NCBI GenBank assembly: GCA_015207195.1
Contig: JADEXJ010000033.1
Coordinates: 1 to 47,931 of the forward strand
Source of the DNA: Pleurocapsales cyanobacterium LEGE 10410
Lineage (GTDB): Bacteria; Cyanobacteriota; Cyanobacteriia; Cyanobacteriales; Xenococcaceae
Length of the DNA: 47,931 bases
Reading direction: 5' to 3'
Position 1 is the stretch's first letter, and each line of letters begins with the position of its first letter. This document shows positions 1-47,931 of the stretch, piece by piece. Made by a program: the position numbers and the translations under genes. Under the pieces are notes generated by a model. The model worked only from the letters and a program-made list of their open reading frames with translations, did not search any database and had not been told where the DNA came from.

Positions 1-134
1 CCTTGAGAACTTCCCTGTGGATCGGCATCGATTAAAATGACTTTTTTCTTAGATAAAGCGATCGCATGGGCTAAATGAACTGCTAAAGTCGTTTTGCCAC
101 TGCCACCTTTAAGGGATGAAAGACAAATAATCAT
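1..134 (-). CDS. parA: ParA-type partition ATPase, N-terminal part (gene crosses the window ends)
   Basis: This is the N-terminal part of a plasmid partition ATPase, reading off the left edge. The ATG lies at 134-132. The protein opens with a deviant Walker A motif, KGGSGKTT, at residues 9-16, followed by LIDADPQG at about residues 34-41, as in ParA/MinD proteins. The remainder is at 47420-47931. Merging the seven shared terminal bases gives one frame of 639 nt, which is 212 residues plus stop. That is close to the small ParF class (type Ib). ParA binds ATP and nucleoid DNA and moves plasmid copies through a centromere-binding partner, here the RHH protein at 47091-47426. The phased repeats at 140-211 lie directly upstream of its start. 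The family assignment is secure. The joined structure is inferred from the frame match. Confidence 0.9.
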   Translation of the reverse strand, partial: MIICLSSLKGGSGKTTLAVHLAHAIALSKKKVILIDADPQGSSQ

Positions 135-139
135 CTGAC

Positions 140-211
140 AAGTGATTACTTAATTAAGTGAGTAAGTGAACAAGTATTCACTTAACTAAGTACTTACTTG
201 TTCAAGTGAAT
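140..211. repeat. Phased octamer array A, candidate centromere and parA operator
   Basis: Nine tetramers of AAGT or ACTT begin at 140, 148, 156, 164, 172, 180, 188, 196 and 204, an exact 8-bp period. The spacers are AT-rich. The array sits immediately upstream of parA. Ribbon-helix-helix partition proteins such as ParG and omega bind short phased boxes of this kind, so this is probably the binding site of the RHH partner. It may act as both operator and centromere. A smaller pair of boxes in the same phase (ACGT at 264, ACTG at 272) lies nearby. Confidence 0.75.
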
Positions 212-349
212 ACTAGCCTTAAAAAATAGATCTGGCAAATTTTTTCTTTAGACAATTATTTTTACGTAAACACTGATTCGAGGAAAGAACTATTTTAGCC
301 AGCTATGGTATTATATATAGTGCCATAATGGTTGGGTTTGAATCTAGAA

Positions 350-769
350 GTGAGTATCAGAATAGTTATTGATACCAATGTTTTGGTAGGTGCATTAATA
401 GGTCAAGAGAGGAGCGCGAATAGAAAGTTGCTAGAATTATGTTTGAAAAGAGAATATCAGCCTTTAATTAGCTACACTCTGTTTTCTGAGTATGAAGATC
501 TTATCAATAGACCATCCATACTTAAATTGTGTAAACGTTCTCCAGAAGAAATAGATATTTTATTTGATGGGCTATTAAGCGTTTGTGAATTGGTCAAAAT
601 TTATTATTTATGGAGGCCTAATTTAATAGATGAAGGTGATAACTATCTGGTAGAACTGGCTATTGCAGGTAATGCACGAATACTAGTCACACATAATATT
701 AAAGATTTTCAGCAATCGCAGTTAAAATTTCCTCAATTACAGATTAAACAACCAAAGGAGATTATTTAA
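350..769 (+). CDS. PIN-domain toxin (VapC-like ribonuclease)
   Basis: This is a PIN-family toxin, predicted to be a Mg-dependent endoribonuclease. The N-terminus carries IDTNVLVGAL with the first acidic residue. Later come DEGDNYLVELAIAGNA and ILVTHNIKDF, the usual PIN pattern of a second acidic cluster followed by an internal strand. The length of 139 residues is normal. I chose the GTG at 350 because it puts the hydrophobic first strand (SIRIVIDTN) right at the start. A TTG at 332 would add six residues. The gene for an RHH protein follows with one base between stop and start, so the order is toxin then antitoxin. It resembles the 'putative toxin-antitoxin toxin, PIN family' group. The RNA target is not predictable. 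Confidence 0.85.
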   Translation: MSIRIVIDTNVLVGALIGQERSANRKLLELCLKREYQPLISYTLFSEYEDLINRPSILKLCKRSPEEIDILFDGLLSVCELVKIYYLWRPNLIDEGDNYLVELAIAGNARILVTHNIKDFQQSQLKFPQLQIKQPKEII

Positions 770-770
770 G

Positions 771-995
771 ATGGGTTCATTACATTTAAGGATTCCAGAT
801 GAGAAGCATCAAAGACTTAGAGAGTTAGCTAAATCCCGAAATATTAGTGTTAATAAGTTATTGGAAGAATTAACTACGATGGCTTTAACTGAATACGATA
901 TTGAAACAAGATTTAAACTTAGAGCTAGCAGAGGCTCGACAGAAAAAGCACTCCTTATTTTGGATAAACTAAAACAAGATTTTGGAGATTCTTAA
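771..995 (+). CDS. Ribbon-helix-helix antitoxin paired with the PIN toxin
   Basis: A small protein of 74 residues with an Arc/CopG-like ribbon-helix-helix at the N-terminus. The strand SLHLRIPDE is followed by helices KHQRLRELAKSRN and SVNKLLEELTTMAL. The C-terminal part (residues 45-74) would bind and block the toxin. Its ATG comes one base after the toxin stop codon, so the two are translationally coupled. RHH antitoxins usually repress their own operon. Because the toxin comes first here, the operator should lie upstream of 350. The pairing rests on adjacency and family. Confidence 0.82.
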   Translation: MGSLHLRIPDEKHQRLRELAKSRNISVNKLLEELTTMALTEYDIETRFKLRASRGSTEKALLILDKLKQDFGDS

Positions 996-1085
996 ATTAA
1001 ACACATCTAAATTTGCTTGTGGATCTGGCAAGAAGCGGGGATTGAAAGTGTCAATTGAGAGAGGACAAATATCTGACGAGTGTTC

Positions 1086-1153
1086 ACTTGGTTACGTAGA
1101 CAAGTTAACACTGATTCAAGTACTCAAGTGAATACGTGAACAAGTACTTACTT
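1086..1153. repeat. Phased octamer array B
   Basis: Nine tetramers at an exact 8-bp period begin at 1086, 1094, 1102, 1110, 1118, 1126, 1134, 1142 and 1150. They read ACTT, ACGT, AAGT, ACTG, AAGT, AAGT, ACGT, AAGT and ACTT. The array lies between two convergent gene ends (995 on plus and 1217 on minus), where no promoter is expected. That position favours a centromere or structural role over an operator role. It is the same family as array A. Confidence 0.72.
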
Positions 1154-1216
1154 GCTCAGATATAACTATTGAAATTGGCGTAATGCCCTGACCTAATTAA
1201 CTGTGAGTATCTCTTT

Positions 1217-1528
1217 CTACTTCTTATTTCTCTGCTCTTCACTATTAGATAGCGATCTTTCTACTTCAGATAACCGCGTATCTAGATTGCTAATCTGCTT
1301 CTTCAATTCATCTGTTACCGATTCATCTGCTACAGGCAAATTAGATTCTATATGTGCAATGCCAATCTGAATTAATTCGAGAATAGTGGGAGTAAGTTCG
1401 GGCTTGTTACTGCGATGGTGAATTTTGGCATTGAAATGAGCGATCGCTATTGATTGAATTTGACTGTAGAGATGGTTGGGAATGCGAATATCGACTCTGG
1501 TTACTGTATCGGTTTGTCGGCTACTCAT
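1217..1528 (-). CDS. Small plasmid protein with N-terminal RHH-like region and C-terminal coiled coil
   Basis: A protein of 103 residues with no named family that I recognise. The N-terminus has TRVDIRIPNHLYSQI, which looks like the strand and first helix of a ribbon-helix-helix fold. The C-terminus (residues 70-103) is highly charged and predicted to be helical, with a heptad-like LKKQISNLDTRLSEVERSL suggesting a coiled coil. Five TATCGG-like boxes overlap and precede its start, which suggests autoregulation. It lies between arrays A/B and array C of the partition-type repeats, so it could be an accessory segregation or regulatory protein. That is inference only. Confidence 0.7.
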   Translation of the reverse strand: MSSRQTDTVTRVDIRIPNHLYSQIQSIAIAHFNAKIHHRSNKPELTPTILELIQIGIAHIESNLPVADESVTDELKKQISNLDTRLSEVERSLSNSEEQRNKK

Positions 1529-1552
1529 ATCGGATACTATCGGTTTTATCGG
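1507..1552. promoter_or_regulatory. TATCGG direct repeats at the start of the RHH gene, candidate operator
   Basis: TATCGG occurs at 1507, 1528, 1538 and 1547, with the variant TGTCGG at 1515. Three copies lie directly upstream of the ATG at 1528-1526 of the minus-strand gene, at spacings of 10 and 9 bp. Direct repeats across a start site are typical of an autoregulatory operator. No Shine-Dalgarno sequence is evident there. Confidence 0.4.
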
Positions 1553-1670
1553 ATAAGCTTAATCCTAGTATTATAAGTTAAATATCTCCTTCTATTAAAA
1601 ACTTATATCGTTCCGCTCCTTGGCTTCAGCAAAGCGACTGAGAGTCAATAAATATATGCCTAGCGGCTTG

Positions 1671-1697
1671 CCCTCGAATGGGGGTATCCTTTAGGAC
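1671..1697. repeat. Small dispersed element with GGTATCCTTTAGGA core
   Basis: The stretch 1671-1697 holds ccctcgaatgggggtatcc followed by tttaggac. The core GGTATCCTTTAGGA recurs, with changes, at 21651-21670 and 40727-40743. It is an intergenic short repeat of the kind common in cyanobacterial genomes. The rest of the gene-free interval 1529-1703 shows nothing else recognisable. Confidence 0.4.
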
Positions 1698-1703
1698 TAT
1701 CAT

Positions 1704-2084
1704 TTAATGTTCGTAGAGCTTTCTCCCTTCTGGTCTGTGGGCATCCATAGTTCGTTTAAAACTCTCAAAAAACTCAGCTTTTTCGGCTGATGGCTGCTCT
1801 TGCTTCATCCTCTCGATTTTTTCTTTAAGTTTCTTCATTTTCGGTTGGTTGAGACGTAATTGTTCTTCTCTATCCCAAGTACCATCGTGTTTCTTTTCAG
1901 TGCCTAGCTTAAGGTGTTTTTTAATTGAATTTGCCTCTTCATAATTTAGATTAATAGATTGAGGATATCCTTCAAGGATCAACGAATATTGAGTATTTTC
2001 TGTCGTATCATCATTGGGGATCAATGCCACAAAACGAGATAAGTCTACAATTTTACCAGTGGATAATTCGATAGTTTTATTCAT
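1704..2084 (-). CDS. Hypothetical plasmid protein, 126 residues
   Basis: I do not recognise the family. A strong Shine-Dalgarno (AAAGGAGG) ends seven bases before the ATG at 2084, so the gene is very likely real and well translated. The first 60 residues are mixed strand and loop (IELSTGKIVDLSRFVALI). The second half is lysine- and glutamate-rich and probably helical (MKKLKEKIERMKQEQ), ending in RRTMD-like charged sequence. There are no membrane segments, signal peptide or cysteine clusters. It stands alone between two short palindromic repeats, transcribed in the same direction as the RHH gene 175 bp downstream. Confidence 0.65.
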   Translation of the reverse strand: MNKTIELSTGKIVDLSRFVALIPNDDTTENTQYSLILEGYPQSINLNYEEANSIKKHLKLGTEKKHDGTWDREEQLRLNQPKMKKLKEKIERMKQEQPSAEKAEFFESFKRTMDAHRPEGRKLYEH

Positions 2085-2169
2085 ATTTACCTCCTTTATT
2101 TTTAAACTTCAATTTATTTTCGAGATTTCTATATTAACTAGCGTCCATGTTCCTTCTTGCAAGACAAAA

Positions 2170-2196
2170 CCGTTGCGGGGGGAACCCCCGTTGAGG
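2170..2196. repeat. Dispersed palindrome, GC-rich hairpin
   Basis: CGGGGG at 2176-2181 pairs with CCCCCG at 2185-2190. Flanks CCGTTG and GTTGAGG give about 27 bp in all. A related element lies at 40611-40638 (CCGTTGCGGAGG then CCTCGGTTGAAGG). This hairpin is the only structure I see in the 270-bp gene-free interval 2085-2354. Confidence 0.5.
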
Positions 2197-2354
2197 TTAT
2201 TGTCGAGGTGGCAATCAAGCTCGCCTATCTTTTTTCGTTTATTTTGAATATTGCGTTTATTTTGTTTATATTTTATCATGGGCATACAGAAGCAATCAAA
2301 AATAATCGTTTCTAGCTAATCATCAATTTCTCAAATAGAGATGGGTCAAGATTT

Positions 2355-2819
2355 ATGGCAACTACTCAGTTAAATAAACCTCATATTCCTTCTGAAGCCG
2401 AAGCAACTTTATCTCAGGAAAGTAGTCGCATTCTAGCTTCTTATTTACAGCATAGTAGCCCAACTCAAAAACTCAGAATTTTAGAAGAGAATGGTAACGA
2501 GCAAATACTAGAGATTCCTAAGAGTGCTTATCAGCTTTTAATCGATATTCTCTCTCAGATGGCGCAAGGTAATGCTGTTACGCTGATTCCCGTTCATGCT
2601 GAATTGACAACCCAAGAAGCAGCAGATCTACTTAATGTGTCCCGTCCATATCTAGTCAAATTACTCGAATCAAAACAAATACCTTTTCATAAAGTAGGTC
2701 GTCATCGACGCATTCGCTTTGAAGATTTAATGAATTATAAAAACCAAATCGATAGTGACAGGATACAAGCATTAGATGAACTTGCAGCACAGGCACAAGA
2801 ATTAGAGATGGGTTATTAA
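2355..2819 (+). CDS. Excisionase-type HTH antitoxin
   Basis: A protein of 154 residues with a MerR/excisionase-like helix-turn-helix at about residues 78-130. TTQEAADLLNVSRPYLVKLL is followed by a short wing, KVGRHRRIRFEDL, the standard layout of 'excisionase family' DNA-binding domains. The first 75 residues are a less conserved helical region. It ends six bases before a PIN toxin gene. HTH_17 proteins next to PIN genes are common antitoxins, so it should bind the toxin and repress the pair. An excisionase role for the recombinase at 3525-4439 is less likely because the PIN gene intervenes. Confidence 0.82.
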   Translation: MATTQLNKPHIPSEAEATLSQESSRILASYLQHSSPTQKLRILEENGNEQILEIPKSAYQLLIDILSQMAQGNAVTLIPVHAELTTQEAADLLNVSRPYLVKLLESKQIPFHKVGRHRRIRFEDLMNYKNQIDSDRIQALDELAAQAQELEMGY

Positions 2820-2825
2820 CGATCG

Positions 2826-3398
2826 ATGGGTTCAAACTTTACGGCAATTTATGATGCCTGTGTCTTGTATCCCGCACCTCTGAGAGATCTGTTAATGCAG
2901 TTGGCTTTGAGCGATTTGTATCGAGCGCGTTGGACGGAAAAAATCCACTCCGAATGGATGCGTAATGTTCTCAAAAATCGTCCAGATTTGAGCAAAAAAC
3001 AGCTTACGCGCACTAAAAATCTAATGGATAGAAGCGTTCGAGATTGTCTGATTGAAGGTTATGAATACATCATTCCATCTCTTGAGTTACCAGATCCAGA
3101 TGACAGGCATATTTTAGCAGCAGCGATTAAGGGACAAGCAGACATTATCGTGACGATGAATCTGAAAGATTTTCCTAATTCTATTTTGAGTGAATATGAA
3201 ATTGAGGCACAACACCCCGATATTTTTATTGCCGATCTGATAGACATTTATCCGATGAGAGTTGCCACGGCGGCAGAAGCTTGTCGTAAACGGTTAAAGA
3301 ATCCGCCAAAGTCTATTGATGAATATTTGGAAATACTATTAAAACAAGGGCTTACGGTTACAACTTCTCTACTGAAACAGTACTGTTATGAGATCTAA
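2826..3398 (+). CDS. PIN-domain toxin
   Basis: A protein of 190 residues of the PIN fold, longer than the short VapC type. The first acidic residue is in FTAIYDACVLYPAPLRDLL. The second cluster is ELPDPDDRHILAAAI, followed by DIIVTMNLKDFP. These are the acidic positions expected of a PIN ribonuclease. The C-terminal 50 residues (EAQHPDIFIADLIDIYP onward) match the helical extension of the PIN group found with HTH antitoxins. It lies six bases downstream of its antitoxin and should be co-transcribed. The target is unknown. Confidence 0.82.
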   Translation: MGSNFTAIYDACVLYPAPLRDLLMQLALSDLYRARWTEKIHSEWMRNVLKNRPDLSKKQLTRTKNLMDRSVRDCLIEGYEYIIPSLELPDPDDRHILAAAIKGQADIIVTMNLKDFPNSILSEYEIEAQHPDIFIADLIDIYPMRVATAAEACRKRLKNPPKSIDEYLEILLKQGLTVTTSLLKQYCYEI

Positions 3399-3424
3399 TA
3401 TTCGGACAAATAGTTGATAAGTGT

Positions 3425-3484
3425 AAGTGAGCAAGTGATTACGTATATAAGTAATCACATAAATACTGATTCAAGTGAACAAGT
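3425..3484. repeat. Phased octamer array C
   Basis: Eight tetramers at an exact 8-bp period start at 3425, 3433, 3441, 3449, 3457, 3465, 3473 and 3481. They read AAGT, AAGT, ACGT, AAGT, ACAT, ACTG, AAGT and AAGT. Like array B it lies between convergent gene ends (3398 on plus, 3525 on minus). It shares the longer word CTGATTCAAGT with array B and CTGATTCA with array D. Confidence 0.7.
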
Positions 3485-3524
3485 GAAAGTTAGCCTTGAA
3501 ATTTCCATAGAGATATTGTTTGGT

Positions 3525-4439
3525 TTAGTGATTAGGGAGCTTTATTTTAGAATACTTCGCGCCATATTCTCCTGGCAGAATGTGGAGATAGCGACTGGTA
3601 ATATCTAACCCAGCGTGACCTAATTCTTGCTGTTGGAGATGAATGGGACTGCCGTTAAGTAACTGATGAGTTGCTCCTGTATGGCGAATCCAATGGGGGC
3701 TGACACCATATATACCTACCCTCTCCCCTGCTTTTTTTACTATGCGCCAGACCTGAACGGTGGAATAGGCTTGATGTCTGAGGTTAAAAAAGAGCGGATC
3801 GTTGCCTTTAGTCTCTTCGGTTTTCGTAGCTTTCAAAGCTTGCCAGAGATGGGGCGTAATCGTTACCTTACGGGTTTTACTGCCCTTGCCAAATAGGGTC
3901 ACTAAAGCCGAACCGTCGGCTTTCTCCCGCAGATCTTTCCATTTAAGACTACAAAACTCCGACACCCTAGCACGGGATTCGTAGAGAAGCTGGAGCATTA
4001 ACTGGTGTTGGCGATTGGGTTCGGCATTGAGCAGCCTCAACCATTCATCTTCCGTCAGAATCTTTTCGGCGATCGCATCTTTGGTTTTAGGAGTAGCGAG
4101 AGAAATACCAGGATTATCCGCCAGAATCTTATTTTGATGGGCAAAGCTAAAGAGGGACTTAACGGCAGCTAACTTACGCTTACGACTACTAGGGGCGTAC
4201 TTGGTTGCCAGGAAAGTATCCCAATTCTGAATGTCAGCCAGATCGATGTTATCCAATCGCTTTTGACTAAAATCGAGAAAGTGATGCACGTCAGTTAAAT
4301 AAGCCCTGCGACTCGCGACTGACTTGCCATGTAGCCACATCTGAATCAGTTTTAACTCCATCTCTGGGGTAAGTTCGGGAACACTATCCGAACTCGAATA
4401 AATCGTTGTATGCCTTATTATATGCCCATTTCCCTTCAT
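3525..4439 (-). CDS. Tyrosine recombinase (XerC/XerD-like)
   Basis: A site-specific recombinase of 304 residues, the usual Xer length. The N-terminal SAM-like core-binding domain covers about residues 25-120 (MWLHGKSVASRRAYLTDVHHFL). The catalytic domain carries the first arginine in ESRARVSEFCSLKW, the lysine in LFGKGSKTRKV, the HxxR box in HWIRHTGATH, the GH of ELGHAGLDIT and the nucleophile tyrosine in SRYLHI. All catalytic positions are intact. On a plasmid this most likely resolves multimers or integrates a cassette. No dif-like site could be picked out by eye. Its start overlaps that of a divergent reading frame at 4438 by two bases, so one of the two starts may be wrong. Confidence 0.9.
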   Translation of the reverse strand: MKGNGHIIRHTTIYSSSDSVPELTPEMELKLIQMWLHGKSVASRRAYLTDVHHFLDFSQKRLDNIDLADIQNWDTFLATKYAPSSRKRKLAAVKSLFSFAHQNKILADNPGISLATPKTKDAIAEKILTEDEWLRLLNAEPNRQHQLMLQLLYESRARVSEFCSLKWKDLREKADGSALVTLFGKGSKTRKVTITPHLWQALKATKTEETKGNDPLFFNLRHQAYSTVQVWRIVKKAGERVGIYGVSPHWIRHTGATHQLLNGSPIHLQQQELGHAGLDITSRYLHILPGEYGAKYSKIKLPNH

Positions 4440-4779
4440 GATGAAAGATAAGATTAGTTATCTTTCATCTATTCTACGTTCTTTGTGTGCGTTAGAGAAA
4501 AAATTTATTCTTTGCAGTTTTGTGCCATTACAGTCAGAAATTATTGATGGGGGCTATATCCATTCATGTTCTCCAGAAAACAAGACCAAAAAATGGTTTG
4601 AAGTCATAGTTGGTAAAAGCATTACCGATGCAGGAGACACTAAATGCTTTGGTGGAGTAACCAGTTACGACCAAAAGCCCAAACGAATGGCACTTTTCAG
4701 CAAACGAGCTTTCTTACATAGGATTAACGATAGTCATTTTTATGTATTACAAATAAATTTGTTTACTCTAATCTATTAA
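4438..4779 (+). CDS. Hypothetical protein, 113 residues
   Basis: I do not recognise the family. The frame begins with two ATG codons (4438 and 4441), and the first overlaps the start of the divergent recombinase gene. The middle part reads like a folded soluble protein with conserved-looking turns (DGGYIHSCSPENKTKKWFEV and SITDAGDTKCFGG) and three cysteines. There is no signal peptide or membrane segment. Divergent overlapping starts leave no room for two promoters, so either this frame or the recombinase N-terminus is shorter than shown. I keep it at moderate confidence. Confidence 0.4.
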   Translation: MMKDKISYLSSILRSLCALEKKFILCSFVPLQSEIIDGGYIHSCSPENKTKKWFEVIVGKSITDAGDTKCFGGVTSYDQKPKRMALFSKRAFLHRINDSHFYVLQINLFTLIY

Positions 4780-4893
4780 ATATAAGCACAAAGTTAATTG
4801 CTTTCTAATAATACGAATAAATTTGAGAACTTGTTCGGTGACGCATTAAATACTTGTTGATTAATTGTTAGCTAAATTTGGAAAGATAGAATT

Positions 4894-5157
4894 ATGAATA
4901 TTTTACAATCTGGCATTGAAGTACTAGGAAACGTAGGATTTGGAGTTATTAAAAATTCAGGACGCTTATTGTATGGAAGCGGGCAAACAGTAATAGGTAT
5001 CGTAAGCGAAAACGACGAACTAACAGAGCAAGGTGTCAAAAATCTAGGTAGAGGAGCAATGGGCTTAACCATCCATGCAGCCAAAGAAATTATTACAGGA
5101 GATAGCCATGAGGATGAGCTAGAAAATGATGATATCGATTTAGATTATTACGAATAA
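4894..5157 (+). CDS. Small glycine-rich protein, possibly membrane-associated
   Basis: A protein of 87 residues with a GGAAAG ribosome site about nine bases before the ATG. Residues 1-60 carry glycines at short intervals in a hydrophobic setting (GVIKNSGRLLYGSG, GAMGLTIHAAKEI), resembling a glycine-zipper or amphipathic membrane-binding region. The tail is strongly acidic (EDELENDDIDLDYYE). No family is recognised. It begins the accessory island and is followed 85 bp later by a secreted-type reading frame. Confidence 0.6.
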   Translation: MNILQSGIEVLGNVGFGVIKNSGRLLYGSGQTVIGIVSENDELTEQGVKNLGRGAMGLTIHAAKEIITGDSHEDELENDDIDLDYYE

Positions 5158-5241
5158 GTTCTTTCTTTTGAACGCGAACTGTATATGCAAAAAAAGCTTG
5201 ACGGTAGTTGATTGAAATATCTTCAAGCTTCAAATTACTAA

Positions 5242-5646
5242 TTGCAAACAATCAAACAAAAAAAAAATAGGAGTAAATTCATAAACGTATTAGGCAACAA
5301 AAACGCTCGAACAGTTTCTTTCTACAAGATAAGCAAGGTTTCAATTTCTGCACTGTCTTTTGTTATTTGTGGTTTTACCGCAACGTCGGCAATGGCAAAT
5401 ACTTCCTTAAACGATACTTATAGCGATCGAGAATGCGTAGAATTGAGTCGGCAATACGACGATACAGTGCTAATGAACCAATTGTATGACGGTTTGATGG
5501 AGACTACTCACATAGGTAACGATCCTCTTTTCAGTCGAACAGACTTGATTGATATAGGAAATTCTCGGCAACACATCGAAAGTGACATTAATAGTTTGAG
5601 AGATAAGTTGATAACCGATTGCCCTGATTATGCAGGAGGATTGTAG
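5242..5646 (+). CDS. Secreted hypothetical protein, start codon uncertain
   Basis: An unknown exported protein. A signal peptide is clear: a basic stretch, then VSISALSFVICGFTAT and a cleavage site after SAMA. The mature part is about 80 residues with two cysteines (ECVEL and DCPDY), possibly a disulfide. The only standard start for this frame is TTG at 5242, which has no ribosome site. A good AGGAG at 5269-5273 instead sits seven bases before an in-frame ATA at 5281. That suggests either a rare ATA start or an ATG lost by mutation. If the start is dead, this is a recent pseudogene. Confidence 0.55.
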   Translation: MQTIKQKKNRSKFINVLGNKNARTVSFYKISKVSISALSFVICGFTATSAMANTSLNDTYSDRECVELSRQYDDTVLMNQLYDGLMETTHIGNDPLFSRTDLIDIGNSRQHIESDINSLRDKLITDCPDYAGGL

Positions 5647-5763
5647 TCAATAAAAACGCTGCTCATACTTTTGTAAGAAAACTCATCAAACCTTGAAATA
5701 TAATTCGAGGTTTGATTTTGCTTTTGTACAAACAACACTAAAAATAAAATGCTCATATTCATC

Positions 5764-6288
5764 AAAGCTGATTCGATTGTTGCTTTTGATGATAGTGATA
5801 TTTTTGCTTCTGCACCAGAGGGACAAGGAGGGGATATAACTCTCGATACTTCTGCATTTTTTGCCGAAAATTTTACCCTTAATTCTTTGACTGACGATCC
5901 TGAAGATTTAGAAGATAATAATCGCTCCGATCTCAACGCTACAGGTGCGGTATCATCGGGAGCAGTCGAAATTCCTGATGTTAGCTTTATTCAAAACAGC
6001 CTTACCGAACTACCCGATAACTCTCTGAATACCGATGAATTAGTAGCTAATAGCTGTGTCGTGCCAGCAGGAGATAGAAGCCAGGGTAAGTTTATCATTA
6101 CAGGTGGTGAAAGTTTGCCAGTGCGTCCTGGGGATAATTTGCCTTCTAAGTATCCGACTGGAGAAATACGAGGTGCATCTAAAGATAATACTAATAGTTG
6201 GCAACCAGGAGATCCGATTATCGAACCTCAAGATGCTTATCGTCTGGCTAATGGCAAGATGGTGTTAAGTAGGGAATGTTCTCAATAG
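5764..6288 (+). pseudogene. Orphan C-terminal fragment of a TpsA filamentous-haemagglutinin gene
   Basis: The translated frame matches the C-terminal 175 residues of the two large TpsA proteins in this window almost word for word: VAFDDSDIFASAPEGQGG, VSFIQNSLTELPDNS, VANSCVVP, FIITGGESLPVRPG and QPGDPIIEPQDAYRLANGK. The N-terminal signal peptide, TPS domain and repeats are missing. The match to the 3' end of the gene at 23849-28267 starts abruptly at about 5764. The reading frame is still open from 5749 to its natural stop, so the truncation looks recent. It cannot be exported by TpsB on its own because the TPS domain is absent. Confidence 0.85.
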
Positions 6289-6388
6289 CGATAAAGCGAC
6301 CTCAAAAGTACATTGCGATCGCCTATTACCCACAATACGAACACGGCGATCGCTAAAGCTAAATCACGAACGCAAAAAAAATCTTTGT

Positions 6389-6964
6389 TTAAAAAGCACT
6401 TAAGGGACATAGCTGCGTTAGATAGATACCCGTTTGCCCAGAGTATCCATAGTAACCTCTACGAGCAGCATTAACTCGTTGAATTCCCGTGCCGTGTCCG
6501 TGTAGAGTCCAATAAGCGTCACCACTACCAAAATTAGCAGAGGCAAATTGTTCGACAGTTCCCCAAGGTAAACCCATTCCCTTGAGGAACACACCAGCCA
6601 AACAGTCTGACTGCAACTCAGCAGCAGTGCCACTAACATTGCCTTGAACCATGTGTCCCCATTCATGAGCCAAGATTCCTGTCGCAGCCCAGTTACCATG
6701 ATTAAAAGCCATCAAATCTAGCCAGTCTTGGTCTGCAAAAACAGTGTTATTTTGACGATCTGCATAAGCGTTATTTGTACCTGCGGGTAAACGACAGAGA
6801 GAAATTTGAGTTCCCCAAAAATTATTCAGAGCCTGTAAATCCTCTGCTGCGTGGGGTACGGGTTCACAATAGTTTGCCGTAGCTTTATTTTGAATACCAA
6901 AAATAGGTAAAGAAAAGCTGGCAGAAATTAACGAAGTAGTAAATAGTTTGGTAATTGTTCGCAT
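6389..6964 (-). CDS. Secreted zinc metalloprotease (HEXXH)
   Basis: A protein of 191 residues with a signal peptide (LFTTSLISASFSLPIFG, cleavage near ATA at residue 30). It carries the zinc motif HEWGH at residues 100-104 and a likely third ligand, Glu116, in AELQSDCLAG. The pattern LAHEWGHMVQ followed by ELQSDCLAGVF is that of the putative neutral zinc metallopeptidase family (YpfJ-like), here in a short exported form. It should act in the periplasm or outside the cell. It is one of four protease-type proteins in the island. A weak half-copy of the island operator (TGCA-GAAAAG-TGTT) lies at 7096, about 132 bp upstream. The substrate is unknown. Confidence 0.82.
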   Translation of the reverse strand: MRTITKLFTTSLISASFSLPIFGIQNKATANYCEPVPHAAEDLQALNNFWGTQISLCRLPAGTNNAYADRQNNTVFADQDWLDLMAFNHGNWAATGILAHEWGHMVQGNVSGTAAELQSDCLAGVFLKGMGLPWGTVEQFASANFGSGDAYWTLHGHGTGIQRVNAARRGYYGYSGQTGIYLTQLCPLSAF

Positions 6965-7222
6965 TTTATCTTTTAGCCTAATCTGATAGGTTTTAAGATC
7001 AGAATAAAATTTGTAGTTGCTAACTTCATTTGGTTTTTCTGTATTCTCAGGTTCTTAATCGGGAAAAGACAGATACAGTTTTCCGTCAAAAGGCTTGCAG
7101 AAAAGTGTTGCTGTCCGAGCGCGATCGAGTACCAAACCATACACAAAAAGGGAATGCGATCGCTACTAATAAAGTTTTTACTTTAAACATCAAGGCAAAG
7201 TAAGAACTCAATCGGAGCAAAA

Positions 7223-7561
7223 ATGAGATCGCATTTTCTGGTCAAAATTTCAACTTTAACAGTCTTAGCTAGCTGCTTGCTTCCTTTGGCAGCAAAAGCA
7301 CAATCTATCTCTGCCGATAGTCTCGGAAACAATATAAGAGCAGAGCCAAATGCATTTGATTTCGGCAAAGATTTAAACAATTCAGGCAGTGTGGGGTCGG
7401 AAACAATCTCGAATGATGACCGACTAGGCGAAGACTATTTCGCTGATTGTCAAGATAGATTCAGTCCAGTGGGAGGTATGTATTCCAAATATGAATTTGC
7501 CTGTTCCTATCCTGGAATAGAGATAATATTAGAGTTTGATCGAGTCGAGCGCGGTAATTAG
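7223..7561 (+). CDS. Small secreted hypothetical protein
   Basis: A protein of 112 residues with a clear signal peptide: MRSHFLVK, then ISTLTVLASCLLPLA, and cleavage near AKA-Q at about residue 26. The mature part is acidic, about 85 residues, with two cysteines (FADCQDRF and FACSYPG) that may form a disulfide. No family is recognised. It lies upstream of the TpsB gene and divergent from the metalloprotease. The intervals on either side (6965-7222 and 7562-7823) show no other gene. Confidence 0.65.
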   Translation: MRSHFLVKISTLTVLASCLLPLAAKAQSISADSLGNNIRAEPNAFDFGKDLNNSGSVGSETISNDDRLGEDYFADCQDRFSPVGGMYSKYEFACSYPGIEIILEFDRVERGN

Positions 7562-7823
7562 AATAATATTTGTATTACTTGCCGACAATGTAGATTGCCC
7601 TATAATTTCTTCAAAGAAAGGCAGGATTACTGATGGATCTTTAGTTCATCGAGCGCATTCCTCTCAATTAAAGCTCTTAATGTGCATTAAAGAAAAAATC
7701 TATATTGTTTTTCTTGCTTTTCGATCGCATTTTAGCAAATAATGTTTTTCGGTTGAAGTATTTTGTAGATTTACTGCAACCATAGATTGGTTTATAGTTA
7801 CATCGAGCAAAAGAGATACCTAA

Positions 7824-9563
7824 ATGGAGAAAGTCTATTTACCGTCTGGCTTGACAGCATCTATTTTTGGTTTAGTTTATCTAGCCGAATTTCCTCTTTC
7901 TGCGAACGCACAGCCAGCACCCGAAGAGCTTCCGCCACGAGAAACGCTCCAGCAAACTATTCCTCGAAATACACAACCCGTTCCCGAAACCAATCCCCTT
8001 GATGAGGAAAAACCAGAAATTTCCGTACCTGGTGGGGTGAATCCCCATCGATGCGAATTGTCGGTTAGCGAACCCAGACTCAACTATAAAGATCGCTTCT
8101 TTATTAGAGAGATTAAAGTAGTCGGTAACACCGTACTTCAGTCAGAGATAGACAGCATAATCAAAGATTCACAGCTAAAATATCGCACCGCTACCTTTGA
8201 AGACTTGGTTTGTCTGCGTTCTCGAATTACCCAGCTATATATTGATGAGGGATACGTAACCTCTGGTGCATTTTTGGTCAATAATCAAAACCTTGACGAT
8301 GGTATCGTGACCATACAGGTAGTGGAGGGAGAATTAGAAGAAATCGCGATCGCTGGGTTGGATCGCCTGTCTGAAAGCTATCTCCGCAGTCGTCTTAAAC
8401 TAGCTGCACAAAAACCCTTAAACAAAGACGATTTAGAAACGGAATTACAGCTTTTAGTTCTCAATCCTCTATTTGAAACCGTCGATGCCGAATTAACCGC
8501 AGGACAAAAAGCTGGCAGCAATGTTCTACTATTAGATGTCGAGCAAGCCAATAGTTTTACCGCCAGTATTGGCGTAGATAACTATCGCGCACCCAGTATC
8601 GGAGAATTTCAAGGTAGCGTTAGTTTGGGACATGGCAATCTTTTAGGGTTTGGCGATCGCCTGTACGCTCAGTACGGTTTTACTGAAGGATTGGATATTT
8701 ACAATACTAGCTATACGATTCCCTGGAATGCTTATGATGGCACGATTGGCTTTGGTTATGACAACAGCGATAGCGGGATTATTGAAGAAGAATTTCGCGA
8801 TTTAGACATCGACAGCGAAACAGAGACTTATTCATTTAACCTGCGACAACCCCTGACGAGAAATCCCAACCAGGAATTTACCCTTGGTTTGGGTTTGGAT
8901 CTGCGTCGCCGAAACACATCTTTGGGGGATGAGCCATTTTCCTTTTCGGTAGGACCTGAAAACGGTCAGTCTAAAACTACCGTACTCAAGTTTTCTCAGG
9001 ATTGGGTCAAGCGAGATGTTAGTACTGTTTTAGCAGCGCGATCGCAGTTAAATTTTGGGATCGATGCTTTTGATGCCACGATTAACGATACGGGAACTGA
9101 CGGTAAGTTTTTTGCTTGGCAGGGACAGTTTCAGTGGGTCGAGCAATTATCTCCCAGAGTGCTACTTATTACTAGAGTTGGCGGTCAATTTACGGACGAT
9201 TCGTTACTTTCTTTAGAAAGGTTTAGCCTGGGGGGAGTCAATACCGTTCGGGGTTATCAAGAGAATCAGTTAGTGACCGATAGTGGCGTGTTGGGTACTT
9301 TGGAATTGAGTATTCCCGTGACGGAAAATCCTACCACCTTGCAGCTAAATCCCTTTATCGAATTTGGGACGGGGTGGAATAATGAAGAACCAGATCCCGA
9401 TGATGCTACTATCGCCAGCGTCGGTTTGGGAGTGAACTGGAACGTTGGTGCGGGATTTGTGTTGAATGTCGATTACGGTATTCCCTTACTCGATGTGGAT
9501 GATGAGGGGGATTCTTTACAAGAAAACGGCTTCCATGTTTCTTTTAGGTATCAACCCTTTTAA
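7824..9563 (+). CDS. TpsB outer-membrane transporter (ShlB/FhaC/HecB family)
   Basis: This is the two-partner secretion pore that exports TpsA proteins across the outer membrane. A signal peptide ends near SANA-Q at residue 29 and is followed by a proline-rich linker. Two POTRA domains follow. The first, about residues 93-168, starts FFIREIKVVGNTVL. The second is about residues 170-240. The 16-strand barrel runs from about residue 245 to the end. The VRGY motif of the L6 loop is present in LGGVNTVRGYQENQ. The protein ends in a terminal phenylalanine (SFRYQPF), the usual beta-barrel signal. The length of 579 residues is typical. It is the only TpsB in the window, so it probably serves both TpsA proteins. 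Confidence 0.93.
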   Translation: MEKVYLPSGLTASIFGLVYLAEFPLSANAQPAPEELPPRETLQQTIPRNTQPVPETNPLDEEKPEISVPGGVNPHRCELSVSEPRLNYKDRFFIREIKVVGNTVLQSEIDSIIKDSQLKYRTATFEDLVCLRSRITQLYIDEGYVTSGAFLVNNQNLDDGIVTIQVVEGELEEIAIAGLDRLSESYLRSRLKLAAQKPLNKDDLETELQLLVLNPLFETVDAELTAGQKAGSNVLLLDVEQANSFTASIGVDNYRAPSIGEFQGSVSLGHGNLLGFGDRLYAQYGFTEGLDIYNTSYTIPWNAYDGTIGFGYDNSDSGIIEEEFRDLDIDSETETYSFNLRQPLTRNPNQEFTLGLGLDLRRRNTSLGDEPFSFSVGPENGQSKTTVLKFSQDWVKRDVSTVLAARSQLNFGIDAFDATINDTGTDGKFFAWQGQFQWVEQLSPRVLLITRVGGQFTDDSLLSLERFSLGGVNTVRGYQENQLVTDSGVLGTLELSIPVTENPTTLQLNPFIEFGTGWNNEEPDPDDATIASVGLGVNWNVGAGFVLNVDYGIPLLDVDDEGDSLQENGFHVSFRYQPF

Positions 9564-9608
9564 TAATTAGTAGCGATCGCTTTGGCTACTCTTGCTATTA
9601 AACACCAT

Positions 9609-9622
9609 GGCAGTTTTATGCA
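9609..9622. promoter_or_regulatory. GGCA-N6-TGCC-type palindrome upstream of the subtilisin gene
   Basis: GGCA-GTTTTA-TGCA, a seven-of-eight match to the palindrome that recurs across the island. It ends 131 bp before the ATG at 9753. It is followed by AGCGAGCGTAAAT, a word also present next to the site at 23756. The binding protein is unknown. Confidence 0.5.
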
Positions 9623-9752
9623 ATAGAGCGAGCGTAAATTAGTAATAATTCGCGCCCAAACAAGAAGTTCTATAGACATAAAGGGTGAATGTAATTCATA
9701 ACTAAAAATTTTATTCTTCAAAGTAAGCCAGCTTACAAACGAGGAATAAATC

Positions 9753-11717
9753 ATGTTTCAAGCATCAAAAAAACATAGATTTTCATTTGAAAACGATCGG
9801 CTCGCAGGAGATAACCAGAACAATCTCATAACTTCAGAAATACTCGATAGCAATTTATTATTTCGAGAATTAAATAATGATTTATTAGATTTTAAACCGT
9901 TTGTTGCCAACACAACAGATATTATCATTTCTGAAATTGACTCGACAAACGAACTATTAGAGCTATCTGAAGAAGTTGGTTTTGTAGAAAACACCTCAAC
10001 AGCAAACAATAATTTTTCTAATACCGAACGCAGTTCTGTTGAAAGTATCGATAGCAGCAATACAAACACTAGTTTTTTCAACAATGACGATTTTAACTTT
10101 ATTATTGATGATGCCAGTTTAGCAACGGCACAAGCTACTAACTCCGCCCATATAAATTATTCTCATGGTACTTTAGAAGCAGATACCTTTACTATCGATC
10201 CTCGTTACAGCCTTAACGTAATTTCTGGAAATGGCAACATTGAGTATAGCGACGGCGAGCGCGATTTGCTAGACCTTTCGGAAATTTCAATAGATCGAGT
10301 CAACGAGCTTAGTTTCGCTCAGATTGATGGTGGCGGTACGATTTTTGATTCAGGACAAGGCGATCGCGTTTTTGATTTTTTGACTTTGGACAATGGAGAC
10401 ACAATTCTTTTTGAAGGAATTGATCGAATTTTGTTCTCCGATTATGAATACGATCTAGCTGTAGACCCTAACGATCCAGGTTTTGAAGATCAGTGGAACT
10501 TACATCTGATGGGAGTGCAGAATGCTTGGCGTTTTACTACGGGTTCGGATCGGGTTCTCGTCGGCGTTCAAGATTCTGGATTGGGTATGTTTGAGGGAGA
10601 TTTTCATCCCGATCTAGTAAATACTATCTATTATCCTGACAACGTAGCCGACGAATTTTTTCGCGAAGTTTCAGGTGATTCACATCAACAAAATAGTTCC
10701 CATGGTACGGCAGTTCAGGGAATTATCGCTGCTGCTACGGATAACGGTACGGGCATTGCTGGAATTAATTGGAATTGTGATGTATTTAATATTGATGTTT
10801 TAGATGCTAATAATGGTGATTTTTCGCCAGCAGAAGCAACACAAGCGATGATTAACCATGCCAACAGCCAAGGTCAACGTCTCGTTATTAACATGAGCTT
10901 TGGTGGTGGAAGGATAGATCCTGCTTTTGAAGAGTTAGTAGCCAACAACCAAGATAATGCTCTATTTGTGATTGCTACTGGTAATCAAAGCAACAGTTCT
11001 ATTTCCGATCTTTCTTCCTTTGCTGATATTTACGATAATGTTATTGCTGTAGGTGCAATTGAAGCTGATGGTTCTCGCGCACCCTATTCCAACTACGGTC
11101 AAGGAATAACGTTAGTGGGTCCTACTGACGTTCCGAGTACAGGTGCTTTTCCCGACCAAAGATTTGGCTATCACGCACACTACGACGATAATCTTTTTAA
11201 CGGTACTTCGGCAGCTACACCCAACGTAGCGGGAGTTGCCTCTTTGGTTTGGAGTGCTAACCCCAATCTATCTGCTGCTGGTGTCAGATATATTCTCTCA
11301 GAAACTGCCTTCGACCTCGGAAATCAAGGCTATGATTTAGAATACGGTCACGGCTTAGTAAATGCCGATGCAGCAGTGCGACGGGCGATCGCTTTATCTC
11401 ATACTAATAGCAACGATCTGTCGGCATTAGATAGTGCTGCTAATTTTAATGAAGCAGACCATGATTTCTTAACAGGAAGCGATCGCCACAGTCAGGTAGC
11501 TTTTGCAGAAGATTCAATGCTGCTAACGCCCCAAGCTTTAGACCGTGTTTCTCTGGAACTGTTAGAAAACACTAGTTCCATCTTTAGTCTAGGTACTTCC
11601 AACAGCGAAGTAACTACCCAATCGCCAGACTTTCTTGAAGGCTTGAATTATAGTTCCGATCTTGCCTCGTTGAATAATTTGGGTGAGGAGAATTTCTATA
11701 ATACTGTAGAAATTTAA
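9753..11717 (+). CDS. Subtilisin-like serine protease (S8) with long N-terminal extension
   Basis: A serine protease with the complete S8 triad: Asp274 in GVQDSGLG, His317 in SSHGTAVQG and Ser486 in NGTSAATPNVAG, with the oxyanion Asn411 in ATGNQS. Residues 1-140 are asparagine- and serine-rich and look disordered. Residues 150-232 contain DLLDLSEISIDRVN and DGGGTIFDSGQGDRVFDF, resembling RTX-like calcium-binding segments of cyanobacterial exoproteins. There is no Sec signal peptide, so export would need another route, or the protein is intracellular. The C-terminal 110 residues have no recognised domain. It lies between TpsB and TpsA1 on the same strand, which suggests a role in cleaving surface proteins, possibly TpsA itself. 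That is inference. Confidence 0.9.
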   Translation: MFQASKKHRFSFENDRLAGDNQNNLITSEILDSNLLFRELNNDLLDFKPFVANTTDIIISEIDSTNELLELSEEVGFVENTSTANNNFSNTERSSVESIDSSNTNTSFFNNDDFNFIIDDASLATAQATNSAHINYSHGTLEADTFTIDPRYSLNVISGNGNIEYSDGERDLLDLSEISIDRVNELSFAQIDGGGTIFDSGQGDRVFDFLTLDNGDTILFEGIDRILFSDYEYDLAVDPNDPGFEDQWNLHLMGVQNAWRFTTGSDRVLVGVQDSGLGMFEGDFHPDLVNTIYYPDNVADEFFREVSGDSHQQNSSHGTAVQGIIAAATDNGTGIAGINWNCDVFNIDVLDANNGDFSPAEATQAMINHANSQGQRLVINMSFGGGRIDPAFEELVANNQDNALFVIATGNQSNSSISDLSSFADIYDNVIAVGAIEADGSRAPYSNYGQGITLVGPTDVPSTGAFPDQRFGYHAHYDDNLFNGTSAATPNVAGVASLVWSANPNLSAAGVRYILSETAFDLGNQGYDLEYGHGLVNADAAVRRAIALSHTNSNDLSALDSAANFNEADHDFLTGSDRHSQVAFAEDSMLLTPQALDRVSLELLENTSSIFSLGTSNSEVTTQSPDFLEGLNYSSDLASLNNLGEENFYNTVEI

Positions 11718-11895
11718 TTGACTTTGAATCGCTACAATAATTAAATTTTCTAAAATTCAGTACCGACAAGCGATCGCTCATCCGCAAAAGCGATATCTCA
11801 AAACAAGACATATATTTATTAACAAAATGCTTAATAAAAAGAGTATAAGAGAAGTTGTCAGGTAATCTAAAGAGTAAATTTCTGGTTGCCTCTCA

Positions 11896-14800
11896 ATGAA
11901 ACTCCTCTATCTTGCGTGTACTTTACAACTCTCTCCTTTAATCCTGGCTGCTACTCTATTTAGCAAAGCTAACCCTGCTTTATCCCAAGCCAGTAATATA
12001 GTCCCTGACAACACTTTGGGAGAAGAAAGTTCTCAGGTAATTGAAAATCAAAATGTCAATGGACTACCGACTGAAGTAATTACAGGTGGCGCACAGCGCG
12101 AACAAAACCTGTTTCACTCTTTTCAAGAATTTAACGTTAGTGAAGGAAGGGGAGCGATTTTTGCCAATCCTAATGCTATTGACAACATTTTCTCTCGCGT
12201 TACGGGTAGCAATCCATCTAATATTTTAGGCAGATTAGGAGTAGGCGGTGCTGCTAATTTATATTTGATTAATCCCAATGGGATTGTCTTTGGCGAGAAT
12301 GCTGCTTTAGACGTGCAGGGTTCGTTTACGGCTACTACCGCAGAAGGGATTGAGTTTAGTGAAGGTGGTTTGTTTAGTGCGGTTGAACCAGGAGAGTCTT
12401 TGTTGACTATCAGCGTTCCGTTAGGACTACAGTTTGGTTCGAGTCCAGGTAGTATCATCAATCTTTCTAAGTTTCCAGGTAATGCTAATGATAATGTTGG
12501 CTTACAAGTGCCTACAGGAGAAAATCTAACTTTAGTTGGTGGAGATATTCTTTTTGATGCAGGAGAAGCTACTGCGAGGGGAGGCAATATTTATCTTGGT
12601 GGTTTAGGCGCAGCAGGAACGGTTAATTTTAGTGATAATGGTAATTTAAGTTTTCCTGATAACATTGCCAAAGCAAATATTGTTTTTATTGATGCTGCTA
12701 ATGTAGATGTTAGTGGAACTGGAGGAAATATTACAATTGATGCCCAGAATCTTAGTTTGGCAGACCTTAGTTTTATTAAGGCAGGATTAACTGCTGATTC
12801 AATTTCTCCTGAGGCACAGGCAGGGGATATTACAATTAATGTTGCTGAAAACATCATTCTTGATAATAGCGGTATTGGGAATGTAATAATTGTTTCCGAG
12901 GCAGTTGGTAATTCTGGTGATATTTTTATTAATACTGGTTCTTTAAAAATAATTGATGGTAGTGTTATTGGTACTGTACTTTCTGGCAAAGGAAATATAG
13001 GAGTAGTCGAAATTAACGCTACGGGTGACATTGTAATAGATGGGGAAGATTCAGTTGGTGGCATTATTAGTCAAGTTGATTCAGATGCCGAAGGAGATGC
13101 AGGTGGGGTGACTATCTCGACGAATAATCTCAATTTGACTAATGGAGGTGAAGTTTCTGCTAGTACCTTCGGTCAAGGAAATGCAGGGGCAATCAAGATT
13201 ACCGCTACGGGTGATATTCTAGCTGATGGGGAAGATTCGGAAGGCTCTCAAAGTGGCATTACTAGTCTAGTTAATCCAGGTGCCGAAGGAGATGCAGGTG
13301 GGGTGACTATCTCGACCAATAATCTCAATTTGACTAATGGGGGTAGAGTTTCTGCTTCTACTTTTGGGCTAGGAAATGCAGGGGCAATCAAGATTACCGC
13401 TACGGGTGAGATTCTAGCTGATGGGGAAGATTCAGACGGTTTGGCTAGTGGCATTATTAGTCAGGTTGCTTCAGGTGCCGAAGGAGATGCAGGTAGGGTA
13501 ACTATCTCTACTACCAATCTTAATCTAACTAATGGGGGTGAAGTTGATGCCACTACCTTGGGTAAAGGTAATGCAGGAGCGATAGATATTACCGCTAAGG
13601 GGGACATTACAGCCGATTTGGCTAGTGGCATTATTAGTGGAGTTGCTTCAAGTGCCGAAGGAAATGCAGGTGGGATAACTATCTCTACTACCGATCTTAA
13701 TCTAACTAATGGAAGTGGAGTTTCTGCTTCTACTGCGGGTAAAGGTAACGCAGGAGCAATAGATCTTACCGCTACGGGTAAGATTACAGCCGATGGCGAA
13801 GATTCAGACGGTTTGGCTAGTGGCATTATTAGTCAGGTTGCTTCAGATGCCGAAGGAGATGCAGGTGGGGTGACTATCTCGACGAATAATCTAAGCCTGA
13901 CTAATGGAGGTGGAGTTTCTGCTTCTACTTTTGGGCTAGGAAATGCAGGAGCAATAGGTATTACCGCTAAGGGTGAGATTACAGCCGATGGCGAAGATTC
14001 AGACGGTTTGGCTAGTGGCATTACTAGTATAGTTAAGCTAAATGGAGTGGGAGATTCAGAAGGAATAACTATCTCGACCAATAATCTAAGCCTGACTAAT
14101 GGTGGGAACGTTAATGCTAGTACCTTCGGTCAGGGTAATGCAGGAGCAATCAAGATTACCGCGACGGGTGATATTCTAGCTTCGGGGGAAGATTCAGACG
14201 GTGTTCTTAGTGGCATTACTAGTCTAGTTAGTCCAGATGCAGAAGGAAATTCCGAAGGAATAACTATCTCGACGAATAATCTCAATTTGACTAATGGTGG
14301 TTTTATTGATGCTAGTACTTTTGGGCTAGGAAATGCAGGGGCAATCAAGATTACCGCTACGGGTGAGGTTACAGCTGATGGCGAAAATTCAGACGGTTTT
14401 GGTAGTGGCATTAGCAGTCAGGTAAGAACAGGTGCCGAAGGAGATGCAGGTGGGATAACTATCTCGACGAATAATCTCAATTTGACTAATGGGGGTAGAG
14501 TTGATGCCTCTACTTTGGGTCAGGGAAATGCAGGGGCAATAGGTATTACCGCTACGGGTGAGGTTACAGCTGATGGCGAAAATTCAGACGGTTTTGAAAG
14601 TGGTATTATTAGTGGAGTGGATACTAATGCCGAAGGAGATGCAGGTGGGGTGACTATCTCGACGAATAATCTAAGCCTGACTAATGGAGGTGGAGTTTCT
14701 GCTAGTACTTTTGGACTGGGAAATGCAGGAGAAATTAGAATATACGCTAATTCTGCCAATCTCGACCGAGACTCATCAATCACTAGTATTAGTGAATCTA

Positions 14801-15525
14801 GTTTTAGTGCAGGAGATATTATTTTAAATGTACCTGATTACTTACAACTAACAAATAGCTCGATCTCAACAAGTTCAACTCAATCTTCTGGAGGTAATTT
14901 AACTATCTTTGCAGGAGGTATTCAGCTTCAAGGCAACAGCGATATTACGACCGATATTTCTTCGGGAATAGGAAGCGGGGGAAATATTACTCTGACTGCC
15001 GATTCAATTCTTGCTTTTGATGACAGCGATATTTTTGCTTCTGCACCAGAGGGACGAGGAGGAAATATAACTTTCAATACTTTTGCTTATTTTGGGGAAA
15101 ACTTTACTCGTAATTCTTTAACTGCCGATCCTGATGAATCAGATTTAGATCTCAATAATCGCGCCGATGTTAACGCTACAGGTGCGGTGTCATCTGGTGT
15201 AGTAGAAATTCCCGATGTGAGCTTTATTCAAAACAGCCTCACCGAACTACCTAACAACTCTCTCGATACCGATGAATTGGTGGCTAATAGTTGCGTCGTG
15301 CCAGTAGGGGATAGAAGCCAGGGTAAATTTATTATTACTGGGGGTGAAAGTTTACCAGTACGTCCTGGAGGGAATTTACCTTCTAAGTATCCGACAGGTG
15401 AAGTGCGTGGCGTGTCTGAAGATAATGCTAGTAGTTGGCAACCAGGCGATCCGATTATCGAACCCCAAGGTGCTTATCGTCTGGCTAATGGCAAGATGGT
15501 ATTGAGTCGCGAATGTTCGCAGTAA
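11896..15525 (+). CDS. TpsA filamentous-haemagglutinin-type exoprotein 1
   Basis: A large surface or secreted beta-helix protein of 1209 residues. The signal peptide ends near LSQ at about residue 31. The TPS secretion domain follows, with the signature NPNGIVFG and the conserved start SNIVPDNTLG. The middle is a tandem array of 65-residue units (13090-14740) containing NAGAIKITATG and NLTNGG words. The C-terminal 170 residues form a conserved tail (VANSCVVP, GKFIITGGESLP, LANGKMVLSREC) shared with TpsA2 and with the fragments at 5764 and 29013. The TpsB gene lies 2.3 kb upstream on the same strand. The region just upstream (TCAGGTAATCTAA at 11857-11872) is also found before TpsA2. The likely role is adhesion or matrix formation. 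Confidence 0.92.
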   Translation: MKLLYLACTLQLSPLILAATLFSKANPALSQASNIVPDNTLGEESSQVIENQNVNGLPTEVITGGAQREQNLFHSFQEFNVSEGRGAIFANPNAIDNIFSRVTGSNPSNILGRLGVGGAANLYLINPNGIVFGENAALDVQGSFTATTAEGIEFSEGGLFSAVEPGESLLTISVPLGLQFGSSPGSIINLSKFPGNANDNVGLQVPTGENLTLVGGDILFDAGEATARGGNIYLGGLGAAGTVNFSDNGNLSFPDNIAKANIVFIDAANVDVSGTGGNITIDAQNLSLADLSFIKAGLTADSISPEAQAGDITINVAENIILDNSGIGNVIIVSEAVGNSGDIFINTGSLKIIDGSVIGTVLSGKGNIGVVEINATGDIVIDGEDSVGGIISQVDSDAEGDAGGVTISTNNLNLTNGGEVSASTFGQGNAGAIKITATGDILADGEDSEGSQSGITSLVNPGAEGDAGGVTISTNNLNLTNGGRVSASTFGLGNAGAIKITATGEILADGEDSDGLASGIISQVASGAEGDAGRVTISTTNLNLTNGGEVDATTLGKGNAGAIDITAKGDITADLASGIISGVASSAEGNAGGITISTTDLNLTNGSGVSASTAGKGNAGAIDLTATGKITADGEDSDGLASGIISQVASDAEGDAGGVTISTNNLSLTNGGGVSASTFGLGNAGAIGITAKGEITADGEDSDGLASGITSIVKLNGVGDSEGITISTNNLSLTNGGNVNASTFGQGNAGAIKITATGDILASGEDSDGVLSGITSLVSPDAEGNSEGITISTNNLNLTNGGFIDASTFGLGNAGAIKITATGEVTADGENSDGFGSGISSQVRTGAEGDAGGITISTNNLNLTNGGRVDASTLGQGNAGAIGITATGEVTADGENSDGFESGIISGVDTNAEGDAGGVTISTNNLSLTNGGGVSASTFGLGNAGEIRIYANSANLDRDSSITSISESSFSAGDIILNVPDYLQLTNSSISTSSTQSSGGNLTIFAGGIQLQGNSDITTDISSGIGSGGNITLTADSILAFDDSDIFASAPEGRGGNITFNTFAYFGENFTRNSLTADPDESDLDLNNRADVNATGAVSSGVVEIPDVSFIQNSLTELPNNSLDTDELVANSCVVPVGDRSQGKFIITGGESLPVRPGGNLPSKYPTGEVRGVSEDNASSWQPGDPIIEPQGAYRLANGKMVLSRECSQ
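13090..14740 (+). repeat. 195-bp in-frame tandem repeats in TpsA1, eight units plus a partial
   Basis: Units begin at 13090, 13285, 13480, 13657, 13852, 14047, 14242, 14437 and 14632. All steps are 195 bp except one of 177 bp, where unit 3 lacks six codons. Each unit encodes about 65 residues. Some neighbours are nearly identical at the DNA level, which implies recent duplication or homogenisation. Copy-number change would alter the length of the adhesin stalk without breaking the frame. Confidence 0.92.
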
Positions 15526-15623
15526 AGAAAGTTTTCTAAGCGTTGTTTGCCAAAAAACAATACGCGACTAGCATTTAAACCCTGTCCACATAGAAAACCG
15601 TAGTTTTATACTTTGTGATGTCA

Positions 15624-15670
15624 TCCCTACTCCCTACTCCCTACTCCCTACTCCCTACTCCCTACTCCCT
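15624..15670. repeat. Heptanucleotide tandem repeat TCCCTAC (x6 plus partial)
   Basis: Six perfect copies of TCCCTAC run from 15624 to 15665, followed by TCCCT. Heptamer tandem repeats (STRR) are a familiar feature of cyanobacterial intergenic DNA. It lies between the convergent ends of TpsA1 and the cysteine protease gene. Confidence 0.9.
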
Positions 15671-15714
15671 CGAACAGATAACCTAAGAACTACAGGTTTC
15701 AAAGTAGATGCGGT

Positions 15715-16482
15715 TTATGTACAAGGATTATCAGCGATAGTTGCGAAATAATCGTAGTCCTGCCAGGCGTTCATAAAGTCATAGTAGTCAACCATCGATG
15801 CGCTTCCGTTGGGATGCCCGCTATCGTTAAGAATGATATCTACCGAGCCATCAATTTGATAGTCAATGCCAGTTACCCAAACAGCATGACCTGCATTTTC
15901 TTGTTCGATGGGATTACCATATGAGTCGTATTGAGGATCCCAAATTTCATTAGCATCTAGTCCAACGATGGGTTTATCTCCTATTGAAAGAGCATATTGC
16001 AATGTTTCCAAAGTGGCATCATTCATCTGAAACGTATTGATACCTAGGTCTTCCAGAATGTAGCCAACGTATTCTTCTGGCGTACCCGTAACAGGATTGA
16101 ACCATCCTTGCTGGTGAGCAACCTCAGACGCACTGCTTTCGGTAATACGTTCCCCTGTCAACGATTCATAGATAGAAATTTGCGCGACAACCGCGCAGGA
16201 TGCAGAACCCTCTTGTTGTCGCCAGTAGTAAGCATCAGTAATCGGATCGCCATATTCAATCGGATCGTCATATAATTCGCTCAGACTGTTAGAGCTATTG
16301 TTTAATAAAGTGCTGTTAACTAGCAACTCATTGGATAATCCACCTAAACTGTTGTCAACGTTCGTTTCTATACTTGGTAAAACGGGTGAATCGAAATCTG
16401 AAATAAACGTATCGTCATTCTCAAAATCAAAATCAAAAGCTTTTTCGGTAGATGTAGTTTCCAATCTATGAGATAAATTCAT
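15715..16482 (-). CDS. Papain/C39-like cysteine protease
   Basis: A predicted cysteine protease of 255 residues from the preferred start. The ATG at 16482 is chosen because CAGGAG precedes it at good spacing; an upstream ATG at 16515 would add eleven residues. Residues here are numbered from that longer start. The catalytic Cys107 is in GSASCAVVAQ, His210 in NAGHAVWVTGI and Asn230/Asp231 in IILNDSGHP, the C39-like order. The first 95 residues are acidic and low in complexity, possibly a propeptide. There is no Sec signal. The last residues are NPCT. An island operator site lies about 141 bp upstream. It might process exported partners, but no substrate or ABC exporter is visible in the window. 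Confidence 0.78.
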   Translation of the reverse strand: MNLSHRLETTSTEKAFDFDFENDDTFISDFDSPVLPSIETNVDNSLGGLSNELLVNSTLLNNSSNSLSELYDDPIEYGDPITDAYYWRQQEGSASCAVVAQISIYESLTGERITESSASEVAHQQGWFNPVTGTPEEYVGYILEDLGINTFQMNDATLETLQYALSIGDKPIVGLDANEIWDPQYDSYGNPIEQENAGHAVWVTGIDYQIDGSVDIILNDSGHPNGSASMVDYYDFMNAWQDYDYFATIADNPCT

Positions 16483-16622
16483 CGAACTTGCTCCTGGTAT
16501 GAAGTGTTTAATCAAGCTTCGATACTCAGAATAAAATTAATAGATTAGGCTTACATTCCCTGTTTATGTATGCTTTGCTTCCGATCTGGGATGGAATAAA
16601 TGTAAAAAAGAGCTTGCATTAT

Positions 16623-16636
16623 GGCAGAAAACTGCA
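16623..16636. promoter_or_regulatory. GGCA-N6-TGCC-type palindrome between divergent genes
   Basis: GGCA-GAAAAC-TGCA, in the divergent promoter region between the cysteine protease and the gene at 16756. It is 120 bp from the latter start and 141 bp from the former. It could control both genes. Confidence 0.5.
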
Positions 16637-16755
16637 AGTTTAATCGGAATAGTACCAATATTATTTAAACAACACTCAATTAGAAGTTGTTTTTACTTGA
16701 AAAAAATAATTTTATGTATTGAGTTAAACACTACAAAATTTGATGAATTATAGCC

Positions 16756-17268
16756 ATGGGTACAGCAATAACTACACTTTACGAGATAGATCCTTTGACT
16801 GGACAATATTTCCAACCGCAGGTTTTTCAAAATGATACTACTGAGGTTCAGGTTCAGATTGGCACTCCTTCAACTGGGGCGCCTAATCCACTCAGTTTAG
16901 GAATTACTTCCTTTGCTCTAGGTGAATTGCCTCCAGCAGGTGGGGTAACAATTGTATCGGATGCCATAGCCGATAATGGTTTATTGGCTGAATACTGGGA
17001 TCTTGAGATTATCAGCCAAGAAAACGGAGTAGTCGAGTTTCAAGGAGTTCTTCAGGAGGACTATAGAGAAGCTGCCATAGCAGCAAATATAATAGACATT
17101 CCGCAAAGTATGGCTCCTGGAATTGGCAGTATTCCCTTTCCTGAAACTATGATTGAGGGTACTCAAATAAGTGGTTCTTTTTCTCAAACGGAATTTCAAG
17201 CAAACATTGTAGGACAGACAACACAGCTCGATATTTTCTCAGTGCAAATTTACGATATTTTGGTTTAA
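16756..17268 (+). CDS. Hypothetical protein, 170 residues
   Basis: No family is recognised. The composition is that of a beta-rich secreted or surface protein with few charges and many Gly, Pro, Ile and Thr residues (GTPSTGAPNPLSLGITSF, GIGSIPFPETMIEGTQISG). There is no signal peptide and no cysteine. It is divergent from the cysteine protease, shares its regulatory interval, and is followed by a strong terminator at 17441. It may be a cargo or substrate protein of the island. That is inference from position. Confidence 0.65.
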   Translation: MGTAITTLYEIDPLTGQYFQPQVFQNDTTEVQVQIGTPSTGAPNPLSLGITSFALGELPPAGGVTIVSDAIADNGLLAEYWDLEIISQENGVVEFQGVLQEDYREAAIAANIIDIPQSMAPGIGSIPFPETMIEGTQISGSFSQTEFQANIVGQTTQLDIFSVQIYDILV

Positions 17269-17440
17269 AAACAATACAACAGACTTCTTGCATAAATATT
17301 ATTAACCTCGCTTTAGTCATGGGTAATGGGCATTGGTTAAGGGAATAGCAAAACAACCTTTTCCCGTTTCCCTTTCCCCTGTAACCTTCTTCTAAAGTAA
17401 TCAATGTGCGATTCGTGCGCATAGGGTCTAATCTGGTTGA

Positions 17441-17475
17441 TGATGCTAAAACTCAAAAATTAGCATCATTTTTTT
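17441..17475 (+). terminator. Rho-independent terminator
   Basis: The nine-base arms ATGATGCTA (17441-17449) and TAGCATCAT (17461-17469) enclose an 11-base loop and are followed by a run of six T. It lies 170 bp after the stop of the gene at 16756 and would end its transcript. Confidence 0.8.
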
Positions 17476-17490
17476 GTATATTTTTGCAAG

Positions 17491-17504
17491 TTCACTTTTA
17501 TGCC
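17491..17504. promoter_or_regulatory. Half-conserved island operator (TTCA-CTTTTA-TGCC)
   Basis: The right half TGCC and the centre CTTTTA match the sites at 23494 and 23756, including the following ATGTCAA (compare AAGTCAA). It ends about 148 bp before the small membrane protein at 17652. The gene-free stretch 17269-17651 otherwise holds only the terminator and a GGGTAATGGGCATTGG-like repeat at 17321. Confidence 0.35.
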
Positions 17505-17651
17505 ATGTCAATTGCTGGTAACTGTTACTGCTTTTGCTAATAACAGCTCAACTTGTTGCCCAAACAGTAATTGAGGCAGATTGTTATTCCCTCTATGCTG
17601 TAAGTAGGTCAGTAAAAACACCGAAAAGCAATTTTGGGAGAGAACCAAATC

Positions 17652-17873
17652 ATGAACCTTAATCTAGATAATTTAGGCAGCTTTGTATTATCCAAATTGT
17701 TGTTTGTCGCTGCCAATTTTATCGACGATTTGTGTTGTTTGTTGCTCTCTCATTTAGGCATTCATCTACCCTGGCTGCAAATACTCAGTTTTATTTTAAT
17801 ATCCAGCAAGATAATTTATGCGATTTATAAACTATCAATTAGTTGGTATCGCAGAAAATTACAGAATGCTTAA
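17652..17873 (+). CDS. Small membrane protein, 73 residues
   Basis: The ATG at 17652 is preceded by GGGAGAG at good spacing, which decides against the upstream TTG at 17634. There are two hydrophobic stretches, FVLSKLLFVAANFI and LQILSFILISSKIIYAIY, separated by DDLCCLLLSHLG. The C-terminus is basic (SWYRRKLQNA), so a two-pass inner membrane protein is likely. No family is recognised. It lies 78 bp upstream of the DUF928 gene on the same strand and could share its transcript. Confidence 0.55.
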   Translation: MNLNLDNLGSFVLSKLLFVAANFIDDLCCLLLSHLGIHLPWLQILSFILISSKIIYAIYKLSISWYRRKLQNA

Positions 17874-17951
17874 AGGATTTAAATTGCTACGGCAAAAATA
17901 AAATTGTAATCACACGGTCGTTTAATTGTAACTAGCAATCTACTTACTTCC

Positions 17952-18713
17952 ATGTTTAATACTCTAAGTAATCTATCCAGGTTCAACAACAGCTATGTAA
18001 CTGTTTGCTTGTTGTGCTTATCTTTGGCAATGGCTAAACCTGTTTTGGCAGAATATAAAAAACCTACAAACCAAAGTAATGATGCTCCTAGCTCTCAGTC
18101 TACAGGGATCGCTGCTACCAGAGGAACTTGTAATTCAGCCGATAATAAAACCAAAGCTAATTCCGCAACTCTCACAACCTTAGCTCCTTACGGTCATGTA
18201 GGGCAATCCACTGCTACTAATCCTACCTTTGTTTGGTATGTTCCCGATCGCGAATCCTATCCCGTGGAATTTTGGCTTTATGAATCAGATCCTGCTAGTT
18301 ATAGTGGCAAAGGGGAACAGGTTTATCAGACCAGATTATCCAGTTCGTCGGGAATTATGACTCACTCTCTACCTACAGAAGTCAGTTTAGTTCCAGGCAG
18401 AACCTATGTTTGGCAGGTTGCGATAATCTGTAATCCTAACAGTCCTTCTCAATCTTTAGTAGTTAACAATCGCGTAAAAATAGTAGAGGTCGATCCTGCT
18501 ACGACATCCCAATTAAACAATGCGGAAAATCCCGTTACCAAAGCCGATGTTTATGCCCAATCTGGTCTATGGTACGATGCTCTAGCAGAAGTTGCTTTAC
18601 TCGAAGATCCTCAAGCCGAAAATGCCACTATTAAGTTAATTTCTCAGTTGGCAGAGATAGAAGAAGATAGCAGCAATTTCAAGCAAATTATCGAGTCTTT
18701 ACAACACAAATAG
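17952..18713 (+). CDS. DUF928 family protein
   Basis: An exported protein of 253 residues. The signal peptide (YVTVCLLCLSLAMAKPVLA) ends near residue 34. The core from about residue 50 to 180 has RGTCN, the TTLAPYGHVGQS stretch, PTFVWYVPD and the closing TYVWQVAIICNPN, which are the marks of cyanobacterial DUF928. A C-terminal helical segment of about 60 residues follows. Its biochemical function is unknown. DUF928 genes are often seen near CHAT and CHASE2 genes in cyanobacteria, and both occur in this island. Confidence 0.85.
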   Translation: MFNTLSNLSRFNNSYVTVCLLCLSLAMAKPVLAEYKKPTNQSNDAPSSQSTGIAATRGTCNSADNKTKANSATLTTLAPYGHVGQSTATNPTFVWYVPDRESYPVEFWLYESDPASYSGKGEQVYQTRLSSSSGIMTHSLPTEVSLVPGRTYVWQVAIICNPNSPSQSLVVNNRVKIVEVDPATTSQLNNAENPVTKADVYAQSGLWYDALAEVALLEDPQAENATIKLISQLAEIEEDSSNFKQIIESLQHK

Positions 18714-18723
18714 TTATTTCATT

Positions 18724-18753
18724 TTGGCAGTGAAAACTATCTTCTACTGCCAA
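18724..18753. terminator. Hairpin between convergent DUF928 and CHAT genes
   Basis: TTGGCAGT at 18724-18731 pairs with ACTGCCAA at 18746-18753 across a 14-base loop. The right arm overlaps the last codons of the CHAT gene. A run of T upstream on plus would serve the minus strand weakly. It probably acts as a two-way terminator. Confidence 0.5.
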
Positions 18754-21365
18754 TTGCCGATCAGAACAAAAGGCGACCACAAAGCAGGAGGAACACCGCG
18801 TTCAATCGACGCTATTTGAGCTTGTTGTAAGGCTTGGGCTTTACTGAGACGGCGATCGCGCCAACCGAGATAAAAGTCTTGCATCACGGCGGGAGTTACT
18901 TCATCGTTAATCGACCATAGAGAAGCCAAGGCACTATTCGCACCAGCTTGAATGGCGATTCCTGCCAAACCCAGGGCTGCCCGTTCGTCTCCTACGGCAG
19001 TCTGACAGGCGGTTAGAGCAATCAAGTCTACTGGTTCGTTTTGAGTGGCAGTACTGCGAATAATGCGGTCTAGCTCGGTAATTGTCAGCTTTTCGTTATT
19101 TCCCGTAACCAAAAAAGTATCTTCTGGTTCGGAACTAAATTGACCGTGAGTGGCGATATGGACGATGGGATAAGATGTTTCGGCTAATTCCGCAGCCAGG
19201 CGATCGCGAGTAAAGCTATTATTTAAAACTCCCGTACTTTCGGCGAATATGTTCTGCACCTGTTTAATTTCTGCCTTGACGTTGGGCAGGGGAGGAAAGG
19301 ATTTATTATCTACCTGAGACGGTTCGCTCAGACCAAGTGCTAGGGCTTTCAATTCCTGACGGTTGGCAGTATTAGGACTGGTAAGGTTTAAGCTAGGGGT
19401 AGTGGCGATCGCGTATTTTTGAACTAAAAATTGTTCGCCGTCATGTAATGCAGACATCGGTACGCTTCGCAGTAAGCCATCTTGAATAAACACCAGGGTA
19501 GTTATTTGTTCTCGTTCTAAGTCTTCGGCAAAAGGCTGTACCAGCCAGCTATAGATATTCTGTCCGAGGGAAACATCAAATTTAGTGTAAAAGTTCTCCA
19601 ATCCCCGTCTATATTGATTTATTTCCTCTGCTATAGCAGCCTTACCTCGATCGCTGTCCCAAACAATTTTAGTTTTACGTCCTGGAAAGTTAGCAATTAC
19701 CGCCGTGCGATCGTCTAAAATGATGGTGCTAAAGTATGCGGTATTGGGAGCGGGAGCGAGTAAATCTACTTTATCTGTAGCTACCACATCGGAAATAGCG
19801 CAGTCATTGCCGAAATAGTTTTGTAATTCCGCCAGTCTTAACGAATCGACGGTAGTTAAAATCGAACTGACGTTACTTACCTGTCGTGTTTCTGTAGGTG
19901 GAACAACCGAAACATTATCTACCATACCCAATCGACGAGCGATTAACCCCCGATAGATCGGCTCGACAGTATCGCGAAAATCAAACTGTACATCGCGGTT
20001 GGCAGTAAGCAGATCGTCGCGAATACTTTCTAGGGTAGAAATTGCCGTTTCATAAGCTGCGATCGCCCGATCTGAATTTTTCTGGGCAAGTAGAATTCTA
20101 CCAGTCTGCCATTCCCAGAGGTAAAGACTATCTTTGTGTTGTTCTGCTGCCAAACGAGCTTGTTTAGTTAGTTTTAAAGCCTGTTGATAGTCTCCAGAAC
20201 ATTCATAGGTGTGTCCAAATTCCCCAAGGGCAAAGGAAGTTGCTCTGCTATTGTCTATTTGTCGAGCAGTATCTACCCCTTGCTGTAACAAAGCCCGTGC
20301 TTGGGATAAAATATCTGCACTATAACAGCTGCTAAAACTGACTTTCTCTGGCTGTAGTAATTTAGCCAGATCGATAGTGGCATAAACAGTAGTCGCTTCT
20401 AAAGGAAGAGTAGAAACTAAATCTAACGCTTGCTGCTTGGCATTGGCTGCTGCGGTGGTATCTGACAAACGATAGTAAATCGGCAGAGAACTAATCAGAC
20501 TTCGCACCCGTTCTAAAGAATTTTGTTGTTGGGTAGCGATCGCCAGACTGTCTTGAAAATAACCTAAAGCAATTCGATCTTGTTGTTTGCCGTCTTGACG
20601 CAGCTGCATTACGGGACTGTCAGGAGCATACTCTAACCCCGTACGTCCGTAGATCTCGCCTCTTGTTTCTGCTGAATCTGCTTGGCGATAACTAATCTGT
20701 GCCAGACTGCTATAGGTATTACCCAAACTGTTTAAGACTGAGATTTCTAGCTGGGGATTATCTAGGATTCGAGCAGTTGTTAAGCTATCCTTTAAGTAAT
20801 CCACCGCTCGCGCATAGTTACCTCGCAGACGATAAGCTTCCCCCAGACTACCTTTAGCTGCAACCTCTCCCAATGAATCGGCGTTTTTTTTAGCTAAAGC
20901 GATCGCTGAAGTAGAAAAACACTCTGTCTGCTTATTGCCTTGCTCTCCACACAAAAGCGCGATCGCCTGACGGTGTTGCCCCAAACTGCTATAGGCTTGA
21001 GCCAATTCGCTGAGACTTCTGCCCAGTTGTTCCTCATTACCCAATTCTCGGTAGCGATCTGTTACCCGATCCCAATAGGTGATCGCCTGTTCCGATTGTC
21101 CGATCTGCTGATGGACTCTAGCTAAATTTTCTAAAACTACGACGGTGTTGGGGTTATCTGGTGTTGCTTGATAACTGTTTAAAGCCCGATGCCAAAGAGC
21201 GATCGCAGCTCGATACTTTCCCTGTCGATACTCGGTAACACCTTGTTGTACCAAATCCTCATTAGAAACTTTGGCATTTACCGTAGAGATCTGTCCTATA
21301 AATAAAGATATTGCTAAAGCGATCGTAAACAGAACTGACAACCAGCGAAAAGAGCGACGTGCCAT
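18744..21365 (-). CDS. CHAT-domain protein with TPR repeats
   Basis: A caspase-like (CHAT) protein of about 873 residues. The ATG at 21365 is preferred to the TTG at 21389 because it starts a normal export or anchor segment (RRSFRWLSVLFTIALAISLFIG). Residues below are numbered from the longer start. Tetratricopeptide-type helical repeats fill about residues 45-460 (YRQGKYRAAIALWHRAL, LGQHRQAIALL, RGNYARAVDYL). The CHAT protease domain covers the last 300 residues. The catalytic His748 is in HIATHGQF and Cys795 in LTACQTAVG, both intact. The family is common in cyanobacteria and includes HetF-type regulators. It is probably tethered to the membrane or exported to the periplasm. The target is unknown; the TpsA proteins and secreted cargo are candidates. 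Confidence 0.92.
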   Translation of the reverse strand: MARRSFRWLSVLFTIALAISLFIGQISTVNAKVSNEDLVQQGVTEYRQGKYRAAIALWHRALNSYQATPDNPNTVVVLENLARVHQQIGQSEQAITYWDRVTDRYRELGNEEQLGRSLSELAQAYSSLGQHRQAIALLCGEQGNKQTECFSTSAIALAKKNADSLGEVAAKGSLGEAYRLRGNYARAVDYLKDSLTTARILDNPQLEISVLNSLGNTYSSLAQISYRQADSAETRGEIYGRTGLEYAPDSPVMQLRQDGKQQDRIALGYFQDSLAIATQQQNSLERVRSLISSLPIYYRLSDTTAAANAKQQALDLVSTLPLEATTVYATIDLAKLLQPEKVSFSSCYSADILSQARALLQQGVDTARQIDNSRATSFALGEFGHTYECSGDYQQALKLTKQARLAAEQHKDSLYLWEWQTGRILLAQKNSDRAIAAYETAISTLESIRDDLLTANRDVQFDFRDTVEPIYRGLIARRLGMVDNVSVVPPTETRQVSNVSSILTTVDSLRLAELQNYFGNDCAISDVVATDKVDLLAPAPNTAYFSTIILDDRTAVIANFPGRKTKIVWDSDRGKAAIAEEINQYRRGLENFYTKFDVSLGQNIYSWLVQPFAEDLEREQITTLVFIQDGLLRSVPMSALHDGEQFLVQKYAIATTPSLNLTSPNTANRQELKALALGLSEPSQVDNKSFPPLPNVKAEIKQVQNIFAESTGVLNNSFTRDRLAAELAETSYPIVHIATHGQFSSEPEDTFLVTGNNEKLTITELDRIIRSTATQNEPVDLIALTACQTAVGDERAALGLAGIAIQAGANSALASLWSINDEVTPAVMQDFYLGWRDRRLSKAQALQQAQIASIERGVPPALWSPFVLIGNWQ

Positions 21366-21412
21366 AAACCTATCCCAGATATCCAACAATATCTAAGATT
21401 ATGCCGAAACTT

Positions 21413-21426
21413 GGCACTTTTGTAAT
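21413..21426. promoter_or_regulatory. Half-conserved island operator upstream of the CHAT gene
   Basis: GGCA-CTTTTG-TAAT: the left half and the centre match the island palindrome, but the right half is lost. It lies 47 bp upstream of the preferred CHAT start. A TGCC at 21402 with the opposite orientation is nearby. Confidence 0.35.
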
Positions 21427-21629
21427 ACGAAATAATAAAGAATTTAGAATTTAGCGATCTTTACATCAAACGGGCAAAATCAATTGACTAAAAAAATTAA
21501 AATTAGCAAACAAATCGACTTGTTATGAATCTTTGGTTAATACGAAATCCGATTTTGAAAACCTACTTTTGAATAAAGAGTCTCAAACAGGGATTAAACC
21601 TACATGCGGGCAAGCCCTTTGTGCCATCT

Positions 21630-21684
21630 GCCATCTGCCCTCTGCCTTGACCGAAGGGAATCCTTTAGGGCTGCCTTCTGCCTT
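21630..21684. repeat. Degenerate heptamer repeat interrupted by a dispersed element
   Basis: Copies of TGCCATC, TGCCCTC and TGCCTTC run on both sides of an insert, ACCGAAGGGAATCCTTTAGG (21650-21669). The insert resembles the element at 1671 and 40727. The gene-free stretch 21390-21717 holds this and the operator half-site, and nothing else that I can see. Confidence 0.5.
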
Positions 21685-21717
21685 CCCATAGGGGTGTGAT
21701 AACAGGATTTAGTACAA

Positions 21718-22479
21718 TTAACTCAAAGCTGCATTTTCCCAGTGCTTTTCAACCTGCTCGATTTGATACCCTCTATTTTGAAGCTGTTGTTGCAGCCAGT
21801 TTTTATACAACTCATTCAATATACGTTGTCGTGTTGGCTCATCTAACCGTGCATCAAGATATTTCTCCAAACGTACCACCGTCATCCATTTCCCCAGACG
21901 CATTGGCAACGTATACCCTTCAGCTTTATTCGCAGAAAAAGCTTGGCTTAAAGGTTGAGGTAAAGTTCTCAATTCTACTGGACCCAATAGTCCTCCTAAT
22001 TGTGCTTCTGCACCTAGAGAATATTGTCGTGCCAACTCAGCAAAAGACTGTTCGTTTTCCTTAATGCGGAAATAAATTTCCTGTGCCAAATCCATATCTT
22101 CGACCCAAATTATGGAATAAACTACGCGATCGAACTGCTCTTTGTGCTTGTAAAAATAAGGGTTGACCAGATTACCCCAGGTTGCTTGTTTGAATTTGTT
22201 GATTTTCAAATTTCTAGTGGCGATCGCGGTAAATTGTTCTAAATTTAATTGATGCCGATCCAACCAAGCGGTTTTTTCAGTCTCTGTAGTTAACTGATGG
22301 GCAAGAGCGAACTGTTGCGAAGCCGTAGCAATTTCTTCTGGAGTACATTCAATGGTCGCGATCGCTTCATCGATAATATATTCGCTAACTAGGCGAGGTA
22401 ACATTTGATAGTTAGTCAATAAAGTAATCAACTCGCTGGCGGTAATAATTTGCTCTCCTGTTTGAATTACTGCGGTCAT
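21718..22479 (-). CDS. Parvulin-type peptidyl-prolyl isomerase
   Basis: A protein of 253 residues. A helical N-terminal region is followed by a PpiC/parvulin domain at about residues 140-220. Recognisable words are SFAELARQYSLGAEAQLGGLLGP, with its GG turn, and GKWMTVVRLEKYLD at the domain end. AGGAG precedes the ATG. It lacks a signal peptide and is therefore probably cytoplasmic. This form is often annotated near cyanobacterial type I secretion and bacteriocin export genes. No such exporter is visible here, so it may assist export of the signal-less proteases through chromosomal machinery. That is inference. Confidence 0.85.
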   Translation of the reverse strand: MTAVIQTGEQIITASELITLLTNYQMLPRLVSEYIIDEAIATIECTPEEIATASQQFALAHQLTTETEKTAWLDRHQLNLEQFTAIATRNLKINKFKQATWGNLVNPYFYKHKEQFDRVVYSIIWVEDMDLAQEIYFRIKENEQSFAELARQYSLGAEAQLGGLLGPVELRTLPQPLSQAFSANKAEGYTLPMRLGKWMTVVRLEKYLDARLDEPTRQRILNELYKNWLQQQLQNRGYQIEQVEKHWENAALS

Positions 22480-22590
22480 AATCGAAACTCCTGTAGTGCT
22501 TGTTTGAGTTATTAATTAAGATACAGGGATGAAATAGCGGTCACATTTGCCATTTGTGCCGAGTTGTTTGCGCGATCGCGTCGGTTGAAT

Positions 22591-22604
22591 TGCAGAAAAC
22601 TGCC
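22591..22604. promoter_or_regulatory. GGCA-N6-TGCC-type palindrome upstream of the isomerase gene
   Basis: TGCA-GAAAAC-TGCC, 111 bp upstream of the parvulin start. The centre GAAAAC is the same as at 16623. A weaker site, CATTTG-TGCC, ends at 22560. Confidence 0.5.
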
Positions 22605-22636
22605 ATCAACAAAGTACTGTTGTTTTAACCCCATAC

Positions 22637-22690
22637 AAAAAAAGCTTCCCCAAAAAATTGGAGAAGGCGATCGCATTAAAATGCGATCGC
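22637..22690 (-). terminator. Terminator of the PPC gene, with an adjacent HIP1 hairpin
   Basis: Read on the minus strand, CTTCTCC pairs with GGGGAAG (within 22643-22665) around an AATTTTTT loop and is followed by seven T. Just before it, two GCGATCGC octamers form a perfect ten-base-arm hairpin, GCGATCGCAT/ATGCGATCGC (22667-22690). The terminator lies about 70 bp after the stop of the PPC gene. Confidence 0.75.
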
Positions 22691-22737
22691 AGGTATCCAG
22701 TGAAATAATTAAATTCTGAAGTAATCAAAAAAACTGA

Positions 22738-23379
22738 TTAGCAAACAAAGTCTTCTGAAGGCATTAATGAGGGATCGGCGATCTCATTTGGTAGCGAAGA
22801 CATAGCATATTCTCCACCATATACTGATAGATCGTAACTAGTATCTATACCGTCGTAAGAGGCAACTCCTAAAAAGTAAGTACCTGCTCCTAAATTTACA
22901 TCAAGAAATTCTGCATTCAAATCTGCGTTTTCAGAAGCTGCTATAATCTGACCACTGGTGTTGACTAGATGCAGATCGGCATCTGCGCTCATACCTTCCA
23001 AAACAAAGTTAAAATTATTGTTTTGACTGATAGTAAATTGATACAGATCGATAGGATCGCTGCTACCTACATCACCTGTCTGGGTAAGAAAACCACTACC
23101 ATCAAAAATACCGAGATCTAAAGCCTCATCAATTGTTTCCCCTGGATCTATAGGATCGGGGCTGGGTGCAGGTGCAATGGGACTAGGCGCAGGCGCGATG
23201 GGACTAGGTGCAGGTGCGACAGGATTAGTAGGGATAGTGGCATCGGTGTGAAGGTCAAACACACCATTTGCCCGATCTTCGAGAAGTTGCGAGAATTGAT
23301 AGGTGGTATTACCGAGCAACTCACTTGAGTCGTAATTACTGTTGCCAACTTGACCTACTAAACTATTAGAATTAGTCAT
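22738..23379 (-). CDS. PPC-domain protein with proline-rich linker
   Basis: A protein of 213 residues with an AAGGAG ribosome site before the ATG. Residues 1-50 are asparagine- and serine-rich. Residues 52-80 form a repeated linker (PVAPAPSPIAPAPSP). Residues 82-190 are a bacterial pre-peptidase C-terminal (PPC) domain (DPIDLYQFTISQNNNF, ADADLHLVNTSGQIIA, LGAGTYFLGVASYDG). PPC domains normally accompany secreted proteases; here the domain stands alone with no catalytic part. It ends in a single cysteine (SEDFVC). There is no signal peptide. Upstream lies the first of three copies of a 92-bp promoter-operator cassette. It could bind surfaces or partner proteases. Confidence 0.78.
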   Translation of the reverse strand: MTNSNSLVGQVGNSNYDSSELLGNTTYQFSQLLEDRANGVFDLHTDATIPTNPVAPAPSPIAPAPSPIAPAPSPDPIDPGETIDEALDLGIFDGSGFLTQTGDVGSSDPIDLYQFTISQNNNFNFVLEGMSADADLHLVNTSGQIIAASENADLNAEFLDVNLGAGTYFLGVASYDGIDTSYDLSVYGGEYAMSSLPNEIADPSLMPSEDFVC

Positions 23380-23415
23380 TTTTTTGTCTCCTTGAAACTT
23401 AGTTGATTGATTACT

Positions 23416-23507
23416 TTTAAATAATAAAAAATAAGACCCCGCAAAAGGTTTCAGTTTCTGATGTAATCGATTGCCTGGGTTGGCTCAATAAATAGCACTT
23501 TTATGCC
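23416..23507 (-). promoter_or_regulatory. 92-bp promoter-operator cassette, copy 1 (PPC gene)
   Basis: One of three alignable copies. It runs from TTTTAAATAATAAAAAAT through GGTTTCAGTTTCTGATG to the operator AGCA-CTTTTA-TGCC at 23494-23507. Read toward the PPC gene the operator is distal and the AT-rich part proximal. Its near end is 37 bp from the PPC start. A further shared word, TCGCTCTAGCTTTTGCTTAA, follows at about 23540 and recurs near 30450. Confidence 0.65.
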
Positions 23508-23676
23508 AAGTCAAATTTCTAACTATTTCACATAAAAAATCGCTCTAGCTTTTGCTTAAAATCATTGTCGAGCGATTAATTAAAACTAATATTAATGTCA
23601 AAAAAAAGCGATCGCTCGTAGGAAATAGTAAAAGCGATCGCGAAAAGTATCTAGAGAAACAACGTTTAGTTGTTCC

Positions 23677-23769
23677 TTTTAAAGAATAAAAAAGAAGACA
23701 GCGCAAAAGATTTCAGTTTTTGATGCAAGCGAGCGTAAATGTTGGCTGAATTAGTAGCACTTTTGTGCC
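23677..23769 (-). promoter_or_regulatory. 92-bp promoter-operator cassette, copy 2 (upstream of TpsA2)
   Basis: The second copy, in the same orientation as copy 1 and 260 bp from it. It contains AGATTTCAGTTTTTGATG and the operator AGCA-CTTTTG-TGCC at 23756-23769. The operator ends 79 bp before the TpsA2 start. If the cassette is directional, it points away from TpsA2. The rest of the gene-free interval 23380-23848 holds HIP1 octamers (23609, 23634) and the shared TCAGGTAATCTAA word at 23813. Confidence 0.6.
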
Positions 23770-23848
23770 AAGTCTAAAAATTGTTTAAATTTCTTGTGAT
23801 ACTGGATTTTTCAGGTAATCTAATTTAAAAAGCTAATTGCGATCGCCA

Positions 23849-26800
23849 ATGAACCCGATTTATTTTGCTTGCCCTCTCCGTTCCTTAGCTCTAATTCTGT
23901 TTGCAACTATCGTCAGCCAAACCAACTCTGTCTTTGCTCAAGATAGCAATATTGTCCCCGATAATACTCTGGGTGCAGAAAGTTCGGTAGTAAATCCTAG
24001 AGATGAAAATAGCGACAGTATTGATGGTGGTGCGCTACGGGGTTCTAATTTATTTCATTCTTTCCAAGAGTTTAATGTCGGTGAAAATAGAGGGGTTTAT
24101 TTTACCAATCCCGATGCAGTTAATAACATCTTCTCTCGCGTTACGGGGAATAGTCAATCGAATATTTTAGGTACGTTGGGAGTAGACGGTGCTGCTAATT
24201 TGTATTTAATTAATCCCAATGGGATTGTTTTTGGCGAGAATGCTGCTTTAGATGTACAGGGTTCGTTTACTGCCACCACCGCAGAGGGGATTGAGTTTGG
24301 TGAAGGTGGTTTGTTTAGTGCAGTAGCACCAGGAGAATCACTGTTGACTATTAGCGTTCCGTTAGGACTACAGTTTGGTTCGACTCCAGGGAGTATAGTC
24401 AATCGCTCTTTTGTAGAAGATGAGACAGGGGAGTTTGTTGGTTTACAAGTACCTACGGGAGAATATCTAACTTTAGTCGGTGGAGAAGTCAGGTTTGAGG
24501 CGGGAGAAGCTACAGCAAGGGGTGGAAATATTAATATAGGTGGATTAGGTACAGCAGGAACAGTTGGTTTAAATGATGATGGCAGTTTGAGTTTTCCAGA
24601 AGTTGTAACAAAAGCAGATGTCACCTTGAGTAATTTTGCTGAGATAGATGTTACTGGTACAGGGGAAGGAAGCGTTACTATTGATGCTCAAAATGTAAAT
24701 ATTGAAGCTGGTGAGTCTGGTTCTAGTTTAATAAGAGCAGGAATAACGGCAGATTCAACTTCAGCAGATGCTCAAGCAGGAGACATTACAATTAATGTTA
24801 CTGATAATTTAACTATTGATGACAGTTCAATTTTAAACCAAGTCGATTTGGCAGCTATAGGAAATGCAGGCAATGTAGCGATTAAAACTCAAGATATGAG
24901 TTTAAAAAATGGCGGAGAAATTAGCACCAGTACTTTTGGTGAGGGAGATTCGGGGAACATTTCTATTATTGCTAATAATACAATTGCTCTTGATGCCAGT
25001 TCCTATATTGTTAACAACGTGCAAGATAGCGAAGCAGTAGGCAATGCTGGCAAGATTGAGATTACGACTGGTTCGCTCTCAGTAACTAATGGCTCTCAAA
25101 TTAATTCCTTTACTCGCGGAACAGGGAATGCAGGAGATATCACAATTCAAGCAACCGAGGCAATCACTTTTGATGGCTTAGATAACGGCGATTACAGTAG
25201 TGCATCTAGTACTGTTGAAGCAGGTGGTACAGGGGATGGAGGCAGTATTAATATTGCAGCAGGTTCATTATCTTTAACTAACGGTGGCGAGTTAGATGCT
25301 AGTGTTCGTGAAGCTTCAGATTCTCTTCCAGGTGGCAATGGTCGGGGAGGCAATATCAACATCAATGTAGATGATACTCTGACAATTGCTGACGGAGATA
25401 CACCAAGAATAGTTGCCAGTTTAGGCACAGGTGCTAAAGGAAAGGGCGGAAATATTGACATTCAAGCTGGCAATTTGGTTGTTAAAAATAGTGGAGAAAT
25501 TAGTGCAAGTACTTCTGGTCAAGGAGATTCGGGAAATGTTTCCATCACAATTGATAATGCAATTTCTCTGGATGATTCTATTATTTTCAACAATGTAAAT
25601 AGCGAAGCAGTAGGCAAAGCTGGCAGGATTGAGATTACTACTGGTTTACTGTCAGCAACTAATGGCTCTCAGATTAATTCCTTTACTCGCGGAACAGGGA
25701 ATGCGGGAGATATCACCATTCAAGCAACAAATGCAGTTACTTTTGATGGTGTAGATGGTAACAATTTTCCAAGTGGTTTGTTTACCAATGTAGACACTGG
25801 AGCGAATGGTAGTGGAGGAGATATTAATATTACAGCAGATTTTTTATCTCTAACTAACGGTGCTGAGTTAAATGCTAATGTCGATGAGGCTTCAAATTTT
25901 CTTTCAGCTAATTCTAATATCAACTCAAGTACGCCAAGTAGCTCAGGAAACATTAGTATACTAGCTTCAAATATAACTCTTAACAATTCTGCTGAGATTT
26001 CTACTTCAAACTTGATAGGTGAAAATGGTGGAGATATCAATATAAACGCAGCAAAGCTACAACTAAATAATGGAAGTAATATTTCTACTAATAATGGCAC
26101 TCTTAAAACTTCTGAGCAACAAAACAGTGGTACTGCTGGAGAATTAAAAATTCGAGCAACAGACTCAATCGGCTTAGGTAGGGATAGTTCTTTATTTACA
26201 GTTGCCACTGGATTTGGAAGCGGAGGAAACATTTTACTCGATACTAAAAACATTTCGATTGATGGCGGAACAATATCGAGTTCAGCAATTAATATTGCTG
26301 AGTTTTTAAACACTTTCTCAGAAACCCTGGATTTGAATATTATATTAGAATCACTTGGTTATAATCCAGACGAAGGTATATCAGTTGACGAATTTATTAA
26401 TAATTTTGTTAATGAAAATATTAATGATGATATAGAACAAGGTAATTCAGGTGATATTTTTATTAAGGCATCAGAATCAATAGATGTATTTGGCGAAAAT
26501 AGCAGCAGCAATACAGCAGGTATTTTAACCTCTGGCACAGGAAATGCTAATGGAGGAAATATTTCAATAACATCACCAAAATTGAGCCTTATACAAGGAA
26601 TAATTACTACAGGAACTGCTGGTGCAGGAACTTCGGGAAATATTGATATTACTAATGCAGAAAGTGTAGAAATAGTTGACGGCACATTATCTGCTAACAC
26701 ATCCATTAATAGTTCAGGGAATGGAGGATATTTAAGTATCTCCACTCAAAACTTACTTATTGAAGAAGGCGGGTCTATTTCTACTTCAACTGAAGGAGCA

Positions 26801-28267
26801 GGAGATTCGGGCGATATTTCTATTGTCGCAAACAATACAATTTCTCTGGATGATTCTACTATTGTCAACAATGTACAAGATAGAGAAGCAGTAGGCAAAG
26901 CTGGCAGGATTGAGATTATAACTGGTTCTCTCTCGGCAACCAATGGTAGTCAAATTAATTCCTTTACTCGCGGAACAGGGAATGCGGGAGATATCACCAT
27001 TCAAGCAACAAATGCAGTTACTTTTGAGGGAGTCGATAATAACGATAATTACAGTAAAGCATCTAGTAGTGTTTTAGCAGGTGGTGTTGGCAATGGAGGA
27101 GACATCAATATTACAGCAGGTTCATTGTCTTTAATCAATGGAGGAGAGATAGACGCTAGAGTCAGTGCAGCTTCAGATTCTCTTCCAGGTGGCAATGGTC
27201 AAGGTGGTAATATCAATATTAGTGTAGATGATACCCTAACAATTGCTGACGGAGATACACCAAGAGTAGTTGCCAGTTTGGGTACAGGTGCCAAAGGAAA
27301 AGGTGGCAATATTAACATTCAAACAGGAAACCTGATTGTTAAAAATGGCGGAGAAATAAATACAGATACCTCTGGAACAGGAGATGCAGGAAATATCAAA
27401 ATTAATGCTAATCAAGGTATATCTCTTAACAATAGTAATATTTTTAGTGAAGTTAATAATAATGCTCAAGGTAAAGCAGGAACTACAACAATTATTACTA
27501 ATAAACTATTTCTGACAAACGATAGTGTTATCGGCAGTCGCGCTTTTGGAGAAGGAAAAGCGGGAGATATTACTTTAAACATCGCTGATTTTTTACAAGC
27601 AGCAGACAGCTTCATTTCTACTAGTTCAACTCAATCTTCAGGAGGTAATTTAACTATTACTGCTGGTGATATTCAACTTCGAGGTGACAGCGATTTGACA
27701 ACCGATATTGCTTCGGGAGAAGGTAGCGGAGGAAATATAGTTATTAAAGCTAATTCGGTTGTTGCTTTTGATGATAGTGATATCTTTGCATCCGCACTAG
27801 AAGGACAAGGAGGAGATATAACTCTCGATACTCCTGCTTTCTTTGCCGAAAACTTTACCTTTAACTCTTTAACTGCTAATCCTGATGACTTAGATCTCAA
27901 TGATCGCGCCGATCTCAACGCTACAGGTGCGGTATCATCGGGTGCGGTATCGATTCCCGATGTTAGCTTTATTCAAAACAGCCTGACCGAATTACCAGAT
28001 AACTCAATTAATACCGATGAATTAGTGGCTAATAGCTGCGTCGTACCAGTGGGAGATCGAAGTCAGGGGAGGTTCATTATTACAGGTGGTGAAAGTTTGC
28101 CAGTGCGTCCTGGGGGTAATTTACCTTCTAAGTATCCGACAGGAGAAATAAGAGGCGCATCTGAAAATACTAGTAGTTGGCAACCAGGAGATCCGATTGT
28201 TGAAGCTCAAGATGCTTATCGTCTGGCTAATGGGGAGTGGGTATTAAGTCGCGAGTGTCCTCGATAG
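23849..28267 (+). CDS. TpsA filamentous-haemagglutinin-type exoprotein 2
   Basis: An exported beta-helix protein of 1472 residues. I choose the ATG at 23849; a TTG at 23837 falls in a HIP1 octamer. The signal peptide ends near VFAQ. The TPS domain includes SNIVPDNTLGAESS and NPNGIVFG. The body has long internal repeats: a block of about 175 residues at roughly 24940-25500 recurs at 26790-27380, and part of it at 25500-25760 (NSFTRGTGNAGD occurs three times). The C-terminal tail matches TpsA1 closely. There is no TpsB next to it, so it likely uses the one at 7824. A PIN pair and a tail relic follow immediately. Confidence 0.92.
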   Translation: MNPIYFACPLRSLALILFATIVSQTNSVFAQDSNIVPDNTLGAESSVVNPRDENSDSIDGGALRGSNLFHSFQEFNVGENRGVYFTNPDAVNNIFSRVTGNSQSNILGTLGVDGAANLYLINPNGIVFGENAALDVQGSFTATTAEGIEFGEGGLFSAVAPGESLLTISVPLGLQFGSTPGSIVNRSFVEDETGEFVGLQVPTGEYLTLVGGEVRFEAGEATARGGNINIGGLGTAGTVGLNDDGSLSFPEVVTKADVTLSNFAEIDVTGTGEGSVTIDAQNVNIEAGESGSSLIRAGITADSTSADAQAGDITINVTDNLTIDDSSILNQVDLAAIGNAGNVAIKTQDMSLKNGGEISTSTFGEGDSGNISIIANNTIALDASSYIVNNVQDSEAVGNAGKIEITTGSLSVTNGSQINSFTRGTGNAGDITIQATEAITFDGLDNGDYSSASSTVEAGGTGDGGSINIAAGSLSLTNGGELDASVREASDSLPGGNGRGGNININVDDTLTIADGDTPRIVASLGTGAKGKGGNIDIQAGNLVVKNSGEISASTSGQGDSGNVSITIDNAISLDDSIIFNNVNSEAVGKAGRIEITTGLLSATNGSQINSFTRGTGNAGDITIQATNAVTFDGVDGNNFPSGLFTNVDTGANGSGGDINITADFLSLTNGAELNANVDEASNFLSANSNINSSTPSSSGNISILASNITLNNSAEISTSNLIGENGGDININAAKLQLNNGSNISTNNGTLKTSEQQNSGTAGELKIRATDSIGLGRDSSLFTVATGFGSGGNILLDTKNISIDGGTISSSAINIAEFLNTFSETLDLNIILESLGYNPDEGISVDEFINNFVNENINDDIEQGNSGDIFIKASESIDVFGENSSSNTAGILTSGTGNANGGNISITSPKLSLIQGIITTGTAGAGTSGNIDITNAESVEIVDGTLSANTSINSSGNGGYLSISTQNLLIEEGGSISTSTEGAGDSGDISIVANNTISLDDSTIVNNVQDREAVGKAGRIEIITGSLSATNGSQINSFTRGTGNAGDITIQATNAVTFEGVDNNDNYSKASSSVLAGGVGNGGDINITAGSLSLINGGEIDARVSAASDSLPGGNGQGGNINISVDDTLTIADGDTPRVVASLGTGAKGKGGNINIQTGNLIVKNGGEINTDTSGTGDAGNIKINANQGISLNNSNIFSEVNNNAQGKAGTTTIITNKLFLTNDSVIGSRAFGEGKAGDITLNIADFLQAADSFISTSSTQSSGGNLTITAGDIQLRGDSDLTTDIASGEGSGGNIVIKANSVVAFDDSDIFASALEGQGGDITLDTPAFFAENFTFNSLTANPDDLDLNDRADLNATGAVSSGAVSIPDVSFIQNSLTELPDNSINTDELVANSCVVPVGDRSQGRFIITGGESLPVRPGGNLPSKYPTGEIRGASENTSSWQPGDPIVEAQDAYRLANGEWVLSRECPR

Positions 28268-28354
28268 CGATCGCCCCTAGGTATCTAGAGGAGCTAATCG
28301 CCAACTAATTTGTATTCTATGATAAAGACCTCACTCTTTTTTCTGCCCTCGATT

Positions 28355-28582
28355 ATGACAACTGAAGAAATAAAAATTCGCGTCGATTCTGAAACTGCTA
28401 AAGCCTTTAATTCTACTTCTGCTCAAGAACGCCAGAAGTTGGAACTTTTGCTGAATCTTAAATTGAAAGAATCTTTAAGCCAAGGTGATTCTCTATTAAA
28501 AATTATGGATGAAATCAGTAAAGAAGCTGTAGATAAAGGGCTAACACCTGAAATTCTACAAACTCTGCTTGAGGATGAGTGA
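28355..28582 (+). CDS. Antitoxin of a PIN toxin pair
   Basis: A small acidic protein of 75 residues from the ATG at 28355. An upstream frame to 28310 exists, but its sequence (hydrophobic, Phe-rich) does not look like part of the protein. It starts TTEEIKIRVDSETAKAF, a strand and helix like a short RHH or related dimer domain, and ends in an acidic helix (PEILQTLLEDE). It overlaps the start of the PIN gene by eight bases, the usual arrangement for a coupled antitoxin-toxin pair. The exact antitoxin family is not recognised. Confidence 0.75.
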   Translation: MTTEEIKIRVDSETAKAFNSTSAQERQKLELLLNLKLKESLSQGDSLLKIMDEISKEAVDKGLTPEILQTLLEDE

Positions 28583-28979
28583 TCTTTACGTTCTCGACAC
28601 TAATATTTTAGTAAGTGCTTTGCTATTTGCCAATTCTGCACCTAGAAAAGCTTTTGAACTGGCTTCAAGTACTGGCAAAATACTGATTTCTCAGGAGACA
28701 ATAGACGAACTGAATAGGGTGTTGAGTCGCCCCAAATTTGAGCGATACATTTCACAAGCCAAACGCGAACGATTTTTACTCGCTTTTGTTCAAAAATCTG
28801 TGTTGATAGAAATTCAGGAGACAATAGAAGAATGTCGCGACCCCAAAGATAATAAATTTTTAGAATTGGCTGTGAGTGGTAAAGCTACAGCAATTATCAG
28901 TGGAGATAAGGACTTATTAGTTTTACATCCATTTCGAGACATTCCTATTCTTACCGTCAGTCAATTTCTCGATTCTTAA
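28575..28979 (+). CDS. PIN-domain toxin
   Basis: A predicted ribonuclease toxin of 134 residues. The first acidic motif is YVLDTNILVSALLF, the second ECRDPKDNKFLELAVSGKA, and the closing strand IISGDKDLLVL, all canonical for the PIN family. The ATG at 28575 is preferred. It is encoded just after TpsA2 and followed at 29013 by a relic of the TpsA tail. The pair therefore sits between two copies of that tail. Confidence 0.85.
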   Translation: MSDLYVLDTNILVSALLFANSAPRKAFELASSTGKILISQETIDELNRVLSRPKFERYISQAKRERFLLAFVQKSVLIEIQETIEECRDPKDNKFLELAVSGKATAIISGDKDLLVLHPFRDIPILTVSQFLDS

Positions 28980-29012
28980 CAACCTTGAGCAGAATATTAC
29001 TTTTTACTGAAG

Positions 29013-29115
29013 TCAAAATACCAGCAGTTGGCAACCTGAAGATCCGATTGTCGAACCTCAAGGTGCTTATTATCTGGCTAATGGCAAGATGGTATTGAGT
29101 CGAGAGTGTAATTAG
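29013..29115 (+). pseudogene. Relic of the extreme TpsA C-terminus
   Basis: The frame encodes NTSSWQPEDPIVEPQGAYYL followed by ANGKMVLSREC and a stop. It matches the last 33 residues of TpsA1 and TpsA2 at both DNA and protein level. No start or upstream part is present. It shows that a third TpsA 3' end once lay here, or that a recombination event copied it. Confidence 0.85.
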
Positions 29116-29131
29116 GTCAAAAAAATCACCC

Positions 29132-29422
29132 ATGCAGCGAGATCGAGTTTTGTCTATTCTAAATGCCCATCAAGCCGATTTACAAAATCTTGGTGTCAAA
29201 TCTTTAGAAATCTTTGGTTCGGTAGCGCGAGACGAAGCTCGTCCCGATAGTGATGTTGATTGCTTGGTAGAATTCTCTATTGAAGCAAGTCTATTCGATT
29301 TATTTAGAGTCAGGCATTATATTAAAGATTTACTCAAATGTGAAGTTGACTTGGGAACTAGAGATGCTTTGCGAGAACATTTGCGAGAACCTATTTTAAA
29401 GGATGTAATTCGTGTCTTCTAG
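29132..29422 (+). CDS. mntA: MntA-like nucleotidyltransferase antitoxin
   Basis: A minimal nucleotidyltransferase of 96 residues. It has the GS motif at Gly29-Ser30 (EIFGSVARDEARPDSDVD) and the DxD at Asp41/Asp43, followed by a third acidic position in VDLGTRD. In MntA-HepT systems this enzyme adenylylates the HEPN toxin and so neutralises it. The gene overlaps the downstream HEPN gene by eleven bases. The length and motif spacing are typical. Confidence 0.9.
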   Translation: MQRDRVLSILNAHQADLQNLGVKSLEIFGSVARDEARPDSDVDCLVEFSIEASLFDLFRVRHYIKDLLKCEVDLGTRDALREHLREPILKDVIRVF

Positions 29423-29768
29423 AGCTTGGCAGTTCCGCGTGCGGGATATTATAAATGCGGTTAATAGTATCGAGCAGCGTACAGCAAAAATGACCTATGA
29501 GGAATTTGCAGCTAATGAAACAGTTGTGAAATCAGTTCTCTACGATTTCATAGTCATTGGTGAAGCATCGAGAAATATTCCTGCCGAAATCCAATCTCGC
29601 TATGCTCAAATACCTTGGCGTTTATCAAGCGATATGCGAAATATCGTAGCTCACGAATATTTTCAGGTAAATTTAATGCTAATTTGGAGAACTATCCAGA
29701 ATAATCTCTCACCTTTAAAACTACAGTTATTAGACTTATTAGAAAATGAAAATGAAGACAAGACTTGA
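29412..29768 (+). CDS. hepT: HepT-like HEPN ribonuclease toxin
   Basis: A DUF86/HEPN protein of 118 residues starting at a GTG inside the mntA frame. The active motif R-x4-H-x-Y is intact (Arg76, His81, Tyr83 in MRNIVAHEYF). The helical HEPN body includes YDFIVIGEASRNIP. It should act as an RNase dimer that is silenced by adenylylation of the motif tyrosine. It is the fourth toxin-antitoxin pair on the plasmid in coordinate order and ends before a strong two-way terminator. Confidence 0.9.
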   Translation: MSSRAWQFRVRDIINAVNSIEQRTAKMTYEEFAANETVVKSVLYDFIVIGEASRNIPAEIQSRYAQIPWRLSSDMRNIVAHEYFQVNLMLIWRTIQNNLSPLKLQLLDLLENENEDKT

Positions 29769-29831
29769 AGGCTATGTATTAATAGAGATTGGTTTGAATT
29801 CCTGTAAAGGCAGATAGAACGTAGATCGAAC

Positions 29832-29866
29832 TAGGTTGGGTTTAGCTATACGCGAAACCCAACCTA
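29832..29866. terminator. Two-way hairpin between convergent genes
   Basis: TAGGTTGGGTTT (29832-29843) and AAACCCAACCTA (29855-29866) form a perfect 12-bp stem with an 11-base loop. It lies between the hepT stop and the stop of the minus-strand gene at 29874. The same GGTTGGGTTT palindrome type is common between cyanobacterial genes. Confidence 0.75.
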
Positions 29867-29873
29867 ATAATTT

Positions 29874-30278
29874 TCAATAGCTACAGGGATAAGAGTTGTA
29901 GACAAAAGTAGAATAACCTGCGCTACCTTTTTGACCTTGATAACCGCCGTCGAGGTAAACAAAATCTACTACTTGAAAGCTTTGATTAAAGTCTACAATC
30001 CGTACTTTATTTTCCACACTGCGATCGTTAAAGCAAAGCACTGTTCCCGCTGGATATTTTCCCAAAAATTCGGGTCTACTTGTTGATGCCAAGGCTAGAG
30101 ATGTACTGTTGCCGAGGTTAGCGTTTTCTGCTGGAATCAATAAACTGGCATTCGCATTTTCAATACTTATCATATTTATATACAATCCGCCTGTGAGCAG
30201 AGAAGCATGAATAAGAAGCCGACAAAAGTTGGAGAACAAAGTAGATGTGGAATGATATTTCTCTGATTTAATGCTCAT
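29874..30278 (-). CDS. Small exported hypothetical protein
   Basis: A protein of 134 residues with a hydrophobic segment at about residues 20-40 (LLIHASLLTGGLYINMIS) that looks like a signal peptide or anchor. The mature part ends with a glycine/tyrosine-rich stretch (GGYQGQKGSAGYSTF) and has two cysteines (VLCFNDRS and YPCSY). No family is recognised. It is preceded by the third copy of the 92-bp promoter-operator cassette, so it likely belongs to the same regulon as the PPC gene. Confidence 0.62.
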   Translation of the reverse strand: MSIKSEKYHSTSTLFSNFCRLLIHASLLTGGLYINMISIENANASLLIPAENANLGNSTSLALASTSRPEFLGKYPAGTVLCFNDRSVENKVRIVDFNQSFQVVDFVYLDGGYQGQKGSAGYSTFVYNSYPCSY

Positions 30279-30312
30279 TGTTTTAGCTCCTGAAAACCTA
30301 ATTAATTAATTC

Positions 30313-30405
30313 TTCTAAATAATAAAAAAGAAGACACTGTAAGAGGTTTCAGTTTTTGATGAGATTGATTTCCAGGATTGACTGAATCTATGGCACAAAT
30401 GTGCC
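30313..30405 (-). promoter_or_regulatory. 92-bp promoter-operator cassette, copy 3
   Basis: It starts TTCTAAATAATAAAAAAG, contains GGTTTCAGTTTTTGATGA, and ends in the perfect palindrome GGCA-CAAATG-TGCC at 30392-30405. It is oriented toward the minus-strand gene starting at 30278, with the operator 114 bp from its ATG. It is colinear with copies 1 and 2. Confidence 0.65.
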
Positions 30406-30444
30406 AATTATCGAACCTAAAGATGATATTGTGTCGAAAGTGTT
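30406..30444 (+). pseudogene. Decayed fragment of the TpsA 3' end
   Basis: ATTATCGAACCTAAAGATG is followed directly by ATATTGTGTCGAAAGTGTT. The intact gene ends have the same two words with 26 bases between them, bounded by a repeated GATG. A deletion between the two GATG copies explains the structure. It breaks the reading frame. It is short, so chance similarity cannot be fully excluded. Confidence 0.55.
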
Positions 30445-30470
30445 ATCAAAAATATCGCTCGAACCTTTGC

Positions 30471-32378
30471 TTAAAATTGCCAAAACCAGCTTCTATTTAC
30501 CGACCAAGTTAGTTCGCAAACCGTACCTTTTGGTTGACGGGAATAGCGTTTAAATTCTCCCCTCAGCTGCTTGGCTAAATCTTTAGCTTGCTTCGTACCT
30601 CCACCAGCTTTTTGATTTTTACTATCTTCCTGCTTTAGTCCAACTCCATTGTCCTCTACTCGAATGATATTTCGCTCGCCCTGTTGCTGACACACTACTT
30701 TTAGACGAGTCACACCTTCAGCATATTTTCCCACGTTAATCAAAGCTTCTTCTAAAAATCGGCACAAACTACGCTTTTGTTCTACGGTTAATTTGGCTTC
30801 ATTGATACTATCTTCAAAGTTAACCAGCTTGAATTTGATAGTTTTAAAGTGGGGATAGTCGAGGGTTATGGTGTTGCTATATACCTGATAGAGAATTTCC
30901 TTTAACGAACACTGTAGATCTACTTCAGACTCCCCGATATGAATGCGATCGCCGTCGGTGACTGTTTCTTTTTCAATCAGATTGCCGACATCGCGCAGTT
31001 CTTTATTTAATACTTCTAGTTCTTTTACCATCCAGTCTTCTGCTACATCATGCGATTGCACGTCCCGCAGGATCTTTTTGAGGGTTTGGATCGGACGATT
31101 GTGAATGGTAGAAGACATATAGCCGATCATGTACTGGCGGTCTTTCAACTGAAACTTGAGGTTTTGGCGATCGCGATAAAACATCGAAGCCGTTAAACCC
31201 ACACCGTTAATCGACAGCACTAACACCGCAGGTACTACTGGCAACCATAAGCCGTATTGCAATAGTAATAAATAGCAAACCGCGATCGCCAAAATGCTGC
31301 TAATTGAAATGATAACGGCTAGCGTCCAAGGAGACTGATTGAAGATTCTTGCCAAGGAAATTCCCAAAAATCCCCAGGCGAAAATAAAGAGATATTCCCA
31401 GCCATCATGCCACACCCACAACAACGGTCTATCGTTTAATACTGCATTGAGGATCTGACTGACAGCATGAGCCTGAATCTCTACTCCATAGATAAAACCA
31501 TGATTATCCGAGCGAACGGCATTAGTATTGACATCATCTCTAACGCTGAGAGCGGTAATACCAATTAAGACGATACGATCTTCGATCCATGAAGGCTGAA
31601 AATTACCTTTGTCGATATCTGCTAGAGAAACAGTCTGAAATGGATCTTTACCCCGTCGGAAATTTAGTAGAATTTGGTTTCCTCCTGCATCGGTATTGAT
31701 ATACCCTCCAGTATTGGGATTAACTCTAGTCAGCCTGACTTTACCTAGCTGCATAGTTTCAGGATCTTCAGCAGCATTGGCTAAAGTAATGTTTTTAGTC
31801 TCTAAATACTGTTCTACTAGACGAATCGCCAGAGAAAACTTAAGCTCGTCGTTGAGGATTGCACTTAATAAACTGCGACGCAGATTACCATCTTCATCTA
31901 ATAAAGTATCGACAAAGCCAATTTGTTCTGGGGGAAGTGCTTTGGGTGGTGCGATCGCATCGATTCGCGATCCTGTTTCTCCAGATAGTATTTTTTCTAC
32001 CCCAATAATGTTTTCATATTCTGAAAATACTTCTGTCAACTCAGCATGACCTGGTTCTTGTGGCTTGTCTCTAATAATGTCTATCCCAATTACCGCAGGA
32101 TCGTAGCTTTCTATAGTAGTTATAAGATTGGCTAGCTTGCGGTCTGATATAGGATAACTTTCTAGACTGCTTATATCCTGCTCGTTGATGCCGACAATTA
32201 AAATTTCCTCGTCAATCGGTTCGGGACTTCTCCACCTCAAAAAAGCATCGAGTGCCGTTAATTCCAGAAATTCCCAACCTCCGAAGATCCTTGCCAAAAA
32301 AACTAGACCGATGACAGCAATACCAGGCATCGCACCAGCACGCCAGATCGCTATTTCCTTACCAATCTTTTGCCACAT
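30471..32378 (-). CDS. CHASE2-domain sensor histidine kinase
   Basis: A membrane sensor kinase of 635 residues. TM1 is at about residues 17-33. The extracytoplasmic CHASE2 domain is at about residues 40-310 (EEILIVGINEQDISSLESYP, PAVIGIDIIRDKP, RIVLIGITA). Three more membrane helices lie at about residues 325-395. The likely phospho-acceptor is His426 in SSTIHNRPIQTL. The ATPase part has the N box (EEALINVGKYA, Asn548), G1 box (VEDNGVGL, Asp576) and a G2-like GGGTKQA. It should sense an external signal and phosphorylate the regulator encoded 47 bp upstream. It is the last gene of a three-gene minus-strand operon. Confidence 0.9.
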   Translation of the reverse strand: MWQKIGKEIAIWRAGAMPGIAVIGLVFLARIFGGWEFLELTALDAFLRWRSPEPIDEEILIVGINEQDISSLESYPISDRKLANLITTIESYDPAVIGIDIIRDKPQEPGHAELTEVFSEYENIIGVEKILSGETGSRIDAIAPPKALPPEQIGFVDTLLDEDGNLRRSLLSAILNDELKFSLAIRLVEQYLETKNITLANAAEDPETMQLGKVRLTRVNPNTGGYINTDAGGNQILLNFRRGKDPFQTVSLADIDKGNFQPSWIEDRIVLIGITALSVRDDVNTNAVRSDNHGFIYGVEIQAHAVSQILNAVLNDRPLLWVWHDGWEYLFIFAWGFLGISLARIFNQSPWTLAVIISISSILAIAVCYLLLLQYGLWLPVVPAVLVLSINGVGLTASMFYRDRQNLKFQLKDRQYMIGYMSSTIHNRPIQTLKKILRDVQSHDVAEDWMVKELEVLNKELRDVGNLIEKETVTDGDRIHIGESEVDLQCSLKEILYQVYSNTITLDYPHFKTIKFKLVNFEDSINEAKLTVEQKRSLCRFLEEALINVGKYAEGVTRLKVVCQQQGERNIIRVEDNGVGLKQEDSKNQKAGGGTKQAKDLAKQLRGEFKRYSRQPKGTVCELTWSVNRSWFWQF

Positions 32379-32424
32379 CTCGCTAAAAAATTCAATTTAA
32401 CTAGGTTGTTAGATTTTGCCAAAG

Positions 32425-33093
32425 TCAGTCAATAAGACCTATTTCTCTGGTTTTCTTTTCGGTTTGTAACCGCAAATTTTTATCATCCTCTGGATATATT
32501 TCCAGCGCGTCCTGAATCTTAGTCCAGTAATTTCTCACCGTGCGATCGCCAATATTCATTCTCTTGCTAATTTCGCTATCCTTGAGACACTCGTTAAATG
32601 CCAGTTCTAATAAAGTTTGCCATTCTGCTTTTAATTCTGGTGTCGAACCCGACCGCATCTCTTTAGGAGTGTAGTTAACTCCTTGCATCGACCATTCCAC
32701 TTTGGTTAGCATTTGCTGTAACGGCTCGCTTTTATCCGACACGGTAAAACCACCTTGATGTTCGTTAATCAAAGGACGCAGTCGAATTAAAGCTCTAGCA
32801 TCGGCACTTTGCACTACAAGATTGAGGTCAGGATATTTTTCCATCATCGTTCTCAGTAAGTTAACGCCAATTTCTGGTTGGGGTCGCTCTCCAGGTTTTT
32901 CGGGCAGGGAAAGATCGGTAATTACCACGTCACGGTCGGGAAAGCTATTGAGCTTTTCTAAGGCTTCCCCTGCGGTTTTGGCTTTAAGGATATCCGCATC
33001 GGAATACTGGCTCTTTAGTGCATCTACTGTGCCGTTGATTACTGCATCATGGTCGTCGATGACCAGTATTTTAGTTTTAGTAGCTGTAGTCAT
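32425..33093 (-). CDS. Response regulator with LuxR/NarL-like HTH
   Basis: A protein of 222 residues. The receiver domain covers about residues 7-125, with the acidic pocket Asp13-Asp14 (LVIDDHDA) and phospho-acceptor Asp60 (VVITDLSLPE). The C-terminal part includes LAFNECLKDSEISKRMNI and GDRTVRNYWTKIQDAL, a helix-turn-helix of the NarL/LuxR kind. It should bind DNA when phosphorylated. It is encoded between a kinase-like protein and the CHASE2 kinase and is the best candidate in the window to bind the GGCA-N6-TGCC sites. That link is inference. Confidence 0.88.
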   Translation of the reverse strand: MTTATKTKILVIDDHDAVINGTVDALKSQYSDADILKAKTAGEALEKLNSFPDRDVVITDLSLPEKPGERPQPEIGVNLLRTMMEKYPDLNLVVQSADARALIRLRPLINEHQGGFTVSDKSEPLQQMLTKVEWSMQGVNYTPKEMRSGSTPELKAEWQTLLELAFNECLKDSEISKRMNIGDRTVRNYWTKIQDALEIYPEDDKNLRLQTEKKTREIGLID

Positions 33094-33132
33094 ATTTAAT
33101 CTTTCTCACAATATTGCTCCAATGAAATATTT

Positions 33133-33792
33133 TTACCATTCAAAGAGCCAAAGATCGCTATTTTCGCCCGAAATATTCTTACAGCTACCCGATGTTAAAC
33201 CTTCAAATATTTGCTGGAGATATTGTAATTCTTGACGATTGCCGTTTGTATCTTCTTCTACGCGATCGCTGTCTAATCTAGAATTAGTTGCTTTTTCTCC
33301 TACAAACATGACTTTGAGTTGGCGATCGAACTTACTAATAAACAAATTTTGTTCTAGATCGATAGCAATAAGATTATTAGATAAAGTATTCGTTTTCTGG
33401 ATGTTTAATAAATCTTCTAAAATAGAGAACACCATGAAATCATCGGTTGAAGATTTTTGCTGCCAAAATGGCGGTAAGTTTAATTTGAATTGGCTCTCTG
33501 GTAGTCGTTCTCGCCATCGTTCGACCGAGTACTGTAGGGCAAACGGCAATCCTTCGTTGAGATATGGAGGATCGAGGCGATCGCTTAATTGTTTGAGGCT
33601 AGAGTGGAAATTCTCTAGTCGCTCGACATACTTTTGATGATGAGCGGTCAACTTATCGGACTCAATCGACGATAACTCCAAACTACGGCGCATCGCAAAG
33701 GATTCTTGTAACAATTGCTCTCGAATCAAGTTGGCTTCAGACGACCATTGCCTCAATTTCTTCTGATACCACCATTGTATTGCTTCTTTCAC
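33133..33792 (-). CDS. Histidine kinase-like protein without a usable ATPase domain
   Basis: A cytoplasmic protein of 219 residues. The N-terminal half is a long helical region (NLIREQLLQESFAMRRSLEL, SLKQLSDRLDPPYLNEGLP). It is followed by a stretch ending FMVFSILEDLLNIQ that resembles the start of the dimerisation and N-box region in NarX/DesK-type kinases. No G1 or G2 glycine boxes follow. The remaining sequence (IAIDLEQNLFISKFDRQLKVMF) could be a degenerate ATPase fold. It is first in the operon, 40 bp before the response regulator gene. It may be an accessory or decoy partner of the kinase. The similarity is by eye only. Confidence 0.6.
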   Translation of the reverse strand: MKEAIQWWYQKKLRQWSSEANLIREQLLQESFAMRRSLELSSIESDKLTAHHQKYVERLENFHSSLKQLSDRLDPPYLNEGLPFALQYSVERWRERLPESQFKLNLPPFWQQKSSTDDFMVFSILEDLLNIQKTNTLSNNLIAIDLEQNLFISKFDRQLKVMFVGEKATNSRLDSDRVEEDTNGNRQELQYLQQIFEGLTSGSCKNISGENSDLWLFEW

Positions 33793-33906
33793 TACCTAAT
33801 CTCGACTAGATAATTTGCCCGATATACTATCTCAAACCTTATTACTAAGGTTTTTCTCTGATTTTCGATAGTAAATACATTTTATTAACTATCAAATTTG
33901 ATATTA

Positions 33907-33920
33907 GGCATAAAAGTGCC
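33907..33920. promoter_or_regulatory. Perfect island palindrome upstream of the kinase/regulator operon
   Basis: GGCA-TAAAAG-TGCC, an exact match to the palindrome, 115 bp before the first gene of the sensor operon. A second partial copy (TTTTTATGC) follows at once. It suggests that the operon controls itself. Confidence 0.55.
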
Positions 33921-33989
33921 ATTTTTATGCTGATATTTCTGAAGAATACAATTGGTTCGCTAAATCGATACCTTCTTGAGGTTTTGATT

Positions 33990-36900
33990 TTAATTAACTT
34001 TTATCAACGAAGAATTGAATCCTTGGTTATTAAAATCTTCGCCTCTCAAAATAGTAAGGTACTGTTTTAGTTTTTGTTTCAGCTCTGAATTTAATTTATC
34101 GAGAGTATTTTTCGACTTTTCAATCCAATTTTCATCTGTATCCATGCACCCCTCTAATGTATAAATACCCTCTTTATTGGGGGGAGTGGTTACGGAGTTA
34201 AGAGGTGGCTCAATACCGTATTGCGTCTGCATTCTATCTTGATGTTCTCGATTCCTTTCGAGCTGTTCGAGTTCTTTTCGAGCTTTCTCTTCTCGTTGCT
34301 CAATTCGATACTGCAATACCTCAAGGGCAAAAATAGTATCTTCTTTAGCTAGGGAATAATATCTAATCTGTTCTCCTCGTTTACCCTTTTTACGAGAAAC
34401 AGTTTTCAGTCCCAATTGACCGATTAATACACCCAGCAGCCACATCGGTTTACAGTTTTCGGGAATAGTGAGATTGAGAATATGCTTAATATGAACTCTA
34501 GAGGCGATCGCTATCTCTGTCATTTTTGTTACATCAGAGTCGCTAGCACAGATTTCTTCACCCTCCATTAAACGAGTAACCAGTTTGGGCAAGCCTAGAT
34601 TGTAACGAGCCAGCCATTTACTTGAGTAGTTATGCCAATCCATACACAAAGGTAAATTATCCCTTTCTTTCAAATCTTTATCGGCAACTATTTGTGGAGG
34701 TGCGGGATATTCTCGATTGGTATTAGGGTCAACAATTTTACCTTCAGAGTTAGCCAGCAGAGATTCTAAGGCGATTAACTGACTAATCAGACATCCTTGT
34801 GCATCCTTCCTAACAAGCTCCTCTGTAACATCCATGCCATAATCGCGCTTGATGCGGTACTTTTCGCATTCAACTATTTCCTCTGGCTCTAAATAATCTT
34901 TAGCTTGACGAGATAGGTATTCGGTCGAGCTGATATCATTGGCATTAACTATTGCTAATTGATGGGCAGTATCTAAATAGCGACCAACTTCAAGCATTTT
35001 GTTTTTAACCATTACGTCACTGTCCGATTCTACAGTAGTAATGTTATATGCCATTTCTTCTAGTAAAGTTAAAAGGTCATCTCGAAGATTATTAATCGAA
35101 TAATTACGTTGGGCTTCAATTTCACAGTAAGCATTTAACGCCCAATCTTTTTCTGCTCCTCTAGTACCGCTTTCAGGGTTAATACGAATTAAAAAAGCTG
35201 TCATTTGATTGAGTTGCAGCATACTTTTTTTAATCTTTTCGGCACTAGTTTCTTGGTAGCCAAAAGGAGGACGAGGAGCGACCCAGATGTGCAAAGGTAC
35301 TTGGTGGCGATAGCGATGTAGAGCCTGAGCGCATTCTGTTGCCGATTGAGAAACCGCATGAAATGCCCCAAAAACCGCATCGAAATGATAGTCACAGATG
35401 TCTACTCCCGTACCCAAGCTAGGGGAAGCTAAAAGAGCATCGACATTTTTTACTTGGTTCGAGATATCTTTGATAAATGCTTTATTCTCCTTAGAACCGC
35501 TATTATCGGCATGGATCGACCAAATACGTAGTTGACTACCTTTTTGGGAGTTAAGCCCTGTTTCTGGCTCAAATAACGACCGCTGTTCGTCAACCTGAAC
35601 TGCCATCATTGCCTCTAACTTCTTGATGAACTTTTTCGAGTCACTAACCACCATGATTTTTAGTCCCATCATCAAAGCAGTGGAAATCTTAGCTACTAAG
35701 GCACTGCTGTCTCGATCTTCGTAGAAATGTACTTCTCTGCCAGCCTGTCTGTATTCGTTTTTGATAATAAAAGGAACTTCCCCTTCTGGGCGCATAGCGC
35801 GGAAGAAATCTACGGTAACATCGTTCATGTGAGCATCGGCTAGGACGACTAGCTTGGCTTTACCGATGATGTATTCTAAAACTTCTAAAATTTCAGCCCG
35901 ATGTTCTTTACAGGTGTTGCTGTGGAGTAGATGGGCTAAATTCTGACAGGCTTCATCGACGAACACGCAATCGTATTCGTTGTACTGAGTTTGCAGCTTG
36001 TAGAGGCTGTCTAAGGTAATGGAAAGACTGAGTGCTTTAGCCAATTGTCCCTGAGAGATTTCCGAGTACATCTGGGTAGATAATCGCTCGGAAAGATTCT
36101 TCATCAGGTTGACCCGATGACCGATGTTGAGAAATCTCGCACGAGGATGCTCTCTACGGAGTTTTGCTAGCAATTCCGTCTTACCAGTCCCCATACCACT
36201 TTCTATCGCTATTAGACCCCTTGTAGGCAGGCTGAGGGCATCGCTGAGGTATTGGGTGTTGAGGGTAACGTTAGCAGGATACTTTTTACTCAGTCCCCAG
36301 GTTTTTTTTCTAGATTTTCTGAGATAGTCTTTAAGAGCTAAAGCGCGGTCTAGAATTTTGGCAACTAGGGATAAAGCACGCTTGCCATTGGCGGTAACAA
36401 AATCATCGACTCCTTTTTCTGAACCTTCGGGTAAAGATGCGATCGAACAGGATGCCCCCGCAGCCTCGATAACTTTACCAGTCATGACACTGGCTAAATG
36501 AACTGCATGACGAGTGCTGGGCTTTTCGTCGTTGTCGAACAGGATGATAAACTTACGCCCTTTACTTACCATTGGCATTAAGTCGGGGTGTAGGTAATCT
36601 ATGCCAGTCACTTGGTTTTTAACTCGACCCATCCAGATTCCAGGAAGGGCGATCGCTACAAAACCTAGAGAAAGCAAACAAGCAGCTTTCTTTTCTCCTT
36701 CGGTCAGGATAATCGGAATTTCGGGATGTTTTGCTATCCACGACCAAAAGCAGTAGTTATCAGTAGGTTCTGTATTTGGTCTGGAAGGAAATTGCCCTAA
36801 AGGACGACGCGAAGCTAGTGCCGTGGCATACCGCGACCCATACAAATTGGCTGGCAGAAAGGCAGCAGGTTTAACTCCACCTTTGAGGCAATCTGAGAGG

Positions 36901-37421
36901 GAACGTTTTTGTCCTGTGGATGAGAGGGAGTAGCCAGATGAACGTTTTGCTGGCGGAAGTTTATCGGCAAGTCTTAGGGATAGGGGAGAGCGATAGCGTT
37001 TAATGCGGTAGCGTCTGGCTACCTTGTCCCAGATGTGCGTTGGAACGTCGAAGTAGGTAGGGTGACTTTCGCTCTTTGGCGGGGACTCGTATTTGATCGG
37101 TTTGCCTTTTTCGTCAATGCGGGGGCGATCTGGTTTAAAACGTCCGTAGTCCCATTTAAGCCAGTTGTTATGGGGGTCTAAGCCAGAAATCCAATAGCCA
37201 CCAGCTTCAGTGTGAGCATAGCGGTGTAACCATTTATCTCGCACCCGACCGTCGTTACGCCGTTCGGAGTTGGGGAGAAAGGAGAAAAGGTGATTTTTCG
37301 GTTCTGTGCCTTGAAGCGAAAGTAAATTGAGGGCGGTTAACTGGTCATCAACGGAACTTTCGCGCCATTCAGTTAGGTGATGGGGGCGGATGGAAAAGTC
37401 TTGGTGCAAATCTGACTTCAC
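33990..37421 (-). CDS. CyRepA1-type plasmid replication protein
   Basis: A large initiator of 1143 residues. A DUF3854/TOPRIM-like part lies at about residues 235-350, with Glu241 (IILTEGEKKAA) and Asp296/Asp298 (FIILFDNDEK). A P-loop helicase part follows, with Walker A GMGTGKT at 409-415 and Walker B VFVDEA around 487-491. A helical C-terminus is charged and low in complexity near the end. This matches the cyanobacterial CyRepA1 family, in which primase-like and helicase parts are fused. The gene lies immediately downstream of the iteron region. Residues of about 188-212 (NLYGSRYATALASRRPLGQ) look like an in-frame dispersed repeat insertion in a linker. It is the main candidate for replication initiation. 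Confidence 0.88.
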   Translation of the reverse strand: MKSDLHQDFSIRPHHLTEWRESSVDDQLTALNLLSLQGTEPKNHLFSFLPNSERRNDGRVRDKWLHRYAHTEAGGYWISGLDPHNNWLKWDYGRFKPDRPRIDEKGKPIKYESPPKSESHPTYFDVPTHIWDKVARRYRIKRYRSPLSLRLADKLPPAKRSSGYSLSSTGQKRSLSDCLKGGVKPAAFLPANLYGSRYATALASRRPLGQFPSRPNTEPTDNYCFWSWIAKHPEIPIILTEGEKKAACLLSLGFVAIALPGIWMGRVKNQVTGIDYLHPDLMPMVSKGRKFIILFDNDEKPSTRHAVHLASVMTGKVIEAAGASCSIASLPEGSEKGVDDFVTANGKRALSLVAKILDRALALKDYLRKSRKKTWGLSKKYPANVTLNTQYLSDALSLPTRGLIAIESGMGTGKTELLAKLRREHPRARFLNIGHRVNLMKNLSERLSTQMYSEISQGQLAKALSLSITLDSLYKLQTQYNEYDCVFVDEACQNLAHLLHSNTCKEHRAEILEVLEYIIGKAKLVVLADAHMNDVTVDFFRAMRPEGEVPFIIKNEYRQAGREVHFYEDRDSSALVAKISTALMMGLKIMVVSDSKKFIKKLEAMMAVQVDEQRSLFEPETGLNSQKGSQLRIWSIHADNSGSKENKAFIKDISNQVKNVDALLASPSLGTGVDICDYHFDAVFGAFHAVSQSATECAQALHRYRHQVPLHIWVAPRPPFGYQETSAEKIKKSMLQLNQMTAFLIRINPESGTRGAEKDWALNAYCEIEAQRNYSINNLRDDLLTLLEEMAYNITTVESDSDVMVKNKMLEVGRYLDTAHQLAIVNANDISSTEYLSRQAKDYLEPEEIVECEKYRIKRDYGMDVTEELVRKDAQGCLISQLIALESLLANSEGKIVDPNTNREYPAPPQIVADKDLKERDNLPLCMDWHNYSSKWLARYNLGLPKLVTRLMEGEEICASDSDVTKMTEIAIASRVHIKHILNLTIPENCKPMWLLGVLIGQLGLKTVSRKKGKRGEQIRYYSLAKEDTIFALEVLQYRIEQREEKARKELEQLERNREHQDRMQTQYGIEPPLNSVTTPPNKEGIYTLEGCMDTDENWIEKSKNTLDKLNSELKQKLKQYLTILRGEDFNNQGFNSSLIKVN
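36791..36843. repeat. Dispersed palindromic element inside the replication gene
   Basis: TTGCCCTAAAGGAC and GGCATACCGCGACCCATAC bracket about 50 bp. A related element lies between genes at 40715-40764 and, read on the opposite strand, has TTGCCCTAAAAGAC and GGGATACCGC in the same order. In the protein it encodes a Ser/Arg/Ala-rich linker between domains. Confidence 0.5.
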
Positions 37422-37514
37422 GGTCTTTTAAGTGAGTAAATTGCGAACAATCCGTCCATCTAAGCAGTTTTTAATATTTCGTTTTTTAGAACCGATCGTT
37501 ACTCTTTACTCCTG

Positions 37515-37873
37515 GTTGTTCTAAAACGCTGAAACGTATGTATATCAACAAACCAATTTTTAGTTTATCGGGGGATGTGGATGTTTTTATCGGGGGATGT
37601 GGATGCTTTTATCGGGGGATGTGGATGCTTTTGTTCTAAAGCCCTAAACTATACGCCGTATGCTTTTAAAGCCAATTTTTTGAGTTTTTTTGTTTAGAAC
37701 AAAAAATTATGATTTAGAACACTGAAATAACCAACGTATGTCGGGAAAGTAGAATAGTTTATCGGGAGATGTGGATGTTTTTGTTCTAAAGCTCTAAGCT
37801 TCATACCGTATACCTTTTAAGCTTTTTTTACTTTGGTTCTAAAACAAAAAATTAGAACATATCCACATCGAGC
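37515..37873. other. oriV: Candidate replication origin with composite iterons
   Basis: TTTATCGGGGGATGTGGATG occurs at 37564, 37586 and 37608 (22-bp spacing), with a fourth copy (one change) at 37758. A reversed ATCCACATCG lies at 37861. Copies three and four are each followed by TTGTTCTAAAGC(C/T)CTAA and a CCGTAT(G/A) word, so a composite block recurs at 150 bp. Further GTTCTAAA and TTAGAAC words occur in both orientations, and AT-rich runs surround them. It lies just upstream of the initiator gene. The interval 37422-37985 holds no gene. Confidence 0.82.
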
Positions 37874-37985
37874 GACAAAGTACTAACATTTACGCTATTT
37901 TGTGGAATGATATGTCAATGTTTAATTGATTGCTAAAGCAGTGCTTTTTGGCAGAATATGAAGCTCATGCAACAATCAGTGAAGC

Positions 37986-39569
37986 TCAGATTTCTAGTAG
38001 CTTGCAAATCTTTTGGTTCAATTTTTGGGTAATAGGACGTTCACCACGCTCGATCAGAGAAATAAGTTTCTGAGAAACTCCTAAAAAACCAGCAAGTTGA
38101 GCCTGACTCCAACCTTTGGCTTTTCTCTCTTTTCTTACTCGGTCGCCAGTTAAACACTTGTTAGATGCTGAATTTTTTTCGGTTCTCGATTGTGATGGTT
38201 TGATTCTGCCAGTAGTTCCACTAGCTAAAAGTTCGGGAATAGGAGTTGGAGGCTTAATGCATATGTATGCATCTAGTAAAGTTTCTAGATAGCCTTTGGG
38301 ATTTTTTTGTGGTGATTCTGGTCTTAACTCTTCTGGATAAGTTAGAGTATCAAACTCGATTTGCCAATTTAATTTGTTTAATAGGACTAAAGCACTATCC
38401 CAGCATTGTTTGAGATCGTAGGCTTTACGATAATCCGAACGAGCTTTAGAAATTGCTGGTTTGGGAAGAGCAATTTCTAGCAGTTCTTCAACCCTATATT
38501 TACCATGTTTACGAACTCGACTATCCAAGGTCAGGTGTATCGCTAACCTGAGAGCCAATTCATTATGATAGGGATCGATTGCTAGAACTTGTTTTGCTAG
38601 ATAGCCAAATTGATATAAAGCTTGTCGAGATGTTGCTCCCGCTTTATTCAAAAAATCTCTAGTCCATAATCCAGGTTGTACCGTAAGGTAAATATCATCG
38701 GGACTTTCTATTTTGCCCTCTAAATTATATTGACCGATTGGTTTAACATACACATTCCACATTCTTCCCACTGGTGCAGAGGCAATTATTTGTCCTTTAT
38801 AGTTTTTGCCTTCAATCCAAACCGCTTTAACTAATAAACAATCGAGAGCAAAAGCAGTAGTAGCAATTTCTCGTAGCTTTTCACGTTTAGATTTTTTATG
38901 ATTTCTGTCCCAACCAAACTCTTGAATAATATTGCTGACCTTAAGATTAAATTGACTTTCCCAGGGTCTTTCTTGAGTCATAGCATGAGCAGCAAAAATC
39001 AAGTGAAGCTTGGCAGTTGTAAAGCCAAATTTGTCGATAATTTGCTGGGCTTCGTTCCAAGGAAGTAATGTAATATCGCCTGGACTACTGATATAATGTT
39101 CGATGTAGTTTTTGAAATTAGTTTTGGCTTTGTGTCGCAAATAGGCAATGCCATCAGCATCTTGTTGCCACAAATCTTTTCTGGTACAAGCTTCCATACT
39201 AGAAAACATTACCGCAGCAGAGGGTAATTTGGCTACATCTTTCAGTTGTGGCTCGCATTTTAGTAAATCTACATCAGCTGATTGGGTAGCTATTACACGA
39301 ATAGTTTCTTCTTGATGCTCTAAATGTTCTGTTAAGCTATTAACTATTTCCGTAGTAAGTTCTTTAACGCGAGCTTTGTCTTTGACCAGAGTAGGTAAGT
39401 TCCAAGTTTCTTTTAATAGTTTAACAGCTATCTTTTTAGCTGTAGCTTGAATATCTCCCCAATATCCTGCTTGGATTTGTGCCAGAATAAATTTTCTATT
39501 GCCAAAAATATGGGCATCAACCTCTGCTAACAAATTATGGTGACTAATAGTAAAAGAGTTTTCTGACAT
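37986..39569 (-). CDS. XRE-type HTH protein with a long N-terminal domain, possible replication or copy-control factor
   Basis: A protein of 527 residues. The C-terminal 60 residues are a clear XRE helix-turn-helix (RKERKAKGWSQAQLAGFLGV, SQKLISLIERGERPI). The first 440 residues are a soluble, mostly helical domain of unknown family. The stretch AKLHLIFAAHAMTQ to IQEFGWDRNHKKSKREKLRE could be a winged-helix segment like those of plasmid initiators, but this is only an impression. The gene directly precedes the iteron region on the same strand as the initiator. It could bind the iterons, regulate the initiator, or help replication. Confidence 0.65.
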   Translation of the reverse strand: MSENSFTISHHNLLAEVDAHIFGNRKFILAQIQAGYWGDIQATAKKIAVKLLKETWNLPTLVKDKARVKELTTEIVNSLTEHLEHQEETIRVIATQSADVDLLKCEPQLKDVAKLPSAAVMFSSMEACTRKDLWQQDADGIAYLRHKAKTNFKNYIEHYISSPGDITLLPWNEAQQIIDKFGFTTAKLHLIFAAHAMTQERPWESQFNLKVSNIIQEFGWDRNHKKSKREKLREIATTAFALDCLLVKAVWIEGKNYKGQIIASAPVGRMWNVYVKPIGQYNLEGKIESPDDIYLTVQPGLWTRDFLNKAGATSRQALYQFGYLAKQVLAIDPYHNELALRLAIHLTLDSRVRKHGKYRVEELLEIALPKPAISKARSDYRKAYDLKQCWDSALVLLNKLNWQIEFDTLTYPEELRPESPQKNPKGYLETLLDAYICIKPPTPIPELLASGTTGRIKPSQSRTEKNSASNKCLTGDRVRKERKAKGWSQAQLAGFLGVSQKLISLIERGERPITQKLNQKICKLLEI

Positions 39570-39899
39570 ACGATAATCTTTAAAGTATTATTTTTGGTCA
39601 GGCTATACGAAATTCAAGTAAATGCAGACTGAAAATGAGCGAAAATCGCCGTTTAAGATTATGTATGATTTTAGCCCTCCTTTTTTCTGATTCGCACTAC
39701 GTGTTAGATGTTTAGTCTAGAGTTCTAGTTGATTTCGTTTCTTTCTGCTTTTCCAAGGTGAAGACTGGCTAAGTTTTTTTGCTTTTGTGAATATTCATTC
39801 CAGTTTGTTCTAAATTTAGGTACGTGACGCTCGACCCGAATACGGTTATTCGTTAGTTTTCTATGTTACATTAAAATCTGTACAGGTTTATGTCAGGAT
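39570..39899. other. Gene-free interval upstream of the YefM/YoeB pair
   Basis: It contains the divergent promoters of the XRE gene and the antitoxin gene. TTGTTCTAAA at 39807 matches the origin word. TACATTAAAATCTGTACA at 39866-39883 is a weak inverted repeat 16 bp before the antitoxin ATG and could be the YefM operator. No reading frame or RNA is evident. Confidence 0.4.
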
Positions 39900-40202
39900 A
39901 TGATACCGACAACAGATTCAATTGCTTACACCAATGCCAGAAATGGATTAGCATCTCTACTCGATCGAGTCAGTAAGAACTCAGAAATTGTCATTATCAA
40001 TCGTCGAAATAAGCCCGATGTGGCTTTAATTAGTAAAGAAGAGTTAGACAGTTTACTAGAGACAGTTTATCTATTACGCTCTCCTGCTAATGCCAGAGAG
40101 CTATTTAAAGCTATAGAAGAGTCTAAACAGATGGATGATGCGACAGTTGAGCCTCAATCCGTAGAAGACTTATGCGAGGATTTGGGCATTGTCAGGGAAT
40201 AA
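39900..40202 (+). CDS. yefM: YefM/Phd-family antitoxin
   Basis: An antitoxin of 100 residues. The N-terminal DNA-binding Phd/YefM fold reads SIAYTNARNGLASLLDRVSKNSEIVIINRR, then NKPDVALISKEELDSLLETVYLLRSP, both strongly conserved in the family. The acidic C-terminus (DDATVEPQSVEDLCEDLG) would wrap and block the toxin. It overlaps the toxin gene by 14 bases. The complex should repress its own promoter. Confidence 0.9.
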   Translation: MIPTTDSIAYTNARNGLASLLDRVSKNSEIVIINRRNKPDVALISKEELDSLLETVYLLRSPANARELFKAIEESKQMDDATVEPQSVEDLCEDLGIVRE

Positions 40203-40557
40203 AGTTTGGAGTCCTACGGACAGTTCAATCGGCGGGAAACCCGCACGGATTGACTGTCCTATTTTTACTCCTACCTTTCGAGAACATCTACTTTGGTGGG
40301 CAAAGAAGGACTCTGCCAACAGCGCGATTACACATGGCGACGCAGGTTCGCCGTGTCTCGCGCTCAAAGTCAATAAAATTTTAGATTTAGTAGAGGTAGT
40401 TTGCCAGCAACCATTTAAAGGAATTGGTAAGCCAGAACCCCTCAAATATGTTGATTCTAATATTTGGTCGCGACGAATCAATTTAGAACATCGTTTGGTC
40501 TACCGTATCAAAGACAATCGCATTTACTTTTTACAATGTCGTTATCATTACGACTAA
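40189..40557 (+). CDS. yoeB: YoeB-like mRNA interferase carrying two in-frame palindromic insertions
   Basis: The conserved YoeB core is clear: FTPTFREHLLWWAKKD, LALKVNKILDLVEVV, PFKGIGKPEPLKY, SRRINLEHRLVYRI and a C-terminal LQCRYHYD with the catalytic His-Tyr. The usual length is about 85-90 residues; this frame has 123 codons. The excess falls in two places. One is residues 8-23 before FTPTF. The other is about residues 43-58 (SANSAITHGDAGSPCL) between KKD and LALKV. Both inserts coincide with DNA palindromes (40218-40259 and 40321-40364). The start is a TTG at 40189 after an AGGAT ribosome site. The second insert is close to the core fold, so activity is uncertain. Confidence 0.82.
   Translation: MSGNKVWSPTDSSIGGKPARIDCPIFTPTFREHLLWWAKKDSANSAITHGDAGSPCLALKVNKILDLVEVVCQQPFKGIGKPEPLKYVDSNIWSRRINLEHRLVYRIKDNRIYFLQCRYHYD
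40218..40259. repeat. Palindromic insertion 1 in the YoeB gene
   Basis: GGACAGT (40218-40224), CAATC and GCGGG pair with CCCGC, GATTG and ACTGTCC (40253-40259) around an AAA loop. The hairpin is 42 bp and keeps the frame open. The core resembles the palindrome at 2170 in layout. Confidence 0.75.
40321..40364. repeat. Palindromic insertion 2 in the YoeB gene
   Basis: AGCGCGA (40321-40327), ACAC and GGCGA pair with TCGCC, GTGT and TCGCGCT (40358-40364) around a seven-base loop. It is 44 bp long and read through in frame. Confidence 0.72.
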
Positions 40558-40603
40558 TGTTCCAGTTGTGGTCTAATAAGGATTTATGGCTGTTGACGCA
40601 GCG

Positions 40604-40764
40604 CGACAGTCCGTTGCGGAGGTTCCCTCGGTTGAAGGAACTGTCGTAAGAAGCGGATTAGCGTTGCGCCTTGATTTTACTCGCTCGCCGTTCTCTCTTT
40701 TATGCCCGCGCGACATATGCGAAGCGGTATCCCTTTAGGGACGAAGTTAGTCTTTTAGGGCAAT
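40604..40764. repeat. Intergenic palindrome cluster downstream of YoeB
   Basis: CGACAGT (40604-40610) pairs with ACTGTCG (40640-40646), with an inner GTTCC/GGAAC stem. A second element at 40715-40764 carries GGTATCCCTTTAGGGACGAA and AGTCTTTTAGGGCAAT. These relate to the elements at 1671, 2170, 21650 and 36791. The gene-free stretch 40558-40868 shows nothing else recognisable. Confidence 0.55.
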
Positions 40765-40868
40765 GCTAACAACAGCCTACTTGTTTTATTTGACTATCTA
40801 CCAAAGCTTTAGTTTTACGAATCTCGCATAGTTGATGTTGTAGACGTTTCGATAGAGTCATCTTGGCA

Positions 40869-42644
40869 TTAACCAATAGAAAATCCTTTAGATCTTTGCT
40901 TTGGCTTTTCTTGCTGCTTTAGATATCGTACAGATTCATTTAGTCTTTCCAAGTCAGGCTGGGTTAAATTAAACTCCTCGATTTCAATAATGCCTCCTCG
41001 TTCTCGCGCATCTGACGCTGCAAAAATAATGGACGAATCATCTTGGCGAGAAATAGTTAAGGTGAGGTCTCGTTTTTCAAGAGAATAAAGCTTACCTTGG
41101 AAACGGCGCGTTTCTCCTTCTGACTCTCCCAACTGCTTCAAAATATAGCTGGCAGAGTCATATACTTTATATCCCTCTTCTATTCTGTTGAGGCGAGCGA
41201 TATTATCTGGTGTTAAAAGCAACTGAGCTAACGAATTCATCTCTTGAGTTTGGGGCGAGGTATGCCAATCCTGATAAACTTGGACCTTTTTTTGCCATTT
41301 CTCTAGGTTGTTATTAGCTGTGGTTAACTTACGTTCGATGTCTTTTAACTTAGACTGATTTAATCGGATCTGAGTTTTTTTCTGTTCGATGAGGTCAGAA
41401 CTTACTCCAAAGGGATTGAGTAGAGAACGAGGGTTTCCCAACTGCTCAAGCTCTTGTTTTTGGTAATTAATTCTTTGTTTTCCAGATGCTAATAACCTTT
41501 CTAACCTGCTAACGTCTGTTTGAATACTATCTATTATTTCCTGCCTTGGTTCGGGGGGACGAGTTGAAAGCCATTGCTTTACATTCGATTTGATTTCTAA
41601 TAGTTTATAGTCAGTAAGTTCAGTCGGCTGTTGGTTTGTTTCTTCATCTTTTACATCATTGCTCAACTGTAACTCATGTTGTTTGAGCTTCGTCTGCGCC
41701 CTTGTGAAATCGTTATGAAGAGCAGACGGCAAATAACTCACCAGATCGATCTGGGACCATGTTATTCGTTTCGACTGGGGAATATTTACTCGTTGACCTA
41801 AACAAGCCAAATCCATAGCTGGTCGCTCTCGCTTTAAATCAAAACCAATACCCCTTTGAGAAATCAACTTAGGAAAAGAACCATTATGCAGCTTACTTCC
41901 CCTTACTTTCAAATCTCCCAATCGATAACTGATACGCTTTCTTCCCTTATCGGAAATAGTTGGTCTGACATCAATATCTAAACCCTGCAACCGACCGATA
42001 AACGTAGTTAAGTCGGTCTTGGACTCGCTCGCCTTGTCGATAGCAGCCTGTAGCTTAATACTCAATGGGATCTCTGGTAAAGTCGTGCGTTCGCCTGACA
42101 AAAATTCCTTAATTTCTCGTTTAATTCGTTGTGTTTGCCCGTGAGATAAGGCTTTTCGCTTTTTCTCTTTAGATGGAATAACAGTCGTCAGTTGTTCAGA
42201 TAATTCCAACTGTCGAAGGACCTCTTCAAACTTGTGCTTATCCTGCCAATCGTCTACTCGATTGCCGTCTAAGGTAATCATGTTGACCGCAATATGAATA
42301 TGGTCGTGGTCGTGATTCCAATCGTGTCCTGGGTCATCGCGATGGTGATCTACTACTACATATTGATTGTAGGTATAGCCCAGTTCTTCAACTGATCCCT
42401 TGGCAATTCTTGCTTTAACCTCATCTGCTACATAACCATCAGCAGTAGCAAAGCTCACAATTAGGTGCTTGACTGGCTTTTTAGTAGTCCTACGCTGGTC
42501 GGCACAATTATTAAATTCCTGGGTTAATTCTCCTGGTGTTCTTCCCGCAGCGTTCCCCCCAATAATTCTCGCTCCTTTATCTTCAGCTAGTAAGTAGCGA
42601 AATAAACCGCCAAAGTCACTGCCATGTTCGATATGACCGATCAT
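40869..42644 (-). CDS. Relaxase / mobilization nuclease (VirD2-like, MOBP type)
   Basis: A relaxase of 591 residues. The N-terminal 180 residues are the nicking domain, with the metal-binding histidines in NHDHDHIHIAVN (His111, 113, 115, 117) and a candidate catalytic tyrosine in LFRYLLAED (Tyr17). The segment VKHLIVSFATADGY is also typical of the Relaxase family. The rest is helical with coiled-coil stretches (residues 370-460) and a small domain near the end. It would nick at oriT and lead transfer with help from another plasmid's conjugation system. It is the last gene of the mob operon after mobC and a small RHH gene. No type IV secretion genes are seen in the window. Confidence 0.9.
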   Translation of the reverse strand: MIGHIEHGSDFGGLFRYLLAEDKGARIIGGNAAGRTPGELTQEFNNCADQRRTTKKPVKHLIVSFATADGYVADEVKARIAKGSVEELGYTYNQYVVVDHHRDDPGHDWNHDHDHIHIAVNMITLDGNRVDDWQDKHKFEEVLRQLELSEQLTTVIPSKEKKRKALSHGQTQRIKREIKEFLSGERTTLPEIPLSIKLQAAIDKASESKTDLTTFIGRLQGLDIDVRPTISDKGRKRISYRLGDLKVRGSKLHNGSFPKLISQRGIGFDLKRERPAMDLACLGQRVNIPQSKRITWSQIDLVSYLPSALHNDFTRAQTKLKQHELQLSNDVKDEETNQQPTELTDYKLLEIKSNVKQWLSTRPPEPRQEIIDSIQTDVSRLERLLASGKQRINYQKQELEQLGNPRSLLNPFGVSSDLIEQKKTQIRLNQSKLKDIERKLTTANNNLEKWQKKVQVYQDWHTSPQTQEMNSLAQLLLTPDNIARLNRIEEGYKVYDSASYILKQLGESEGETRRFQGKLYSLEKRDLTLTISRQDDSSIIFAASDARERGGIIEIEEFNLTQPDLERLNESVRYLKQQEKPKQRSKGFSIG

Positions 42645-42687
42645 AGTTCTACTGTAATTTAGAATGCCTGTCTTTTTTTCAAACCAT

Positions 42688-43095
42688 CTAAGATCGCGCT
42701 TCTAGTGGTTCCCTTAAGCCACGCTCGACAGCTTCACGCAAAGCTACTGCCTTTTTTACCAGCAGAGTTTGGTAAATTTGCATCAAGCCCCACAGTTCGG
42801 GTCTTTCTGCTTCACTGAGTGTATCTGCCTGCTGCTTTGAAAGCAGTTGACTCAACCTTAGATCTTGCTCTGATTCCATCTGTAATTCGCTCATTGCCAT
42901 AACTTCCCTATCGGACAGAGATTTGAGAGATTCTGAGAAATGGCGATCGCTATCATTTATAGGACTGGTAGAAGATAAAGATAGAGAAATGGCTTCAATC
43001 AATACATCAGTCAAATCGCGTCCGATTAGTTGGGCAAGTCCTTCGGCGCGGTTATAAACATCTTCTGGCAAATTTAAGGTAATTGGCTTATTCAT
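42688..43095 (-). CDS. Small RHH-like protein of the mobilization operon
   Basis: A protein of 135 residues. The N-terminus (KPITLNLPEDVYNRAEGLAQ) looks like a ribbon-helix-helix, followed by a long helical, charged region (MSELQMESEQDLRLSQLL, LVKKAVALREAVERGL). No family name is recognised. It lies between mobC and the relaxase on the same strand, so it may be an accessory relaxosome protein or the operon's repressor. Confidence 0.7.
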   Translation of the reverse strand: MNKPITLNLPEDVYNRAEGLAQLIGRDLTDVLIEAISLSLSSTSPINDSDRHFSESLKSLSDREVMAMSELQMESEQDLRLSQLLSKQQADTLSEAERPELWGLMQIYQTLLVKKAVALREAVERGLREPLEARS

Positions 43096-43159
43096 TAGTT
43101 TTAAATACTGAATTAGTTTTTAAATAAATTTATTACTACGGCTTCAGCCTAGCCGAATA

Positions 43160-43591
43160 CTATTTCAAAGAATCCCAATTCCCATCCAGATTAATGTCGT
43201 CTTGTTTAACTCCTGATAGAGTCAACCTGACTTCTGTAAGTTTTTCTTTCATCATCTCGATTAACTTGAAAGCATTTTCTAAGCTTTCAAGCTTTGGTAG
43301 GGATTGAGGAATTGCTTCACCTTTCAATTGGGCTGAATTTAAAGCTTTAGCTATCTGATTGATATTGTTCCCGATAGCTGGCAACTCTGAAGCGATATCT
43401 GCAAGCTCGCCATAAAGTTGCCAATTCACAGCAGGCACACGGGCGGGTAACACACTTTGACCAGTCAATTTTCGCGTCATATAGGCACTGCGAGTCAAGT
43501 TAACAGCTTTAGCTTGAGCATCTATCTCTTCGAGTTGGCTGGGTTTAAATCTGATTGTGACGATTTTGGTCTTCTGCTCGGGTTCTGGCAC
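43160..43591 (-). CDS. mobC: MobC-family relaxosome accessory protein
   Basis: A protein of 143 residues. An N-terminal RHH (KIVTIRFKPSQLEEIDAQAK, LTRSAYMTRKL) is followed by the conserved MobC part (LADIASELPAIGNNINQIAKAL). MobC proteins bind near oriT and help open the DNA for the relaxase. It is the first gene of the mob operon. The candidate oriT lies upstream, as usual. Confidence 0.85.
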   Translation of the reverse strand: MPEPEQKTKIVTIRFKPSQLEEIDAQAKAVNLTRSAYMTRKLTGQSVLPARVPAVNWQLYGELADIASELPAIGNNINQIAKALNSAQLKGEAIPQSLPKLESLENAFKLIEMMKEKLTEVRLTLSGVKQDDINLDGNWDSLK

Positions 43592-43639
43592 GGTGAAAAA
43601 ATCATTAACGATCTAAAAAATAAGTAATCTCTGGATTGG

Positions 43640-43717
43640 GGGTGCAGGGGGTATCCCCCGCCGAGTAGTGCATTGCAGAGTCATGTGAATGCTATTATAG
43701 CAAATGTAATACAATGC
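43640..43717. other. Candidate oriT region
   Basis: Upstream of mobC lie a GGGGG/CCCCC hairpin (gggggtatccccc, about 43651-43663), arms GCATTG and CAATGC (43672 and 43712), and the palindrome TGCTATTATAGCA at 43690-43702. Inverted repeats upstream of mobC are typical of MOBP origins. No nic sequence could be assigned by eye. Confidence 0.45.
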
Positions 43718-43795
43718 GCCTGCTCGCTCTCCAATCTCCATTCTAATTAACTTAATTTAAGCGATAAATTGGTCGGGACTTATTTGAAAAGCAGA

Positions 43796-43954
43796 CGCAC
43801 AGTTTAACGGAAACATCGCTTGTAGTCTTCAATATTTGGCACAGATTCTGCACAAATTGGTAAAAAGTAAAAGCATTATCTAATAAGTATTTGTCTCTCC
43901 CTTCGCACAGTTTAACGCTCGACGCGAGTAATTATTGTGCCAAAACTGTGAAAG
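43796..43954. repeat. Candidate parC: CACAG-type repeats upstream of parM
   Basis: CGCACAGTTTAACG occurs at 43796 and 43904. Related words are GGCACAGATTCTGCACAAAT at 43838 and, inverted, TTGTGCCAAAACTGTGAAAG at 43935. They lie in the gene-free region before the ParM-like gene, where ParR-binding centromere repeats usually are. The spacing is irregular, so this is tentative. Confidence 0.45.
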
Positions 43955-44039
43955 TATTGCTCCGCCCAAATTGCGCTCTATTCGACGTTAGTTTTTTTCG
44001 TGGCTAAACTTGAGTTGTATTATATTTATAACTAATTTT

Positions 44040-45350
44040 ATGCCCAAACTTTTTCTTTGTGTTGACCCTGGAGGGAGTCAAACCAAAATTATCTATCAGC
44101 TTACAAGAGATAAAAAACCCAGATATTTGTTAATGCCTCCAGAGGTCGAACAAATTAAAGAGGATAATTTAAAACGCTATCTGGAAAAAGAATCTTCGAT
44201 GTCTAATCCCTCGGCAATTAGACAAGCCTATTTAGAGGTCAAAGATCGAACATTTGTAGTTGGCTATTTTGCCTCTAAGTTCGACCCCGAAGACAGGTTA
44301 TCCGAGATCAAGTATGAAAATGCTCTGTATAAAACTTTGGCTGCTGTAGGGGTAATTGCCGAACAAAGTCAGCTTAACCCTAAAAAAATCTCACTACAGT
44401 TAGCAATTTTATTGCCCTGGAATGAGTACGAAGATCGAGAGAAATTTTATAACAAGCTAAAAGAATATCTCAACGACTTCGTGTTTCGAGGTCAATCGTA
44501 TTCAGTCCAACTAGATAAGTTTATTTGTCGTCCTGAAGGCGGTGGATTAGCTGCTATACATACCAGGAAAAAAGGTGGCGACTGGCAACAAGATAAGAAG
44601 CTGGGTATTTTGATGTTTGGTCATCGTAATATTACGGCTTTGTGTTTTGAGTATGGGGAACTAACAGGAGATAGTCCGCTGATTGGGTTTTCTAAATTTC
44701 TCGATAATGTAATCGATAGAACCAGTGGGTTAGATAGGGATAGAATAGCCTCAGCTATTTTCAAAGGATTAGAATCAAGGAAAAAGGAAAGCTACAGTTC
44801 TTCCTATGATGCAAGCCATACCAACTATCCTCAATGGTCTAGTTTGGATGCCATCTCTGAGTTGGCTAATGCCAAAGATAGAGATCTACGCTCCCTTGAA
44901 ATAAGAGAGGTTAGTGATGCTATAGAGATTGCTACAGAAGAATATTGGGCAACAGTATCGAAATGGCTAGCTAAAATATTTCCTAATGATTTGGATTCCG
45001 TGGTGATTTCAGGTGGTGCGTCTAGGTTTTTAGAACCAGATTTGGAAAAATATTTTAATTGTGAACACGCTTACGATACAAAATCTGGTTATTCTTCTTC
45101 CTATCTACGTACTGGGAAATATAGACATTTAGAATATGGTCAGCATTTTACTCCTATGGTTTGGGGAGCTGGTTTTACTAAAGAAATCTCTGATATTTTA
45201 GCCCTGGATGGTAAGAAAGAAGCGGAAAACTCTTTGTCTTATCGATTGGTTGATGCCTATGGTTTGTTTGACCTTTTAATTTCTAAGAACCAGAAAAAAG
45301 CTAAGAAAAGAGTAAGCAAAAGTACCAAACAAGAGGGGTCGGTAGCATGA
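44040..45350 (+). CDS. parM: ParM/StbA-like actin-type ATPase
   Basis: An actin-like protein of 436 residues from the ATG at 44040; an upstream start at 44010 would add ten residues before the core. The phosphate-1 loop is VDPGGSQTKIIY near the N-terminus. The phosphate-2 region reads LGILMFGHRNITALCFEYG. The adenosine motif is VVISGGASRFLEPDL. These are the ATP-binding features of ParM, Alp and related plasmid segregation proteins, which polymerise into filaments that push plasmids apart. It overlaps its partner gene by four bases (ATGA). Candidate centromere repeats lie upstream. Confidence 0.82.
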   Translation: MPKLFLCVDPGGSQTKIIYQLTRDKKPRYLLMPPEVEQIKEDNLKRYLEKESSMSNPSAIRQAYLEVKDRTFVVGYFASKFDPEDRLSEIKYENALYKTLAAVGVIAEQSQLNPKKISLQLAILLPWNEYEDREKFYNKLKEYLNDFVFRGQSYSVQLDKFICRPEGGGLAAIHTRKKGGDWQQDKKLGILMFGHRNITALCFEYGELTGDSPLIGFSKFLDNVIDRTSGLDRDRIASAIFKGLESRKKESYSSSYDASHTNYPQWSSLDAISELANAKDRDLRSLEIREVSDAIEIATEEYWATVSKWLAKIFPNDLDSVVISGGASRFLEPDLEKYFNCEHAYDTKSGYSSSYLRTGKYRHLEYGQHFTPMVWGAGFTKEISDILALDGKKEAENSLSYRLVDAYGLFDLLISKNQKKAKKRVSKSTKQEGSVA

Positions 45351-45796
45351 GCAAAAGAAAGCGAGTAAGTCTGAGTACCCGTTTGCAGCCTTATTCGGGT
45401 ACTCTTTTGGCTGAGGTGGTCGAGTGGTTGAATGAGCATGAGAATGACGAAAAGAATAACCTGATAGCAGATGCTGTGGTTATGGCTTATTTACCCTATG
45501 CACGAGCCAGTCAAGGTGTTGACTCGACTGAGATAGAAAGGTGCTGCTGGGAGACGCAGAATATGTTGGATAAGCATGGATTTAATCTACGCCAATCTTT
45601 GCAGGTTTCTCAACCGCAGTGGCATTCTACTGTCGTGCCGACGGTAGTTTCAGCGAGTGGTACAACAACTCAGCCTGAAAAAGATGGTAAAAATTCTCTA
45701 CAAGAGCTTGAGGATGAGGATCTGGTTCCTTCTAGTCTAATTGCAGGAGAGGGAGAGTATGATGATAGCCCATTTACTGACGATGAGTTTGGATGA
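45347..45796 (+). CDS. Probable ParR-like adaptor of the ParM system
   Basis: A protein of 149 residues. The basic N-terminus (MSKRKRVSLSTRLQP) is followed by a helical part (EWLNEHENDEKNNLIADAVVMAYLPYARA), suggesting an RHH-like DNA-binding domain. The C-terminal 50 residues are acidic and flexible (ELEDEDLVPSS, DDSPFTDDEFG), as in ParR tails that bind the filament end. It overlaps the ParM-like gene at ATGA. No direct family hit is recognised, so the assignment rests on context and layout. Confidence 0.7.
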   Translation: MSKRKRVSLSTRLQPYSGTLLAEVVEWLNEHENDEKNNLIADAVVMAYLPYARASQGVDSTEIERCCWETQNMLDKHGFNLRQSLQVSQPQWHSTVVPTVVSASGTTTQPEKDGKNSLQELEDEDLVPSSLIAGEGEYDDSPFTDDEFG

Positions 45797-45918
45797 GAAG
45801 ATGCTTGCCAAGGTATTCTCGTCTATTTTGTGCATATTTTAGCTAAGTGAAAAAGAAGCCCGTGCCGTCGTAATCTTTGAGGAGAAGCACTATCAAATGA
45901 TGCCTATTTGAGACGTAG

Positions 45919-45938
45919 TTATGTCAAATATGACATAA
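45919..45938. promoter_or_regulatory. Operator-like palindrome upstream of the HigB/HigA pair
   Basis: TTATGTCA (45919-45926) and TGACATAA (45931-45938) form perfect 8-bp arms around AATA, 35 bp before the toxin ATG. The symmetry and position fit a dimeric XRE repressor such as the HigA-like antitoxin. Confidence 0.65.
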
Positions 45939-45973
45939 TATTATGAGTATAAACAAATAAAATCTACAGGGTA

Positions 45974-46306
45974 ATGAGTCCCAAAGATAAAGTGCTGGTC
46001 TGGTTTGCGGGTGAGGTAAAAACTCCTCCTTTTTCCAGCGAGGCTCGTATCGAAGCGGGTTATCTTCTTCGATTGCTCCAAAAAGGCAAATCGTTATCTC
46101 TGCCCCAATCTCGTCCGATGCCTAGCATTGGCAAGGGATGCCATGAGTTAAGGATCAATGATGAGACTAAGACTTGGCGGATTGTTTATCGCATTGATGA
46201 CGATGCCATCGTAGTTGTGGATGTGTTTGCTAAGAAGACGAATAAAACCCCAGACGCAGTTATCAAGCGATGTCAGAAAAGGCTGAAGCAGTATGACGCA
46301 ATTTAG
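45974..46306 (+). CDS. higB: HigB-like toxin (phage Gp49-like, RelE fold)
   Basis: A protein of 110 residues. It matches the Gp49-like pattern ARIEAGYLLRLLQKGKSL, RPMPSIGKGCHELRI, WRIVYRID, VDVFAKKTNKTP. This group cleaves mRNA on the ribosome. It lies first in the pair, with the XRE antitoxin 18 bp downstream, the typical HigBA order. The length is typical. Confidence 0.88.
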   Translation: MSPKDKVLVWFAGEVKTPPFSSEARIEAGYLLRLLQKGKSLSLPQSRPMPSIGKGCHELRINDETKTWRIVYRIDDDAIVVVDVFAKKTNKTPDAVIKRCQKRLKQYDAI

Positions 46307-46324
46307 TAAAAGCAGAGGACGATT

Positions 46325-46642
46325 ATGGACGCGGATAAACGGATGAGATTAGAAGCTGCTGGTTGGGCTGTCGGCGATGCCAGTAATTTTCTGGGTCTAA
46401 CCGAAGCTGAAGCTGAACTGGTAGAACTTAAGACAAGACTGGCTTTATTCGCCAAGGAACAGAGAAAAATGAGTAATATGAGCCAGGATGCTTTGGCTAA
46501 GAAAATGGGATCTTCTCAATCGCGGGTAGCCAAGATCGAATCTGGCGATCCTTCTGTGTCACTGGATTTGATTGTTCGGGCATTATTAACCAGTGGGGTT
46601 ACTCGTCAGGAATTGGCGCAAGTAATTGTGGATTCTAACTAA
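46325..46642 (+). CDS. higA: HigA-like XRE antitoxin
   Basis: A protein of 105 residues with an XRE helix-turn-helix at about residues 50-95 (MSQDALAKKMGSSQSRVAKI, ESGDPSVSLDLIVRALL). It should neutralise the upstream toxin and repress the operon by the palindrome at 45919. Its stop overlaps the end of a decayed minus-strand frame. Confidence 0.88.
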   Translation: MDADKRMRLEAAGWAVGDASNFLGLTEAEAELVELKTRLALFAKEQRKMSNMSQDALAKKMGSSQSRVAKIESGDPSVSLDLIVRALLTSGVTRQELAQVIVDSN

Positions 46643-46761
46643 TCTAAACCCATATATCTCTCTGCTGCTTTGCCGAGCAATCGATTTAAAACTGACATCG
46701 ATAAAGACATTCCTTTATCTTTGGCATCAGCTATGACTTTTTTCCATACGGTTTCGAGAAA
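46639..46761 (-). pseudogene. C-terminal remnant of a small coding sequence
   Basis: A 40-codon open stretch without a usual start encodes FLETVWKKVIADAKDKGMSL, then SMSVLNRLLGKAAERYMGLD and a stop. The sequence reads like the C-terminal helices of a real plasmid protein, perhaps an RHH type. It is closed upstream by a TAA at 46762-46764. The parent family is not recognised. Confidence 0.35.
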
Positions 46762-47056
46762 TTATCAATAAAGCTGGCGCCGAATTAATTTTTCTACATG
46801 GCTTTATGATAGTAACGGAGAAATTTTGGTCTGTAAGAAAAAATTATGTGCTGAAACACCTATGGATAAAGGATTTTGATTTAGAGATTAAAGTTACAAA
46901 GCGATCGCGCTTTGAACATTTCGGAGCCCGATCGACAAGAGTGTCCCACTTTTACCCCTTACTGGGACAGTTGGTCTCAAAATAGCGATAATTTCAGGTC
47001 GATCCGATTATGATTTCGGGTCGTTACAGCTATATAAAGGCGTACATGGTAAAAAC
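46762..47056. other. Gene-poor interval with a hairpin
   Basis: Only a short frame of 59 codons from 46807 is open, without a convincing ribosome site. TGTCCCA (46942-46948) pairs with TGGGACA (46963-46969) over a 14-base loop; there is no T run, so a terminator role is doubtful. A HIP1-type GCGATCGCGC is at 46901. I see no RNA gene. Confidence 0.4.
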
Positions 47057-47059
47057 ATC

Positions 47060-47103
47060 ACTGATTCACGTAACTACTTGCTCACTTGAATCAGTAATTA
47101 CGT
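47060..47103. repeat. Phased octamer array D, overlapping the end of the RHH partition gene
   Basis: Boxes of four bases at an exact 8-bp period start at 47060 (ACTG), 47068 (ACGT), 47076 (ACTT), 47084 (ACTT), 47092 (CAGT) and 47100 (ACGT). The last two lie in the final codons of the RHH gene. It is the same family as arrays A, B and C. Confidence 0.68.
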
Positions 47104-47426
47104 GATTTCATCCATTCTTCTACAGCCTCTCTCAAGATACTATTCATAGGGGTTTCGCTGTCAAATGATGCCCACTTGAGACGTTTATATTGAGCAGCAT
47201 CCATATCAAAACTTATCCTGTGAGGATATGTCTTCTTATTTTCTGTTGCTAAAGCAGTTGAATCCACTACTGCCTTTTTTTCTGTCCCTTTACTTTCTTC
47301 CTTTACTGAGTTCGTTGAAGTAGAAATTTCTGGATCTATACCACCTGAGCTTACCCAGCTATCGGGGTTAGGCTTCGATTGAGTTTGAGGCTTTTTAGCA
47401 ATCAAACGTCTCTTTCTATCTACCAT
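47091..47426 (-). CDS. ParG-like ribbon-helix-helix partition protein
   Basis: A protein of 111 residues. The N-terminal 65 residues are basic to neutral and probably flexible (DRKRRLIAKKPQTQSKP). The C-terminal 45 residues form an RHH: HRISFDMDAAQYKRLKWASF, SETPMNSILREAVEEWM. A mobile N-terminal arm with a C-terminal RHH is the ParG layout. Its start overlaps the end of parA by seven bases, so the two are co-translated. It should bind the phased octamer arrays and activate ParA. Family level is confident; the binding sites are inferred. Confidence 0.85.
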   Translation of the reverse strand: MVDRKRRLIAKKPQTQSKPNPDSWVSSGGIDPEISTSTNSVKEESKGTEKKAVVDSTALATENKKTYPHRISFDMDAAQYKRLKWASFDSETPMNSILREAVEEWMKSRNY

Positions 47427-47931
47427 TTTTTAAATCCCATCATTTTCAAAACTTCTTTACTTAAACCCTTGACTTCAGTTGATGCAGTAGAAGAGGGGGC
47501 TAATTCTATAACTGAATATCCAGCAGAAGCTTCAGAAAATATTACTCTCTGTCCAATAGTTGTTTTAAGTAAAGGAAATTCATAATCATCAAGAGCTTCT
47601 CCTACTTCACGACTAATGGCAGTATTGGTAATTCTTCGATTAATAACGAATGCTGCTTTCAAGTCTGGTTTGAATCCTCGTGCTTCATCAATCAAAGTTA
47701 CCGTTTCAGATGCTGCCCAAATGTCGTAAGAAGATGGCTGTACGGGAATTAGAACTAAGTCTGCTGCTAAGATTGCTGTTCTGGCTAATGCAGAAACTCT
47801 TGGCGGTGTATCGATGACACAGTGATCGTAATTCTCTAATAGCGGTGGTAAATCTCTGTGTAAAGTATTGCGAGCCATCCCCACTACGGGGAAAGGTGGT
47901 TTGTCTTCGCGGGATGCTGCCCAACCTTGAG
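47420..47931 (-). CDS. parA: ParA-type partition ATPase, C-terminal part (gene crosses the window ends)
   Basis: The rest of the gene begun at 134-1. The frame is open to the right edge, reading SQGWAASRE, then PFPVVGMARNTLHRDLPPLL, a conserved stretch of small plasmid ParA proteins. The Walker B-like part is DHCVIDTPPRV, followed by ADLVLIPVQPSSYDIWA. After removing the seven duplicated edge bases it continues the N-terminal part in frame. It overlaps the RHH partner gene at its 3' end. Confidence 0.92.
   Translation of the reverse strand, partial: QGWAASREDKPPFPVVGMARNTLHRDLPPLLENYDHCVIDTPPRVSALARTAILAADLVLIPVQPSSYDIWAASETVTLIDEARGFKPDLKAAFVINRRITNTAISREVGEALDDYEFPLLKTTIGQRVIFSEASAGYSVIELAPSSTASTEVKGLSKEVLKMMGFKKW

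Follow-up and report, generated by a model that had tools for sequence, protein, structure and literature searches.

Which role does DNA play in which short boxes recur at exactly eight base pairs directly ahead of a parA gene? The question arose from a contig of 47,931 nt, here called the window, that belongs to a genome of 6.64 Mb in 392 contigs, which we take for cyanobacterial in view of its relatives and of a CyRepA1 gene. The window contains four such arrays. Judging from the sequence we consider it highly probable that they serve as both centromere and operator in plasmid partition of type Ib (ParF/ParG-like), where they would be coated by the predicted RHH protein encoded next to parA.

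Phased arrays in the window

A sequence-only reading had described nine tetramers at positions 140 + 8n without a slip. Indeed, AAGT or ACTT occupied nine of nine tetramer positions of array A between 140 and 207; taken as hexamers of the form YAMKTR (see below) the array spans 139-208 and consists of nine units. The same reading had listed three further 8-bp-phased arrays with nine, eight and six boxes, and coordinates and phase were confirmed for each. Array B (1086-1153) carried family boxes at all nine positions (AAGT, ACTT, ACGT, ACTG) and five consecutive strict hexamers at 1117-1154. The eight phased positions of array C (3425-3484) comprised seven family boxes and one ACAT, with four strict hexamers at 3424-3453. 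In array D (47060-47103) all six phased positions were family boxes (ACTG ACGT ACTT ACTT CAGT ACGT), and three strict hexamers lay at 47067-47088. Beyond these four the whole contig had no run of four or more family boxes with up to two misses permitted, and strict YAMKTR chains of at least three units were confined to arrays A, B, C and D (9, 5, 4 and 3 hexamers).

The excess at a period of 8 bp was evaluated with Markov-simulated sequences, 200 each of order 1, 3 and 5. The contig contained 17 AAGT/ACTT pairs at lag 8, while the simulations yielded 5.5 ± 2.6 (order 1), 3.9 ± 2.0 (order 3) and 3.7 ± 1.8 (order 5) with a maximum of 14 among all 600 sequences; the autocorrelation by which the sequence-only reading was to be judged was thus clearly present. 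The longest run of core boxes only was nine in the contig versus three across the 600 simulated sequences. Strict YAMKTR chains of at least three did not occur in any of 30 simulated sequences. Lag-8 counts, run length and strict-chain simulations together rule out that the arrays arose by chance.

We also considered arrays A, B and C as diverged copies of one another. In box register they were pairwise identical at 34 to 40 of 56 positions, and the same-register identity to arrays of other species was 33 to 40 of 56. Because the in-register identity was no higher than between species this idea was dropped, and the likeness of A, B and C is attributed to the shared motif alone. In the three pairwise comparisons the first box position was invariant, and each of the other seven differed somewhere. 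Among 15 flank pairs compared, the left flanks of arrays B (1063-1083, forward strand) and C (3404-3424, forward strand) were the only pair above chance with 17 of 21 identical positions, a value reached by 2 of 1994 random pairs. This match may be the trace of a duplication. An isolated GTAAACACTGATTCGAG at 266-282 resembled 17 bp within array B (88%) and array C (82%) and is possibly what is left of an array that has decayed.

The unit is a palindromic hexamer at a pitch of 8 bp

The palindromic hexamer YAMKTR plus 2 bp describes the repeat unit better than a tetramer. We inspected 162 boxes from seven replicons, taken from array spans that were set by hand. End units were left out in L004 (two arrays) and L035 (one array), and three units inside the spans are not family boxes. 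A pyrimidine (C or T) preceded the tetramer and a purine (A or G) followed it in about 99% each, and these two flanking positions had played no part in selecting the boxes.

In the discovery set of seven loci the distance to the next hexamer was 8 bp in 92 cases, 4 bp in 18, 16 bp in 10 and 12 bp in two; 6, 10 and 20 bp occurred once each. In a test set of nine loci the distances were 8 bp (78 cases), 16 bp (21), 4 bp (10), 13 bp (2) and 12 bp (1). For these counts the discovery set and L040 were represented by hand-chosen par regions, L042-L049 by whole loci. Distances of 7 or 9 bp were found neither in the discovery set nor in the test set. With the 8-bp pitch present in 17 of 17 orthologous loci, this supports a conserved spacing, as put forward in the sequence-only reading, and a pitch of 7 bp as used by omega was rejected. 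Arrays within one locus may differ in phase, e.g. in pAQ5, where 65 bp separate the starts of the two upstream arrays. The spacing would fit a rigid side-by-side binding inside arrays and a loose linkage between them.

parA and its small partner gene

The parA gene runs on across the contig ends. Its 5' part is at 1-134 on the reverse strand with the start codon at 134-132, its 3' part at 47420-47931 on the same strand. The contig ends have 7 bases in common and, when this overlap is collapsed, both ends read in frame as a ParA of 212 aa. Because the ends join in this way the contig very likely is a circular plasmid of about 47.92 kb. ParA matched the NCBI model NF041546 with an E of 2e-77. 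The best PDB matches were 5u1g ParA (E 1.6e-24) and 4dzz ParF (E 1.7e-24); Orf delta' of pSM19035 matched more weakly than ParF (E 9.4e-7). The protein thus is a short, ParF-like ParA without an N-terminal HTH, as in type Ib systems.

The gene at 47091-47426 (reverse strand) shares 7 bp (47420-47426) with the end of parA. It encodes a candidate centromere-binding protein of 111 aa with a charged N-terminal end and RHH-like residues at 70-108; the N-terminal end was rich in Lys and Arg in six of six aligned family members. A search of PHROGs gave a weak match to an Arc-like repressor (E 0.0034). With the family profile ORF E73 ranked first in the PDB (E 0.04) and ParG second (E 0.091); both covered the same stretch, and the weak ParG match was colinear and near the C-terminal end. 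The NCBI families gave no match. The Pfam model for ParG, PF09274, matched one of six RHH family members (E 0.038), the contig protein did not match at E 1, and the family fails the curated cut-off. Two AlphaFold models were poor (pLDDT 58 and 61) and contained two helices and no strand; the helices of the low-confidence model, at 77-86 and 96-108, are located where RHH proteins have them. The matches are weak but consistent and point to a protein of the RHH type. A small partner gene directly after parA that encodes an N-terminal tail and, by these weak matches, a C-terminal RHH is likewise as in type Ib systems.

The 3' end of this gene overlaps array D, which starts inside the final codons and extends beyond the stop: the boxes 47092-47095 and 47100-47103 sit in the last codons, stop included. 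The terminal codons Arg-Asn-Tyr-stop (47091-47103) double as the first boxes of the downstream array, and the same was seen in several orthologues. Thus, the constraints on protein and on DNA site overlap here.

The arrays accompany the RHH protein

Relatives of the RHH protein were gathered from plasmids, genome contigs, genome samples and viral contigs; phage records yielded none at E 0.01. Seventeen loci with an RHH orthologue were compared, i.e. the contig, L001, L003, L004, L010, L035, L036, L037, L040 and L042-L049. They count as about 15 independent ones because L043 and L044 are near-identical (2928 of 3276 25-mers shared) and L001 and L003 belong to one genus. Excluding the contig itself, the RHH orthologues were 34 to 63% identical to the contig protein. 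In all 17 loci a strict chain, i.e. at least three hexamers, was located no more than 150 bp ahead of parA, and the arrays comprised between 3 and 13 strict units.

In the first eight loci, the number of lag-8 boxes upstream of parA was above all 500 simulated sequences in seven; the stretch assayed was 1026 bp for the contig, including arrays A and B, and 500 bp for the others. In L036 (G185), the upstream array of which has only three boxes, 33 of the 500 simulated sequences attained the observed count. Past the RHH gene, the lag-8 boxes outnumbered those of all 500 simulations in eight of eight loci. The test set (L040 and L042-L049, two of nearly the same sequence) was found once the hexamer was already defined. 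Chains of at least three hexamers were present in nine of nine loci, and 50 shuffles of each yielded none.

Five loci with a ParA 54-70% identical and no RHH orthologue, hand-picked among 60 ParA matches listed of at least 5000, had no strict chains (0 of 5). Their lag-8 counts did not exceed one pair, and those upstream in L006 and downstream in L008 were reached by 68 and 10 of 500 simulated sequences, respectively. Because all 17 RHH loci and none of the five RHH-less ParA loci carried chains we concluded that, across the loci compared, the arrays travel with the RHH protein rather than with ParA. The view of the arrays as part of a parA-RHH module, with the product of 47091-47426 as the likely binder, is supported by these data.

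Several further hits were kept outside the 17. L002 is a near copy of L001 with arrays present, L005 is the contig itself, and L011 and L012 are Picosynechococcus again with arrays as in L002 and L003. The same places, judged by contig and position, were hit twice in L013 (= L035), L014 (= L036), L028 and L038 (= L010), L029 (= L037) and L041 (= L004). G682 and G707 had partial RHH matches. L030/L039 (G531) had an RHH match of only 39 residues and four boxes at L039:6213-6240; the ORF list of L039:5000-8000 contained no parA, and the locus looks like a remnant. L015-L027 were weak RHH matches, 11 of the 13 in ORFs of about 650-680 aa, and carried arrays in none of 13.

The distribution of the family was examined in samples of the phylum, the order and the class, which overlap and include the contig's own genome. 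In the phylum sample 5 of 386 genomes had the RHH family at E below 1e-20; at E 0.001 the number was 18 of 386, those beyond the five being mostly unrelated long ORFs. In the order and class samples, with 388 genomes each, 7 and 15 genomes, respectively, had a match at E 1e-8 or better. Strong matches are scattered over the genome samples. Four named plasmid records had a match: pAQ5 of PCC 7002 and plasmids of PCC 7003, PCC 7117 and Leptolyngbya BL0902.

Comparison with known partition systems

The novelty of the repeat was assessed with three ParG loci. In each of them ACTC/GAGT boxes of either orientation preceded parF at a spacing of 8 bp, with 6, 6 and 7 lag-8 pairs that none of 500 simulated sequences reached. 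Such boxes were also located between parF and parG in two of the three loci, and in two of the three a GAGT box stood directly before the parF start codon. The sequence-only reading could name no counterpart of an octamer with a mixed-orientation tetramer core and suggested that it may be a new class of centromere. This inference is weakened because the three ParG loci show mixed-orientation ACTC/GAGT in the same 8-bp phase.

The code of the boxes differs. The ParG box is asymmetric, an A following ACTC in 94% of 33 boxes, and the three ParG loci had no lag-8 pair of the cyanobacterial boxes. Conversely, no ACTC/GAGT lag-8 pair was detected upstream or downstream in eight of eight orthologous cyanobacterial loci, and an ACTC box specificity was rejected for them. 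Taken together, the ParF-ParG-parH system of TP228 (4dzz, 1p94) shares with the locus studied here a ParF-type ParA, an adjacent small partner with a C-terminal RHH and mixed-orientation tetramers at 8-bp spacing upstream of parA. It differs in its ACTC(A)/(T)GAGT boxes, which are replaced by palindromic YAMKTR here, and in the location of the arrays: here strict chains are found past the RHH gene as well and, in the contig, at distances of 1.0 and 3.3 kb. Furthermore, ParG of TP228 has 76 aa compared to 111 aa of the RHH protein, which has no accepted Pfam ParG match.

The delta-omega-parS system of pSM19035, a type Ib system of Firmicutes, similarly combines an RHH protein with contiguous short repeats in either orientation and has several arrays per plasmid that overlap promoters, according to PMC9499535. 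Its unit, as given there, is the 7-bp non-palindromic WATCACW, in contrast to the 8-bp palindromic units of the present arrays. According to the same paper, full activation of the ATPase by omega requires four or more contiguous repeats, and the orientations tested did not differ in this respect (PMC9499535).

Plasmids of Fischerella NIES-4106, Nostoc ATCC 53789 and Oceanimonas GK1 and the Chlorobium plasmid pCL1 encode a ParA 54-59% identical, and in three of these plasmids parA is immediately followed by a small gene. Yet they have no 8-bp YAMKTR chains and carry TTTCTGTA/TACAGAAA upstream of parA instead. These sites were located at L007:3960-4001, L008:3960-4001, L009:3862-3885 and L034:1556. 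They stood upstream of parA in four of the five RHH-less loci (not in L006), and three loci also had them close to where the partner gene ends. They are perhaps another centromere code.

Because the ParG loci share the mixed-orientation 8-bp layout, the working principle is known. Among the literature matches listed, none was by its title an account of such a centromere in cyanobacteria. As far as could be found, the novelty consists of the box code, its palindromic symmetry and the arrays at both operon ends.

Operator, antitoxin site or iteron

Might the RHH protein use the arrays solely to repress parA-rhh, and perhaps neighbouring genes, with the centromere located elsewhere? Array A abuts the parA start codon at a distance of 4 bp, and in nine of the 17 loci the last strict hexamer lies 0-5 nt before, or at, the parA ATG. 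At the edge of array A a motif scan found a promoter-like TTGCCA-17-TAGTAT (210-238, reverse strand) that faces parA, though at chance level (one found, and 1.0 expected when the 321 bp scanned were shuffled). However, 13 of the 17 loci also have strict chains at or beyond the RHH stop, where the operon's last gene ends; they were absent there in L035, L043, L044 and L045, L035 having a looser array downstream of the RHH gene. Moreover, strict chains lie far upstream, at 1.0 and 3.3 kb in the contig and at about 1.7 to 3.4 kb in L036, L037 and L040, where no parA promoter is expected. We therefore consider a role as operator only improbable. An operator role does not exclude a centromere role, because every parS of pSM19035 overlaps a promoter and TP228 has further repeats (OF) between parH and the genes, as described in PMC5016525.

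Alternatively, the arrays could serve as toxin-antitoxin operators bound by the HicB-like antitoxin encoded at 771-995 or by the product of 1217-1528. Array B is flanked by these two genes, the product of 771-995 resembles HicB (E 7.6e-6), and in PCC 7117 (L003) a pair annotated as PIN/HicB precedes the upstream array. The product of 1217-1528 had no match above cut-off and resembles a small DNA-binding protein by eye only. Relatives of 771-995 (E 0.01 or better) were found in none of nine array-bearing loci searched and a relative of 1217-1528 in one (L035), whereas the orthologue of 47091-47426 was present in nine of nine; we regard this explanation as very unlikely. Equally hard to credit are replication iterons or a structural repeat without a tie to partition: short phased repeats are found at replication origins too and the plasmid encodes a CyRepA1 replication gene, but this gene (33990-37421) is devoid of a strict chain and the chains accompany the RHH protein in 17 of 17 loci.

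A proposed partition mechanism

Thus we favor the view that the arrays are centromere and operator DNA of a type Ib partition system. The sequences demonstrate the arrays, their phase and palindromic unit and their tie to this RHH family; the steps of binding, repression, ATPase activation and partition are inferred. If the RHH protein of 111 aa behaves like ParG and omega, its dimers would bind side by side, one per 8-bp unit, with cooperativity between neighbours. The unit, a pseudo-palindromic YAMKTR with an AT-rich spacer of 2 bp, would suit a two-fold RHH dimer in either direction. Because one dimer would occupy each unit and neighbours would cooperate, a run of coated units may form a protein rod that presents many N-terminal tails to ParA. 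In the ParG family the tail carries an arginine finger that stimulates the ATPase. The coated DNA would recruit and activate the ParF-type ATPase, moving plasmid copies over the nucleoid. Since array A is placed at the parA start codon, its occupation would shut the parA promoter, and the RHH protein would repress its own operon. Array D at the far end of the operon and the more distant arrays B and C could act as extra loading sites.

We tentatively suggest, as a possibility that is far from assured, that the loci represent a cyanobacterial family of centromeres in its own right, served by an RHH protein of its own. The pitch of 8 bp may have been reached independently or may have been retained while the code turned palindromic (YAMKTR). 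The arrays that bracket the operon might pair or loop its ends when coated, the downstream array lying partly within the last codons of its binder.

For a family of cyanobacterial plasmids, among them pAQ5 from the widely used laboratory and engineering strain Picosynechococcus sp. PCC 7002, the analysis predicts a centromere together with the sequence code it follows. With two codes known at the 8-bp pitch, this one and that of ParG/parH, it may be asked which features of type Ib centromeres depend on geometry and which on sequence. YAMKTR at 8 bp may serve as a simple rule for finding such sites.

Other genes on the plasmid

An actin-like gene is located at 44010-45796 (FcmB match, E 1.6e-9, below the curated cut-off). 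A gene for 149 aa without a family overlaps and follows it, and the two are possibly a second partition pair of the ParM type. Likely toxin-antitoxin modules were found at 332-995, between arrays A and B, at 2355-3398, between arrays B and C, and at 28310-28979 and 29132-29768. PIN-domain genes were identified by Pfam at 332-769 and 2826-3398; the modules at 28310-28979 and 29132-29768 were recognized by eye. In the Picosynechococcus plasmids 171 bp encoding a small hypothetical protein (L001:4280-4450, L002:4479-4649, L003:4332-4502) are labelled ACT-82 beta-lactamase among the resistance predictions of the plasmid collection, apparently spuriously because 171 bp is far too short.

A relaxase gene (40869-42644) and a NikA/MobC-like gene (43160-43591) suggest that the plasmid is probably mobilizable. 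Finally, the region 7824-15525 holds two-partner secretion genes, for a ShlB/FhaC-like transporter and a large TPS-domain protein, that flank a subtilase gene, and by eye 23837-28267 resembles a gene for a second TPS protein.
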